DNA from: an uncultured Neomegalonema sp.
GTDB taxonomy: Bacteria > Pseudomonadota > Alphaproteobacteria > Rhodobacterales > Rhodobacteraceae
NCBI GenBank assembly: GCA_937958625.1
Contig: CALGNO010000052.1
Span: 1-46,816, forward strand
Direction of reading: 5' to 3'
Length of the DNA: 46,816 bases
Shown here: positions 1 through 46,816 of the stretch, piece after piece
Numbering within the stretch: position 1 is the first letter of the stretch
How the letters are laid out: each line of letters begins with the position of its first letter
Program-made: the position numbers and the translations under genes
Notes under the pieces: generated by a model
The model's input: the letters and a program-made list of their open reading frames with translations, nothing else
Told to the model about the DNA's origin: nothing
Database searches by the model: none

Positions 1-13
1 TAGAGCATCCTGA
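1..13 (+). repeat. IS630 left terminal inverted repeat
   Basis: TAGAGCATCCTGA, the exact reverse complement of 1027-1039. The match weakens after base 13. Confidence 0.92.
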
Positions 14-80
14 AGTTTTGAGGATTCACAAGTCCGATCATTTCTGATTCAAGATTTCTCGTGTGATGCGGGAGGTTTTG

Positions 81-1023
81 ATGCCGAAGCAATACGACAG
101 TGCTCTCCGCGATCGTGTTGTCGGAGCGGTTGGTCGGGGGATGTCGGCGCGTGCGGCGGCTGCCCGGTTCGAAGTGGGCGTTGCCACTGCGATCCGCTGG
201 GTTCGGCGGTGGCGTGAGGAAGGCACCCATGCCGATCCTCCACGCCGCAAATATCGCTCGAAGCTGGACGAACACGCAGTCTGGCTTTCGGAACTGCGCG
301 CAGCGGAGCCGGAATTGAGTTGTCAGGCGGTTGTGGACAGGCTGGCCGAGGAGAAGCACCTGCGGGTTCACGAGACGACGCTGTTGTACTGGCTGCGCCG
401 CAACGGGATCACGTACAAAAAAGACGATGATCGCCGCGGAGCGCGAGCGCGGCGATGTCGCCCTTGCCCGTTGGCTCTGGCATCGCGACCAGAAGACGGT
501 CGATCCCCGCAAACTGGTCTTTGTCGATGAGACAGGGACGGCGACGAACATGGCTCCCCTTTACGGTTGGGGGCCGAAGGGCGAGCGCGTCATCGGCTCC
601 GCGTCTCACGGGCACTGGAAGCGGACGACGTTTGTCGGCGGCCTGACCCTCAACGGTTTCATCGCGCCCATGGTCATCGAGCAGGCCATGAATGCCGCGA
701 CTTTCGAGGCGTGGGTCGAGCAGTTCCTCATCCCGGACATGCCAAGGAACGCCATCATCGTGATGGACAACCTCTCCGCTCACAAAGGCGAGCAAGTACG
801 CAAACTGATCGAGGCAGCGGGAGGCGAGGTGCTCTACCTCCCCCCGTACTCCCCGGACCTTAACCCCATCGAGCAGGCATTCTCGAAGCTCAAGCACTGG
901 CTCAGGGCCGCAAAAGAAACCACAACCCAAAACCTCTGGAACATGATCGGGACCATCCTCTATCACTTCAAACCCGACGAATGCGCCAGATTTTTCCTAA
1001 ATAGCGGATATCGAGCCATTTAA
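81..1023 (+). CDS. IS630-family transposase, two frames joined by a frameshift
   Basis: DDE transposase of the IS630 family. The first frame starts at the ATG at 81, preceded by GGGAGG, and encodes a helix-turn-helix region (residues about 5-110) that should bind the terminal repeats. It reads up to an A6 run at 417-422. The catalytic domain is in the +1 frame, continuing as KKTMIAAERERG and ending at 1023. It carries the DDE residues in VFVDETG, IVMDNLSAHK and NPIEQAFSKLK. Skipping one base at the A run gives one protein of about 313 residues, a normal length for the family. Split IS630 transposases expressed by programmed frameshifting are known, so this is more likely functional than broken. 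A simple one-base indel cannot be excluded. Confidence 0.88.
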
Positions 1024-1026
1024 ATT

Positions 1027-1039
1027 TCAGGATGCTCTA
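1027..1039 (-). repeat. IS630 right terminal inverted repeat
   Basis: TCAGGATGCTCTA, which mirrors bases 1-13. It lies just after the transposase stop codon, and its final TA is the presumed target duplication. Confidence 0.92.
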
Positions 1040-1079
1040 AGGCCTTTGCCCCGCCGCGTTGAGAGGCCTTGAGAATCAT
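1040..1079 (-). pseudogene. Relaxase gene, first 14 codons, cut by the IS630 element
   Basis: Reading leftwards from the ATG at 1079, the frame gives MILKASQRGGAKAL before running into the insertion sequence. This resembles the start of MobA/VirD2-type relaxases, which often open with MILK followed by a QRGG segment. The ATG overlaps the TGA of mobC (ATGA, 1079-1076), the translational coupling expected between mobC and a relaxase gene. The catalytic tyrosine and histidine motifs would lie beyond the insertion and are not in the window. The call rests on a short peptide plus context, both of which agree. Confidence 0.75.
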
Positions 1080-1522
1080 CGCTGTTGTCCATCCCGCACC
1101 GACAGACCCATGGCTGCGATCAAGGTCGCCCGCATCCATGCGACATCGGCACAGGCCGCATGAATATCGGCGGTCACTGCATCATCGATATGTAACGTGC
1201 CGGTATGGATGGCCTTAGCGATCTGGTTCAGATTGGCCGCTGACCGGCTTGCCCCCAGCCGGGCGAGAATGGCCGCAAGCAACCGCTGATCGGCCGCCGG
1301 CATCACCCGGCGTTTGCGATACCGTGGAGCGTCATCGGCCAGCACGACGGATTTGATATAGGCAGATAAAGGCCGTCCACCGGCTTTAGCCTCGATCTTG
1401 GCCCGCTCATCGGCGGTTAGACGCATCGAAAAGGGCGGCAAACGGCGTTTGGGGGATTGGTTAGGTTGCTGTGACTTGGGATAGCGGGATGACCCGGCGG
1501 CTTGTTGAAAATCGTGCTTCAT
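1076..1522 (-). CDS. mobC: MobC-like plasmid mobilisation protein
   Basis: A 148-residue protein of the bacterial mobilisation protein MobC family, the relaxosome accessory that helps open DNA at oriT. A ribbon-helix-helix-like segment (MRLTADERAKIEAKAGG) lies near residues 32-48. The family signature NLNQIAKAIHTG lies near residues 98-109. An ATG exists 11 codons further upstream. The start at 1522 is preferred because it has GGAGG eight bases ahead and overlaps the stop of the preceding frame as ATGA. Downstream it overlaps the truncated relaxase start in the same way. With the relaxase broken, the gene is probably a remnant. Confidence 0.82.
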   Translation of the reverse strand: MKHDFQQAAGSSRYPKSQQPNQSPKRRLPPFSMRLTADERAKIEAKAGGRPLSAYIKSVVLADDAPRYRKRRVMPAADQRLLAAILARLGASRSAANLNQIAKAIHTGTLHIDDAVTADIHAACADVAWMRATLIAAMGLSVRDGQQR

Positions 1523-1845
1523 GGCCTCGGCCTCCGCACATTTTTCGATTGGCATTCTGTCTTTGGCTGTAGGCCCGCATCCCCGTTCGCGAATCGGCTA
1601 TTCTCATCCAATGCAGATAAATGACGTAACGCCGTCGCCGCTTCCGGCTCGTTCGATAGGCATAATTCCCATGCCTCCAATACCGCCAGAATCTCGTCAG
1701 AAATCCGTTCAATCCCACTCCCGTCAAGGGCACCAGCTTTCAGCCGTTTTACCTGCGCACCGATGCCTGATACGCTCGGGCGGTGATCGAAGTCCCGCCA
1801 TATCGCTGGAAATCTCGCCAAAATCGGGTGGCACCGCCCTTTCAC
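1519..1845 (-). CDS. Small unknown protein upstream of mobC, possibly truncated
   Basis: An open frame of up to 108 residues after gpt and before mobC. Its stop overlaps the mobC start as ATGA, which argues that it is translated and belongs to the mobilisation module. I do not recognise the family. The middle part (residues about 30-75) is acidic and likely helical, with EILAVLEAWELCL. The start is uncertain: the GTG at 1845 is the first candidate after the gpt stop and has no clear ribosome binding site. The frame is open further upstream inside gpt, so the gene may have lost its 5' end when the element joined this site. Confidence 0.45.
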   Translation of the reverse strand: MKGRCHPILARFPAIWRDFDHRPSVSGIGAQVKRLKAGALDGSGIERISDEILAVLEAWELCLSNEPEAATALRHLSALDENSRFANGDAGLQPKTECQSKNVRRPRP

Positions 1846-1855
1846 GGGCAGTGGC

Positions 1856-2359
1856 TCAGGCGTCGCCGCGCAGGGGTTTGGCGTAGGCCAGTTCCAGATC
1901 CCACGGAAAGTAAATCCACGTATCCTGCGAAACCTCGGTGATAAAGGTCTGCACCAGCGGGCGGCCCTTGGGTTTGGCGTAGACGGTCGCGAAATGCGCC
2001 TTGGGGTAGAGTTTTCGCACGGCCTCCAGCGTCTTGCCGCTGTCGACCAGATCATCGACGATCAGGATGCCCTCGCCGTCACCGACCATTTCGGCGTCGG
2101 GGTATTTCAACACCTTGGCCTCGCTGCCCTGGGACTGGTGGGCATAGCTCTTGACGCTGATGGTATCGACAACGCGGATATTGAGTTCGCGCGCCACGAT
2201 ACAGCCCGGCACCATACCGCCGCGCGTGATGGCGACGACGGCCTTCCATGCGCCCTCATCGCCCGGTCCGTGACCGTCGAGACGCCACGCAAGTGCGCGG
2301 GCGTCCCGGTGCATCTGGTCCCACGAAACGTGGAACGCCTTTTCGCCTGCAACGCTCAC
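1856..2359 (-). CDS. gpt: Xanthine(-guanine) phosphoribosyltransferase
   Basis: A 167-residue type I phosphoribosyltransferase that salvages xanthine, guanine or hypoxanthine with PRPP to form the nucleotide in the cytoplasm. The PRPP-binding loop is [13 protein letters not shown], near residues 97-109. A second conserved stretch, [10 protein letters not shown], lies near residue 45. Length and arrangement match the E. coli Gpt type. The start is a GTG at 2359 overlapping the stop of the upstream FKBP gene by four bases (GTGA), so the two are translationally coupled. The 3' end adjoins the mobilisation remnant, but I see no attachment-site repeat there. Confidence 0.9.
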
Positions 2360-2805
2360 TTGATCGCGATAAGTTCGACGTCGAAGATCAGCGTCGCGTT
2401 CGGCGGGATAACGCCGCCAGCGCCCCGCGCGCCATAGCCCAGCTCGGACGGGATCACGAACTCATAGCGCGCGCCTTCTTTCATCAGCTGAACGCCCTCG
2501 GTCCAGCCCGCTATAACGCCGTTCAGCGGGAAAGAAATCGTCTCACCCCGGTCGCGAGAGCTGTCGAACTTGGTGCCGTCGACCAGCGTACCGGTATAGT
2601 GGACCTCGACCGTATCCGAGGCGCTTGGCTGCGCGCCGGTTCCCTCTTGCAGCACCTTGTATTGCAGGCCGCTATCGGTGACGGTCACGCCGTCTTTGCT
2701 CGCGTTTTCAACCAGATAGTCCATGTTCGGCTCCGCATTCAGGGTCAGGGGTGCGGTCATGCCGCAAACGAGCGCAAGGCCCGCGAGTGTCTTGGTCAGG
2801 CGCAT
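2356..2805 (-). CDS. Exported FKBP-type peptidyl-prolyl cis-trans isomerase
   Basis: A 149-residue protein with an N-terminal signal peptide ([19 protein letters not shown], cleavage probably after LNA near residue 23) and one FKBP domain from about residue 45 to the end. Characteristic segments are [30 protein letters not shown] and [17 protein letters not shown]. It should catalyse proline isomerisation of envelope proteins. The ATG at 2805 is chosen because it opens the signal peptide and has AGGA upstream. The frame runs on for 49 further codons without hydrophobic character. It is the first gene of a two-gene unit with gpt. Confidence 0.9.
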
Positions 2806-2964
2806 ATCTAAGGTATCCTTGTTGAAACTGCTCCCTCTCAGCGGCGACCATAGCGATAGAGACCGGCGGCGCAAGGTCGAACGGGTTCGCAAAAGCCTGT
2901 CATGCTCTGGCAAAGTCGGCGACGCGAACCACGTCTGAGGCGACGTCTTCACGGGAGAACATCG

Positions 2965-3531
2965 ATGGGAAAACTCTGGCTCGCCCTAGGGGTCGTGTCA
3001 TTGCTGGGCGTGCGCCCGGTTGCCGCCGATACCGAAGCCCTTGCAGCATTGGTCGACCCGCATACCCATGCCATCATGCGCCATGCCCTCGCGCCGGGAT
3101 ATTCCGACCCCGCGAATTTCGATGTCGAAAATTGCGCAACCCAGCGCAATCTCGACGCGGCGGGGCGCAGGCAGGCGGAGGCCACCGGCGCCGCCTTTCG
3201 CGCTGTTGCCGCCGGTATCGACGCCGTCTGGACCAGCCAATGGTGCCGGTGCAAGGATACGGCGAACCTCATGGCTCTCGGGACACCGGTCGAAGTTCCA
3301 GCCCTCAACTCGTTCTTTGAACACCGCCATCGCCGCGATGCGCAGACCGAGGCCCTGCGGCAGCAGCTGTCGGCGCTGAAACCCGAGGTATCAACGGTCC
3401 TGGTGACGCATCAGGTCAATATCTCGGCTCTGCTCGGACGGAGTACGCGCTCCGGCGAGGTGGTTGTCTTCACCATCGCGCAAGATGGCGAAACGCAGGA
3501 GCGGGGCAGCTTCGTCCTGCCCGCCGAATAG
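2965..3531 (+). CDS. Exported histidine phosphatase family protein
   Basis: A 188-residue protein of the phosphoglycerate-mutase-like histidine phosphatase superfamily. A signal peptide (MGKLWLALGVVSLLGVRPVAA) is followed by the phosphohistidine motif IMRHALAPG, with RHA in place of the commoner RHG. The second catalytic histidine is in VLVTHQVN near the C-terminus. The segment WTSQWCRCKDTA is typical of periplasmic members. The substrate cannot be told from sequence. The start at 2965 is preceded by GGGAGA. The gene is divergent from the FKBP/gpt pair. Confidence 0.85.
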   Translation: MGKLWLALGVVSLLGVRPVAADTEALAALVDPHTHAIMRHALAPGYSDPANFDVENCATQRNLDAAGRRQAEATGAAFRAVAAGIDAVWTSQWCRCKDTANLMALGTPVEVPALNSFFEHRHRRDAQTEALRQQLSALKPEVSTVLVTHQVNISALLGRSTRSGEVVVFTIAQDGETQERGSFVLPAE

Positions 3532-3610
3532 CACGCGGTCTCGACAACGGGCCGCAATCGGCATAGACGCGGGGAAAAGGCATATCGCCTCGTTCTCCGA
3601 AAGTGATCCT

Positions 3611-5437
3611 ATGCAAGACTTCGACGGCGTGGTCCCCGCGCTGCAACAGGCTTTGAGCGCCAAGGGCTATGATACCCTGACCCCCGTTCAACGCGACGTT
3701 CTGAAGCCCGAACTGGCCGAGGCCGACCTGCTCGTTTCGGCCCAGACCGGGTCCGGCAAAACCGTAGCCTTCGGCATGGCCATCGCGCCGACATTGCTGG
3801 AGGGCGCAGACCGCCTTCCCTTCGCCGCCGCGCCGCTGGCGCTGGTGATCGCCCCGACGCGCGAGCTGGCGATGCAGGTCAAGGGCGAGCTGACCTGGCT
3901 CTATGGCGAAACCGGTGCAAGGATTGCGTCCTGCGTCGGCGGAATGGAGCCGCGCACCGAGCGCCGCGCCTTGCAACAGGGCGCGCATATCGTCGTCGGC
4001 ACGCCGGGGCGTCTGCGCGACCATATCGAGCGCGGCGCGCTTGACCTGACGGCGGTGCGGGCGACCGTGCTGGACGAGGCCGACGAGATGCTCGACCTCG
4101 GCTTTCGCGAAGACCTCGAATTCATTCTCGGCGAGGCCCCCGACGACCGCCGCAGCCTGATGTTCTCGGCCACCGTGCCGCGCGGGATTGCGGCGCTGGC
4201 GAAGAAATTCCAGCGCAATGCCGTCCGTGTGACGACGAGCGCGGCTGAATCCCAGCATGTCGACATCGAATACCGCGCGCTGCACGTCGCCTCCACCGAC
4301 CGCGACAAGGCCATCGTGAACCTGCTGCGCTATTACGAGCCGAAAAATGCGCTAGTATTCTGTGCGACGCGGGCGACCGTCAACCACATGACGGCCCGAT
4401 TCCACAATCGCGGCTTTTCCGTTGTCGCTCTGTCGGGCGAGTTGAGCCAGAATGAGCGTACCCATGCCCTGCAAGCCATGCGTGACGGGCGGGCGCAGGT
4501 ATGTATCGCCACCGATGTTGCCGCGCGCGGCATCGACCTGCCTGACCTCGAACTCGTGATCCATGCCGAGTTGCCGAAGACCTCGGAGACCCTGTTGCAC
4601 CGCTCAGGCCGCACGGGCCGGGCAGGGCGCAAGGGCATCTCGGCGCTGATCGTGCCGGGCAATATGCGCCGCAAGGCCGAACGCTTGCTGCAATCGGCGA
4701 AGATCGAAGCCGAGTGGGCGCGCCCGCCTTCTCATGATGATGTGCTGCGCCGGGATGACGAGCGTCTGCTATCCAAACCATGGCTGACTGACGAGATCGA
4801 AGAAGAAGACCGCGAGTTTGCCGCCGACTTGCTTGCCAAATTCGGCGGCGAGCGCATCGCGGCTGCCCTCGTGCGTCAATACCGCGCCGGTCGCTCGGCC
4901 CCAGAAGAGCTGCGCGAGGCGTCAGAACCCGCCAAGACAAAAGCCCCCCGCGAGCGTGTTGATTTCTCCGACGGCGCGTGGATTTCCATCTCGGTCGGGC
5001 GCAAGCAACGGGCAGAGCCGCGCTGGATCATCCCGATGCTGTGCAAGACCACGCCCCTGACCAGTCAGGACATCGGCGCAATCCGTGCGCAGTACACCGA
5101 GACATTTGTCGAGATGCGCGCCGGGGCCATCGACGGCTTCATGGCCGCGCTCGATAACGGGATGCTTGAAAAGACGGTGACGGTCACGCGCCTGCCGGGT
5201 CCGCCCGACCTCTCCGCCAGCCAACCGTCGCCGGATTTCAAAAAGAAGCCGCCGCGCAAGGACGGGCCGAAAAAGGGCTATCCGAAGAAAGACGGCGCGA
5301 AAGCGTATAATCCCGCCGATGACAGCCCCGACAAACCCCGCCCCAAGAAAAAGCCCTTCAAGGCCAAGGGCAGCAAGGGGCCGGATGGCGTATTGAAACG
5401 CGGCCCGGTGAAGAAGAAAGATAAGAAGCCAGGATAA
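3611..5437 (+). CDS. DEAD-box ATP-dependent RNA helicase with RNA-binding tail
   Basis: A 608-residue cytoplasmic RNA helicase. The Q motif is followed by Walker A AQTGSGKT (about residues 43-50), DEAD at 155-158, SAT near residue 197, and HRSGRTGRAGRKG in the second RecA domain. After the core come a charged region and a DbpA/CsdA-type RNA-binding fold (about residues 445-520; WISISVGRKQRAEPRWIIPML). A Lys/Pro/Gly-rich basic tail of about 70 residues ends the protein. The order fits the DeaD/CsdA group involved in ribosome assembly and cold adaptation. The ATG at 3611 is chosen because the core begins there; upstream codons overlap the phosphatase gene. Confidence 0.9.
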   Translation: MQDFDGVVPALQQALSAKGYDTLTPVQRDVLKPELAEADLLVSAQTGSGKTVAFGMAIAPTLLEGADRLPFAAAPLALVIAPTRELAMQVKGELTWLYGETGARIASCVGGMEPRTERRALQQGAHIVVGTPGRLRDHIERGALDLTAVRATVLDEADEMLDLGFREDLEFILGEAPDDRRSLMFSATVPRGIAALAKKFQRNAVRVTTSAAESQHVDIEYRALHVASTDRDKAIVNLLRYYEPKNALVFCATRATVNHMTARFHNRGFSVVALSGELSQNERTHALQAMRDGRAQVCIATDVAARGIDLPDLELVIHAELPKTSETLLHRSGRTGRAGRKGISALIVPGNMRRKAERLLQSAKIEAEWARPPSHDDVLRRDDERLLSKPWLTDEIEEEDREFAADLLAKFGGERIAAALVRQYRAGRSAPEELREASEPAKTKAPRERVDFSDGAWISISVGRKQRAEPRWIIPMLCKTTPLTSQDIGAIRAQYTETFVEMRAGAIDGFMAALDNGMLEKTVTVTRLPGPPDLSASQPSPDFKKKPPRKDGPKKGYPKKDGAKAYNPADDSPDKPRPKKKPFKAKGSKGPDGVLKRGPVKKKDKKPG

Positions 5438-5487
5438 GTGAATATCGCTCCGGCGAAGGCCGGAGGAGACTGCCGACAAACTTCACA

Positions 5488-5580
5488 CCCTTCGAGACGC
5501 TCGCTTTGCGCGCTCCTCTGCGCGCCGTAAGCTCGGCCTTCCTCATCCTGAGGAGGGCCGAAGGCCCGTCTCGAAGGATT
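5488..5580. repeat. Dispersed REP-like palindrome, copy A
   Basis: Perfect 11-bp outer arms, CCTTCGAGACG at 5489-5499 and CGTCTCGAAGG at 5567-5577, enclose a smaller palindrome around CCTCATCCTGAGG. The reverse complement of 13971-14076 is a second copy. It lies between the helicase and serC and contains no gene. Similar palindromes are common between genes in alphaproteobacteria. Confidence 0.8.
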
Positions 5581-5637
5581 GTGCCCAAACCTCAAAGTCC
5601 CGGTAATTTCCGCTTCCCTTACCGCCGCGTCTGATCT

Positions 5638-5690
5638 AACCAACCCTCGTGCCCGGCGTCACAACACGCCGAACCGACTAGAGGTTGGAG
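5638..5690 (+). promoter_or_regulatory. serC-type leader RNA structure
   Basis: Just ahead of the serC start, CCAACC (5640-5645) can pair with GGTTGG (5683-5688). Inside it GGCGT (5655-5659) pairs with ACGCC (5666-5670) around a six-base loop. The outer 3' arm runs directly into the GGAGAG ribosome binding site. Position, size and gene match the serC RNA motif described upstream of serC in alphaproteobacteria, a predicted cis-regulatory RNA. Identification is from memory of that motif plus the pairing. Confidence 0.7.
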
Positions 5691-5696
5691 AGACCA

Positions 5697-6869
5697 ATGA
5701 CGAATGCGACCGCAGGCGCAAAGCCTGACGCGCGCCCTACAGATGCGCGCTTTTCCCCCGGACCGACCCGCAAATTCCCCGGCTGGACTCTTGATGGGCT
5801 GGCCGACGCGCAGCTCGGGCGCTCCCACCGTTCCAAACCCGGTAAGGCCAAGCTCAAAGAGGTCATCGACCGCTCGAAAGCGGTTCTCGGGATGCCCGAC
5901 GACTGGCGTCTGGGCATCATTGCCGGGTCCGATACCGGCGCGGTCGAGTGCGCGATGTGGAACCTGTTCGGCGCGCGGCCCGCCGAAATCCTCGTCTGGG
6001 AAGCCTTCGGCAATGACTGGGCCGTTGATGCGGTCAAGGAACTCAATATCGACGCCAAGGTGACCAAAACGCCCTTTGGCGACCTGCCCGACCTGAACGC
6101 GGTCGACTGGGACAAGGACGTCTGCCTAACGTGGAACGGCACCACCTCCGGCGTGCGGATGCCCTCGGGCGATGCGATTCCGGCGGACCGTAAAGGTCTG
6201 GTGCTGGCCGATGCGACCTCGGCGGCCTTTGCCATGGATATTCCGTGGGACAAGGTCGATGTGGTGACGTGGTCCTGGCAAAAGGTGCTGGGCGGTGAAG
6301 CGGCCCACGGCATGATGGCCCTGTCGCCCCGCGCCGTTGCGCGGATGGCCGAATACACGCCCGCATGGCCAATTCCGAAGATCTATCGCATCCGCAAGGG
6401 CGACGGCGTCAACGAAGGCGTTTTCGAGGGCGCAACGCTGAACACGCCGTCTCTGCTGGCCGCCGAGGATTGCCTCGCGGCGCTGAAATGGGCGGAGAGC
6501 ATCGGCGGTTTGCCCGCGCTAAAGGCTCGCTCGCAGGCCAATCTGGCGGCGGTGTCCGAGTGGATCGACCGCTCGGACTGGGCGCAGTTCATGTGCAAGG
6601 ACGCGGCGAATCGCTCGTCCACGGCGCTGTGCATCGAAATATCGGACCCGGCTTTCGATGCGCTGCCCGACGATGCCGCGCGCTGGAAATTCGTGAAGGC
6701 AATGACCGGATTGCTGGATGCCGAGGGCGTGGCCCATGACATCGAGGGTTACCGCGACGCGCCGCCCTCCATCCGTCTTTGGGGCGGGGCCACCGTCGAG
6801 ACGGCAGACATCAAGGCGGTTCTGCCATGGCTCGATTGGGCCTTCGCCGAGGTGAAGGCTGCTTCCTGA
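5697..6869 (+). CDS. serC: Phosphoserine aminotransferase
   Basis: A 390-residue PLP enzyme that converts 3-phosphohydroxypyruvate and glutamate to phosphoserine, the second step of serine synthesis. It is the alphaproteobacterial SerC type. The PLP lysine is expected at Lys196 in SWQKVLGGEAAHG, and the substrate region TWNGTTSGVR lies near residue 150. The ATG at 5697 has GGAGAG upstream and follows the leader hairpin. serA follows 97 bases later on the same strand, so the pair probably forms one transcription unit making serine from 3-phosphoglycerate. Confidence 0.92.
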   Translation: MTNATAGAKPDARPTDARFSPGPTRKFPGWTLDGLADAQLGRSHRSKPGKAKLKEVIDRSKAVLGMPDDWRLGIIAGSDTGAVECAMWNLFGARPAEILVWEAFGNDWAVDAVKELNIDAKVTKTPFGDLPDLNAVDWDKDVCLTWNGTTSGVRMPSGDAIPADRKGLVLADATSAAFAMDIPWDKVDVVTWSWQKVLGGEAAHGMMALSPRAVARMAEYTPAWPIPKIYRIRKGDGVNEGVFEGATLNTPSLLAAEDCLAALKWAESIGGLPALKARSQANLAAVSEWIDRSDWAQFMCKDAANRSSTALCIEISDPAFDALPDDAARWKFVKAMTGLLDAEGVAHDIEGYRDAPPSIRLWGGATVETADIKAVLPWLDWAFAEVKAAS

Positions 6870-6875
6870 TTTTTC

Positions 6876-6943
6876 GTCATCCTCGGGCAGGGCCCGAGGA
6901 TCTCCCTGCGTTTAGAGACCCTCGGATCAAGTCCGAGGGTGAC
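6876..6943. repeat. Dispersed double palindrome between serC and serA
   Basis: Outer arms GTCATCCTCGG (6876-6886) and CCGAGGGTGAC (6933-6943) are inverted repeats with one mismatch. The interior holds two hairpins, CCTCGGGC/GCCCGAGG and CCTCGGA/TCCGAGG. This is a different family from the repeat at 5488-5580. It could fold in the serC-serA transcript and affect its stability. Confidence 0.72.
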
Positions 6944-6966
6944 CCATGTTTCCAAGGACAATTCCC

Positions 6967-8550
6967 ATGACCGCACCCAAAGTGCTGATTTCCGATTCCA
7001 TGTCGTCCAAGGCCGCCGACATCTTTCGCCAGCGCGGTATCGACGTGACCGTCTCCCCCAAAATGTCGCCCGAAGAGCTCAAAGGTGTGATCGGCGAGTA
7101 TCACGGAATCGCCATCCGTTCGGCCACCAAGGCCACGGCTGAATTGCTCAATGCGGCCACCAACCTCAAGGTGATCGGGCGCGCCGGTATCGGCGTCGAT
7201 AATGTCGATGTGCCCCATGCGACCAAGGCGGGTATCATCGTGATGAACACCCCTTTCGGCAACGCCATCACCACCGCCGAACATGCCATCGCGATGATGT
7301 TTGCCGTGGCGCGGCAAATCCCGGCGGCCTCGGCCTCGACCCATGCAGGCAAGTGGGAAAAATCGAAATTCATGGGCGCAGAGATCACCGGCAAGACCCT
7401 CGGCCTGATCGGTGCCGGTAATATTGGTTCCATTGTGGCCAGCCGCGCCCAAGGCCTGAAAATGAAGGTCATCGCCTTCGACCCGTTCCTGTCGGCGGAG
7501 CGCGCCGAGCGGCTGGGCATCGAAAAAGTCGAGTTGAACACCCTGCTCGAACGCGCTGATTTCATTACCATCCATGTGCCGAAAACCAAGGAAACGGCGG
7601 GCATGATCGACGCCGCCGCCATCGCACGCATGAAGCCGGGCGTGTTTCTGATCAACTGTGCGCGCGGCGGTCTAGTGGACGAGGTCGCCCTGCGCGCGGC
7701 CCTCGATTCGGGCCATGTGGGCGGGGCGGCCTTCGATGTCTTTGCCGAAGAACCAGCGAAGGAAAACGCGCTGTTCGGTCATCCGAATGTCGTCGTGACA
7801 CCGCACCTTGGCGCGGCAACGACCGAGGCGCAGGAAAAAGTGGCGCTGCAAGTCGCCGAGCAGATGTCCGACTATTTGCTCGACGGCGCGGTCGCCAACG
7901 CCATCAACGCGCCGTCCCTCACCGCCGAGGAGGCAAAGACCCTCGACCCGTATCTGACGCTCGTGAAACAGATTTCGTCCTTCGCGGGTCAGGTGACCGA
8001 CGAGGAAATCCAGTCGATCCATGTCACCTTCGAAGGCGACGCCAAGGACTTGCCCCACGCACCGCTGGTGCAGACGGCGGTACAGGCGGTGCTGGCCCCG
8101 CGCCTGACCTCGATCAACATGGTCAATGCGTTGGAGGTGGCGAAGGAACGCGGCATCGAAATCGCGCATACGAAGTCCGAGGCCGAGAGCGATTACGTCA
8201 CCCGTGTCTCAGTCGCGATCAAGACCCCGACCATGACCCGCGACGTGAAGGGCACGCTCATCGCCGGAAAACTGCCTCGGGTTATCGAGGTCAAGGGGAT
8301 TTCCGTCGAAAGCGACCTCGAAGGCGACATGCTCTATGTCACCAATCAGGATAAACCGGGTCTTATCGGTGCGGTCGGCACGATCTTCGCCGAACACGGC
8401 ATCAACATCGCGACCTTCCACCTTGGCCGGACCGGACAGGGTCAGGATGCCATCGCGTTGGTCAAGGTTGATGCGCCGGTGCCCGAAGAGGTGGTCGCGA
8501 AGCTGGCAACGCTCGACTATCTCGACCGGGTCGTGCCCCTGCGGTTCTGA
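6967..8550 (+). CDS. serA: D-3-phosphoglycerate dehydrogenase
   Basis: A 527-residue long-form SerA that oxidises 3-phosphoglycerate to 3-phosphohydroxypyruvate with NAD, the first step of serine synthesis. The Rossmann motif is GLIGAGNIGSIVASRAQG. The catalytic region includes NCARGGLVDE and the histidine in TPHLGAAT. An intervening domain (about 320-450) is followed by a C-terminal ACT domain (about 455-527; MLYVTNQDKPGLIGAVG), which usually senses serine. The ATG at 6967 has AAGGA upstream; seven codons before it, another ATG lies in the palindrome-derived leader. Confidence 0.93.
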   Translation: MTAPKVLISDSMSSKAADIFRQRGIDVTVSPKMSPEELKGVIGEYHGIAIRSATKATAELLNAATNLKVIGRAGIGVDNVDVPHATKAGIIVMNTPFGNAITTAEHAIAMMFAVARQIPAASASTHAGKWEKSKFMGAEITGKTLGLIGAGNIGSIVASRAQGLKMKVIAFDPFLSAERAERLGIEKVELNTLLERADFITIHVPKTKETAGMIDAAAIARMKPGVFLINCARGGLVDEVALRAALDSGHVGGAAFDVFAEEPAKENALFGHPNVVVTPHLGAATTEAQEKVALQVAEQMSDYLLDGAVANAINAPSLTAEEAKTLDPYLTLVKQISSFAGQVTDEEIQSIHVTFEGDAKDLPHAPLVQTAVQAVLAPRLTSINMVNALEVAKERGIEIAHTKSEAESDYVTRVSVAIKTPTMTRDVKGTLIAGKLPRVIEVKGISVESDLEGDMLYVTNQDKPGLIGAVGTIFAEHGINIATFHLGRTGQGQDAIALVKVDAPVPEEVVAKLATLDYLDRVVPLRF

Positions 8551-8553
8551 AAA

Positions 8554-8628
8554 CCCCGCGCGGGGGAAATTTCTCCAGACTCGCATCTCGCGCATTGCGA
8601 AGGCTCTCGAGCGCACCGGGAGCCTTCG
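8554..8628. terminator. Bidirectional terminator region between serA and the MFS gene
   Basis: Two inverted repeats lie between the convergent genes: CCCCGCGCGGGG at 8554-8565, followed by AAATTT, and CGAAGGCTC (8598-8606) paired with GAGCCTTCG (8620-8628). Either could end transcription of serA or of the opposing transporter gene. Confidence 0.55.
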
Positions 8629-8654
8629 TCGCGGCAATGCCCAGCCACCACCCC

Positions 8655-9899
8655 CTACTGAACCTCATCCAACCCGTACGCGGCGAGAACGCCGGCGGCA
8701 ATCAGCGCTGACGACACGGCCAGTGCGGCCCAGATGCCGACGGCTTGCGAAATCACCCCCAGAACGCCTCCGAAAACCAAAACGATGCCGATGATCGTGT
8801 TCGAGAGGGCGGTATAGACCGCGCGCTTGTCCTCATCGGCCATATCCACCAGATGCACCTTGCGCGCAGAGCGGACGCCTTCATATCCAATCTGCGCCAC
8901 AAATAGCAGGCCGACCACCACCCAGAGGGACGGCGTCCCCAGCGCCAGCACTGCCGCCACGCCCAATACCAGGCCCGTCAGACCACCCGCGATGATGAAT
9001 GTCGAGCGGCTCGACCGATCCGACAACCGCCCCCAGACATACCCGCTGAGGATCGAGGCGAGCGCCGAGGCGAGGATAAACGGCCCCAATGCGCCGGTCT
9101 CTCCTTGCTCGCTTGCCGTCATCGCGATCAGGAATGGCGGGGCCAGCGCCGTTGGCACCAGCAATCCCCGCGCGAGAATGAACCGCCGCAACTGCGTGTC
9201 CTCGCGCAGCGGCTTGGCAAGGGCTTTCAACGAGAAAAGATCGGCATTCGCATCGACGTCGCTGGGGTCTTCGTCGACCTTGAAGAACAATATTCCGGCG
9301 GCGAACCAGACGATCCCGGCACAAAGGATAACCAGCGCAATCGCGGTCACGTCGCGGGGAATGATGCCAACGGCCAGTAAAGCGCCAAAGGCAAGAACCG
9401 CAATCGCCGCGCTGCTGGACGCAATGCCCATCGCCGCCCCGCGCGTGGTCTTTTTCACCGTCTTGCCCAGCACATCCTTATAACTGGTCGAACAGATTGC
9501 ACGGCAGACAGAGAAGAGGGCGAGCAGGCCGAGAATGGCCCATCCGGCAGCCGCGCCCTGCATCGTAAACGCGACCAGCGCAATCCCGATCACGCACGCC
9601 CCCTGGCCCATCGACCCGAACGCCCAGAATGTCTTGCGGATTGCCGCATTACGCACAAAAGGCGCGATCAGCAATTGCGGCAACAGCGCCCCGGCCTCGC
9701 GGATTGGTACCAGAAACCCGACCAGCGCCGCAGGCGCGCCGAGTGCCGTGACCAGCCAGCTTAGGACGATCTTCGGATCAATAAGACCGTCGGCCACTTT
9801 GGTCAGTGTCAGACTGAGGGCGTGCAGGAAAAAGTTGCGGCGCTCGACCGGTTTGCCCTGTTCTGCCCCCGAAAGTGCCTCGTAAAGCCGGTTTTCCAA
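8655..9899 (-). CDS. Major facilitator superfamily transporter
   Basis: A 414-residue inner-membrane protein with about twelve predicted transmembrane helices in two halves, split by a charged loop near residues 205-235 (KVDEDPSDVDANADLF). A loop GRLSDRSSRST in the second half fits the MFS pattern. The substrate is unknown and no biosynthetic or catabolic partner is adjacent. The start is a TTG at 9899, preceded by GGGAGAG at a good distance; no ATG gives the conserved N-terminus. It is divergent from the M48 protease gene. Confidence 0.8.
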   Translation of the reverse strand: MENRLYEALSGAEQGKPVERRNFFLHALSLTLTKVADGLIDPKIVLSWLVTALGAPAALVGFLVPIREAGALLPQLLIAPFVRNAAIRKTFWAFGSMGQGACVIGIALVAFTMQGAAAGWAILGLLALFSVCRAICSTSYKDVLGKTVKKTTRGAAMGIASSSAAIAVLAFGALLAVGIIPRDVTAIALVILCAGIVWFAAGILFFKVDEDPSDVDANADLFSLKALAKPLREDTQLRRFILARGLLVPTALAPPFLIAMTASEQGETGALGPFILASALASILSGYVWGRLSDRSSRSTFIIAGGLTGLVLGVAAVLALGTPSLWVVVGLLFVAQIGYEGVRSARKVHLVDMADEDKRAVYTALSNTIIGIVLVFGGVLGVISQAVGIWAALAVSSALIAAGVLAAYGLDEVQ

Positions 9900-10126
9900 T
9901 GCTCTCTCCCGTTATTATTCACGAGAACTAGGCCAATAATCGTGATTGCGAAGCGATCCGCCGTTATTTTCTGCCTACGGGCGTCAACCATGCGGCATTG
10001 CGGCAGCGCGACAGTTTAACGCCGTGATTTCGATAGCTTAGGGCCATGTGACGATCTTTTGACCGTGCATTCACCCGCAACTCGCGTAATCTGAGCGTGA
10101 CGCAGTCAATGCACGAGACGTTCTCA

Positions 10127-11584
10127 ATGCGACCAAGACTCATGGCCCGTCCGACGGCGATCGTCGTTGCGCTTATCCTGCTTGCCGCATGTGGCAGGCC
10201 CTTTGGGGCAGTCGCGACGGTCGAACAGGAGCGGCAGCTTGGCGAAGAAAGCCTGCCCGTGCTGATCAACGCCATGGGCGGTATCTATGCGGATCGGGCA
10301 CTGCGCCAATACGTTCAGGGCCTGACCGATGAGCTCGCTGCGACGGTCGAGCTTGCCGAGGGGTACGAACCCCTGCGGGTCGAGATCCTCGATACCGAGA
10401 TGCCAAGTGCCTATGCCGGTGCAGGTGGTGCGATATTCGTCACGCGCGGACTGCTCGGCATGGTCACGACCGAGGCCGAACTGGCAGGCGTCATCGCCCA
10501 CGAAATCGGCCATGTGCTAAAGCGCCATGTCGCCCTCGGCATCGCCGCGCGAGAGCGTCAGGTGAAGGATGTCGTCGACGAACAACAGCCGCGCCTGCGC
10601 CAGATACGATCGCGCAGCACGCAAATGTCCATCATCCGCGCCGAACTCGAAAAACGTCTGCCGGATGCCGCCGAGTTTTCCCGTGCCCAGGAATTGGAGG
10701 CCGACCAACTCGCGTTGCAAATGCTGACGGCCAAGGGCTATCCGACCAGCGGCTTCAAGGATCTGTTGGTGCGGGTCAGTACGCTGCAGGCCCGCAAGCT
10801 CGATGCCATCGGCGTCAGCAGCGAGCGCATCGCCAGCTATCGTCAACGCTCCAGCTATCCGAAACTGGCCGACCGGGTCGCGGCCCTGGGCAGCCTGCGC
10901 AGCGGTGAACCGGACCCTGATGGCCAGGAACGCCTGATGAAGATGATCAACGGCATGATCTTCGACAACATCTATGATGGCGGCGTCATCAAGGGCGGTG
11001 TCTACCGAAACGAGCGCTACGGTCTCGGCTTCGATGTCGAAGAAGAGGTGCTCACGGACCACAGCCGGGGCCTGCAAATCGCGACGGCGGATGAAATGGT
11101 GATCGTGCGGTTCGACCGGCCCAATGATCGTTCGCTCGATGACATCATGGAGATTTCAGAGTTCGGCCAGCTCACGTTCGAGAACCAGCAGCGCGTCGAC
11201 ATCAACGGCCTGTCAGCTTTGACGGCGGAAATTCGCAGTACGCGCGAGGATGTTGACACAACCGCGCGCCTGACGGTGCTTGATCTGGGACGTGTGTTTG
11301 CCACCTTGATCGGGGTGGTGGGTGAAAGCGAGGGCGCGGATGCGAGCGAGGATGATCGCGCGCTTTATAATGGCATCGTTGGCAGTATCCGCAAAGTTCC
11401 AAAAAGCGGCGTTCCCGATGTGCGCCGCTATCGAACCCGTAAGGTCGAGGCCGGGGACACCGTCGCCGCCCTCGCCGCCGAGACGACTTTCGACGGCGAT
11501 AAAGAAGCAGCGCTGCGTCTCTGGAACGGCCTTGGTCCTGACGACGATTTGGAGGTCGGGCAGTGGATCAAGTTGGTGAAATAG
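10127..11584 (+). CDS. M48-family metalloprotease lipoprotein with LysM-like C-terminus
   Basis: A 485-residue envelope zinc protease of the Ste24/BepA type, probably acting in outer-membrane protein quality control. A lipoprotein signal ends in LLAACG (lipid-modified Cys near residue 22). The zinc motif HEIGH is at residues 125-129, and the downstream glutamate ligand is in AQELEADQLA. The last 50 residues (VEAGDTVAALAAETTF onward) look like one LysM-type repeat, suggesting peptidoglycan contact. Alternative starts exist at 10097 (GTG) and 10109; the ATG at 10127 gives the most typical signal peptide. The 3' end overlaps the convergent livF gene by 17 bases. Confidence 0.85.
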   Translation: MRPRLMARPTAIVVALILLAACGRPFGAVATVEQERQLGEESLPVLINAMGGIYADRALRQYVQGLTDELAATVELAEGYEPLRVEILDTEMPSAYAGAGGAIFVTRGLLGMVTTEAELAGVIAHEIGHVLKRHVALGIAARERQVKDVVDEQQPRLRQIRSRSTQMSIIRAELEKRLPDAAEFSRAQELEADQLALQMLTAKGYPTSGFKDLLVRVSTLQARKLDAIGVSSERIASYRQRSSYPKLADRVAALGSLRSGEPDPDGQERLMKMINGMIFDNIYDGGVIKGGVYRNERYGLGFDVEEEVLTDHSRGLQIATADEMVIVRFDRPNDRSLDDIMEISEFGQLTFENQQRVDINGLSALTAEIRSTREDVDTTARLTVLDLGRVFATLIGVVGESEGADASEDDRALYNGIVGSIRKVPKSGVPDVRRYRTRKVEAGDTVAALAAETTFDGDKEAALRLWNGLGPDDDLEVGQWIKLVK

Positions 11585-12305
11585 GCGCAGGGTCGATTGC
11601 CGCCGCCTGACTCACGCCGACATACCGGTTGATCAGCGACGGGTCATGGCGCAGGGCCTCGGCGGTGGCTTCGTCCCGGCGGATACCGTTTTCCATAAAG
11701 ACGACTCGGTCGGCGATGGACAGCACCGCGTCGATGCGTTGTTCGACGAGGATTGTCGCCACGTCCTGCTCCTTCAGCCCGACGACCACATCGCGGATCA
11801 GAGAAATCATCGAGGGTTGCAGGCCCTCGGTCGGTTCGTCCAACAGCAAGACGCGCGGCTCCAGGCACAACGCCCGCGCCATGGCCAGCATTTGCTGTTC
11901 CCCGCCCGACAGGGTCTCGGCACGCTGGCGATAGCGGTCGCGCAGGCGCGGAAAGAGGGTCAGCATCCGCTCGCGGGTTTCGGCACCTTTGCTCCGCGTC
12001 AGCAGCCCGACCTCGATATTCTCGGCGACGGTCATTTCCGCGAAGAGCCGCCGTCCTTGGGGCACATAGCCGACCCCGCGCTTCGGCACCTCATGGGCGG
12101 GCAGGGTATCGAGGCGCTCGTTGTCCAGAGTGATGCTGCCCGCACGGGCAGGGACAAGGCCCATAATCGATTTGAGCGTTGTCGTCTTACCCGCGCCGTT
12201 GCGGCCCAGCAGGCAGAGGATTTCGCCCGGTTTCGCCGACAGGCTCATCCCGCGCAGGATTTGCACGTCGCCGTAGAAACAGTCGATGCCGGACACTTCA
12301 AGCAC
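11568..12305 (-). CDS. livF: Branched-chain amino acid ABC transporter ATPase LivF
   Basis: A 245-residue ATP-binding subunit, last gene of the liv-type unit. It has Walker A GRNGAGKTTTLKS, signature LSGGEQQMLAMARAL, and Walker B VLLLDEPTEGL. The short form and position after livG identify it as LivF. The start is set at the GTG at 12305, one base after the livG stop, with GGGGGATAGG as ribosome binding site. The upstream in-frame ATG would run 51 bases into livG. With LivG it forms the ATPase pair driving the LivHM permease. Confidence 0.88.
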   Translation of the reverse strand: MLEVSGIDCFYGDVQILRGMSLSAKPGEILCLLGRNGAGKTTTLKSIMGLVPARAGSITLDNERLDTLPAHEVPKRGVGYVPQGRRLFAEMTVAENIEVGLLTRSKGAETRERMLTLFPRLRDRYRQRAETLSGGEQQMLAMARALCLEPRVLLLDEPTEGLQPSMISLIRDVVVGLKEQDVATILVEQRIDAVLSIADRVVFMENGIRRDEATAEALRHDPSLINRYVGVSQAAAIDPAPISPT

Positions 12306-12306
12306 C

Positions 12307-13020
12307 CTATCCCCCCAGATACGCAGTTTGAACATCGGTATTGGCGCGGATTTCATCGGGCGTGCCTTCGGCCAGAACCTCGCCGAAATTCATCACGGTG
12401 ATGCGCTCGGCAAGGGCCATGACGACACTCATATTGTGTTCGATCAACAGAACGGTCGCATCCTGCGCCACATCGCGGATCAGGGCGATAAACGTCTCGA
12501 TTTCGCCCTCGGCCAGCCCTTGGGTCGGCTCGTCGAGGATCAGCAGTTTCGGCGACAGCGCCAGCCCCATCGCAACTTCCAGCAGCCGCTGATGCCCATA
12601 GGCCTGTACCCCCGCCATCTCCTGCGCGCGATCCGTCAGGCCGACGCGTTCGAGCGCCTCCGCCGCCCGCGCCGCTGCATCCGCCGTGCCGTTCAGGCTC
12701 GCCCGGCGCTGGGCAGGCAGCATCACATTGTCGAGCAGGCTGAGATTCGGATAGATGCTCGTGATCTGAAACGTATAGGCGATGCCCCGTGCCACCCGCT
12801 CATGGGCGGGCAGGCGGGTGATGTCCGTGTCCTCGAACCGGATCGTACCGGAGGAGGGCGGCAGGCGACCGCACAGCAAACTGACAAAGGTGGTCTTCCC
12901 CGCGCCATTCGGCCCGATCACCGCGCGAATTTCTCCGGCGGGCAGGTCGAACGCCTCGACATTCACGGCCCGCAAACCGCCGAAATCCTTCACCAGATTA
13001 CGCGCGGACAGCAGCGTCAT
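12307..13020 (-). CDS. livG: Branched-chain amino acid ABC transporter ATPase LivG
   Basis: A 237-residue ATP-binding subunit with Walker A GPNGAGKTTFVSLLCG, the Walker B region LLILDEPTQGLAEGE and a conserved H-loop VLLIEHNMSVVM. The C-terminal tail NTDVQTAYLGG is typical of LivG. The preferred start at 13020 overlaps the livM stop as ATGA; an ATG at 13029 is also possible. It sits between livM and livF with almost no spacing, so the genes are co-transcribed. Confidence 0.88.
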   Translation of the reverse strand: MTLLSARNLVKDFGGLRAVNVEAFDLPAGEIRAVIGPNGAGKTTFVSLLCGRLPPSSGTIRFEDTDITRLPAHERVARGIAYTFQITSIYPNLSLLDNVMLPAQRRASLNGTADAAARAAEALERVGLTDRAQEMAGVQAYGHQRLLEVAMGLALSPKLLILDEPTQGLAEGEIETFIALIRDVAQDATVLLIEHNMSVVMALAERITVMNFGEVLAEGTPDEIRANTDVQTAYLGG

Positions 13021-13958
13021 GGCAACCACCCATCCGTGCGCCGCCGCAAGCTCCCCAGCACGCCCTTGCGTGCGAAAAGGATCAGCAGAACCAGCGCGAC
13101 CCCGACAACGATCAGATACGCGGTTGTGACCTCGCGGGCGTATTCGATCAGATAGAAAATCACGATGGCCCCGACCAGCGGCCCCAGCACAACGCCGGTC
13201 CCGCCAAGCAACACGAACAACAGCGGCTCTATGGAATACTGGATCGACGCAAAACTCGCCCCCACCGATCCGAACAACAGCGCATAGGCCGCCCCTGCCG
13301 CGCCCGCATAGGCCCCGGACAGGGCAACGGCGCTCAGCTTGTAGGGAAACGGATCAAAGCCGAGCATCCGTGTGCGCTCTTCATTCTCGCGGATCGCCAC
13401 CAGCACCCGCCCCATGCGCGAGCGCACTACCGCCAGCGCCACCAGCAGCCCGACAGAAAAGATCAGCCACGCGGCGACAAAGCGCACATCGTCATTCGAC
13501 AGATCAAACCCGAGGATATTCCGCGTTGCCTGCACGATGACGAACCCCTCGTCCCCCCGCGTGAACTCGTTGAAATAGAGGATTGTCAGATAACCGGCTT
13601 GGGCAAACATCAGTGTGACAATCATAAAGGCAACGCCTGTCGTGCGCAGGGCCAGCGCCCCGATCATCCCGGCCAGCAGCGTTGCGGCAACGATCCCCGC
13701 CGGAAACGCCGCCAGCGCGGGCCAGTCAAGAAACCGCATCGTCATCCCCGCCCCGTACATCCCGGCAGCAAAGAACAAGGCATGGCCGAGGCTCAAGAGG
13801 CCCGTATAGCCGAACAGGATATTGTACCCGGTCGCGAACGTCGCCAGCACCAATATCCGTGCAAGATTGCCTTGGTGATAAGCGGGCAGCACGTATTGCA
13901 TCGCGAACAGCGCCGCAATGACGGCCAGATGCAGGAGGAGGGCGCGGTCAGGTTTCAT
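13017..13958 (-). CDS. livM: Branched-chain amino acid ABC transporter permease LivM
   Basis: A 313-residue inner-membrane permease with about eight to ten helices. The conserved segment FGYTGLLSLGHALFFAAGMY lies near residue 48, and the coupling segment AIRENEERTRMLGFDPFPYK near residue 190 contacts the ATPases. It pairs with LivH to form the translocation channel. The 145-base gap upstream of it holds a dispersed palindrome, unlike the tight spacing to livG. Confidence 0.88.
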   Translation of the reverse strand: MKPDRALLLHLAVIAALFAMQYVLPAYHQGNLARILVLATFATGYNILFGYTGLLSLGHALFFAAGMYGAGMTMRFLDWPALAAFPAGIVAATLLAGMIGALALRTTGVAFMIVTLMFAQAGYLTILYFNEFTRGDEGFVIVQATRNILGFDLSNDDVRFVAAWLIFSVGLLVALAVVRSRMGRVLVAIRENEERTRMLGFDPFPYKLSAVALSGAYAGAAGAAYALLFGSVGASFASIQYSIEPLLFVLLGGTGVVLGPLVGAIVIFYLIEYAREVTTAYLIVVGVALVLLILFARKGVLGSLRRRTDGWLP

Positions 13959-13970
13959 GCTTTGTCACAA

Positions 13971-14076
13971 ATCCTCCGAGACGGCCCTAGCAGGGCCTCC
14001 TCAGGATGGGGGTCCACCGAGCGGAAAAGCACTGACCTCGTCCTGAGGAGCGAGCACAGCGAGCGTCTCGAAGGGC
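13971..14076. repeat. Dispersed REP-like palindrome, copy B, between livH and livM
   Basis: Arms CCTCCGAGACG (13973-13983) and CGTCTCGAAGG (14064-14074) are inverted with one mismatch. Inner segments CCTCCTCAGGATG and TCGTCCTGAGGAG also match the copy at 5488-5580 in reverse orientation. Lying inside the liv unit, it would be transcribed and could reduce expression of livMGF relative to livH. Confidence 0.8.
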
Positions 14077-14103
14077 GTTGTGTTCTATGGAATTTCATAC
14101 CCA

Positions 14104-15012
14104 TCACTGCGCCTTTGCCCCGAAAAGACCTTGCGGACGAAACACCAGCACCATCGCGACGGCCAGTGTCGCGATGATCTTCGCCAGCGTCGGCGTGAAG
14201 AACACCGAAATAATCCCGTCACTCATTCCGATAATCAGCGCGGCAACCAACGTGCCGCGCAGAGACCCCAGCCCGCCAATGATAACCACGATAAAAGACA
14301 GCAACAGCGGATCGCCGCCCATCAGGTAGTCCGCCTGCTGAATCGGCACGATCAGAACCGCAGCCAGCGCCGCCAGTGCCGCGCCGAACCCAAAGGTCAG
14401 CGCATAAACCTTCTCAACCGGAATACCAAAGGCCTGCGCCGTCTCGCGATCAAGCTGCGTCGCGCGCATGACCAACCCGATCTTGGTACGCGAGAGCAGC
14501 AGCCAGACACCGATCAGAATCGCAATCGTCGCGCCGATCACGAACAGCTTGTAACTGGTGGTGAAAAGCCCCCAACCGACATTCGCGCCTTCGAACCACG
14601 GAATTTCAATGCGCTTATTGAACGGTGGCTCCACCGCTTGGGCGACTGGGCCAAACGTCACCAGCGCGCCTTGCTGGAGGATATAGAGCAGACCGATCGT
14701 GGCCACGATCGTCGCCTCCGGCTCATAGTCCAGCCGCTTGAGCACGATCCAGTCGGCGGCGGCGGCAATGGCCCCGACCACCAGTGGCGCAATGATCAGC
14801 GCGGCGATGAACCCGATGGCCGCGTGCCCGCCGATATTCGACGCCACGAACCACGCGATTACTGCGCCGAGCATGAAGAACTCGCCATGGGCAACATTCA
14901 CAACCCGCATCACGCCAAAGACCAGCGACAGCCCCAGTGCCGTCAGCGCCAGCACAGCCGCCGTGACCATTCCGTCAAGGGACGCGAGAAAGAGTTGAGG
15001 GCCGAAATCCAT
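14104..15012 (-). CDS. livH: Branched-chain amino acid ABC transporter permease LivH
   Basis: A 302-residue inner-membrane permease with about eight helices. The family N-terminus is clear (LTALGLSLVFGVMRVVNVAHGEFF). The coupling loop MRATQLDRETAQAFGIPVEK lies near residue 190, followed by GGLGSLRGT. It partners LivM. The start at 15012 is just downstream of a strong hairpin separating it from the binding-protein gene. Confidence 0.88.
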   Translation of the reverse strand: MDFGPQLFLASLDGMVTAAVLALTALGLSLVFGVMRVVNVAHGEFFMLGAVIAWFVASNIGGHAAIGFIAALIIAPLVVGAIAAAADWIVLKRLDYEPEATIVATIGLLYILQQGALVTFGPVAQAVEPPFNKRIEIPWFEGANVGWGLFTTSYKLFVIGATIAILIGVWLLLSRTKIGLVMRATQLDRETAQAFGIPVEKVYALTFGFGAALAALAAVLIVPIQQADYLMGGDPLLLSFIVVIIGGLGSLRGTLVAALIIGMSDGIISVFFTPTLAKIIATLAVAMVLVFRPQGLFGAKAQ

Positions 15013-15023
15013 ACTTTAAATCT

Positions 15024-15047
15024 CCTCCCCCCGCGAGCGGGGGGAGG
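15024..15047. terminator. Perfect 11-bp hairpin between the binding protein and livH genes
   Basis: CCTCCCCCCGC (15024-15034) and GCGGGGGGAGG (15037-15047) are exact complements with a tiny loop. No U-run follows in the direction of transcription. It may protect the 3' end of the abundant binding-protein mRNA or attenuate read-through into livH. It may also be a member of a dispersed palindrome family. Confidence 0.6.
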
Positions 15048-15080
15048 TCAAGATGGGAGCGCGAGTCCGCGGCACCACCC

Positions 15081-16400
15081 TCAGAAGCTCTGCTTCGTGT
15101 AGTCCACTTCATCGGGATAATAGCTGTCGAAGATCGACGTGCGATGCACTGGCACGAGCTTTTCGTCCTTCACCTGAGAGATGAACTGGTGCCCGAACGC
15201 TTGGTGGGTGCGCCCGTTGAACAGCTTGTCGCCTTGCGGATGGGCGCGGCTGTGGGGGAAGACGGCCATGTTCTCGACGGCCTCGATCAACCCGGCGCGG
15301 CCCTCCGGCCCGCTGTAATCGCTGGTCTCCATCGCCGCCTTGACGATGTGCAGCGTCTCCCAGCACCCGAACATATGGGCATAGGTCGAGATGTCCTTCG
15401 GGTCCGTGACCGACGCACCATTCGCATCGACACCCACGGCCTTGCGGTAAAAGGCGTCGTGGTCGCTGGACCAGTCCCCGGCATAGCGCGGGTTGCCCTC
15501 CCAGAAATACGTTCCGTCGAGAAATTCGAGGCCGGGGCTGGCCATATCAACCGCCTCCAGCGAGTCGATAAACCCGAACACTTCCGGCCCGCGTCCGCCA
15601 AAGAACTCGCCCAACTCTTTGACAAAGGTGAGCACGGCGGGGCCGACCATGACGTGATACAGAACCTCGGTATCGCGCGGGATCTGCGTGAAGTATTTGG
15701 TGAAGGACTTTTCCGTTGGCGGAATGGCAATCTTGGCCACTACCTCGCCGCCCTGCGCCTCCATCGCCGCCGAGAAATAGTCCCGGTGGTCATGGCCGAA
15801 CGCAAAGTCGGGATAGATCATCGTGACCTTTTTCCCGAGGTTATCCGCGACCCACGGGGCCATCGACTGCACCTGACTGCGCACATCGGTGATGCCGGGT
15901 TGCAGGGTGTAGCGATTGAGCATCCCGCTGGCGACGTGGTGCCCCTCGGAGACGACAAAGTACGGCAGCTTCAATTCTCCGGCACGGGGCGCGGAGCCGA
16001 TAACGACGTGGCTGAACAGGGTGCCAAAGGCGATGTCGGCATTGTGCTGAGTCGCGAATTTCTCGATCACCTCGGCCCCGCGCTTGGGGTCGGTGCCGTC
16101 ATCCTCGGCGATGATCTCGACCGGGCGACCATTGATGCCGCCCTCGTCGTTGATAAGCTGAGCGGCGGCGGTCGTCGTGCGGTCGTACCAGCGGCCATAG
16201 GCGGCACCGATGCCGGTCTTGTGGACCTGAAACCCGATTTTGATCGGCTCGGATGTTTGCGCCTGAATATAGGGCACCATACCCGGCAGCATTTGCGTCC
16301 CGGCGGCAACCGCACCGATGGCGGCGGCCCCTTTCAGCAGGGCACGACGGCTCTCATTGGCGGGTTTTTCGGCGGAATCGGGCGTGGTCGCTTCGGTCAT
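15081..16400 (-). CDS. Periplasmic substrate-binding protein of a branched-chain amino acid-type ABC transporter
   Basis: A 439-residue type I periplasmic binding protein. A twin-arginine-like signal (ESRRALLKGAAAIGAVAAG) near residues 25-43 suggests Tat export. The mature domain opens with PIKIGFQVHKTGIGAAYG and includes INDEGGINGRPVEII, a fold used for branched-chain amino acids, urea or short amides. The ligand cannot be fixed from sequence. The ATG at 16400 is chosen because it yields a compact export signal; the frame runs on upstream. It is the first transporter gene, followed by a hairpin and livHMGF. Confidence 0.85.
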   Translation of the reverse strand: MTEATTPDSAEKPANESRRALLKGAAAIGAVAAGTQMLPGMVPYIQAQTSEPIKIGFQVHKTGIGAAYGRWYDRTTTAAAQLINDEGGINGRPVEIIAEDDGTDPKRGAEVIEKFATQHNADIAFGTLFSHVVIGSAPRAGELKLPYFVVSEGHHVASGMLNRYTLQPGITDVRSQVQSMAPWVADNLGKKVTMIYPDFAFGHDHRDYFSAAMEAQGGEVVAKIAIPPTEKSFTKYFTQIPRDTEVLYHVMVGPAVLTFVKELGEFFGGRGPEVFGFIDSLEAVDMASPGLEFLDGTYFWEGNPRYAGDWSSDHDAFYRKAVGVDANGASVTDPKDISTYAHMFGCWETLHIVKAAMETSDYSGPEGRAGLIEAVENMAVFPHSRAHPQGDKLFNGRTHQAFGHQFISQVKDEKLVPVHRTSIFDSYYPDEVDYTKQSF

Positions 16401-16462
16401 CGCTGGCTCCTCGTCATCTGTTGGGTGCAGGTTCAGCGGCGACGCAGCGAAAGTCAACGGAA

Positions 16463-17863
16463 TCAGGCCGTCGGTTGCGCCAACAGCCATAGGCCAAAGA
16501 AAGTGTACCCCACCATCAGCGCCCCGAGCGGTATTTGGCCTAGTGTGGCGCGGCGCGGCGTTGGCCACAGGTCAAGCGCGACGCGATGGGCGACGCAGAC
16601 GGCGATGGCATGGCCAATGATGATCGCCAGCGACTGCACGCGCCAGATAAGCTCGACGCTTTCCTGAACGTTCAGGAACGAGGTGGTGACGTAGAATTGC
16701 CCCAACCCCATCCAGTCGGCTCCGGTCCCCAGCGGATCACTCGCGGCGACCAGCGCATATTGTCCGTTGACCAGCAGCGCGACCAGATAATGGGCGAAGT
16801 GATAGGCCAGCGAAATCGGAATTACCGACAGCGCCAGCCGCGATAGGGCAGGGGACAGGCGCGGCGGCCTGCCGGTCACGGCGATACCCGCCCCGACGCT
16901 CAGGACAAAGACGCCGGTCAGCAACGCGCCAGCCCCGATCAGCCCCAGCGAATTTTGCACCACTACTGCCGAGCGCCCCGGAAACTCCAGCGGATTGATC
17001 CCCAGCCCGCCGAGCCACGCCCAGGTCTCGCTCATCCCGTCGAACGACACCGTTGCCAGCGCGCACAGGATAAAGAGCGCGCCGGACAGCGGCGGCACCG
17101 GCCCCGAGACCAGCCCCGCACCGGGCATCGACAGCGTAACCTGCACTCGCTCCGGCGCGTCCGCCATCCGTGTCATCCGCAGTGGCGCGAGGCGACCTAT
17201 AAAGCCGAAGAACACATTCAAAAACTCGCCCCGCGCCATCCAGTCCCGCTCGCCGAACACCATGATCCCGGCGAAAGTGATGAGCCAATAGACAGCCACC
17301 GCCCGCGCCAGCCGCGCCGGATCATCCGGGGCCAGATCGACAATCTCGAACCAACCGAAGGCAAACAGCCCCGCCAGCGCGGGCGCGTATCCAACCCATT
17401 CGGGCAGCGCCAGCACCGGCTTCGCGCCCAGCACCCGCGCCAACCCGCTCCACGGATTGAGGACCGCCCAGACATTGCCAATGAAGGCACAAACCAACGC
17501 CAGCCCGACCCAAACGAGCGTCCAGAGCGTCAGGGGCAGCGGATTGGAAAGCGGATCGCGCGCGCCGTTGAATCCGGCCCCCACCAGCACCGCCCAGAAG
17601 GCCAGCCCCAAAAGGCTGATCGCCACTTCCATCGGCGGCATCCGCACCCCCGGCAACAGCCATTCCCGGAACAGCCCGCGCAGCACCCCCGGCGGCACCA
17701 GCGCAATCAGCAAAAACGACAGCGCAATCGCGACCGTGCCGCTCCACTGCATCGTCTCGACCGGCAAGAGCAGCACGAACCCGCGCCCGGAGGCATGGGC
17801 AACGGCCTCCGTGGCGACAATCAGGCTCAGCAGGGCTATCCCGACCACTCTCCCTGTCCGCAT
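16463..17863 (-). CDS. Polytopic membrane protein of unknown function
   Basis: A 466-residue protein with roughly twelve hydrophobic segments and a signal-like N-terminus. It bears AHASGRGFVLLLP after the first helix, and conserved-looking loops NPWSGLARVLG, FGERDWMARGEFLNVFFG and HFAHYLVALLVNGQYA. It faintly recalls membrane proteins annotated as fenitrothion hydrolase in other bacteria, but I cannot confirm that. The ATG at 17863 is taken as start; another lies seven codons upstream. It precedes the transporter binding-protein gene by 62 bases on the same strand and could be co-transcribed. It is divergent from the copper-chaperone-like gene. Confidence 0.55.
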   Translation of the reverse strand: MRTGRVVGIALLSLIVATEAVAHASGRGFVLLLPVETMQWSGTVAIALSFLLIALVPPGVLRGLFREWLLPGVRMPPMEVAISLLGLAFWAVLVGAGFNGARDPLSNPLPLTLWTLVWVGLALVCAFIGNVWAVLNPWSGLARVLGAKPVLALPEWVGYAPALAGLFAFGWFEIVDLAPDDPARLARAVAVYWLITFAGIMVFGERDWMARGEFLNVFFGFIGRLAPLRMTRMADAPERVQVTLSMPGAGLVSGPVPPLSGALFILCALATVSFDGMSETWAWLGGLGINPLEFPGRSAVVVQNSLGLIGAGALLTGVFVLSVGAGIAVTGRPPRLSPALSRLALSVIPISLAYHFAHYLVALLVNGQYALVAASDPLGTGADWMGLGQFYVTTSFLNVQESVELIWRVQSLAIIIGHAIAVCVAHRVALDLWPTPRRATLGQIPLGALMVGYTFFGLWLLAQPTA

Positions 17864-17931
17864 CGTCTTGCCGCCTTGATCCATCTCGGCAAACCGACCA
17901 CGATCATTGCGGCTTTACAAGGGAGACTGCG

Positions 17932-18726
17932 ATGCGCGTATGGATCGGCCTTTTGCTTGCTGGCGGTTTGGCCGCGTTCCTGCTTTTCGGCAACACGAGC
18001 CGCGGCGCGCAATCCATCCTGATCGAAGACGCCCGCGCCATGAGCCATGGCGGCGCGCTGATCGGCGTGACCCTCAGCATCCGCAACACCGGCGACCCCG
18101 ACCGCCTCGTCTCCGCCCATGTCCAAGACGCCAAGATGGCCATCGTGAAGGGCGAAAACGCGCAGCCGCTACCGATTCCGGCCCGCAGCACCGTCAGCCT
18201 GACGATGGAGGGCGCGCATATCATGCTCGGCGGCGTGCCCGGAGAAATGAAGGACGGAAGGCTGATCCCCCTGACCCTGACCTTTGAACAAGCCGGAAAA
18301 ATCGCTGCCAAGGCCCGCTTCGGCGCGATGGCGGGGATGGATCACGGGTCGATGAACCATGGCGCGATGGACGGCAAGGCCATGGCCATGATGGGCACCG
18401 ATTATATCGTGCCCGAGGACGAACCCGCTCCGACCCTGTCCCTCAGCGCGGAACCAAGCGTGCAGGGCGGCTATGACATCGCGATTCGCACCACGAATTT
18501 CAGTTTCTCCCGCGATCAGGCCGACGGTCCCCATGCGCCCGGCACTGGCCACGGCCATCTTTATATCGGCGGCGTCAAGCTGGGCCGGGTCTACGGCTAC
18601 AGCGCGACCGTGCCTCCTCTCCCGCCCGGTGAACAGATCGTCCGGGTGACGCTCAATACCAACGATCATCGCATCTACGTGGTGAACGGTGAACCGGTCA
18701 CGGCAACGGTGCGCGTGGGCCGGTAA
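17932..18726 (+). CDS. PCu(A)C-like copper chaperone fused to a second domain
   Basis: A 264-residue envelope protein with an N-terminal signal anchor (WIGLLLAGGLAAFLLFG). Residues about 28-125 resemble the periplasmic copper chaperone PCu(A)C: LSIRNTGDPDRLVSAHV, then HIMLGGV, which supplies a His-x-Met. The segment where the first His and Met normally sit reads VQDAKMAIVK, so the usual His is missing. A Met/His linker (MDHGSMNHGAMDGK) follows near residue 140, then a C-terminal domain with GTGHGHLYIGG near residue 205. It probably binds copper in the periplasm, but with an altered site. Confidence 0.72.
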   Translation: MRVWIGLLLAGGLAAFLLFGNTSRGAQSILIEDARAMSHGGALIGVTLSIRNTGDPDRLVSAHVQDAKMAIVKGENAQPLPIPARSTVSLTMEGAHIMLGGVPGEMKDGRLIPLTLTFEQAGKIAAKARFGAMAGMDHGSMNHGAMDGKAMAMMGTDYIVPEDEPAPTLSLSAEPSVQGGYDIAIRTTNFSFSRDQADGPHAPGTGHGHLYIGGVKLGRVYGYSATVPPLPPGEQIVRVTLNTNDHRIYVVNGEPVTATVRVGR

Positions 18727-18815
18727 AGGCCGAGAAATGCAGGGGGCGCTTGTCACCTCGGGGTTGCAGGACACCGTGGAGATGATACCCTTGCGGTGAA
18801 TTCAGGGAGGCCAGA

Positions 18816-19523
18816 ATGGTTTACGGCAAAAGCGCAGTTGCAGTGGTCCTTGGGGTCGGTCTGTTGGCGGTGCCGTCTTGGGCGCAGCAGATCCATGTCA
18901 GTCCTCTTGAAGCGTACTCTCTGACCATTCAACCCCAGGCATTTCGCACCGAGCAAGAGACCATCGTGGTCGAGGAAGCGCGCGAAGAACTCGTTGTCGT
19001 GCCACCGCAATTCCGAACGGTGCAAAAGTCGCTGGTTTTGGTCGATGCCCATTGTCCCGGCGAACGGCTGGTGACGCGGGCGGAAACGATCGAGCTGGAA
19101 CCTGCCTACGAGCGGCTCGAACTCGTACCGCCCGTCTTCAAGACCATAACCAAACGCATCCCAAGAACGCCGGGGGCATCGGAATGGATCGCAGAGCCGG
19201 ATGGTTCCTTTCGGCTAAAAGTGACCGAGCCATCCTTTCGCACCGTCACGACACGGGAAGAGAGCAGCCCCAAGCGGACCCGGCGTGTCTCGGTTCCGGC
19301 TCGAACCGTGCAATACAAAGTGCAACGGCGCGCCGGTCCACCACAAAGCTGCGCAAACCGGATTCCTGCGGTCATGAAGACCATCGCCCACCAGATCGTC
19401 GAGACGCCGGCCATGGTGCGGCAGATCGCAATACCGGGCAAGACCGCGACGACGACCAAGCGGGTTCCGACCATCCAGATGATTACCGTCAACCCGCCGC
19501 CTCCGCCGCCGGACGTGATGTAG
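18816..19523 (+). CDS. Exported repeat protein with recurring P-x-F-R/K-T motif, unknown function
   Basis: A 235-residue protein with a signal peptide cleaved near SWA-QQ (residue 23). The mature part repeats a short motif: QAFRT (41-45), PQFRT (64-68), PVFKT (106-110), PSFRT (139-143) and PAVMKT (184-189), each followed by a beta-strand-like valine-rich stretch. It contains two cysteines and ends in a run of six prolines. I do not recognise a function. The stop is TAG, and the next gene is in the same frame three bases later, so this may be the first half of a longer protein. Confidence 0.68.
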   Translation: MVYGKSAVAVVLGVGLLAVPSWAQQIHVSPLEAYSLTIQPQAFRTEQETIVVEEAREELVVVPPQFRTVQKSLVLVDAHCPGERLVTRAETIELEPAYERLELVPPVFKTITKRIPRTPGASEWIAEPDGSFRLKVTEPSFRTVTTREESSPKRTRRVSVPARTVQYKVQRRAGPPQSCANRIPAVMKTIAHQIVETPAMVRQIAIPGKTATTTKRVPTIQMITVNPPPPPPDVM

Positions 19524-19526
19524 TCG

Positions 19527-20255
19527 GTGGAACCGGTCACCGCTCCTGCGGTCGAGATGATGCCCGTCAGCGCCGATCCCGACCTGCGCTATCACCCGCA
19601 AGTCGATAACGAAAACTGCGTGCTCTGGAAAAGCTTCACCAACGGCGATGCCGAGGTCGAACCGGGGCGCTTTCCGTGGCCACCGCCCAACCCGTCGTTT
19701 CAATCGACGCTTGGCGCCGACCTCTACGCGGGGGTCCAAACCCTCGGCGACATGAACGAACGCCTGAGTGCTGCGCTCGAGCGGATCGGTATTCCAGACT
19801 TTCGCCGTCGCTATTATCCCGTGCCGAACGGCTTCGCGTTGGTCACATCGCTGGAGAAAATCGACGACGAGGGCCGCCCGACCGAGAACCGCTGGTCTCA
19901 GGATATCTACGTCCTCGACCCGCCCTCCATCGGCAATTGGCTCTGGGCGCTGGTCAACGCGCGCAGTGGGCGCTTTCGGGTCATCGCCATCATCGTGACG
20001 TCAGACGACGTCGATACCGATGGCAGCGTCGGCGACCGCGACGAGGCGACGGGATGGCTCAATTCGGGCCTGAGCGCCCTCAACAGCGACCGGGCAGAGT
20101 GTGCCTTTGGTTCAAAGCATCGGGTGACAGTCTTGGTCTATGAGTTCGAGCATGTGGAGCAACAAGAGCCGCAGTTGGTCTCCCAGACCAATATCGATCA
20201 TCTCAGTAATTCCGGGCTTCGCAGCGAATTGGGCCGTACAGGGACCGAACGATGA
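19527..20255 (+). CDS. Unknown protein in frame with the preceding gene after a TAG stop
   Basis: A frame of up to 242 residues. The first start codon is a GTG at 19527 without a convincing ribosome binding site; ATG codons follow at 19557 and 19560. The N-terminal 35 residues are Pro/Val-rich and read like a continuation of the proline run ending the previous gene. The body (DPDLRYHPQVDNENCVLWKS onward) is a compact alpha/beta sequence with no signal peptide of its own. I recognise no family. The 3' end overlaps the next gene by four bases (ATGA). Either it is a separate cytoplasmic protein or the back half of a 479-codon exported protein split by a nonsense codon. Confidence 0.55.
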   Translation: MEPVTAPAVEMMPVSADPDLRYHPQVDNENCVLWKSFTNGDAEVEPGRFPWPPPNPSFQSTLGADLYAGVQTLGDMNERLSAALERIGIPDFRRRYYPVPNGFALVTSLEKIDDEGRPTENRWSQDIYVLDPPSIGNWLWALVNARSGRFRVIAIIVTSDDVDTDGSVGDRDEATGWLNSGLSALNSDRAECAFGSKHRVTVLVYEFEHVEQQEPQLVSQTNIDHLSNSGLRSELGRTGTER

Positions 20256-20689
20256 GTGAAGAAAAACTTCCCGCCAAGCAATGCCAGCAACGCCTTGCGG
20301 TTTTGTGGCTCGTCGGCAGCGGGGCGTCGTTCCTGCTGCTCTTCGTACAACTCGCGAGCGACAAGTATGGCGCGACCGGCGGCGACGTCACCGACTGGTT
20401 GCTGCCGTCGATCATCCCGACCCTGACACTGATGATCGGCGCGCTGGTCACGGCCAACCTCGTCGCGAAAAAGAAGGCCGAAGAAGAAAAGGAACCCGCG
20501 ATGTCCGACCGGTTTCTCTACCGGTTGGCGATGGGCCTTTCTGCCTTTTACCTCCTGCTGCTGTTCATCGTTTTGTTGATGTCCGCGACGACGAATATCA
20601 AGACGATGATCGACAATGTCGGCGTGATGATCACTTCCGTTCAGGGCCTCGTCGGTCTGGCGCTGGGGGCTTTCTTCGTCAAACGCTGA
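20252..20689 (+). CDS. Small membrane protein with four predicted helices, unknown function
   Basis: A 145-residue inner-membrane protein. Hydrophobic segments lie near residues 16-36, 50-72, 88-112 and 124-143. A charged cytoplasmic-type loop KKKAEEEKE sits between the second and third, and a lysine-arginine end closes the protein. The start overlaps the stop of the previous frame (ATGA), so expression is coupled. It is the last member of a three-frame cassette that ends before the regulator of the next operon. No domain is recognised. Confidence 0.7.
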   Translation: MSEEKLPAKQCQQRLAVLWLVGSGASFLLLFVQLASDKYGATGGDVTDWLLPSIIPTLTLMIGALVTANLVAKKKAEEEKEPAMSDRFLYRLAMGLSAFYLLLLFIVLLMSATTNIKTMIDNVGVMITSVQGLVGLALGAFFVKR

Positions 20690-20699
20690 ACGACCGTGC

Positions 20700-20728
20700 T
20701 TGCACTTTCCGTGGTCTTTGGTATACCA
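20700..20728 (+). promoter_or_regulatory. Predicted promoter with palindromic GntR-type operator
   Basis: TTGCAC (20700-20705) and TATACC (20722-20727) are spaced by 16 bases. TGGTATACCA (20719-20728) is a perfect 10-bp palindrome over the -10. This is close to operators of FadR-subfamily GntR regulators, such as the UxuR/ExuR type. It lies 48 bases upstream of a gene for just such a regulator, so autoregulation and control of the following operon are likely. Confidence 0.6.
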
Positions 20729-20776
20729 GACTCACAGGGCCGCACTTAGACGGCTTACGGGGAGGACGTGCCGGGG

Positions 20777-21490
20777 ATGGCAAGCGCGCTGAAATTGCAG
20801 CCCGTGGATGCGAGCTTTTCGCTCGGCGACCATATTTATGGCGTGCTGCGCGACGCGATCCTTGCCATGGACATCTACAATCCAGCCACCGACCTGCGCC
20901 TAGACGAGCGCGCCCTTGCCGAACAACTCAATATCTCCCGCACCCCCATACGCGAGGCGCTCGTGCGTCTCGAACAGGATGGCTTCGTCGAGGTGCAGGC
21001 GCGCAAGGGCGTCTTTGTCCTGCGCAAATCCGTCCATGAAATCGGCGAGATGATCACCGTCTGGGCGGCCCTCGAAAGCATGGCCGCACGGTTGGCGGCG
21101 GAGCGGGCAACGGCGGAGGATGTCGCCTCCCTGCGCGAGATGGGCCAGCGATTCAGCAGCCGTAAGGCCAGCGCCCATATTCAGGAATATTCCGAGGCGA
21201 ATATCGAGTTTCACCAGCGCATTCTGGAACTCTCAAACTGCTCCAAGCTGAAATCAATTGCCGATGGCCTGCTTTTGCACATGCGCGCCGTGCGCAACCA
21301 TGCGATGCCTGAGGGGAATCGAACCGAGGCTTCGGTTGTCGACCACATGACCATTATCGAGGCAATCGAAGCGAAAGACGCCGATCTCGCCGCACGCCTC
21401 GTTCGCGAACACACCATGCGCTTGCACGATCATGTCATCGAGACATGGTCGGAGCGGGCCGAAGAGACAAAACAAAACGAAGCGGTTTGA
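20777..21490 (+). CDS. GntR-family transcriptional regulator, FadR/FCD subfamily
   Basis: A 237-residue regulator. The winged helix lies at about residues 15-80 (LDERALAEQLNISRTPIREA, then VRLEQDGFVEVQARKG). The all-helical FCD effector domain follows from about 85 to 225, with histidine positions in the NIEFHQRI and VDHMTIIEAI segments that usually bind a metal and a carboxylate ligand. The ATG at 20777 is preferred over the GTG at 20768, which is too close to GAGG. It heads the catabolic operon, starting 19 bases before the ThDP enzyme gene, and probably senses the operon's acid substrate. Confidence 0.85.
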   Translation: MASALKLQPVDASFSLGDHIYGVLRDAILAMDIYNPATDLRLDERALAEQLNISRTPIREALVRLEQDGFVEVQARKGVFVLRKSVHEIGEMITVWAALESMAARLAAERATAEDVASLREMGQRFSSRKASAHIQEYSEANIEFHQRILELSNCSKLKSIADGLLLHMRAVRNHAMPEGNRTEASVVDHMTIIEAIEAKDADLAARLVREHTMRLHDHVIETWSERAEETKQNEAV

Positions 21491-21509
21491 GCCGCACGGG
21501 AGGAAGACC

Positions 21510-23249
21510 ATGGCCGACTCAATCTCTGCAACTGCCCATGACACGCTTGCGCAAAAGAGCAAGGATGACAGCATCGTCTCCGGGGGGCGTCTGGTCGCAA
21601 AGGCCCTGAAGGCCGAGGGCGTCGATACCGTCTTTACCCTCTGCGGCGGTCATATCATCGACATTTACGACGGCTGTATCGACGAAGGCATCAAGATCGT
21701 CGATGTGCGCCATGAACAGACGGCGGCCCATGCCGCCGACGGCTATGCTCGCCAAACCGGCAAGCTTGGCTGCGTGGTCACCACCGCCGGTCCCGGTTGT
21801 ACCAATGCGGTCACGGGCGTGGCGACGGCCTTCCGCTCCGAAAGCCCGATCCTGCATATCGGCGGCCAGTCCAGCCTGACCCAGCACAAGCAAGGTTCTC
21901 TTCAGGATTTGCCGCATGTTGATATGATGGCACCGATCACGAAATTCGCATCGGGCGTGTTCTCGACCAACCGCGTGGCCGACATGGTCTCGATGGCGGC
22001 CCGCGAGTGCTTCAATGGGGCCTACGGCCCCAGCTATCTCGAAATTCCCCGCGATATTCTCGATGCCGAAATTCCAATCGAGCAGGCGGTCATCCCCGAG
22101 GCAGGCAGCTATCGTGCCTCGACCAAATCCATCGGCGATCCCCGCGACATCGAACGGCTCGCCGATATTCTGGTCAACGCCAAGCGCCCGGCGGTCCTTT
22201 TTGGTCAGCAGGTCATGTCTTCGGGCAGCATCGAAGCCTGTGCCCAGTTCGCCCGCGCCCTCGATATTCCGGTTTACGCCAATGGCGGCGCGCGCGGCAT
22301 GATGCGGCGCGACGACCCGCACCACTTCGACCGCACCCGCTCGGATGCGTTCAAGAAGGCCGATGTGATCCTGATCGTCGGCACGCCGTTCGATTTCCGC
22401 ATGGGCTACGGCAAGCGCATCTCGAAGGATGCCACACTGGTTCAGATCGACCAGAGCTATGCGACTGTGGGTAAGAACCGCGATATTTCGCTCGGCCTCG
22501 CCGGCGATCCCGGCTCGATCTGTGCGGCGGTCGAGCAAGCCGCAACCGGGCGCATCGACAACACCGCCCGTCAGGCGCGTCAGGAATGGATGAAGGAGTT
22601 GCGGGCGATCGAGGCGGCGAAATACGACAAGCTGCTGCCGATGTTCAAAAACGACTCCAGCCCGATCCACCCCTATCGTCTTGCCTACGAGATCAACGAG
22701 TTTCTGGCAGAGGACACGATCTATATCGGCGATGGCGGCGACATCGTTACGATTTCCGCCCAGGCCGTCCGCCCGCGTAATCCGGGCCAGTGGATGGACC
22801 CAGGCGCGCTCGGCTCACTTGGCGTCGGCACGGGTTTCGCGATGGCCGCAAAAATGGCGCATCCAAACAAGGAAGTGCTGTGCCTCTATGGTGATGGCTC
22901 TTTCGGTATGACGGCTTTCGACATGGAAACCTCCCAGCGTTTCGGCGCGCCTTATCTGGCGGTGATCGGCAACAACTCTGCGATGAACCAGATTCGCTAT
23001 GGCCAGATTGCCAAATACGGCGCGAACCGCGGCGACATCGGCAACAAGCTCGGCGATGTCGAATTCGGCAAGTTCGGTGAAATGATCGGCGGCTATGGCG
23101 AAGAAGTCCGCGAGGCTGGCCAGATCGGCCCAGCCATGCAACGCGCCCGCGAAGCCATCGCCGCAACCGGCAAATGCGCCGTGGTCAATGTCTGGATTGA
23201 TCCTAACGAATACGCACCGGGCACCAAAGCCCAGACGATGTATAAATAA
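21510..23249 (+). CDS. ThDP-dependent acyl-CoA decarboxylase/lyase, divergent oxalyl-CoA decarboxylase type
   Basis: A 579-residue enzyme of the acetolactate synthase/oxalyl-CoA decarboxylase/2-hydroxyacyl-CoA lyase family. The catalytic glutamate is Glu69 in [15 protein letters not shown]. The ThDP-Mg motif is GDGSFG at 461 with NN at 488-489. In a typical oxalyl-CoA decarboxylase the segment after GSSER contains a Tyr-Glu pair facing the oxalyl group; here the equivalent reads [12 protein letters not shown]. It ends in a tail [16 protein letters not shown] that could cover the active site. Next to an Frc-like CoA-transferase it should produce formyl-CoA, from oxalyl-CoA or a 2-hydroxyacyl-CoA. 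The start at 21510 has GGGAGGAAG upstream. Confidence 0.75.
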
Positions 23250-23275
23250 TCGAACACCGAGCGGAGTTTGCCCAG

Positions 23276-24553
23276 ATGAAAGCCCTTTCCGGCGTCAAAA
23301 TCCTCGACTTTACCCATGTCCAGTCCGGGCCGACCTGTACGCAGTTGCTCGCGTGGTTCGGGGCGGATGTGATCAAGGTCGAACGTCCCGGCGTCGGTGA
23401 TGCGACCCGTAAGCAACTGGTCGATGTGCCGGGTGCCGACAGCCTCTATTTCACGATGCTGAACCACAATAAGCGTTCTATCGAGATCAACTCGAAGGAT
23501 GAAACCGGCAAGGAAGTCCTGACCCGCCTTGTGCGCGAATGTGATGTGCTGGTCGAAAACTTCGCCCCCGGCGCGCTCGACCGCATGGGCTTCGGCTGGG
23601 AAGACCTGCAAAAGATCAACCCGCGCATCATCATGGCATCGGTAAAGGGCTTTGGTCCCGGCCAGTATGAAGACTGCAAGGTCTATGAGAACGTCGCCCA
23701 ATGTGCGGGCGGTTCGGCCTCGACCACCGGGTTTCTTGACGGCCCGCCCGTCGTAACCGGTGCCCAGATCGGCGATAGCGGTACGGGGCTACACCTGGCG
23801 CTTGGTATCGTCACCGCGCTGTTCCAGCGTGAAAAGACCGGGCGGGGACAAAAAGTGCTCGCCGCGATGCAGGATGGCGTCCTCAATCTGTGCCGGGTGA
23901 AACTGCGCGATCAGCAGCGATTGGCTGCCGGTCCGCTCAACGAATATTCGCAGTTCGGCGCGGGTATTCCCTTTGGCGAGGCGACACCGCGTGCGGGAAA
24001 TGATTCCGGCGGCGGACAGCCGGGCCGGATTCTGAAATGTAAGGGGTGGGAGACGGACCCCAACGCCTATACTTACTTCATCACCCAGGCGGCGGTCTGG
24101 AAGAACGTCTGCGACGTCATCGGCGAGCCGGACTGGAAAGAGGCCGAGGGCTATGCGACGCCCCCAGAACGCCTTGACAAGCTCGACGCCATTTTCGACC
24201 GGATCGAGCAATGGACGATGACCAAAGACAAGTTCGAGGTCATGGACATCTGCAACCCTCTCAATATCCCCGTTGGTCCGATCCTCAGCATGAAGGAAAT
24301 CGCCGAGGACGAGGGCCTGCGCGCCACCGGCACCGTGGTCGAAGTCGACCACCCCGAACGCGGCCCGTATCTGACAGTCGGTTGTCCAATCAAACTCAGC
24401 GACAGCGAAGTCGTCGTCGAGCGGTCTCCCTTGCTGGGCGAGCACACGGCGGAAATCCTGTCCGAAGTGCTGGGCTATGCGGGCGACGAGTTCGAACGGG
24501 TGGTTCAGTCGGGCGCTGTCGGTGATGTGAAACTGCCAAAGGCGGCGGAATAA
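23276..24553 (+). CDS. frc: Formyl-CoA:oxalate CoA-transferase (Frc-like)
   Basis: A 425-residue class III CoA-transferase. The catalytic aspartate is Asp167 in AQIGDSGTG, equivalent to Asp169 of the Oxalobacter enzyme. The flexible glycine loop is SGGGQPG near residue 245. Long stretches such as [28 protein letters not shown] and LKCKGWETD follow Frc closely. It moves CoA from formyl-CoA to oxalate, or to a related acid, releasing formate. It lies 26 bases after the ThDP enzyme and overlaps the next gene by one base (TAATG), so the three are one unit. Confidence 0.86.
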
Positions 24554-25467
24554 TGCGTATTATCGTCATGGGTCAGCAGGCATTCGGCAAGGATGCGCTG
24601 GCGAAAATTCTCGACGCGGGCACTGATGAAGTGGTCGCCGTCTATTGCGAGCCGGATCGCGAGGGCAAGCCTGTCGATCCGATCAAGACCTATGCTCAAG
24701 AGGTCGGCCTGCCGGTTCATCAGCCTGCGAATTTCAAATCGCAAGAGTCCATTGATACCCTGAAGTCGCATGATGCCGACCTTATGGTCATGGCCTTCGT
24801 CAATGTCTTCGTGCCCGAGGCGGCGCGGGACACGCCGAAGCACGGTTCGATCTGCTTTCACCCGTCCCTGCTTCCCCTGCACCGGGGACCGTCGGCGGTG
24901 AACTGGCCGATTATCTGGGGGTCGGAGAAATCCGGGTTTTCGTGGTTCTATCCGACCGATGGTCTGGACGAGGGCGATATCCTCATGCAGTGGGAGTGCC
25001 CGATCGAGCCGGATGACACGGTGATCGACCTCTACTTCAAGAAAATCTACCCGGCGGCCATCGACTCGGTTCCGGCGGTCGTGGATGCGTTTCGCGATGG
25101 CAACCCACCGCGCACGCCCCAGGACGAGAGCAAGGCGACCTACGAATATCGCTGCAAAAAATCCCATGCTGAGATCGATTGGTCGAAGCCAGTGGCCGAG
25201 GTCTACAACCTGATCCGCGGGTGCAACCCGGCGCCGGGCGCCTGGACAACCCATGGCGGTTCAGAGCTGCAAATCTTCGATGCGGCGCGCGTGGATGGCG
25301 ATGGAAATGTCGGCTCTGTCGTTTCTGTCGATCAGGACGGCGTCGCCGTACAGGCGCAGGGCGGTCGAATTCTTATCAAACGGGTACGACCGGGAGGCGG
25401 CGAGAAACAAGCTGCCGCTGACTGGGCTAATTCCATTGGACTTACACCCGGCGATAGGCTTGGGTGA
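24553..25467 (+). CDS. Formyltransferase-fold enzyme, 10-formyl-THF hydrolase-like
   Basis: A 304-residue protein with the methionyl-tRNA formyltransferase fold. The catalytic segment is HPSLLPLHRGPSAVNW with the downstream aspartate in DGLDEGDILMQ. A C-terminal domain follows from about residue 205. Sequence such as GFSWFYPTDGLDEGD and the WTTHGG region resembles the hydrolase domain of 10-formyltetrahydrofolate dehydrogenase more than Fmt, which is expected elsewhere in the genome. It would split 10-formyl-THF to formate and THF, or move the formyl group to another acceptor. It sits directly before fhs, which makes or uses the same folate. Confidence 0.75.
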   Translation: MRIIVMGQQAFGKDALAKILDAGTDEVVAVYCEPDREGKPVDPIKTYAQEVGLPVHQPANFKSQESIDTLKSHDADLMVMAFVNVFVPEAARDTPKHGSICFHPSLLPLHRGPSAVNWPIIWGSEKSGFSWFYPTDGLDEGDILMQWECPIEPDDTVIDLYFKKIYPAAIDSVPAVVDAFRDGNPPRTPQDESKATYEYRCKKSHAEIDWSKPVAEVYNLIRGCNPAPGAWTTHGGSELQIFDAARVDGDGNVGSVVSVDQDGVAVQAQGGRILIKRVRPGGGEKQAAADWANSIGLTPGDRLG

Positions 25468-25490
25468 AACAATATTGCTGAGGGACATGC

Positions 25491-27158
25491 ATGTCTGATA
25501 TTGAAATTGCGCGGCAGGCTAACAAGAAACCGATTCAGGAAATCGGTGCGAAGATCGGTATCGGGTCGGATGACCTGCTGCCCTATGGCCACGACAAGGC
25601 GAAGATTTCCGCGGATTTCATCAAGTCAAAGGCGGGCGATGCCGATGGCAACCTGATCCTCGTGACGGCGATCAACCCGACCCCTGCGGGCGAGGGCAAG
25701 ACCACCACCACGGTTGGTCTCGGTGATGGCCTGAACAAGATCGGCAAGAACGCCATGGTCTGTATCCGCGAGGCGTCTCTCGGGCCGAATTTCGGCATGA
25801 AGGGCGGCGCGGCGGGCGGCGGCTATGCGCAGATTGTGCCCATGGAGGATATGAACCTCCACTTCACCGGCGATTTCCACGCGATTACCTCGGCCCACAG
25901 CCTGTGTGCGGCCCTGCTCGACAACCATATCTACTGGGGCAACGAGCAAGAGATCGACGTGCGCCGGGTCGTGTGGCGGCGGGTGGTCGACATGAACGAC
26001 CGCGCCCTGCGCCAGATCACGGCCTCCCTTGGCGGCGTGGCAAACGGCTTTCCGCGTGAGACCGGTTTCGACATTACCGTCGCCTCCGAAGTCATGGCGA
26101 TCCTTTGCCTCGCGAATGATCTGGCCGATCTGCAAAAGCGCCTCGGCGATATGATCGTCGCCTATCGCCGTGACCGCTCGCCGGTCTATTGCCGGGACAT
26201 CAAGGCCGATGGCGCAATGACCGTGCTGTTGCAGCAGGCGATGTCGCCGAACCTCGTGCAGACGTTGGAGAACAACCCCGCCTTTGTCCATGGCGGCCCG
26301 TTCGCCAATATCGCCCATGGCTGTAACTCGGTCGTGGCGACGAAGACGGCGCTGAAGCTGTGTGACTACGTGGTGACCGAGGCCGGGTTCGGGGCTGATC
26401 TCGGCGCAGAGAAATTCCTCAACATCAAGTGCCGCAAGGCCGGCCTGTCGCCGAAGGCGGTGGTGCTGGTGGCAACCATTCGGGCGATGAAGATGAATGG
26501 CGGCGTTGCCAAGGCCGACCTCGGGGCCGAGAATGTCGCGGCGGTGGAAAGCGGCTGCGCCAACCTTGGCCGTCACATCGAAAACCTCGGCAAGTTCGGC
26601 GTGCCTGTCGTGGTCGCGATCAACCACTTCAACGGCGATACTGATGCCGAAGTGCAGGCGGTGAAGGATTTCGTCGCGGGGCAAGGCACCGAAGCCGTGC
26701 TCTGCAAGCACTGGGCAAATGGCGGCGACGGCACCATCGATCTGGCCAACAAGGTCGTCGAGATCATCGACAGCGGCAAGGCCGCCTACAAGCCGCTTTA
26801 CGAGGACGGCATGAGCCTCGCGGACAAGATCGAGACCATCGCGACGCAGATTTACCGCGCGGATGGAGTCGACATCGACAAGAAACTGCGCGATCAGCTC
26901 AAGGCCTGGGAAGACCAAGGCTATGGCAACCTGCCGGTCTGTATGGCGAAGACGCAATACAGCTTCTCGACCGATCCGACCCAGCGCGGCGCACCGACGG
27001 GATTCCGCATCCCGGTCCGCGAGGTCCGTATCTCTGCCGGAGCGGGCTTCATCGTCGCGATCTGCGGTGAGATCATGACCATGCCCGGCCTGCCCCGCGT
27101 CCCCGCCGCCGAATCAATCCGGCTGGACGACAACGGCCAGATCGAAGGGCTGTTCTGA
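25491..27158 (+). CDS. fhs: Formate-tetrahydrofolate ligase
   Basis: A 555-residue enzyme of the usual length for Fhs. It joins formate, ATP and THF to 10-formyl-THF, and can run in reverse to make ATP. The P-loop is TPAGEGKTT near residue 66. Further conserved stretches are [16 protein letters not shown] and [14 protein letters not shown]. Within this operon it would capture formate released by the CoA-transferase and by formyl-CoA breakdown, feeding C1 units to biosynthesis. The start at 25491 follows GAGGG. Confidence 0.93.
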
Positions 27159-27218
27159 GTTGAACGCACGTGCCCTCATATCGCGTGCCTGCGCTCTCCT
27201 GAGCAGGGGGGCGCTCGC

Positions 27219-28064
27219 ATGACCATCGGCAAGATCGTCATTCCGATCCGGGGCGACGGCGCGGGCGAGAACGTGCTTGCCCATGCGGCGGCCCTGGCCC
27301 GTCGCTTCGATGCCCATGTCGAGGCGGTTCACTGTCGCCCCCGGGCGAAAGACTTGCTGCCCTACGGCGTTCCGGTCCCGGCCTTTCTGAAAAAGCAGAT
27401 CGCTGAGTCGGCGACAGACCTCGCCGATGAAGAAGAAAAGACCCTGCGCGCCGAATTCGACGCGCTATTGCCGCAATTCGGACTGACGCTTGGCAAGGGT
27501 GGAAGCACCGCTTCTTGGCGTGAGGCAGCGGGAAAGCAGATCGACGTGATCCGAATCCATGGTCGCTTGGCGGATGTGGTGGTTGTCGCGAAACCGGATC
27601 GCGACCGGAACCTGGGTGCGAACACGCTGCGCGCGGCGCTGTTCAATACAGGCAGGCCGGTCATGATGTGTCCGATGCGCGAGGATCATCCGCAAACCCT
27701 TTGCGATCACGTCAGTATCGCGTGGAACGGCTCGGTCGAGGCCTCTCGCGCCGTCGCGCTGACCACGCATATTATCAGCGCCGCCAGCAAGGTCACAGTT
27801 TTGACCGCTGGCGAGGATAAATCGGGTGCGTCTGCGGAAGACTTGCTCGATTATCTCGAAACCCGGGGTGTCAGCGCCGAGCTCGATCGCTTTATCCCCG
27901 AGCGCAGTATTGGGCGCAGCTTGCTGGAACGATCTGCCGCTGCGGGGGCCGATACGCTGATCATGGGCGCATATGGCGACAGCCACGAAAAGGAGACTGT
28001 GTTCGGTGGTAATACTCAAACCGTGGTGGACACGGCACAAATGCCGGTAATCATGGTTCACTGA
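27219..28064 (+). CDS. Tandem-domain universal stress protein
   Basis: A 281-residue UspA-family protein with two domains, about residues 1-140 and 150-281. The second ends with the ATP-binding pattern MGAYGDSHEKETVFGG; the first is degenerate at that site. Such proteins bind ATP or act as sensors in the cytoplasm. It lies between fhs and the transporter genes on the same strand, 60 bases after fhs, so it probably belongs to the operon. The start has a G-run 10 bases upstream. Confidence 0.82.
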   Translation: MTIGKIVIPIRGDGAGENVLAHAAALARRFDAHVEAVHCRPRAKDLLPYGVPVPAFLKKQIAESATDLADEEEKTLRAEFDALLPQFGLTLGKGGSTASWREAAGKQIDVIRIHGRLADVVVVAKPDRDRNLGANTLRAALFNTGRPVMMCPMREDHPQTLCDHVSIAWNGSVEASRAVALTTHIISAASKVTVLTAGEDKSGASAEDLLDYLETRGVSAELDRFIPERSIGRSLLERSAAAGADTLIMGAYGDSHEKETVFGGNTQTVVDTAQMPVIMVH

Positions 28065-28178
28065 GCGGGGACGGGCAGCGAAGATAGCGGGGCAGCGCAA
28101 AGTCGCCTCGCCAAGGGCCGCACAAGACGGCAATAAAAACAAACCGTTCGAAAAGACGTTTAAATGGGAGAATACCAG

Positions 28179-29153
28179 ATGAAACTGATGAAAACCTTGG
28201 CCTTGACCGGTGCCGCGCTCGGCATGACCGTGGCGGCAACCGCCGCCCAGGCCTTCGAGCCCTCCAAACCCATCGACTTCGTCATCATGGCGGGTAAAGG
28301 CGGCGGTGCCGACAAGATGGCGCGGCTGATGCAGTCAATCGTCGAAAAGAACGAACTGGCCTCCGTGCCGATGGTGCCGACCAATAAATCGGGTGGATCG
28401 GGTGCCGAGGCGCTGTCCTACATGAGCAAGGTCAATGACCCGGATCACTCGATCATGGTGACGCTGAACTCGTTCTATACGACGCCGCTGCGTCAGCCGG
28501 GCCTGAAGGTCGATAACATGGCCTTTGCTCCCATCGGTCGCATGGCCGAAGATACCTTTGTGCTTTGGGTCCATAAGGACGAGGGGATCAGCACCTTTGA
28601 CGAATTCCTCGCCGAAGTGAAAAGCCGCGGAAACAAGTGGGTCATGGGCGGCACCGGCAAGAACTCCGAGGACAACATCATCACCGACCACCTCAACGAA
28701 GCCTATGGTCTCGACATCAAGTACATCCCCTACAAGGGCGGTGGCGCGGTGGCCAAGGACCTCGCGGGCAAGCAGATCCAGTCGTCGGTGAACAATCCCT
28801 CAGAAGCGCTCGGCTTCTACGAATCCGGTGACGTGGTGCCGATCGTTGCGTTCACTAACGAACGCCTGCCGATGTTTCCGGATACGCCGACCCTGAATGA
28901 GGCTAGCGATGAGGCCGATTTCTCGTACTTCATGCAGCGGTCTGTTGTCGGTGCGCCTGGTATGTCCCACGAAGCGGCGGCTTATTACACCGAACTTTTC
29001 CGCAACGTCTACAAAAGCGATGAGTGGCAGAAGTACAAGAACGACAAGTCCCTGATGGGTGACTTCGTGTCACAGCTTGATCTCGCCGATTACTGGGCCG
29101 GTCAGATCGCTAATCACGAAACGATCCTCAAGGCCTCCGGCGCGATCAAGTAG
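28179..29153 (+). CDS. tctC: Tripartite tricarboxylate-type transporter, periplasmic binding protein
   Basis: A 324-residue TctC-family solute-binding protein with signal peptide (MKLMKTLALTGAALGMTVAA, cleavage near AQA-FEP). The typical opening KPIDFVIMAGKGGGADKMAR and the signature region IKYIPYKGGGAVAKDLAGKQ bind a carboxylate through backbone contacts. It captures the substrate for the TctAB membrane part downstream. The ATG at 28179 is chosen because GGGAGAA precedes it; the ATG at 28164 would place that site inside the gene. A strong hairpin follows the stop. Confidence 0.88.
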   Translation: MKLMKTLALTGAALGMTVAATAAQAFEPSKPIDFVIMAGKGGGADKMARLMQSIVEKNELASVPMVPTNKSGGSGAEALSYMSKVNDPDHSIMVTLNSFYTTPLRQPGLKVDNMAFAPIGRMAEDTFVLWVHKDEGISTFDEFLAEVKSRGNKWVMGGTGKNSEDNIITDHLNEAYGLDIKYIPYKGGGAVAKDLAGKQIQSSVNNPSEALGFYESGDVVPIVAFTNERLPMFPDTPTLNEASDEADFSYFMQRSVVGAPGMSHEAAAYYTELFRNVYKSDEWQKYKNDKSLMGDFVSQLDLADYWAGQIANHETILKASGAIK

Positions 29154-29245
29154 TCCCGGCGGCGCTCCCGCGCCGTCCACGACGCTCCCGGATTGCGCAT
29201 GGCGCCGTCCGGGGCTGGCACGATTAGCCGTTTCCCGATGAACCC

Positions 29246-29279
29246 GCATCGGGGCTTTCCCAGAAGTTTGCCCCGATGC
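29246..29279. terminator. Perfect 10-bp hairpin between tctC and tctB
   Basis: GCATCGGGGC (29246-29255) and GCCCCGATGC (29270-29279) are exact complements with a 14-base loop. It lies in the 157-base gap after the binding-protein gene. It could protect tctC mRNA or reduce read-through, so that binding protein is made in excess over the membrane subunits. Confidence 0.65.
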
Positions 29280-29310
29280 ACCGACAACCTCCGCCAACGA
29301 GAGGCCAGCC

Positions 29311-29934
29311 ATGCGCCGCGCCGAATTCGTCACCGCCATCATTCTCGGCCTCCTGTCCGCCTATCTCATGTGGAAGAGCGGCGAAGGACCGGAATGGGAT
29401 ACGGAATATGTTCACTGGTCCAATATCGGCGTGAATATCGATGGATCAGGACCGGGCAAGGGCTTCTGGCCGTTTTATCTGGCGCTGGGAATGTTGGTCT
29501 CCTGTATCTGGATTATCGTCAACACAATCCGCCGCACCTCGCCGCCTTCGCAGTCCGATGAACCGTTTATGGATGCCTATGCGAAAAAGATGCTGCTATT
29601 CGTCGGCGGCGGACTGATCGGCTTTTTGCTGTTGGTCGAATGGTTCAGCATGTATTTCGGCATCGCGATTTTCATGTTTTATTACATGATGTTCCTTGGC
29701 CGACATCCGCTCTTTCTCTCGATTGTAACAAGCCTTGTCGTTCCCTTCTGGCTGTATCTGTTCTTCGACATCGTCATGACGAAGATCCAGCCGAAGGGGA
29801 TGCGATGGCTCGAAGATGCGTTCTACAATCCGACGGGTGAGTTCTTCCGCTCGCAGTCCTTGATAACGATTGCCCTGTGTTTCGTGATCAGCGGAGCCTT
29901 GCTCGCCCTGTCGGCGCGCGCGGCTCGGGAATAG
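29311..29934 (+). CDS. tctB: Tripartite tricarboxylate-type transporter, small membrane subunit
   Basis: A 207-residue TctB-family protein with about four to five hydrophobic segments (near residues 7-20, 53-75, 87-135, 142-160 and 180-200). It is longer than many TctB proteins, with a loop carrying DTEYVHWSNIGVNIDGSG after the first helix. It assembles with TctA in the inner membrane. The start has GAGAGG upstream, and tctA begins nine bases after the stop. Confidence 0.8.
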   Translation: MRRAEFVTAIILGLLSAYLMWKSGEGPEWDTEYVHWSNIGVNIDGSGPGKGFWPFYLALGMLVSCIWIIVNTIRRTSPPSQSDEPFMDAYAKKMLLFVGGGLIGFLLLVEWFSMYFGIAIFMFYYMMFLGRHPLFLSIVTSLVVPFWLYLFFDIVMTKIQPKGMRWLEDAFYNPTGEFFRSQSLITIALCFVISGALLALSARAARE

Positions 29935-29943
29935 GGGGCGGCC

Positions 29944-31572
29944 ATGGAAATTCTTGCGGCACTTACCGACGGTATTCTCATCGCCATGCAGCCTCACAAT
30001 CTGGGGCTGGCGGTTATCGGGGTCATTGTCGGCCTGTTCGTCGGGGCCTTGCCGGGGCTGGGGTCGGTCAACGGGGTGGCGATCCTGCTGCCCTTTACCT
30101 TCGTGATCAACGAGGCAACGTCGGACCCCGCCTCGCCCATGATCTTTCTTGCCGCGATCTACTACGGCGCGATGTATGGCGGCGCGATTTCGTCGATCAC
30201 GCTCGGGATACCCGGGGCGTCGACGGCGGTGGCGACCACCTTCGATGGCCGGCCAATGGCCTTGCAGGGCAATGCCGACCGGGCGCTGGTCACCGCGGCC
30301 ATCGCGTCGTTCATCGGCGGGACCGTTGCCACGGTCTTTTTCAGCGGTTTTGCACCGTTCCTGTCTTCGGTTGCCCTCGATTTCGGCAATCCTGAGATTT
30401 TTGCCCTCATGCTGCTGGCCTTCGCCACGTTCATCGGGCTGGGCGGCGATGACATTCCAAAGACGATGTTCTCGATCTTTTTCGGCCTACTGCTCGCGAC
30501 GGTCGGCTTCGATACGATCTCGGGCGAGCCGCGCCTGATCTTTTTCAATGACCGCGAACAGACGGCGGTGCTCGAGGCTGTCGGCATGACCGGTGCCGCC
30601 GAGAACGTCCCCTACTTTGACTCGATCGGCTGGTTCAGCCGGGGCATCCAGTTTCTGGTGCTGGCCATCGGCGTCTATGGCATCGGCGAGATGATTTGGA
30701 CGATCAATGCCAGCCGCTACAAGCTGACGATGACCGAAACCAAAATCAGCTTTTCGCGCATCATGAAGGCCATCGTCGGCATGAAGGATGCATGGAAGGG
30801 CACGACGATTGGCTCGTTCCTCGGATTCTTCGTCGGTATCCTGCCCGCGGCGGGGGCGACCCCCGGCTCGCTGATGTCCTATGGCGTTGCCAAGATGACG
30901 TCCCGCAATCCGAAAAGCTACGGTCAGGGCAATCCCGATGGTGTCGCCGCGCCCGAGGCGGCGAACAACTCCGCCTCCACCGGTGCGATGCTGCCGATGA
31001 TGACGCTGGGAATTCCCGGCTCGCCCACCACCGCCGTGCTGCTGGCGGGGATGGTGATCTGGGGTCTGGAACCCGGCCCGCGCATGTTTGAGGACCGGCC
31101 AGAGTTTGTCTGGCCGCTGATCGGATCTTTTTACATCTCAAACATCGTCGCCGTCTTGGTGAACCTCGCGTTCATTCCGCTGTTCCTTTGGGTGCTGCGG
31201 ATGCCGTTCACGATCCTTGCACCCGTGATCTTCGTGCTGTCGGTGATCGGCACCTATGCCGCCTATGACAATATGTATGACGTTTGGCTGATGGTGTTTT
31301 TCGGGATCGGCGCGTACCTGCTGCGTATCCTCGATTACCCTCTGGCTCCCGCTGTATTGGCAGTGGTTCTGGGCACGACGGCAGAGCAAAAGCTGCGGCA
31401 ATCATTGTTGCTGTCGGATGGGGACTTCGCGATTTTCTACAGCCCGTTCTTTGACCGTGACGGCAAGGGGCAGGAATGGTGGATCGCGCCGATTACGACA
31501 TGGGTCGCGGTGATCCTGATCCTGCTGCCGATTATCCTGTGGGCCATGAAGAAGATACGCGCCAAAGCATGA
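29944..31572 (+). CDS. tctA: Tripartite tricarboxylate-type transporter, large membrane subunit
   Basis: A 542-residue TctA-family permease with about twelve helices. Family signatures are VGALPGLGSVNGVAILLPFT, YGAMYGGAISSITLGIPG and, in the second half, GILPAAGATPGSLMSYGVAK and MMTLGIPGSPTTAVL. It carries the carboxylate across the inner membrane, driven by an ion gradient. It is the last transport gene; the reductase gene follows after 54 bases. Confidence 0.9.
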   Translation: MEILAALTDGILIAMQPHNLGLAVIGVIVGLFVGALPGLGSVNGVAILLPFTFVINEATSDPASPMIFLAAIYYGAMYGGAISSITLGIPGASTAVATTFDGRPMALQGNADRALVTAAIASFIGGTVATVFFSGFAPFLSSVALDFGNPEIFALMLLAFATFIGLGGDDIPKTMFSIFFGLLLATVGFDTISGEPRLIFFNDREQTAVLEAVGMTGAAENVPYFDSIGWFSRGIQFLVLAIGVYGIGEMIWTINASRYKLTMTETKISFSRIMKAIVGMKDAWKGTTIGSFLGFFVGILPAAGATPGSLMSYGVAKMTSRNPKSYGQGNPDGVAAPEAANNSASTGAMLPMMTLGIPGSPTTAVLLAGMVIWGLEPGPRMFEDRPEFVWPLIGSFYISNIVAVLVNLAFIPLFLWVLRMPFTILAPVIFVLSVIGTYAAYDNMYDVWLMVFFGIGAYLLRILDYPLAPAVLAVVLGTTAEQKLRQSLLLSDGDFAIFYSPFFDRDGKGQEWWIAPITTWVAVILILLPIILWAMKKIRAKA

Positions 31573-31626
31573 CACGCGGACGTCGCCGCCTATGTGTACG
31601 GCATGTAAAATGAGAACGGACGGGTC

Positions 31627-32619
31627 ATGAAAATCTGTGTCTACGGTGCCGGTGCAATCGGCGGCTATCTCGCCCATGGACTGGCGCAGGCGGAGGAGGT
31701 CGAGCTGTCGATTATCGCTCGTGGTCCCCACCTGAAAGCGATTAATGAGAACGGTCTGACCTTGCTGAAAGATGGCGAGAGCAGCACCGTGAAAGTGCGC
31801 GGCACGTCTGACGCAAGTGAACTCGGGCCGCAGGACGCCATTTTCAACTGTCTGAAGGCGCATCAGGCATGGGCCTCTGCCGACGATCTCAAGCCTTTGC
31901 TCGGACCAGAAACCACAGTCGTGACGTGCCAGAACGGGGTGCCGTGGTGGTATTTCCACAAAATCGGCGGCGAGTTCGAGGGCAAGACTCTGGATTCCGT
32001 TGATCGCGGCGACCGCCAATGGAACGCCATCGGGCCAGAGCGGGCCATCGGGTGCAGCGTCTATCCCGCCACGGAAATCACCGAACCGGGCGTGATCAAG
32101 CACACCTATGGCGACAAATTTGCCCTGGGCGAGCCGTCGGGCGAATCCACGCCGCGCATTGAGAAACTGTCGGCACTGATGGAGGAGGGCGGCCTGCGCG
32201 CCCCGGTCCTCGACGACATCCGCTCGGAATTATGGCTGAAGCTGTGGGGAAATCTCTGCTTTAATCCGATTTCCGCCCTAACCCGCGCGACTCTCGATAT
32301 CGTCGCCACCGACCCCGGCACGCGCGCGACGTGCAAGGCGATGATGCTGGAGGCACAGGCGGTTGCCGAGAAGCTCGGCTCGTCCTTCCGCGTCGACGTG
32401 GAGCGCCGGATCAACGGCGCGGCCAAGGTCGGCGCGCATCGCACCTCGATGCTGCAAGACCTTGAGGCCGACAAGGCCATGGAAATCGACGCGCTTGTGA
32501 CGGCGGTGTCGGAAATGGGCAAGATCACCGGCCTGCCGACCCCGATGCTCGACGGTGTATTGTCGCTGGTCCAGCAACTCGGGCGCAGCAAGGGCCTTTA
32601 CCCGACATACCCGGAATGA
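31627..32619 (+). CDS. Ketopantoate reductase-family oxidoreductase, candidate oxalyl-CoA reductase
   Basis: A 330-residue NADP-dependent enzyme of the PanE family. The Rossmann motif GAGAIGGYLAHGLA lies at about residues 6-19, with CQNGVPWWYF near residue 102. The C-terminal catalytic domain has KLWGNLCFNPISALTRATL with the conserved lysine and asparagine, near residues 205-223. Housekeeping PanE makes pantoate, but here the gene sits in a carboxylate operon. In Methylobacterium extorquens a PanE-like protein (PanE2) reduces oxalyl-CoA to glyoxylate; that role would fit the Frc-like neighbour. The assignment is by analogy. Confidence 0.7.
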   Translation: MKICVYGAGAIGGYLAHGLAQAEEVELSIIARGPHLKAINENGLTLLKDGESSTVKVRGTSDASELGPQDAIFNCLKAHQAWASADDLKPLLGPETTVVTCQNGVPWWYFHKIGGEFEGKTLDSVDRGDRQWNAIGPERAIGCSVYPATEITEPGVIKHTYGDKFALGEPSGESTPRIEKLSALMEEGGLRAPVLDDIRSELWLKLWGNLCFNPISALTRATLDIVATDPGTRATCKAMMLEAQAVAEKLGSSFRVDVERRINGAAKVGAHRTSMLQDLEADKAMEIDALVTAVSEMGKITGLPTPMLDGVLSLVQQLGRSKGLYPTYPE

Positions 32620-32623
32620 TCCG

Positions 32624-34333
32624 ATGAACGCCGCCTCCATCGCGATGGCGATTGATGCGGCGTGCTCGACCTATGCGCGGCGGTTCCATGCCATTCCTGA
32701 CTTGATGCGCCGCGCTTTTGAGGCGCGAGACTGGCCCGAGTCTCTGGCCCTCAGCCGCGAGCGCATGACGGTTTATTCCGACCATGTCCGCGATGTCGCG
32801 GCAAAGATCGCCGTTGGGGCGAGCGGGTCGATTCACAGCGAGGCCTTCTGGCAAGAGGTCCGCGATCACTATGTCGAGCTGATCCGGGGTCGCTATGCCG
32901 CTGACATCGCTTATGCCTTCATGAACTCCGTCCGCCGCCGGGTTTCTCGCGGCGCATGGCGGGCGGTGGATTATTCCTGGGGCCGGGTTTCTGGCGAGAG
33001 CCGTCCGGCCTTAGAGAATCGCATCCGAATTCATCGCAGCGTGTTCTTCGACGATGGCGTGACGGCGGAAAACCTGCGCACGATCCTGCTGATACCGGGG
33101 ATCGAGGCACCGTTTCGTGATCTCGCAGCGGATGCGGAAAAGGCAGCAGCGCGGATCAACGAGCGGGTGACCGCCGGTCTGTCCGGCGCGTTTGAGATTA
33201 TCGATGCCGGATTTTACCGCAATCGCGGGGCCTATATCGTCGGACGTATCCGGCTGGCCGACAGGGTAGTGCCGTTTGGCATTGCGCTGCTGAACGAAGA
33301 AGACGGGGTGTTCGTCGATGCGGTGCTGATCTCGCACGACACGCTTCGCTATGTGTTCAGTTCATCGCTGGCGAATTTCCACGTCACCCTGCCGCATTAT
33401 CACGAGCTGGTGGATTTTCTTCACGGCATCATGCCGGGCAGGCCCCACGCGCTGCATTATTCGACGGTCGGCTTTCACCACACCGGCAAGATCGCAGTTA
33501 TGCGCGAGTTGTCCGACGAGTTGCGCCGCTCCGAAGAGGTGTTCGACCATGCCGTCGGCAAGCGTGGCACGGTCGCCATCGGCTTTTCGGCTCCGTCGTC
33601 GCGCATGGTGCTGAAGGTTATCCGCGACACGCCGACCGAAAACTACAAATGGGACCATTTTCCTGGCATCGACGCGGTGCTTGGCAAGTACCGCCAACTG
33701 CACGAGATCAACCGTGCGGGCAGTATGCTCGACAACGTCATCTATACAAATGTCAGCCTGCCCGCCGCGCTGTTCGGCGAGGATCTTCTCGACACGCTGC
33801 TGACTTATGCCAGCGAGAATGTCGCGCGCGATGGGGATGCGATCATCCTCAAGCACTTGATTGTGCAAATGAAAATGACGCCGCTGCCGGTTTTTCTGCA
33901 AACCGCAACGCGCGAAGAGGCCGAGGCGGCGATTGCAAGCTTGGGCCGCTGTATCAAGAACAACGCCGCCGCGAATATCTTCAACAAGGATCTGGATGGT
34001 CGTAACTATGGCGTCGGCCAGACGCTGAAGGTCTATCTGTTCGATTACGATGCCGTCGAAAAACTCACCGACGTTAAAGTGCGCTCAAATCTCGAGCGTA
34101 TCGACGGCGACGAGGATATCCCCGACTGGTTTTTCGAGGAGGGGACGATCTTTCTTCCTGAAGAGATCGAGTTGCATATGCGCATCGAAGACCCGAGCCT
34201 GCGCCGGGTCTTTCGCAGCGAGCATGGCGAAATCCTGAAGACTGATTTCTGGACCGATATGCAAAAGCGGCTCGAGGCGGGAGAGGTGCCGCGCGTCAGC
34301 ACCTATCCCGATCATTGCTCGCTGCTCCGATAA
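32624..34333 (+). CDS. aceK: Isocitrate dehydrogenase kinase/phosphatase
   Basis: A 569-residue AceK, which phosphorylates and dephosphorylates isocitrate dehydrogenase to divert isocitrate into the glyoxylate bypass. Conserved stretches include GFSAPSSRMVLKVIRDTPTE (nucleotide-binding region), YKWDHFPGIDAVLGKYRQLH and KNNAAANIFNKDLDGRNYGV. The length fits the family. The start at 32624 lies four bases after the reductase stop, so it probably belongs to the same transcript rather than to an aceBA operon. It ends 15 bases before the convergent pyk. Confidence 0.93.
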   Translation: MNAASIAMAIDAACSTYARRFHAIPDLMRRAFEARDWPESLALSRERMTVYSDHVRDVAAKIAVGASGSIHSEAFWQEVRDHYVELIRGRYAADIAYAFMNSVRRRVSRGAWRAVDYSWGRVSGESRPALENRIRIHRSVFFDDGVTAENLRTILLIPGIEAPFRDLAADAEKAAARINERVTAGLSGAFEIIDAGFYRNRGAYIVGRIRLADRVVPFGIALLNEEDGVFVDAVLISHDTLRYVFSSSLANFHVTLPHYHELVDFLHGIMPGRPHALHYSTVGFHHTGKIAVMRELSDELRRSEEVFDHAVGKRGTVAIGFSAPSSRMVLKVIRDTPTENYKWDHFPGIDAVLGKYRQLHEINRAGSMLDNVIYTNVSLPAALFGEDLLDTLLTYASENVARDGDAIILKHLIVQMKMTPLPVFLQTATREEAEAAIASLGRCIKNNAAANIFNKDLDGRNYGVGQTLKVYLFDYDAVEKLTDVKVRSNLERIDGDEDIPDWFFEEGTIFLPEEIELHMRIEDPSLRRVFRSEHGEILKTDFWTDMQKRLEAGEVPRVSTYPDHCSLLR

Positions 34334-34348
34334 AGCTGCGTCGGCGGA

Positions 34349-35803
34349 TCAGTATCCGCCGCTCGGCTCGCCTTCGTAAATCGCCTGCTCATCCACCGGT
34401 GCGATGCGCAGGATATTCGTCGTCCCGGGCTTGTTGAAGGGTACACCGGCGGTCACGGCAATCCGATCATCGTCACCGGCAAAACCAAGCGCCTTCGTTG
34501 CCCGCGCTGCCGAGATCACCGCCATTTTGAACCGCTCGACACTTTCCGACACGACACAGTGAAGGCCCCAATGCATCGTCATCTGGCGCGCGGTCTTGCG
34601 GAACGGCGTCAGCGCGACAATGGGCACGCTAGGCCGTTCGCGAGAAGCGAGGCGGGCGGTTGCACCGGAATGGGTAAAGCAGCAGATCGCCTTGACGTCG
34701 ACAGCATCGGCAACCTCGCGCGCTGCAGAGGTGATCGCGGTGGCAATGCTGTTGCGGGTGTGGTGGCGCGAGGCGTCGATCATCTTGCGGTATTCAGGGT
34801 CGTCTTCGACCTTGCGCGCGACGCGGTTCATGGTGCTGACGGCCTCGACCGGATAATCGCCTGCCGCCGATTCCGCCGAGAGCATCACAGCGTCGGCCCC
34901 GTCATAAATGGCCCCGGCAACATCGGAGATTTCGGCGCGGGTCGGGACCGGGCTATGAATCATGCTTTCGAGCATTTGCGTGGCGACCACGACCGGCTTG
35001 CCGACATCGCGGCAGTCACGGATCAGGCGTTTCTGGATCGCAGGCAGGTCCGACAGTTCCATCTCGACGCCCAGGTCGCCGCGCGCGACCATGATACCAT
35101 CCGACGCATCGAGGATCGGCTGAAAGTCCATCACCGCGCTGGGTTTTTCGACCTTGGTCATCACGAGGGCGCGGCCCTTGATCAGCTCTTGCGCCTCTTC
35201 GATGTCCGCCGCGCGCTGCACGAAAGAGAGCGCGATCCAGTCGGCACCGAGTTCGCAGGCAAATTCGAGGTCCGAGCGATCTTTTTCTGACAGCGCCGCT
35301 AGCGGCAGCACGACGTCGGGCAGGTTCATGCCCTTGCGGTCAGAAATCTCGCCGCCAACCTTGACGACCGCATCCACGGCGCCGTCATGTTTTTCCAGCA
35401 CGGTCAGGCGCACCTTGCCGTCATTGATCAGGATCGTTGCATCCTTTTCCAGCGCGCCCAGAACCTCGGGATGCGGCAGGTAGACACGGGTAGCATCGCC
35501 GGGGGTGTCGTCCGAATCAAAGCGGAACCGGTCGCCTTCGCTCAGTTCATGCGGGCCGTCCGCAAACGTGCCGAGCCGGATTTTCGGCCCCTGAAGATCG
35601 GCCAGAACACCGATGGGTCGGCCCAGTTCCTGCTCGATCTCGCGGATGAGTTCGTATTTGGCCCTTTGTCCGTCCTGATCGCCGTGACTCATATTGAGGC
35701 GAAAGACATCGGCCCCGGCCTCGGCGAGCGCCCGAATCGTTCCGCGATCCTCCGAAGATGGGCCGAGGGTTGCGAGGATCTTCACGTTCTTGAAGTCTCT
35801 CAT
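34349..35803 (-). CDS. pyk: Pyruvate kinase
   Basis: A 484-residue pyruvate kinase that converts phosphoenolpyruvate and ADP to pyruvate and ATP. Active-site stretches are LNMSHG near residue 35, VLADLQGPKIRLG near residue 65, MTKVEKP near residue 215, and GIMVARGDLGVEME near residue 235, with the small C-terminal domain to about 480. The ATG at 35803 is preceded by AGGAGA; nine codons further up is another ATG without one. It is convergent with aceK. The 131 bases upstream, up to arfB, hold no gene and probably the promoter. Confidence 0.94.
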   Translation of the reverse strand: MRDFKNVKILATLGPSSEDRGTIRALAEAGADVFRLNMSHGDQDGQRAKYELIREIEQELGRPIGVLADLQGPKIRLGTFADGPHELSEGDRFRFDSDDTPGDATRVYLPHPEVLGALEKDATILINDGKVRLTVLEKHDGAVDAVVKVGGEISDRKGMNLPDVVLPLAALSEKDRSDLEFACELGADWIALSFVQRAADIEEAQELIKGRALVMTKVEKPSAVMDFQPILDASDGIMVARGDLGVEMELSDLPAIQKRLIRDCRDVGKPVVVATQMLESMIHSPVPTRAEISDVAGAIYDGADAVMLSAESAAGDYPVEAVSTMNRVARKVEDDPEYRKMIDASRHHTRNSIATAITSAAREVADAVDVKAICCFTHSGATARLASRERPSVPIVALTPFRKTARQMTMHWGLHCVVSESVERFKMAVISAARATKALGFAGDDDRIAVTAGVPFNKPGTTNILRIAPVDEQAIYEGEPSGGY

Positions 35804-35934
35804 CCGATTTCTCCTGCATCGCACACTCAAATTTGTGTCTGATTAGCGCAGGAACGGCGGCGCATCTACGGGTTGTTGAAGAAAGAAACGAACGCTCAAA
35901 TACGCCTGCGATGACGCAATAACCTGTCGCGCTG

Positions 35935-36357
35935 TTAGTCGAGCGTCGGTCTTTTCCGGGTCTTTTTAGTCATCCCCCGCTGCACCTTTTCATCAACCCG
36001 CTTTCGTTTTGCGGAGAGGCTCGGGCGTGTGGCAATGCGGCGTTTCGGCGGGGTCGCGGCGTCGCGGATCAGGTCGATCAGACGGTCGAGCGCATCCTCG
36101 CGGTTGCGCTTTTGGGTCCGGTGGCGCTCGGCCTCGATGATCACCACGCCGTCACGGGTCATGCGTGAACCCGCCAAAGCGCGTAAGCGGCGCTTTACCG
36201 AGGGCGGTAGGTTGGGCGAGTTTTCGGCATCGAACCGCAACTGCACGGCGCTGGCGACCTTGTTGACATTTTGCCCCCCCGGCCCGGACGCGCGCACGAA
36301 GTTTTCTTCGAGCTCGTTTTCGTCCAGCGAAATGGTGGGGCTGACGCGGATCGCCAT
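35935..36357 (-). CDS. arfB: Alternative ribosome-rescue factor ArfB (YaeJ)
   Basis: A 140-residue peptidyl-tRNA hydrolase that frees ribosomes stalled on mRNAs without a stop codon. The release-factor domain carries GGQ in ASGPGGQNVNKVASAV near residues 26-28. A basic C-terminal tail (KKTRKRPTLD end) enters the empty mRNA channel. Length matches E. coli ArfB. The start lies five bases after the stop of the small gene upstream, so it is the last member of a three-gene unit with the glutathione transferase. Confidence 0.93.
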   Translation of the reverse strand: MAIRVSPTISLDENELEENFVRASGPGGQNVNKVASAVQLRFDAENSPNLPPSVKRRLRALAGSRMTRDGVVIIEAERHRTQKRNREDALDRLIDLIRDAATPPKRRIATRPSLSAKRKRVDEKVQRGMTKKTRKRPTLD

Positions 36358-36362
36358 GGCAC

Positions 36363-36638
36363 TTATCCGAACAACCGGGGTTTGAGGTATTCGAGCGAGG
36401 CGCAGACCCGCTCGATGCTTTTGTCGGCATGGGGCAGCACCGTGCCGAGGGTGGTTTCCAGTGCTGCATCGGCGGAGAGAATTGCGCTCTCGATAGAGGC
36501 GGATTGCAGGAACGACCCGACCAGCGCCGGATTCGCCGCCGCATAGCCCTCGCCGAACTCCGCATCAATAGCCGCCACTGCGCGTTTCAGAAAATGCGCG
36601 GTGCGGTCGGCGGCGCTGTCCTCATGGGTTTCTGCCAT
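36363..36638 (-). CDS. Small conserved-looking protein of unknown function
   Basis: A 91-residue, probably soluble and helical protein. The central part, AHFLKRAVAAIDAEFGEGYA and then ANPALVGSFLQSASIESAIL, is ordered and free of low complexity. No domain is recognised. The ATG at 36638 (MAETHED) has GAGC upstream and lies two bases past the stop of the glutathione transferase gene. Tight packing with gst and arfB supports it as a real gene. Confidence 0.65.
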   Translation of the reverse strand: MAETHEDSAADRTAHFLKRAVAAIDAEFGEGYAAANPALVGSFLQSASIESAILSADAALETTLGTVLPHADKSIERVCASLEYLKPRLFG

Positions 36639-36640
36639 GC

Positions 36641-37252
36641 TCAGCTCTTTGGCTCGGTAGCCTTGGCCGACTCGCGGGCGCAGAACGCCTCGTGCCAAGC
36701 CTTCAGGGTCGGCCTCGTGCCGCGCCAGTCACGGTCGCCATAGCGGAAATCCAGATATGAAAGCGCACAACCGAGTGCCGCATGACCCAGATCGAACGGC
36801 CCGGCCAGATGCGCCGCCCAACGGTCGTCAGCGGCGTCAAGGGCGCGGTCGATCTTGCCCCATTGGCCGTCGAGCCAAGCGGCGTCCTGCATCTTCTCGT
36901 CGCGCAGGACTGTTTCATACCGAATGAGAATCGCCGCGTCACAGATCCCGTCACCAAGCGCCTCCAGCGTCAGGGCGGCCCAGCGCGCCGTGCCCTCGGG
37001 GATCAGCCTTTGCTCCGGCACCTGCGCGGCCAGATACTGGCAAATGACCCGGCTGTCATAGATTGCCGGTCCATCATCGGGGACCAGACAGGGCAGCTTG
37101 CCGAGGGGATTATAGGAGGTCGTCGTCGCGTTCGGCGCGACCGGCGTGCCCGACCCGTCGATCTGCTTGATCTGATCTGACAGGCCAAGTTCGTGGCTGA
37201 CGATCATCACCTTGCGCGCATAGGGCGATGCGCCCGCCCAGATAAGTTCCAT
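36641..37252 (-). CDS. Glutathione S-transferase family protein
   Basis: A 203-residue two-domain protein. The thioredoxin-like N-terminus begins ELIWAGASPYARKVMIVSHE, where Ser/Tyr near residue 9-10 would contact glutathione. GKLPCLV and DSRVICQYL, near residues 51-70, complete the glutathione site. A helical domain follows from about residue 85. It may conjugate or reduce electrophiles; the substrate is unknown. The ATG at 37252 has GGGAG upstream, and codons further up carry no domain sequence. Confidence 0.85.
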   Translation of the reverse strand: MELIWAGASPYARKVMIVSHELGLSDQIKQIDGSGTPVAPNATTTSYNPLGKLPCLVPDDGPAIYDSRVICQYLAAQVPEQRLIPEGTARWAALTLEALGDGICDAAILIRYETVLRDEKMQDAAWLDGQWGKIDRALDAADDRWAAHLAGPFDLGHAALGCALSYLDFRYGDRDWRGTRPTLKAWHEAFCARESAKATEPKS

Positions 37253-37371
37253 TGAAGTGCTCCCTGTTGATTGTCCAAAGCTAGGGCGCATCCGCCGCCG
37301 GGTCGACCGCTGACTCAAAAATCGCCTCATTCGTGATTCACTGCTGTATGCTGACGATAGGAGGAACCGTA

Positions 37372-37824
37372 ATGCGCCCGATCACCGGACTTTCCGTCAT
37401 CGCCGTCACTGCCCTGTTGTCAGGGGCCGGTATATCCAGCCCCGAGGTTGGCGACCGAAATCTGAGCGAGGACGAAATCCGCGAGATCACCAGCGGCAAG
37501 ACCTTTCACTACACGCTGCGCGACGAACCGCGCGGTGAAGAACAGCATTACGAGGATGGCCGCGTCACCTGGCGCTTGCCCGACGGCGAGTGTATGCACG
37601 GGGTCTGGATGGTCGAGGACGAAGTCCTGTGCTATTTTTACGGCATCGACCGCTATGGATGCTGGAATGTCGTCGCGAACTCCGAAAGCGGCGAGACGTC
37701 GTTTCGTCATGCTGCCGTAGACCTTGATGGAAACCGTAGCGACTCGCCCGCTGTGTATATCAACCGAATTTCCGAGGAGCCGGTGTCATGCGCGCCTCCC
37801 CAGATGGTCATGCTCTCGCGTTGA
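37372..37824 (+). CDS. Exported small protein, paralog 1 of a tandem pair
   Basis: A 150-residue protein with a signal peptide (MRPITGLSVIAVTALLSGAG). The mature domain has FHYTLRD, then YEDGRVTWRLPDGEC, then VEDEVLCYFYG and YGCWNV, a pattern with paired cysteines and tryptophans. The same pattern recurs in the next gene. I believe related proteins are common in Rhodobacterales but know no function. GGAGGAA precedes the ATG at 37372. The last 37 bases overlap the next gene in another frame. Confidence 0.72.
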   Translation: MRPITGLSVIAVTALLSGAGISSPEVGDRNLSEDEIREITSGKTFHYTLRDEPRGEEQHYEDGRVTWRLPDGECMHGVWMVEDEVLCYFYGIDRYGCWNVVANSESGETSFRHAAVDLDGNRSDSPAVYINRISEEPVSCAPPQMVMLSR

Positions 37825-38204
37825 GCCTCGTTTTTGCTGTCACGGCTGGAACCGCTTGCGCACAGTCCGGGGATGATGCCCCTGAGCCGCTCTCGCCCGA
37901 CGCTTTTATCGAGGCGGTGGAGGGAAGGACCGTGCATTACACCCGCGACGGCGATTATTACGGCAGCGAGCGTTTCTACGGCAAGGGCCGCGCGACGTGG
38001 CAGTTTCCGGGCGATAACTGTGAGGATGGCCTGTATTGGATCGCCGAGGATGAAATCTGCTTCCGCTACGGCACGGCGTCCTGCTGGGCGGTGTTCGAGG
38101 ATGACGCCGGAGCGATGGCCGCCGTCTCCCGCGATGGATTTGCTGTTTCGATTGCCCGGATCGACGATGCCCCCCTGCGATGCGACGGCGCGCCGGTGAG
38201 TTAG
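37788..38204 (+). CDS. Exported small protein, paralog 2 of a tandem pair
   Basis: A 138-residue protein with a signal peptide ending near ACAQS. It repeats the fold of its neighbour: VHYTRDG, FYGKGRATWQFPGDNC, IAEDEICFRYG and SCWAV. The aligned cysteines and tryptophans are conserved, so the pair arose by duplication. The start overlaps the previous gene by 37 bases; a start at a later codon would remove the signal peptide. Two short downstream hairpin-like runs precede the riboswitch. Confidence 0.7.
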   Translation: MRASPDGHALALSLVFAVTAGTACAQSGDDAPEPLSPDAFIEAVEGRTVHYTRDGDYYGSERFYGKGRATWQFPGDNCEDGLYWIAEDEICFRYGTASCWAVFEDDAGAMAAVSRDGFAVSIARIDDAPLRCDGAPVS

Positions 38205-38275
38205 GACAATTTCCAAGCCATCTGTCACGAGTTGTTGACACGACTCTCGACTTCACCCAAGCCTACTAAACGAAT

Positions 38276-38470
38276 GGTTCCGACGTGTCTGCCCCAGGCG
38301 GCGCAAGGACTAACAGGGAATGTGGAACAGGCCGACCCACTCAGGGGGCCGAAAGCCGCAACCGCCCCCGCGACTGTGAGCGGTGCGCGGCCTCCATCGG
38401 CCACTGGTGAAAACCGGGAAGGCGGGGGCCACGAGGCGAAAGCCGACACCGCGAGTCAGGAGACCTGCCA
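38276..38470 (+). promoter_or_regulatory. Cobalamin riboswitch
   Basis: The conserved B12 box AGTCAGGAGACCTGCC lies at 38454-38469. Upstream are GGCCACTGG (38399-38407), the GGGAAGGC block (38416-38423) and GCGACTGTGAGCGG (38370-38383). Order and spacing match cobalamin riboswitches. It ends about 50 bases before hupE. A hairpin CCCGTC/GACGGG (38489-38494 with 38500-38505) lies next to the ribosome binding site AAGGAGA and may be part of the switch. Confidence 0.92.
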
Positions 38471-38518
38471 TTCGCTGAAACTCACACCCCCGTCGGTGGG
38501 ACGGGAAAGGAGAGCGAT

Positions 38519-39163
38519 ATGAAGACGTTGACTGGCCTCGCGGCCTTTGCTGCCCTTATTGCAACGCCAGCCCTGGCGCACCACCCCTTGGCGGGTGCCG
38601 AGATGACCACGTTCACGCACGGTGTTCTGTCCGGTATCGGGCACCCGGTTCTCGGGTTCGATCACCTGTTCTTTGTGATCGCGGTCGGTATCGTTGCCGC
38701 GCTGAGCGGTCGCCTGCTGGTCGCACCGCTTGCGTACATTGCCGGGATGCTTGGAGGCATTGCGCTCATCACGAATGGTGTCGGCCTTCCCTATGTTGAA
38801 TTTGTCATTGCCGGATCGTTGATCCTGCTCGGCGGTTTGGCCGCATCGGGCCGCGCGATGGCGGCCCCTCTGGCGATGGCGCTGTTCGCTGGTGCCGGAC
38901 TTTTCCACGGCTGGGCCTTCGGTGAGACTGTCACGGGACAGGAAGCCGGCATGGGCGCGGCGGTGCTTGGCGGCTATCTGCTCGGCCTAGTTGCCGTGCA
39001 ATACGTGGTTTCCGTTGCCGCGGGCTGGTTGGCGCGTTGGGGCATTTCTGGTGCCGCAGACATTAAACCTCGCCTTGCCGGAGCTGTGGTTGCAGGCGTT
39101 GGCCTGACATTTTTCCTAGAGGCTTCGGAAACGGCGATCTTCGCATCCCTCGGCCTTGGCTGA
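38519..39163 (+). CDS. hupE: HupE/UreJ-family metal transporter, probable cobalt uptake
   Basis: A 214-residue membrane protein with signal peptide (ATPALAHHP) and about six helices. The family metal motif is HPVLGFDHLFFV near residues 41-52, and GLFHGWAFGE near residues 128-137 supplies another His. HupE/UreJ proteins carry nickel or cobalt. When placed behind a B12 riboswitch, as here, they are predicted to import cobalt for cobalamin synthesis. The ATG at 38519 follows AAGGAGA. bluB begins four bases after its stop. Confidence 0.87.
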   Translation: MKTLTGLAAFAALIATPALAHHPLAGAEMTTFTHGVLSGIGHPVLGFDHLFFVIAVGIVAALSGRLLVAPLAYIAGMLGGIALITNGVGLPYVEFVIAGSLILLGGLAASGRAMAAPLAMALFAGAGLFHGWAFGETVTGQEAGMGAAVLGGYLLGLVAVQYVVSVAAGWLARWGISGAADIKPRLAGAVVAGVGLTFFLEASETAIFASLGLG

Positions 39164-39166
39164 GTT

Positions 39167-39835
39167 ATGATCCCGGAGGCAGCCGCCTCCGCATCGCAAT
39201 CGGGCCGGTCGTTCTCTCCTGCGTTTCAGCAAGGGTTGAGCGACTTGTTCGCATGGCGGCGCGACGTCAGGCGGTTTTCAACCGATCCGGTGCCGGAGGA
39301 ACTCGTGGTCAGCGTTCTCGCGGCGGCGGGGTCGGCACCCTCGGTGGGCCTGTCCGAGCCATGGCGGCTCGTCAGGGTTGAAAGCCGCACCTGCCGTGCC
39401 GCCGTCATTGCGAATTTCGAGGCTGCAAACGCCGACGCGCTCGCGGATCAGGACGAAGACCGCAACGAGGCCTATGCCGCGCTTAAACTCGCGGGACTGC
39501 AAGAGGCTCCGGTTCATCTAGCGGTCTTCTGCGATGAGCAAACCACGCAGGGCGGCGGCCTCGGTGCTGCGACGATGCCAGAGATGCGTCGATATTCGGT
39601 TGTGTGCGCAGTGATGCAAATGTGGTTGAGCGCACGCGCCCTCGGGCTGGGTATGGGCTGGGTCTCGATCCTCGATCCGGCGCGGGTTGTGGACGATCTG
39701 GACGTTTCGGCTGATTGGTCTCTGATTGCTTACTTGTGTATCGGGTGGCCACTCGAAGAACATCTCGACTGCGAACTGGAGCGGGCTGGCTGGGAACAGC
39801 GCCGCCGCGTTCAGGATCGCGTTCTTATCAGGTAA
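39167..39835 (+). CDS. bluB: 5,6-dimethylbenzimidazole synthase BluB
   Basis: A 222-residue nitroreductase-fold enzyme. It cuts reduced FMN with oxygen to make 5,6-dimethylbenzimidazole, the lower ligand of B12. The FMN segment RRDVRRFSTDPVPEE lies near residue 31, then GSAPSVGLSEPWR. YSVVCAVMQMWLSARALGLG and GMGWVSI build the rest of the site. Riboswitch control and the cob neighbours support BluB over a general nitroreductase. The gene is packed between hupE and cobW. Confidence 0.9.
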   Translation: MIPEAAASASQSGRSFSPAFQQGLSDLFAWRRDVRRFSTDPVPEELVVSVLAAAGSAPSVGLSEPWRLVRVESRTCRAAVIANFEAANADALADQDEDRNEAYAALKLAGLQEAPVHLAVFCDEQTTQGGGLGAATMPEMRRYSVVCAVMQMWLSARALGLGMGWVSILDPARVVDDLDVSADWSLIAYLCIGWPLEEHLDCELERAGWEQRRRVQDRVLIR

Positions 39836-39839
39836 GACG

Positions 39840-40883
39840 ATGCAAAAGATCCCTGCCACGGTCATTACCGGCTTTCTTGGTGCCGGAAAGACGACCCTGA
39901 TCCGCAACCTGCTCGCCAAGGCGAACGGGCGGCGCATTGCGCTTGTCATCAACGAGTTCGGCGATATTGGCGTCGATGGCGATGTGCTGAAAGGATGCGG
40001 CGACGCGGCGTGTCGCGACGAGGACATCGTCGAACTGTCCAATGGCTGCATCTGCTGCACCGTGGCCGACGACTTTGTGCCGACGATGAAAAAGCTGATC
40101 GACCGGGATGACCCGCCCGAGCATATTGTTATCGAGACTTCCGGTCTGGCCCTCCCGCAACCGCTGGTCCGGGCTTTCAACTGGCCGGAAATCCGCAATC
40201 GGGTGACGGTAGACGGTGTTGTCACCGTGGTTGACGGTCCCGCCGTCGCTGAGGGCCGCTTTGCCCATGATGAGGGCAAGGTGACCGCCCAGCGCGAGGC
40301 CGATGACAGCATCGACCACGAAACGCCGCTGGCCGACCTGTTCGAGGATCAACTCGCCTGTGCCGATATGATCGTGGTGTCGAAATCCGATGCGATGGCG
40401 GGCGGGGCAGGGGCCATGATCGATGCCCTCAGGCCCCGCGCCCGCGCCGGTGTCTCTTTCGTTCCGTCGGCGTCGGACGGCCTAAGCCCCGATGTCCTGT
40501 TGGGGATGCAGAAAGGCGCCGAAGATGACATGGATGCGCGGCACGAAGTGCACCATCATCATGATCACCACGATGACCACCATCACGAGCATACCCACGG
40601 CCATGACGCCTTCGACAGTTTCGCGCTGACCCTTGGCGAAATCAGCGACCCCGATGCGTTCTTGGATCGTGTCAGCGCGGTTATCCGCGAGCATGACGTG
40701 CTACGCCTGAAAGGGTTCGTCGCCGTTGCCGGAAAGCCGATGCGGCTTGTGGTGCAGGCAGTGGGGCCGCGGATCGATACCTATTTCGACCGCCCCTTTG
40801 GCGCGGCACCGCGTGAGACTAATCTGGTTGTCATCGGCCTTCACGGAGTGGACGAGGCCGCCATAAGGGAGGCCCTGTCATGA
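39840..40883 (+). CDS. cobW: CobW-family metal chaperone GTPase
   Basis: A 347-residue G3E GTPase that probably delivers cobalt to the cobaltochelatase. It has the P-loop GFLGAGKTT at about residues 11-19 and the metal motif NGCICC near residue 74. A histidine-rich linker of about 25 residues near 234-256 contains over a dozen His. The C-terminal CobW domain runs from about 262 (LRLKGFVAVAGKPMRL). The start is at 39840, four bases after the bluB stop. It overlaps the next gene by four bases (ATGA). Confidence 0.92.
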   Translation: MQKIPATVITGFLGAGKTTLIRNLLAKANGRRIALVINEFGDIGVDGDVLKGCGDAACRDEDIVELSNGCICCTVADDFVPTMKKLIDRDDPPEHIVIETSGLALPQPLVRAFNWPEIRNRVTVDGVVTVVDGPAVAEGRFAHDEGKVTAQREADDSIDHETPLADLFEDQLACADMIVVSKSDAMAGGAGAMIDALRPRARAGVSFVPSASDGLSPDVLLGMQKGAEDDMDARHEVHHHHDHHDDHHHEHTHGHDAFDSFALTLGEISDPDAFLDRVSAVIREHDVLRLKGFVAVAGKPMRLVVQAVGPRIDTYFDRPFGAAPRETNLVVIGLHGVDEAAIREALS

Positions 40884-41296
40884 TCCGACTTGCGATTATC
40901 GCGCTCATGATTGCAACGCCCGCTCTCGCTGAAACCGAGACGAAATCCGAGGCCGGAACCGCGTTTATGGAACGCTGCGTCACCGACATCACCGACAACC
41001 GGATTGCAAAGCTTAAACGTCAGGTGCCCGACTATGCGGCCTCGCTGAGTGATGAGGAACTGACGGCGGGGGGCATGGCGAAGGCGGTTTCGGTCTGTCC
41101 ATGCTTTCTGCATATGATCGGCATCGACACTCAGACCGAAGACCCCACCCCCGAGGACAAGGTGGCGACCGTCGTTGCCTATCTCGACTCGATTGGCACC
41201 CACGATTCATTGCCGATGCCCTCCATCGTCCCGCGCATGACGCGCCTCTGCGGCGAGCGCGGCTCGGTCCTGCCGCGCTCCTGGATTATGCAATAG
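40880..41296 (+). CDS. Unknown exported cysteine-containing protein in the cob operon
   Basis: A 138-residue protein with a signal peptide (LAIIALMIATPALAET, cleavage near residue 17). The mature part has four cysteines: Cys33, a CPC pair at 73 and 75, and Cys124. This layout could bind a metal or form disulfides. No domain is recognised. It overlaps cobW by four bases and its stop codon abuts the cobN ATG with no gap, so it is made in step with the cobalt-insertion machinery. A periplasmic role in cobalt handling is inference from position only. Confidence 0.7.
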   Translation: MIRLAIIALMIATPALAETETKSEAGTAFMERCVTDITDNRIAKLKRQVPDYAASLSDEELTAGGMAKAVSVCPCFLHMIGIDTQTEDPTPEDKVATVVAYLDSIGTHDSLPMPSIVPRMTRLCGERGSVLPRSWIMQ

Positions 41297-44200
41297 ATGC
41301 ACCTGCTTCTCGCGCAGCCGGGTGAAGTCACGGATGGGTCGGAGGCGGTCGATCTCGGCCAGTCCCCCGGCGATGTGATCGTGATTTCGGCGGCGGATAC
41401 CGAACTCGCCGCACTGGCCGAGGCGCGCGCCGAATTGGGCGAGGCGGCCCCGTCCCTGCGGCTTGCGTCGCTCTTGCACCTCGCCCACGCGATGTCCGTC
41501 GACAAGTATCTCGACGATACGGCGACCAAGGCGAAAATCGTGGTCGCGCGGGTGCTGGGGGGCGAGGGGTATTGGCCCTACGGCATCGAACAATTCTCGG
41601 CGCGGCTGCGTGAAGCCGGTGTCCTCTTCGCCGCGCTGCCCGGTGACGACAAACCCGACGAGGCCCTGCGCCGGGCCTCCACGGTATCCGAAGAAGACTG
41701 GCACGCGCTGTGGTCCTATTTCGTCGAAGGCGGGCCCGAGAACAGCGCCAATCTGCTGCGGTTGACCAGTGCCATTGTCGGTAAAGGCGAACGCCCGCCC
41801 GCCGCAAAGCCGCTGTTGCGTGCCGGTCTTTACTGGCCCGGTGCGGGCCTCGCCGATCTGGATGCGGTTCGTGCGTCATGGACCGAGGGTGCGCCGGTGG
41901 CGGCTCTCGTTTTTTATCGCGCGCTGGTGCAGGGGGCGGGGCTGAACCCGGTCAACCGGATGGTTCGCGCGCTGCGGCAGGAGGGGATGAACCCGCTGCC
42001 GATTTTCGTCGCTTCGCTCAAGGATGAGGTGTCGGCGGCGACTCTTGCGGGGCTGTTCGCCGAGGCCCCGCCTGCCGTCGTGTTGAATGCGACCGGTTTT
42101 GCCGTCTCGTCGCCCCAAGCAAACGAACAAAAACCGACGCCGCTGGATGCGCCGGGTGTGCCGGTGTTTCAGGTCGTCTTTTCAGGCGGAACCGAACAGG
42201 CATGGGCCGAGGGCCTGAACGGCCTCAGCGCCCGCGACATCGCGATGAATGTCGCTCTGCCCGAGGTGGATGGCCGCTTGCTGACCCGTGCCGTCAGCTT
42301 CAAATCCGAAGCCTATTTCGACGAGGCCACCGAATGTCCTATCGCGACTTACCGCGCGCAGGGCGACCGGATTGCCTTTGTCGCCAAGCTGGCCGCAAAC
42401 TGGGCCGCCCTTGGCCGTACGGCAAATGCCGACAAGAAAGTCGCGGTCTTGCTGGCCAACTACCCCAACAAGGATGGGCGGTTGGCGAACGGCGTCGGTC
42501 TCGACACGCCGCAAAGCTGCGTCGACCTGCTGCGCGTTTTGGGCGAGGCGGGATATGCGGTCGAGGATGCGCCGGATACATCGGCAGCGTTGATGCAGGC
42601 GGTACAGGCGGGGCCGACAAACTGGCTGGCGGACCGCGCCGAGCGCTCGGGCGGCGAGCGGCTGTCCCTCGATGCCTACGCCGCGTTCTACAAGGCGTTG
42701 CCATGGGATACCCGCCTTGCCATCGAGGATCGCTGGGGAAAACCGGAGGATGACCCGTTTGTGGGTGCCGATGGCTTTGCCTTGTCGATCCTGCGCTATG
42801 GCAATGCGGTGGTCGGGATACAGCCCGCGCGCGGCTATAACATCGACCCCAAAGAGACCTATCACGCCCCTGATCTGGTCCCGCCCCACAACTACCTCGC
42901 CTTCTATGCGTGGCTGCGCGAGAGTTTTGGCGCACAGGCGATTATTCACCTTGGCAAACACGGCAATCTCGAATGGCTACCGGGCAAGGCGCTGGCCCTG
43001 TCGAACGAGTGCTTCCCCGAGGTGGTACTGGGACCGGTGCCGCATCTCTATCCGTTCATCGTCAATGATCCCGGCGAGGGAACGCAGGCGAAGCGGCGCA
43101 CGTCGGCGGTCATTATCGACCACCTGACCCCGCCCCTCACCCGCGCCGAGACCTATGGCCCGCTGAAGGATCTGGAGGCGCTGGTCGATGAATATTACGA
43201 AGCGTCGGGGGTTGATCCGCGCCGGGTCGAGTACCTGCGCCGCGAAATCCGGGCGCTGACGTCGTCTAGCGGCCTCGATGCCGATGCCGGGATTGACGCG
43301 GGCATGGCCGAGGACGACGCGCTGGCAAAGCTCGATGAATACCTGTGCGAGTTGAAAGAGGCGCAGATTCGCGATGGCCTGCACATCTTCGGCACTGCAC
43401 CGGAAGGCAGGCTGGAGACGGATTTGCTGGTCGCACTGGCGCGGGTGCCGCGTGGGCGGGGCGAGGGCGGCGATGCGTCGCTGATCCGTGCGCTGGCCGA
43501 TGATTTGCTGGCCGAGGGTGAGTTCGATCCGCTGGATTGTGCCATGGCCGAATCGTGGACAGGGGCGCGGCCCGATGCGTTGGCTGAACTGTCGCCCGAT
43601 ACCTGGCGTACCAACGGTGACACAGTTGAGCGGTTGGAGTTGCTGGCGGCGAGTTTGGTCGAGGGTAATCGGGAGCCGTCTGGCGCTCAGTCGGCTGCTG
43701 TCCTCGACTGGATCGAAGCGACCATGCGTCCGGCCCTGCGGCAGTGCGGTGACCGAGAGATGGCGGCGACCCTAGATGGTCTCGACGCCCGTTTTGTTCC
43801 GCCGGGGCCGTCGGGGGCACCGACGCGGGGGCGCGCCGATGTGCTGCCCACGGGGCGGAATTTCTTTTCGGTGGACAGCCGCGCCGTGCCGACCCCTGCC
43901 GCCTATGCGCTCGGCTGGAAGTCGGCGGCAATGCTGATCGAGCGCCATTTGCAGGAAGAGGGCGACTGGCTGCGCAGCCTCGTGCTGACGGCATGGGGCA
44001 CTGCGAATATGCGCACGGGGGGTGATGATATCGCTCAGGGCCTCGCGCTGATGGGTGTGAAACCGCGCTGGGAGGGGGCGAACCGCCGGGTCACAGGATT
44101 CGAGATCATCCCGCTTGACCTGCTCGACAGGCCGCGAGTCGATGTCACCCTGCGTGTCTCAGGCTTTTTCCGGGATGCCTTTCCGGCACAGATGGACTTG

Positions 44201-45007
44201 TTCGATAGTGCCGCGCGGGCGGTCATGGCCTTGGATGAACCGGCGGAGATGAACCCGGCGGCGGCGCGTTATGCGGAAGAGCTTGGTGCATCGGGCGATC
44301 CGCAGCGCGCGGGATTCCGGGTTTTCGGGTCAAAACCGGGCGCTTACGGCGCGGGCCTGCAGGCCATGATCGACGAAAAGCTCTGGCAGTCGCGGGATGA
44401 TCTGGCCGACAGCTATCTGGAATGGGGCGGCTATGCCTATGGCGGCGGCGCGGCTGGCGAGCGTGCGCGCGATCAGCTGGAAACGCGCCTCGGGTCGGCT
44501 GAGGCCGTGGTCCAGAATCAGGATAACCGCGAGCATGATCTGCTCGACTCCGACGATTACTATCAGTTCGAAGGCGGGGCGGCAGCGGCGGTGGCCAAGC
44601 TGTCTGGCCGCGAGCCGACGGTTTACCACAACGACCATTCCCGCCCCGAACGCCCGGTCATCCGCACGCTGGAGGATGAAATTGGCCGCGTGATCCGCTC
44701 TCGCGTTGTCAATCCGAAATGGATCGAAGGGGTCATGCGCCATGGCTACAAGGGCGCATTCGAGATCGCGGCGACGGTCGATTACCTATTCGCCTTTGCC
44801 GCAACGACACGAGCGGTAAAGGACCGCCATTTCGATCTGGTTTTCGAGGCGGTGATCGAAGACGAGCGCACCCGCAATTTTATCGCGGAAGCCAACCCCG
44901 CCGCCTTGCGTGAAATATGCGAAAGATTTCAAGAGGCTATGGATCGTGACATGTGGAATGCGAAATCGAATTCCGCAAAGGATCGCTTGCACGCCATACT
45001 GGTATGA
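41297..45007 (+). CDS. cobN: Cobaltochelatase subunit CobN
   Basis: A 1236-residue large subunit of the aerobic ATP-dependent cobaltochelatase, which with CobS and CobT inserts cobalt into hydrogenobyrinic acid a,c-diamide. Family stretches include HLGKHGNLEWLPGKALALSN near residue 553, LYPFIVNDPGEGTQAKRR near residue 590, GTANMRTGGDDIAQGLALMG near residue 900, and NPKWIEGVMRHGYKGAFEI near residue 1140. Length is normal for CobN. It starts immediately after the preceding stop. CobS and CobT are not in the window. Confidence 0.95.
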   Translation: MHLLLAQPGEVTDGSEAVDLGQSPGDVIVISAADTELAALAEARAELGEAAPSLRLASLLHLAHAMSVDKYLDDTATKAKIVVARVLGGEGYWPYGIEQFSARLREAGVLFAALPGDDKPDEALRRASTVSEEDWHALWSYFVEGGPENSANLLRLTSAIVGKGERPPAAKPLLRAGLYWPGAGLADLDAVRASWTEGAPVAALVFYRALVQGAGLNPVNRMVRALRQEGMNPLPIFVASLKDEVSAATLAGLFAEAPPAVVLNATGFAVSSPQANEQKPTPLDAPGVPVFQVVFSGGTEQAWAEGLNGLSARDIAMNVALPEVDGRLLTRAVSFKSEAYFDEATECPIATYRAQGDRIAFVAKLAANWAALGRTANADKKVAVLLANYPNKDGRLANGVGLDTPQSCVDLLRVLGEAGYAVEDAPDTSAALMQAVQAGPTNWLADRAERSGGERLSLDAYAAFYKALPWDTRLAIEDRWGKPEDDPFVGADGFALSILRYGNAVVGIQPARGYNIDPKETYHAPDLVPPHNYLAFYAWLRESFGAQAIIHLGKHGNLEWLPGKALALSNECFPEVVLGPVPHLYPFIVNDPGEGTQAKRRTSAVIIDHLTPPLTRAETYGPLKDLEALVDEYYEASGVDPRRVEYLRREIRALTSSSGLDADAGIDAGMAEDDALAKLDEYLCELKEAQIRDGLHIFGTAPEGRLETDLLVALARVPRGRGEGGDASLIRALADDLLAEGEFDPLDCAMAESWTGARPDALAELSPDTWRTNGDTVERLELLAASLVEGNREPSGAQSAAVLDWIEATMRPALRQCGDREMAATLDGLDARFVPPGPSGAPTRGRADVLPTGRNFFSVDSRAVPTPAAYALGWKSAAMLIERHLQEEGDWLRSLVLTAWGTANMRTGGDDIAQGLALMGVKPRWEGANRRVTGFEIIPLDLLDRPRVDVTLRVSGFFRDAFPAQMDLFDSAARAVMALDEPAEMNPAAARYAEELGASGDPQRAGFRVFGSKPGAYGAGLQAMIDEKLWQSRDDLADSYLEWGGYAYGGGAAGERARDQLETRLGSAEAVVQNQDNREHDLLDSDDYYQFEGGAAAAVAKLSGREPTVYHNDHSRPERPVIRTLEDEIGRVIRSRVVNPKWIEGVMRHGYKGAFEIAATVDYLFAFAATTRAVKDRHFDLVFEAVIEDERTRNFIAEANPAALREICERFQEAMDRDMWNAKSNSAKDRLHAILV

Positions 45008-45192
45008 TCAATGCTGGGTTCGTATGAGTATCCCTGTCGCTGTTCTCGGTTGGAACATGTCGCGTCCACGCGGGTTTCAATACCAGCGCGGGCCTGACGT
45101 CGGACGTGATCGGTGATACTATTGCGCCTCAATGGGTGAGGAAAGGCCGGATGGCGGTGCATAAGTCCGCGAAGGCCGGGGAGTTTTGACAG

Positions 45193-46134
45193 ATGCGTGC
45201 CTTTCGCGCGACAGCGCTTCTTGTGGCCGTGGGCCTGCTCGCGGCGTGTGGACGCCAGCCTGACACTGTCGCGGTGGCGGAAGGTTATACGCGCATTATC
45301 GATCCATTCCCTGCGCAGGTGACCCGCAATGCACCCCTGCGCCGCGTCGAGCGGCCAACCCGGCCCCAACCACCCCTCGCTGCGCTGCTCGACCGGCCCG
45401 AGGTCGCAGAAAAGCCGGTGCAGCGACGTGCCGAGCGGCCTCGCCCGCAAGCAAAACGGCCTCCAAAAAAAGATGCGGCCCCGAAACGCACAGCCGTCGA
45501 TCGCCGTCTGAATGATGCAAAGCCACGCGCCCGGCCCGAACGTCGCCCGGAACGCCGTGCCGAGCCAGCGCCGCGTGCCCTCGAGGTTGCGGCGCGCCCC
45601 ACGCCGAAGCCGATCACTGCCACACCGCGTCCCTTGGCGCGCCCTGTGCAACAGCCAGCGGCCTTGGCCCCGGTCGCCGATCGCGCACCAACCGTAACCG
45701 CGCGCCCTGCACCCCTTGCGCCGAGGCCATCCATCGCGAGGTTGCCGAGCCTTGGCGCGCCGCGTCTGGTTGCCGATGCAACGCCCTCGGCCTTGCCCGA
45801 CCCATCCCGGGCCGAGGCGGCCATTCCCATTGGCCGTATCCCGGCAAGCCTTGGGGCCGGAAATATTCAGGCGCGAGAGAGTGCGCTCCCTGTGGCCGAC
45901 AGTCTAGAACGCTCATCGGCGGGGGAAAGTGGCGGTATTGGATGGGACGAGGCCGCCGCTCTGATGCGTGCTGGCGAAGTGGCCGATGCCATCGATGTTG
46001 GTGAGTATGAGGTTCTGATGACCCTCTGCTCCGGGCGCGGCGTGTTGACGATCCAACCGGAGCCGGACGCCCTGGCAGCGGTGAAAATGCCAGAAGTCAT
46101 TTGCGGAAAACCGTCGTCTCTGACATCTCCGTAA
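45193..46134 (+). CDS. Pro/Arg/Ala-rich putative lipoprotein
   Basis: A 313-residue protein with a lipoprotein signal (LLVAVGLLAACG, modified Cys at residue 19). Residues about 50-200 are a low-complexity linker of Pro, Arg and Ala with a strongly basic charge, followed by a small acidic C-terminal domain (GIGWDEAAALMRAGEVADAI, then CSGRGVLTIQPEPDAL). Such an arrangement suggests a tether across the periplasm. Function is unknown. It stands between cobN and cobO, with 185 empty bases upstream and 30 downstream, so it may have its own promoter. GGGGAG precedes the ATG. Confidence 0.7.
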   Translation: MRAFRATALLVAVGLLAACGRQPDTVAVAEGYTRIIDPFPAQVTRNAPLRRVERPTRPQPPLAALLDRPEVAEKPVQRRAERPRPQAKRPPKKDAAPKRTAVDRRLNDAKPRARPERRPERRAEPAPRALEVAARPTPKPITATPRPLARPVQQPAALAPVADRAPTVTARPAPLAPRPSIARLPSLGAPRLVADATPSALPDPSRAEAAIPIGRIPASLGAGNIQARESALPVADSLERSSAGESGGIGWDEAAALMRAGEVADAIDVGEYEVLMTLCSGRGVLTIQPEPDALAAVKMPEVICGKPSSLTSP

Positions 46135-46164
46135 CACGCGCCCCGCAACGGAGAGGCCCCGACG

Positions 46165-46779
46165 ATGACCGACCAGAACGATGACGCCCGCCATGCTGCC
46201 AAGATGGCGAAGAAAAAGACCGCCCGCGACAAGATCATGGCGACTAAGACCGACGAAAAGGGCTTGATCGTCGTCCATACTGGCAAGGGTAAGGGCAAGA
46301 GTACGGCGGCCTTCGGCATGATCTTCCGCTGCATCGCGCATGGAATGCCCTGCGCGGTGGTGCAGTTCATCAAGGGCGGCATGTCGACGGGCGAGCGCGA
46401 CTTGATCCTCGAAAAATTCTCCGATGCCTGTCAATTCCATACGATGGGCGAGGGCTTTACATGGGAGACTCAGGACAAATCTCGCGATATGGAGATGGCG
46501 GCGGCGGCATGGGACAAGGCGAAGGAGCTGATCCGCGATCCGGCTAATCGCATGGTGCTGCTGGATGAGATTAACATCGCTTTGCGTTATGATTACCTCG
46601 ATGTAGCTGAGGTAGTTTCCTTCCTGAGTGAAGAAAAGCCACCGATGACTCATGTTGTCCTGACGGGCCGCAATGCCAAGGAAGAGTTGATCGAGGCCGC
46701 TGATCTCGTCACCGAGATGGAACTGGTCAAGCATCCGTTCCGTTCAGGCATCAAAGCCCAAATCGGCGTGGAATTCTGA
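46165..46779 (+). CDS. cobO: Cob(I)yrinic acid a,c-diamide adenosyltransferase
   Basis: A 204-residue CobO/CobA-type enzyme that transfers the adenosyl group of ATP to the cobalt of cobyrinic acid a,c-diamide. The P-loop HTGKGKGKSTAAFG lies near residues 38-51. VVQFIKGG, then LLDEINIALRYDYLD near residue 132, complete the ATP and corrin sites. It follows cobalt insertion by CobN in the pathway. Its stop TGA overlaps the ATG of the next gene (46779). Confidence 0.93.
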   Translation: MTDQNDDARHAAKMAKKKTARDKIMATKTDEKGLIVVHTGKGKGKSTAAFGMIFRCIAHGMPCAVVQFIKGGMSTGERDLILEKFSDACQFHTMGEGFTWETQDKSRDMEMAAAAWDKAKELIRDPANRMVLLDEINIALRYDYLDVAEVVSFLSEEKPPMTHVVLTGRNAKEELIEAADLVTEMELVKHPFRSGIKAQIGVEF

Positions 46780-46816
46780 TGAGCGTCGTTATCGTCATCC
46801 CGGCGCGGTTCAAGTC
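46779..46816 (+). CDS. kdsB: Probable kdsB (CMP-KDO synthetase), first 12 codons
   Basis: The frame opens MSVVIVIPARFKS before the window ends. This matches the start of 3-deoxy-manno-octulosonate cytidylyltransferase, where IPAR begins the nucleotide-binding loop. Only the first residues are visible, so other nucleotidyltransferases remain possible. It overlaps the cobO stop by one base. Confidence 0.55.
   Translation, partial: MSVVIVIPARFK

What the first reader, a model, noticed from the sequence alone, without database searches (positions are those of the whole stretch)
20700..34333. Candidate formyl-CoA-linked catabolic operon for oxalate or a related acid, with its own transporter and regulator
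Seen: a GntR regulator, a ThDP acyl-CoA decarboxylase-type enzyme, a very Frc-like CoA-transferase, a 10-formyl-THF hydrolase-like enzyme, fhs, a Usp, tctC-tctB-tctA, a PanE-family reductase and aceK all lie on one strand with short gaps or overlaps. Known: Frc and oxalyl-CoA decarboxylase break oxalate to formyl-CoA and CO2, and a PanE-like enzyme (PanE2) in Methylobacterium extorquens reduces oxalyl-CoA to glyoxylate. Inference: the acid enters through TctABC, Frc loads CoA, one branch goes to formyl-CoA and formate (then Fhs), the other to glyoxylate. Putting uptake, both branches and glyoxylate-bypass control in one unit is not an arrangement I know.
Basis: partly seen in the sequence, partly recalled or inferred. 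Interest (0 to 1): 0.82.

Follow-up and report, generated by a model that had tools for sequence, protein, structure and literature searches.

The report
Oxalate operon with substitute decarboxylase
This gene cluster most likely lets a bacterium take up and break down oxalate, but its key decarboxylase comes from a protein lineage separate from the known oxalate enzyme, so such oxalate users can be missed by present annotation.

Summary
In detail: eleven same-strand genes, GntR to AceK, gaps of -1 to 157 bases. The oxalate reading is well supported, with one change that makes it more interesting. P0003 is a formyl-CoA:oxalate CoA-transferase (Frc) by curated cut-off and active-site residues. 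The adjacent ThDP enzyme P0002 is not a known oxalyl-CoA decarboxylase (Oxc): 225 bits against a cut-off of 557, Oxc active-site residues replaced, one clade with Oxc rejected (AU p 0.0007). Yet in relatives, a congener included, the same operon carries true Oxc in that slot; the neighbour type changed at least four times on the Frc tree. In one genus the two types nearly exclude each other (14 and 42 of 60 genomes, both in 1). Two strains reported to grow on calcium oxalate hold the P0002 type and no Oxc over the cut-off. I read P0002 as a second lineage of oxalyl-CoA decarboxylase. P0004 with Fhs probably links formyl-CoA and 10-formyl-THF. TctABC as oxalate carrier and PanE as oxalyl-CoA reductase fit but are untested. 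Glyoxylate-bypass control is not supported: no isocitrate lyase was found. The gene order recurs widely.

The parts
20768..21490 (+). GntR/FCD-family regulator (P0001)
   Evidence: Pfam GntR and FCD over cut-off; similar gene in the stretch in 57 of 80 named relatives
21510..23249 (+). ThDP-dependent enzyme (P0002), proposed second-lineage oxalyl-CoA decarboxylase (ORF listed from 21432)
   Evidence: under the Oxc cut-off, separate clade, Frc 700 bases or less downstream on the same strand in 76 of 80 relatives
23276..24553 (+). Formyl-CoA:oxalate CoA-transferase, Frc (P0003)
   Evidence: TIGR03253 689 bits, cut-off 504; YfdW nearest solved; active-site residues kept
24553..25467 (+). FDH-hydrolase-type formyltransferase (P0004), proposed 10-formyl-THF:CoA formyltransferase
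   Evidence: nearest solved structure by sequence and fold is the FDH hydrolase domain; triad invariant in 47 of 47
25491..27158 (+). Formate-tetrahydrofolate ligase, Fhs (P0005)
   Evidence: NF010030 932 bits, cut-off 652
27219..28064 (+). Universal stress protein (P0006)
   Evidence: Pfam Usp; in 9 of 80 named relatives
28164..29153 (+). TctC-type periplasmic receptor (P0007)
   Evidence: Pfam TctC 70.8 bits, cut-off 27
29311..29934 (+). TctB small membrane subunit (P0011)
   Evidence: Pfam TctB 49.6 bits, cut-off 29.1
29944..31572 (+). TctA large membrane subunit (P0008)
   Evidence: Pfam TctA 444 bits, cut-off 28.9
31627..32619 (+). PanE/ApbA-family reductase (P0009), candidate oxalyl-CoA reductase
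   Evidence: NF005089 475 bits, cut-off 223; similar gene in the stretch, either strand, in 25 of 80
32624..34333 (+). AceK, isocitrate dehydrogenase kinase/phosphatase (P0010; ORF listed from 32555)
   Evidence: both Pfam AceK domains; NF002804 477.8 bits, just under cut-off 488

Best explanation
An oxalate-use operon. Inferred: oxalate enters through TctCBA; Frc (P0003) moves CoA from formyl-CoA to oxalate, giving oxalyl-CoA and formate; the ThDP enzyme P0002 decarboxylates oxalyl-CoA to formyl-CoA and CO2, closing the cycle. P0002 belongs to a ThDP lineage separate from classical Oxc that has taken over the same step. Fhs charges formate onto THF; P0004 links 10-formyl-THF and formyl-CoA, either priming the cycle (as suggested for YfdE in E. 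coli) or feeding C1 units onward; PanE reduces part of the oxalyl-CoA to glyoxylate. Shown here: gene content, family membership of Frc and Fhs, repeated exchange of Oxc and the P0002 type beside the same Frc, conserved Frc active site. Inferred: every substrate and every direction of flow.
For: Frc is over the curated cut-off; of ten active-site positions checked, nine are identical in 58 of 58 P0002-linked rows and the loop Pro in 56 of 58. P0002-type genes have Frc downstream on the same strand in 76 of 80 named loci, one of them a short piece. In the window's family, of 100 genomes searched 12 hold a close Frc: 3 have the P0002 type beside it, 8 have Oxc, 1 has neither; the congener's Frc is 92% identical yet stands beside Oxc. 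The Frc tree (quick method) needs 5 changes of type, at least 4 forced by starred branches. Genus of Cupriavidus pauculus: P0002 type 14, Oxc 42, both 1 of 60, expected 9.8, Fisher p 2e-8. Strains LMG 21444 and LMG 22037 are reported to grow on Ca-oxalate (PMC3886118); genomes so titled show the P0002 type plus Frc, no Oxc over cut-off and no bicupin oxalate decarboxylase. P0004 and an NDP-forming acyl-CoA ligase gene seldom meet beside the P0002 type (1 both, 23 and 21 alone, 19 neither of 64; Fisher p 8e-5).
Against: I found no measured activity for a P0002-type enzyme. Oxc residues Y120 and E121 are Leu and Gln and there is no Tyr at Y483, so the chemistry must differ in detail. In 300 genomes of the order of C. 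pauculus the two types are not depleted together (5, 50, both 1, expected 0.8), and the genus-level exclusion is not corrected for shared ancestry. 6 of 36 P0002-type carriers searched also hold an Oxc. Burkholderiaceae loci carry extra genes (FAA hydrolase, CoA ligase), so the substrate there might be wider. The two oxalate growers are draft genomes. With ancestry taken in, the P0004/ligase exclusion is only suggestive (median p 0.06). P0004 is not seen near the operon in the two oxalate growers, so it is not always part of it.
Confidence: 0.78

Rival explanations
1. P0002 is a 2-hydroxyacyl-CoA lyase: Frc loads CoA onto a 2-hydroxy acid, the ThDP enzyme splits it to an aldehyde or ketone and formyl-CoA, as in 2-hydroxyisobutyrate breakdown.
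For: Nearest solved structures by sequence and by fold are 2-hydroxyacyl-CoA lyases and benzaldehyde lyase; lyase model NF058623 347 bits, more than Oxc 225; formyl-CoA would still be made.
Against: 347 is below the lyase cut-off of 600; the partner Frc keeps its active-site residues; the slot is exchangeable with Oxc beside near-identical Frc; oxalate-growing strains with only this type.
Confidence: 0.12
2. The operon serves glyoxylate or glycolate oxidation: PanE runs backwards (glyoxylate to oxalyl-CoA), P0002 decarboxylates it, and formate is burned or assimilated; outside oxalate is not the main substrate.
For: In C. [quoted passage not shown] PanE-type genes recur near the operon.
Against: The same passages report that frc-oxc deletion abolishes growth on oxalate; a TctABC carrier sits in the window's operon. 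Which decarboxylase type C. necator carries was not established here.
Confidence: 0.1
3. P0004 is a plain 10-formyl-THF hydrolase that frees THF and formate, not a formyl-CoA enzyme.
For: Its nearest solved kin are called hydrolase domains; a hydrolase would relieve THF trapped by Fhs.
Against: Next to Fhs it would make an ATP-burning cycle; the FDH domain passes formyl to a phosphopantetheine thiol and the HypX domain is proposed to pass it to CoA (PMC6802093 passages); it tends to occur where an acyl-CoA ligase gene is absent.
Confidence: 0.35

Closest known systems
frc-oxc oxalate pathway (Oxalobacter formigenes, E. coli yfdXWUVE, Methylorubrum extorquens, B. phytofirmans PsJN)
   Same: Frc is of the YfdW type; formyl-CoA cycle; in the window's family the same operon often holds true Oxc
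   Different: decarboxylase from another ThDP lineage; no YfdE or YfdV among the eleven genes; TTT carrier instead of an OxlT-type antiporter; P0004 and Fhs added
Oxalyl-CoA decarboxylase (TIGR03254, NF006721)
   Same: ThDP enzyme domains, catalytic Glu, partner Frc, C-terminal tail past the core
   Different: outside the clade, far under the cut-off, Y120/E121/Y483 replaced, invariant QTMYK end instead of the Oxc tail
2-hydroxyacyl-CoA lyase/synthase (8vza, 7pt1) and benzaldehyde lyase
   Same: nearest solved relatives by sequence and fold
   Different: about 28% identity in the fold search; below the lyase model's cut-off; paired with Frc
FDH (ALDH1L) hydrolase domain and HypX N-terminal domain
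   Same: P0004 has the fold and the His-Ser-Asp triad of FDH
   Different: stand-alone protein; Cys or Gln where the FDH sequences show Ile
PanE2 / ApbA2 oxalyl-CoA reductase
   Same: PanE family, near frc in many loci
   Different: not compared with the M. extorquens or C. necator sequence here; activity untested

Membership tests
Oxalyl-CoA decarboxylase (Oxc) | score over NF006721 or TIGR03254 cut-off | tested here: not met
   P0002 225 bits against 557; P. tuberum copy 237.7 against 557 and 220.9 against 739.4, congener's Oxc 984.7 and 976
Oxalyl-CoA decarboxylase (Oxc) | falls in one clade with known Oxc | tested here: not met
   two separate clades, 27 and 12 rows; one joint clade rejected, AU p 0.00065, with long branches noted by the tool
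Oxalyl-CoA decarboxylase (Oxc) | key residues Y120, E121, Y483, S553, R555 | tested here: not met
   Leu, Gln, no Tyr, other tail; residue list from PMC10192776 passages
Oxalyl-CoA decarboxylase (Oxc) | catalytic Glu that activates ThDP (E56) | tested here: met
   E95 invariant in 17 of 17, aligned with the Oxc HEQ motif
Oxalyl-CoA decarboxylase (Oxc) | decarboxylates oxalyl-CoA to formyl-CoA | not testable with these tools
   needs an enzyme assay
Formyl-CoA:oxalate CoA-transferase (Frc) | score over TIGR03253 cut-off | tested here: met
   689.3 against 504.2
Formyl-CoA:oxalate CoA-transferase (Frc) | catalytic Asp169, Gln17 and glycine-rich loop | tested here: met
   D167, Q16, GGGQP at 245-249 of P0003
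2-hydroxyacyl-CoA lyase | score over NF058623 cut-off | tested here: not met
   347.5 against 600
FDH-type formyltransferase | His-Ser-Asp triad and fold | tested here: met
   H103, S105, D139 in 47 of 47; 4qpd TM 0.88
10-formyl-THF:CoA formyltransferase (function) | CoA as formyl acceptor | not testable with these tools
   needs an assay
Tripartite tricarboxylate transporter | TctC, TctB and TctA over Pfam cut-offs in one operon | tested here: met
Tripartite tricarboxylate transporter for oxalate | oxalate as ligand of TctC | not testable with these tools
   needs a binding test
Oxalyl-CoA reductase PanE2 | reduces oxalyl-CoA to glyoxylate | not testable with these tools
   only family membership seen

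The most novel reading that the evidence does not exclude
Bacteria hold two separately derived oxalyl-CoA decarboxylases that swap beside the same Frc, the second of them spread over Proteobacteria and present in some Actinobacteria but named, where I saw a name, only 'thiamine pyrophosphate-binding protein'; and this operon has its own formyl-CoA maker, Fhs plus a stand-alone FDH-type formyltransferase (P0004) that moves formyl between THF and CoA, a slot filled elsewhere by an acyl-CoA ligase.
Probability: 0.42. Interest if true: 0.75.

Novelty: new variant of a known kind. Interest (0 to 1): 0.62.

Why it matters
Surveys of oxalotrophy count oxc by the classical family. If the P0002 type does the same step, oxalate users with only this type (here among records titled SAR116, Rhodobacteraceae, Acidiferrobacteraceae, Paraburkholderia, Cupriavidus, Streptomyces) would be missed in soil and ocean carbon budgets, and formyl-CoA enzymology would gain a second decarboxylase scaffold for synthetic C1 work. 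The P0004 proposal would give a direct enzymatic bridge between formyl-CoA and the folate C1 pool, testable in one assay.

Tried and rejected
Rejected: P0002 as a plain acetolactate synthase (best model PRK05858 438 bits, below its cut-off 587; partner Frc). Rejected: bicupin oxalate decarboxylase explaining the oxalate growers (none of 6 genomes; control rings in B. subtilis and S. elongatus). Rejected: a YfdE-type primer in these loci (102 of 111 loci match E. coli YfdE, in each case only inside the Frc gene; YfdV in 0 of 111); the window genome's other CoA-transferase is nearest a succinate-glutarate transferase but under the cut-off of each of the 7 models listed. Not helpful: promoter and terminator scans (no more than shuffles). 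The library search for oxalate with 'tripartite tricarboxylate transporter' and 'formyl-CoA' found no paper, nor did 'thiamine pyrophosphate-binding protein' with oxalate and 'formyl-CoA transferase'. Idea dropped: that the C. necator frc-oxc deletion tests the P0002 type; I could not tell which type that strain has, and two genomes of 7.4 Mb in the genus (its size as I recall it) hold Oxc and not the P0002 type. The 300-genome survey gave no sign of exclusion.

Row choices: the Frc tree used 67 of the 113 sources scanned, chosen by hand to thin near-copies and short pieces, plus E. coli and 5 Oxc-linked rows. The ThDP trees used 27 P0002-type rows chosen by hand; four long rows (three of the window genome's other ThDP enzymes and E. 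coli PoxB) were dropped for the careful tree. The P0004/ligase count used the 98 P0002-type loci over 55% identity, then the 64 with enough flank.
Full report
What is there. The stretch 20768-34333 holds eleven + strand genes in the order GntR, ThDP enzyme (P0002), Frc (P0003), formyltransferase-like P0004, Fhs, Usp, TctC, TctB, TctA, PanE, AceK, with gaps of -1 to 157 bases. Families were checked with NCBIfam and Pfam. Frc is over the TIGR03253 cut-off (689 against 504) and Fhs over its own (932 against 652).

The ThDP enzyme is not Oxc by descent. P0002 scores 225 bits on the Oxc model (cut-off 557), 347 on a 2-hydroxyacyl-CoA lyase model (cut-off 600) and 438 on an acetolactate synthase model (cut-off 587); none of the 25 best-scoring models that were listed (of 52) reaches its cut-off. 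In 8 plasmid records with a copy, 3 name the gene, as 'thiamine pyrophosphate-binding protein'. In trees the P0002 type (27 rows) and Oxc (12 rows) are each one fully supported clade, and holding them together is rejected (AU p 0.00065), with the caution that both sit on long branches. The places of Oxc Y120 and E121 are Leu and Gln in 17 of 17 rows, there is no Tyr at the place of Y483 in the six P0002-type rows printed, and the end QTMYK is invariant in 17 of 17. The ThDP-activating Glu is kept. A fold model (mean pLDDT 76.5) matches 2-hydroxyacyl-CoA lyases best.

Yet it sits where Oxc sits. In 100 genomes of the window's family, 12 hold a close Frc. Beside it, 3 have the P0002 type, 8 have Oxc and 1 has neither. 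The congener G620 has Frc 92%, Fhs 91% and TctC 80% identical to the window's, but an Oxc over the cut-off in the ThDP slot. On a Frc tree of 73 rows (quick method) the type of the neighbour changes 5 times at least, 4 of them forced by starred branches. TctC identity to the window does not follow the type in the family: 80, 72, 66 and 47% for Oxc-type loci L069, L070, L071 and L075, and 84, 73 and 70% for P0002-type loci L081, L076 and L077. Of ten Frc active-site positions checked (Q17, position 48, D169 and the loop glycines from PMC10192776, the others recalled), nine are the same in 58 of 58 P0002-linked rows, the loop Pro in 56; in the 14 Oxc-linked rows each is kept in 13 or 14.

Range. 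Frc is in the fetched stretch in 76 of 80 (a short piece in L103), on the same strand and 700 bases or less downstream in all 76; GntR in 57, P0004 in 32, TctA in 31, TctC in 26, PanE in 25, TctB in 24, Fhs in 21, Usp in 9, AceK in 5. Plasmid-collection records add Streptomyces and Nonomuraea at 60-63% identity.

Co-occurrence and phenotype. In the genus of Cupriavidus pauculus, 14 of 60 genomes have the P0002 type, 42 have Oxc, 1 has both and 5 neither; 9.8 would be expected to have both (Fisher p 2.1e-8). This is not corrected for shared ancestry. In 300 genomes of the same order the numbers are 5, 50 and 1, with no depletion. Of 36 carriers searched for Oxc (24 named, 12 unnamed), 6 also have one. 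Kost and co-workers list B. tuberum LMG21444 and B. phenoliruptrix LMG22037 as growing on calcium oxalate as sole carbon source (PMC3886118; abstract, passages and part 2 of section 3 read). Loci L118 and L134 are titled with those strain numbers. Their genomes have the P0002 type and Frc (both Frc over the cut-off), no Oxc over the cut-off (best 237 and 239 bits) and no bicupin oxalate decarboxylase. Other routes were not searched. This is the strongest single pointer to function, though both are draft genomes.

P0004. Its nearest solved relatives are FDH hydrolase domains by sequence (195 bits against 146 for the best methionyl-tRNA formyltransferase) and by Foldseek E-value (4qpd, TM 0.88; model pLDDT 92); some methionyl-tRNA formyltransferases reach a higher TM-score, 0.94. 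The FDH triad His-Ser-Asp, as given in PMC6802093 (passages), is invariant in 47 of 47 relatives as H103, S105, D139. That paper states that the FDH domain moves formyl from 10-formyl-THF to a phosphopantetheine thiol, and proposes the same for CoA in HypX without direct proof. In E. coli, YfdE is suggested to prime the oxalate cycle when formyl-CoA is lacking, and formyl-CoA had a half-life of 1.9 h in that paper's mixtures (PMC3720670, passages). No YfdE match outside Frc was seen in 111 loci. Beside the P0002 type, P0004 and an NDP-forming acyl-CoA ligase gene seldom meet: both 1, P0004 alone 23, ligase alone 21, neither 19 of 64 (p 7.9e-5; of all 98 loci 1, 39, 23, 35, p 9.3e-6; with ancestry, no pair goes the same way and about 5 of 10 the other way, median p 0.06). 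I therefore propose that Fhs plus P0004 do in two steps what a formyl-CoA or oxalyl-CoA ligase does in one. Confidence in this part is about 0.5.

PanE and AceK. PanE-family genes lie in the fetched stretch in 25 of 80 relatives. In C. necator, apbA2 near frc-oxc behaves as an oxalyl-CoA reductase and frc-oxc deletion abolishes growth on oxalate (PMC7486775, passages); which decarboxylase type that strain has was not established here, so I use this for PanE and the pathway only. AceK is in the stretch in 5 of 80 relatives, on the other strand in L082 and L110; in L084, L153 and L158 it is the next of the sought genes after P0004. Isocitrate lyase was not found in the window's genome, in its 99% complete congener, nor in the genomes of L110 and L158; it was found in those of L082, L084 and L153. 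Control of a glyoxylate bypass is therefore an unlikely role in the window's lineage; what AceK does there is open.

Formate outlet. A gene like the formate dehydrogenase of L072 (TIGR01591 727.9 bits, cut-off 666) lies in the fetched stretch in 16 of 111 loci, L072 itself counted, at 37% identity or more, in keeping with formate as product. None was seen among the window genes scanned.

What is already known. The residue survey of oxc in PMC10192776 (passages) reports Y120 and E121 fully conserved in its subset of 27, so that subset cannot have held the P0002 type. Searches of the open library for the enzyme under its public name with oxalate and formyl-CoA transferase, and for TTT carriers with oxalate and formyl-CoA, found no paper; most subscription journals are not held. 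I therefore call this a new variant of the known formyl-CoA oxalate pathway rather than a new kind.

Noticed in passing
window 32624-34333; L084, L153, L158: AceK lies beside the oxalate operon in distant lineages, yet the window genome, its congener and the genomes of L110 and L158 show no isocitrate lyase.
   Followed up: partly
L119 13141-15222 and 23 other loci: An NDP-forming acyl-CoA ligase gene (70% identity or more to the L119 copy) lies near P0002-type and Frc genes, mostly soon after Frc and, in all but one locus, where P0004 is not seen.
   Followed up: partly
L118 12986-13801, L119 15324-16100 and 20 other loci: A FAA-hydrolase-family gene stands near the P0002 type, mostly in Burkholderiaceae; role unknown.
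   Followed up: partly
L072 6046-11288: In G634 the Frc stands after GntR without a ThDP gene between, with a formate dehydrogenase alpha-subunit gene (TIGR01591 over cut-off) upstream; no Oxc over cut-off in that genome.
   Followed up: partly
L084, L085, L093, L151: P0002 type behind TctA but no Frc in the fetched stretch (L151 and L085 end soon after); L084 also has an ORF downstream that looks like an amidase, by eye only.
   Followed up: no
G687 contig 1, 2351723 and 2368132: Two P0002-type copies with the same score and identity about 16 kb apart in one genome.
   Followed up: no
window 38519-46779: HupE/UreJ, nitroreductase, CobW, CobN and CobO-family genes in a row, probably a cobalamin set downstream of the operon.
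   Followed up: no
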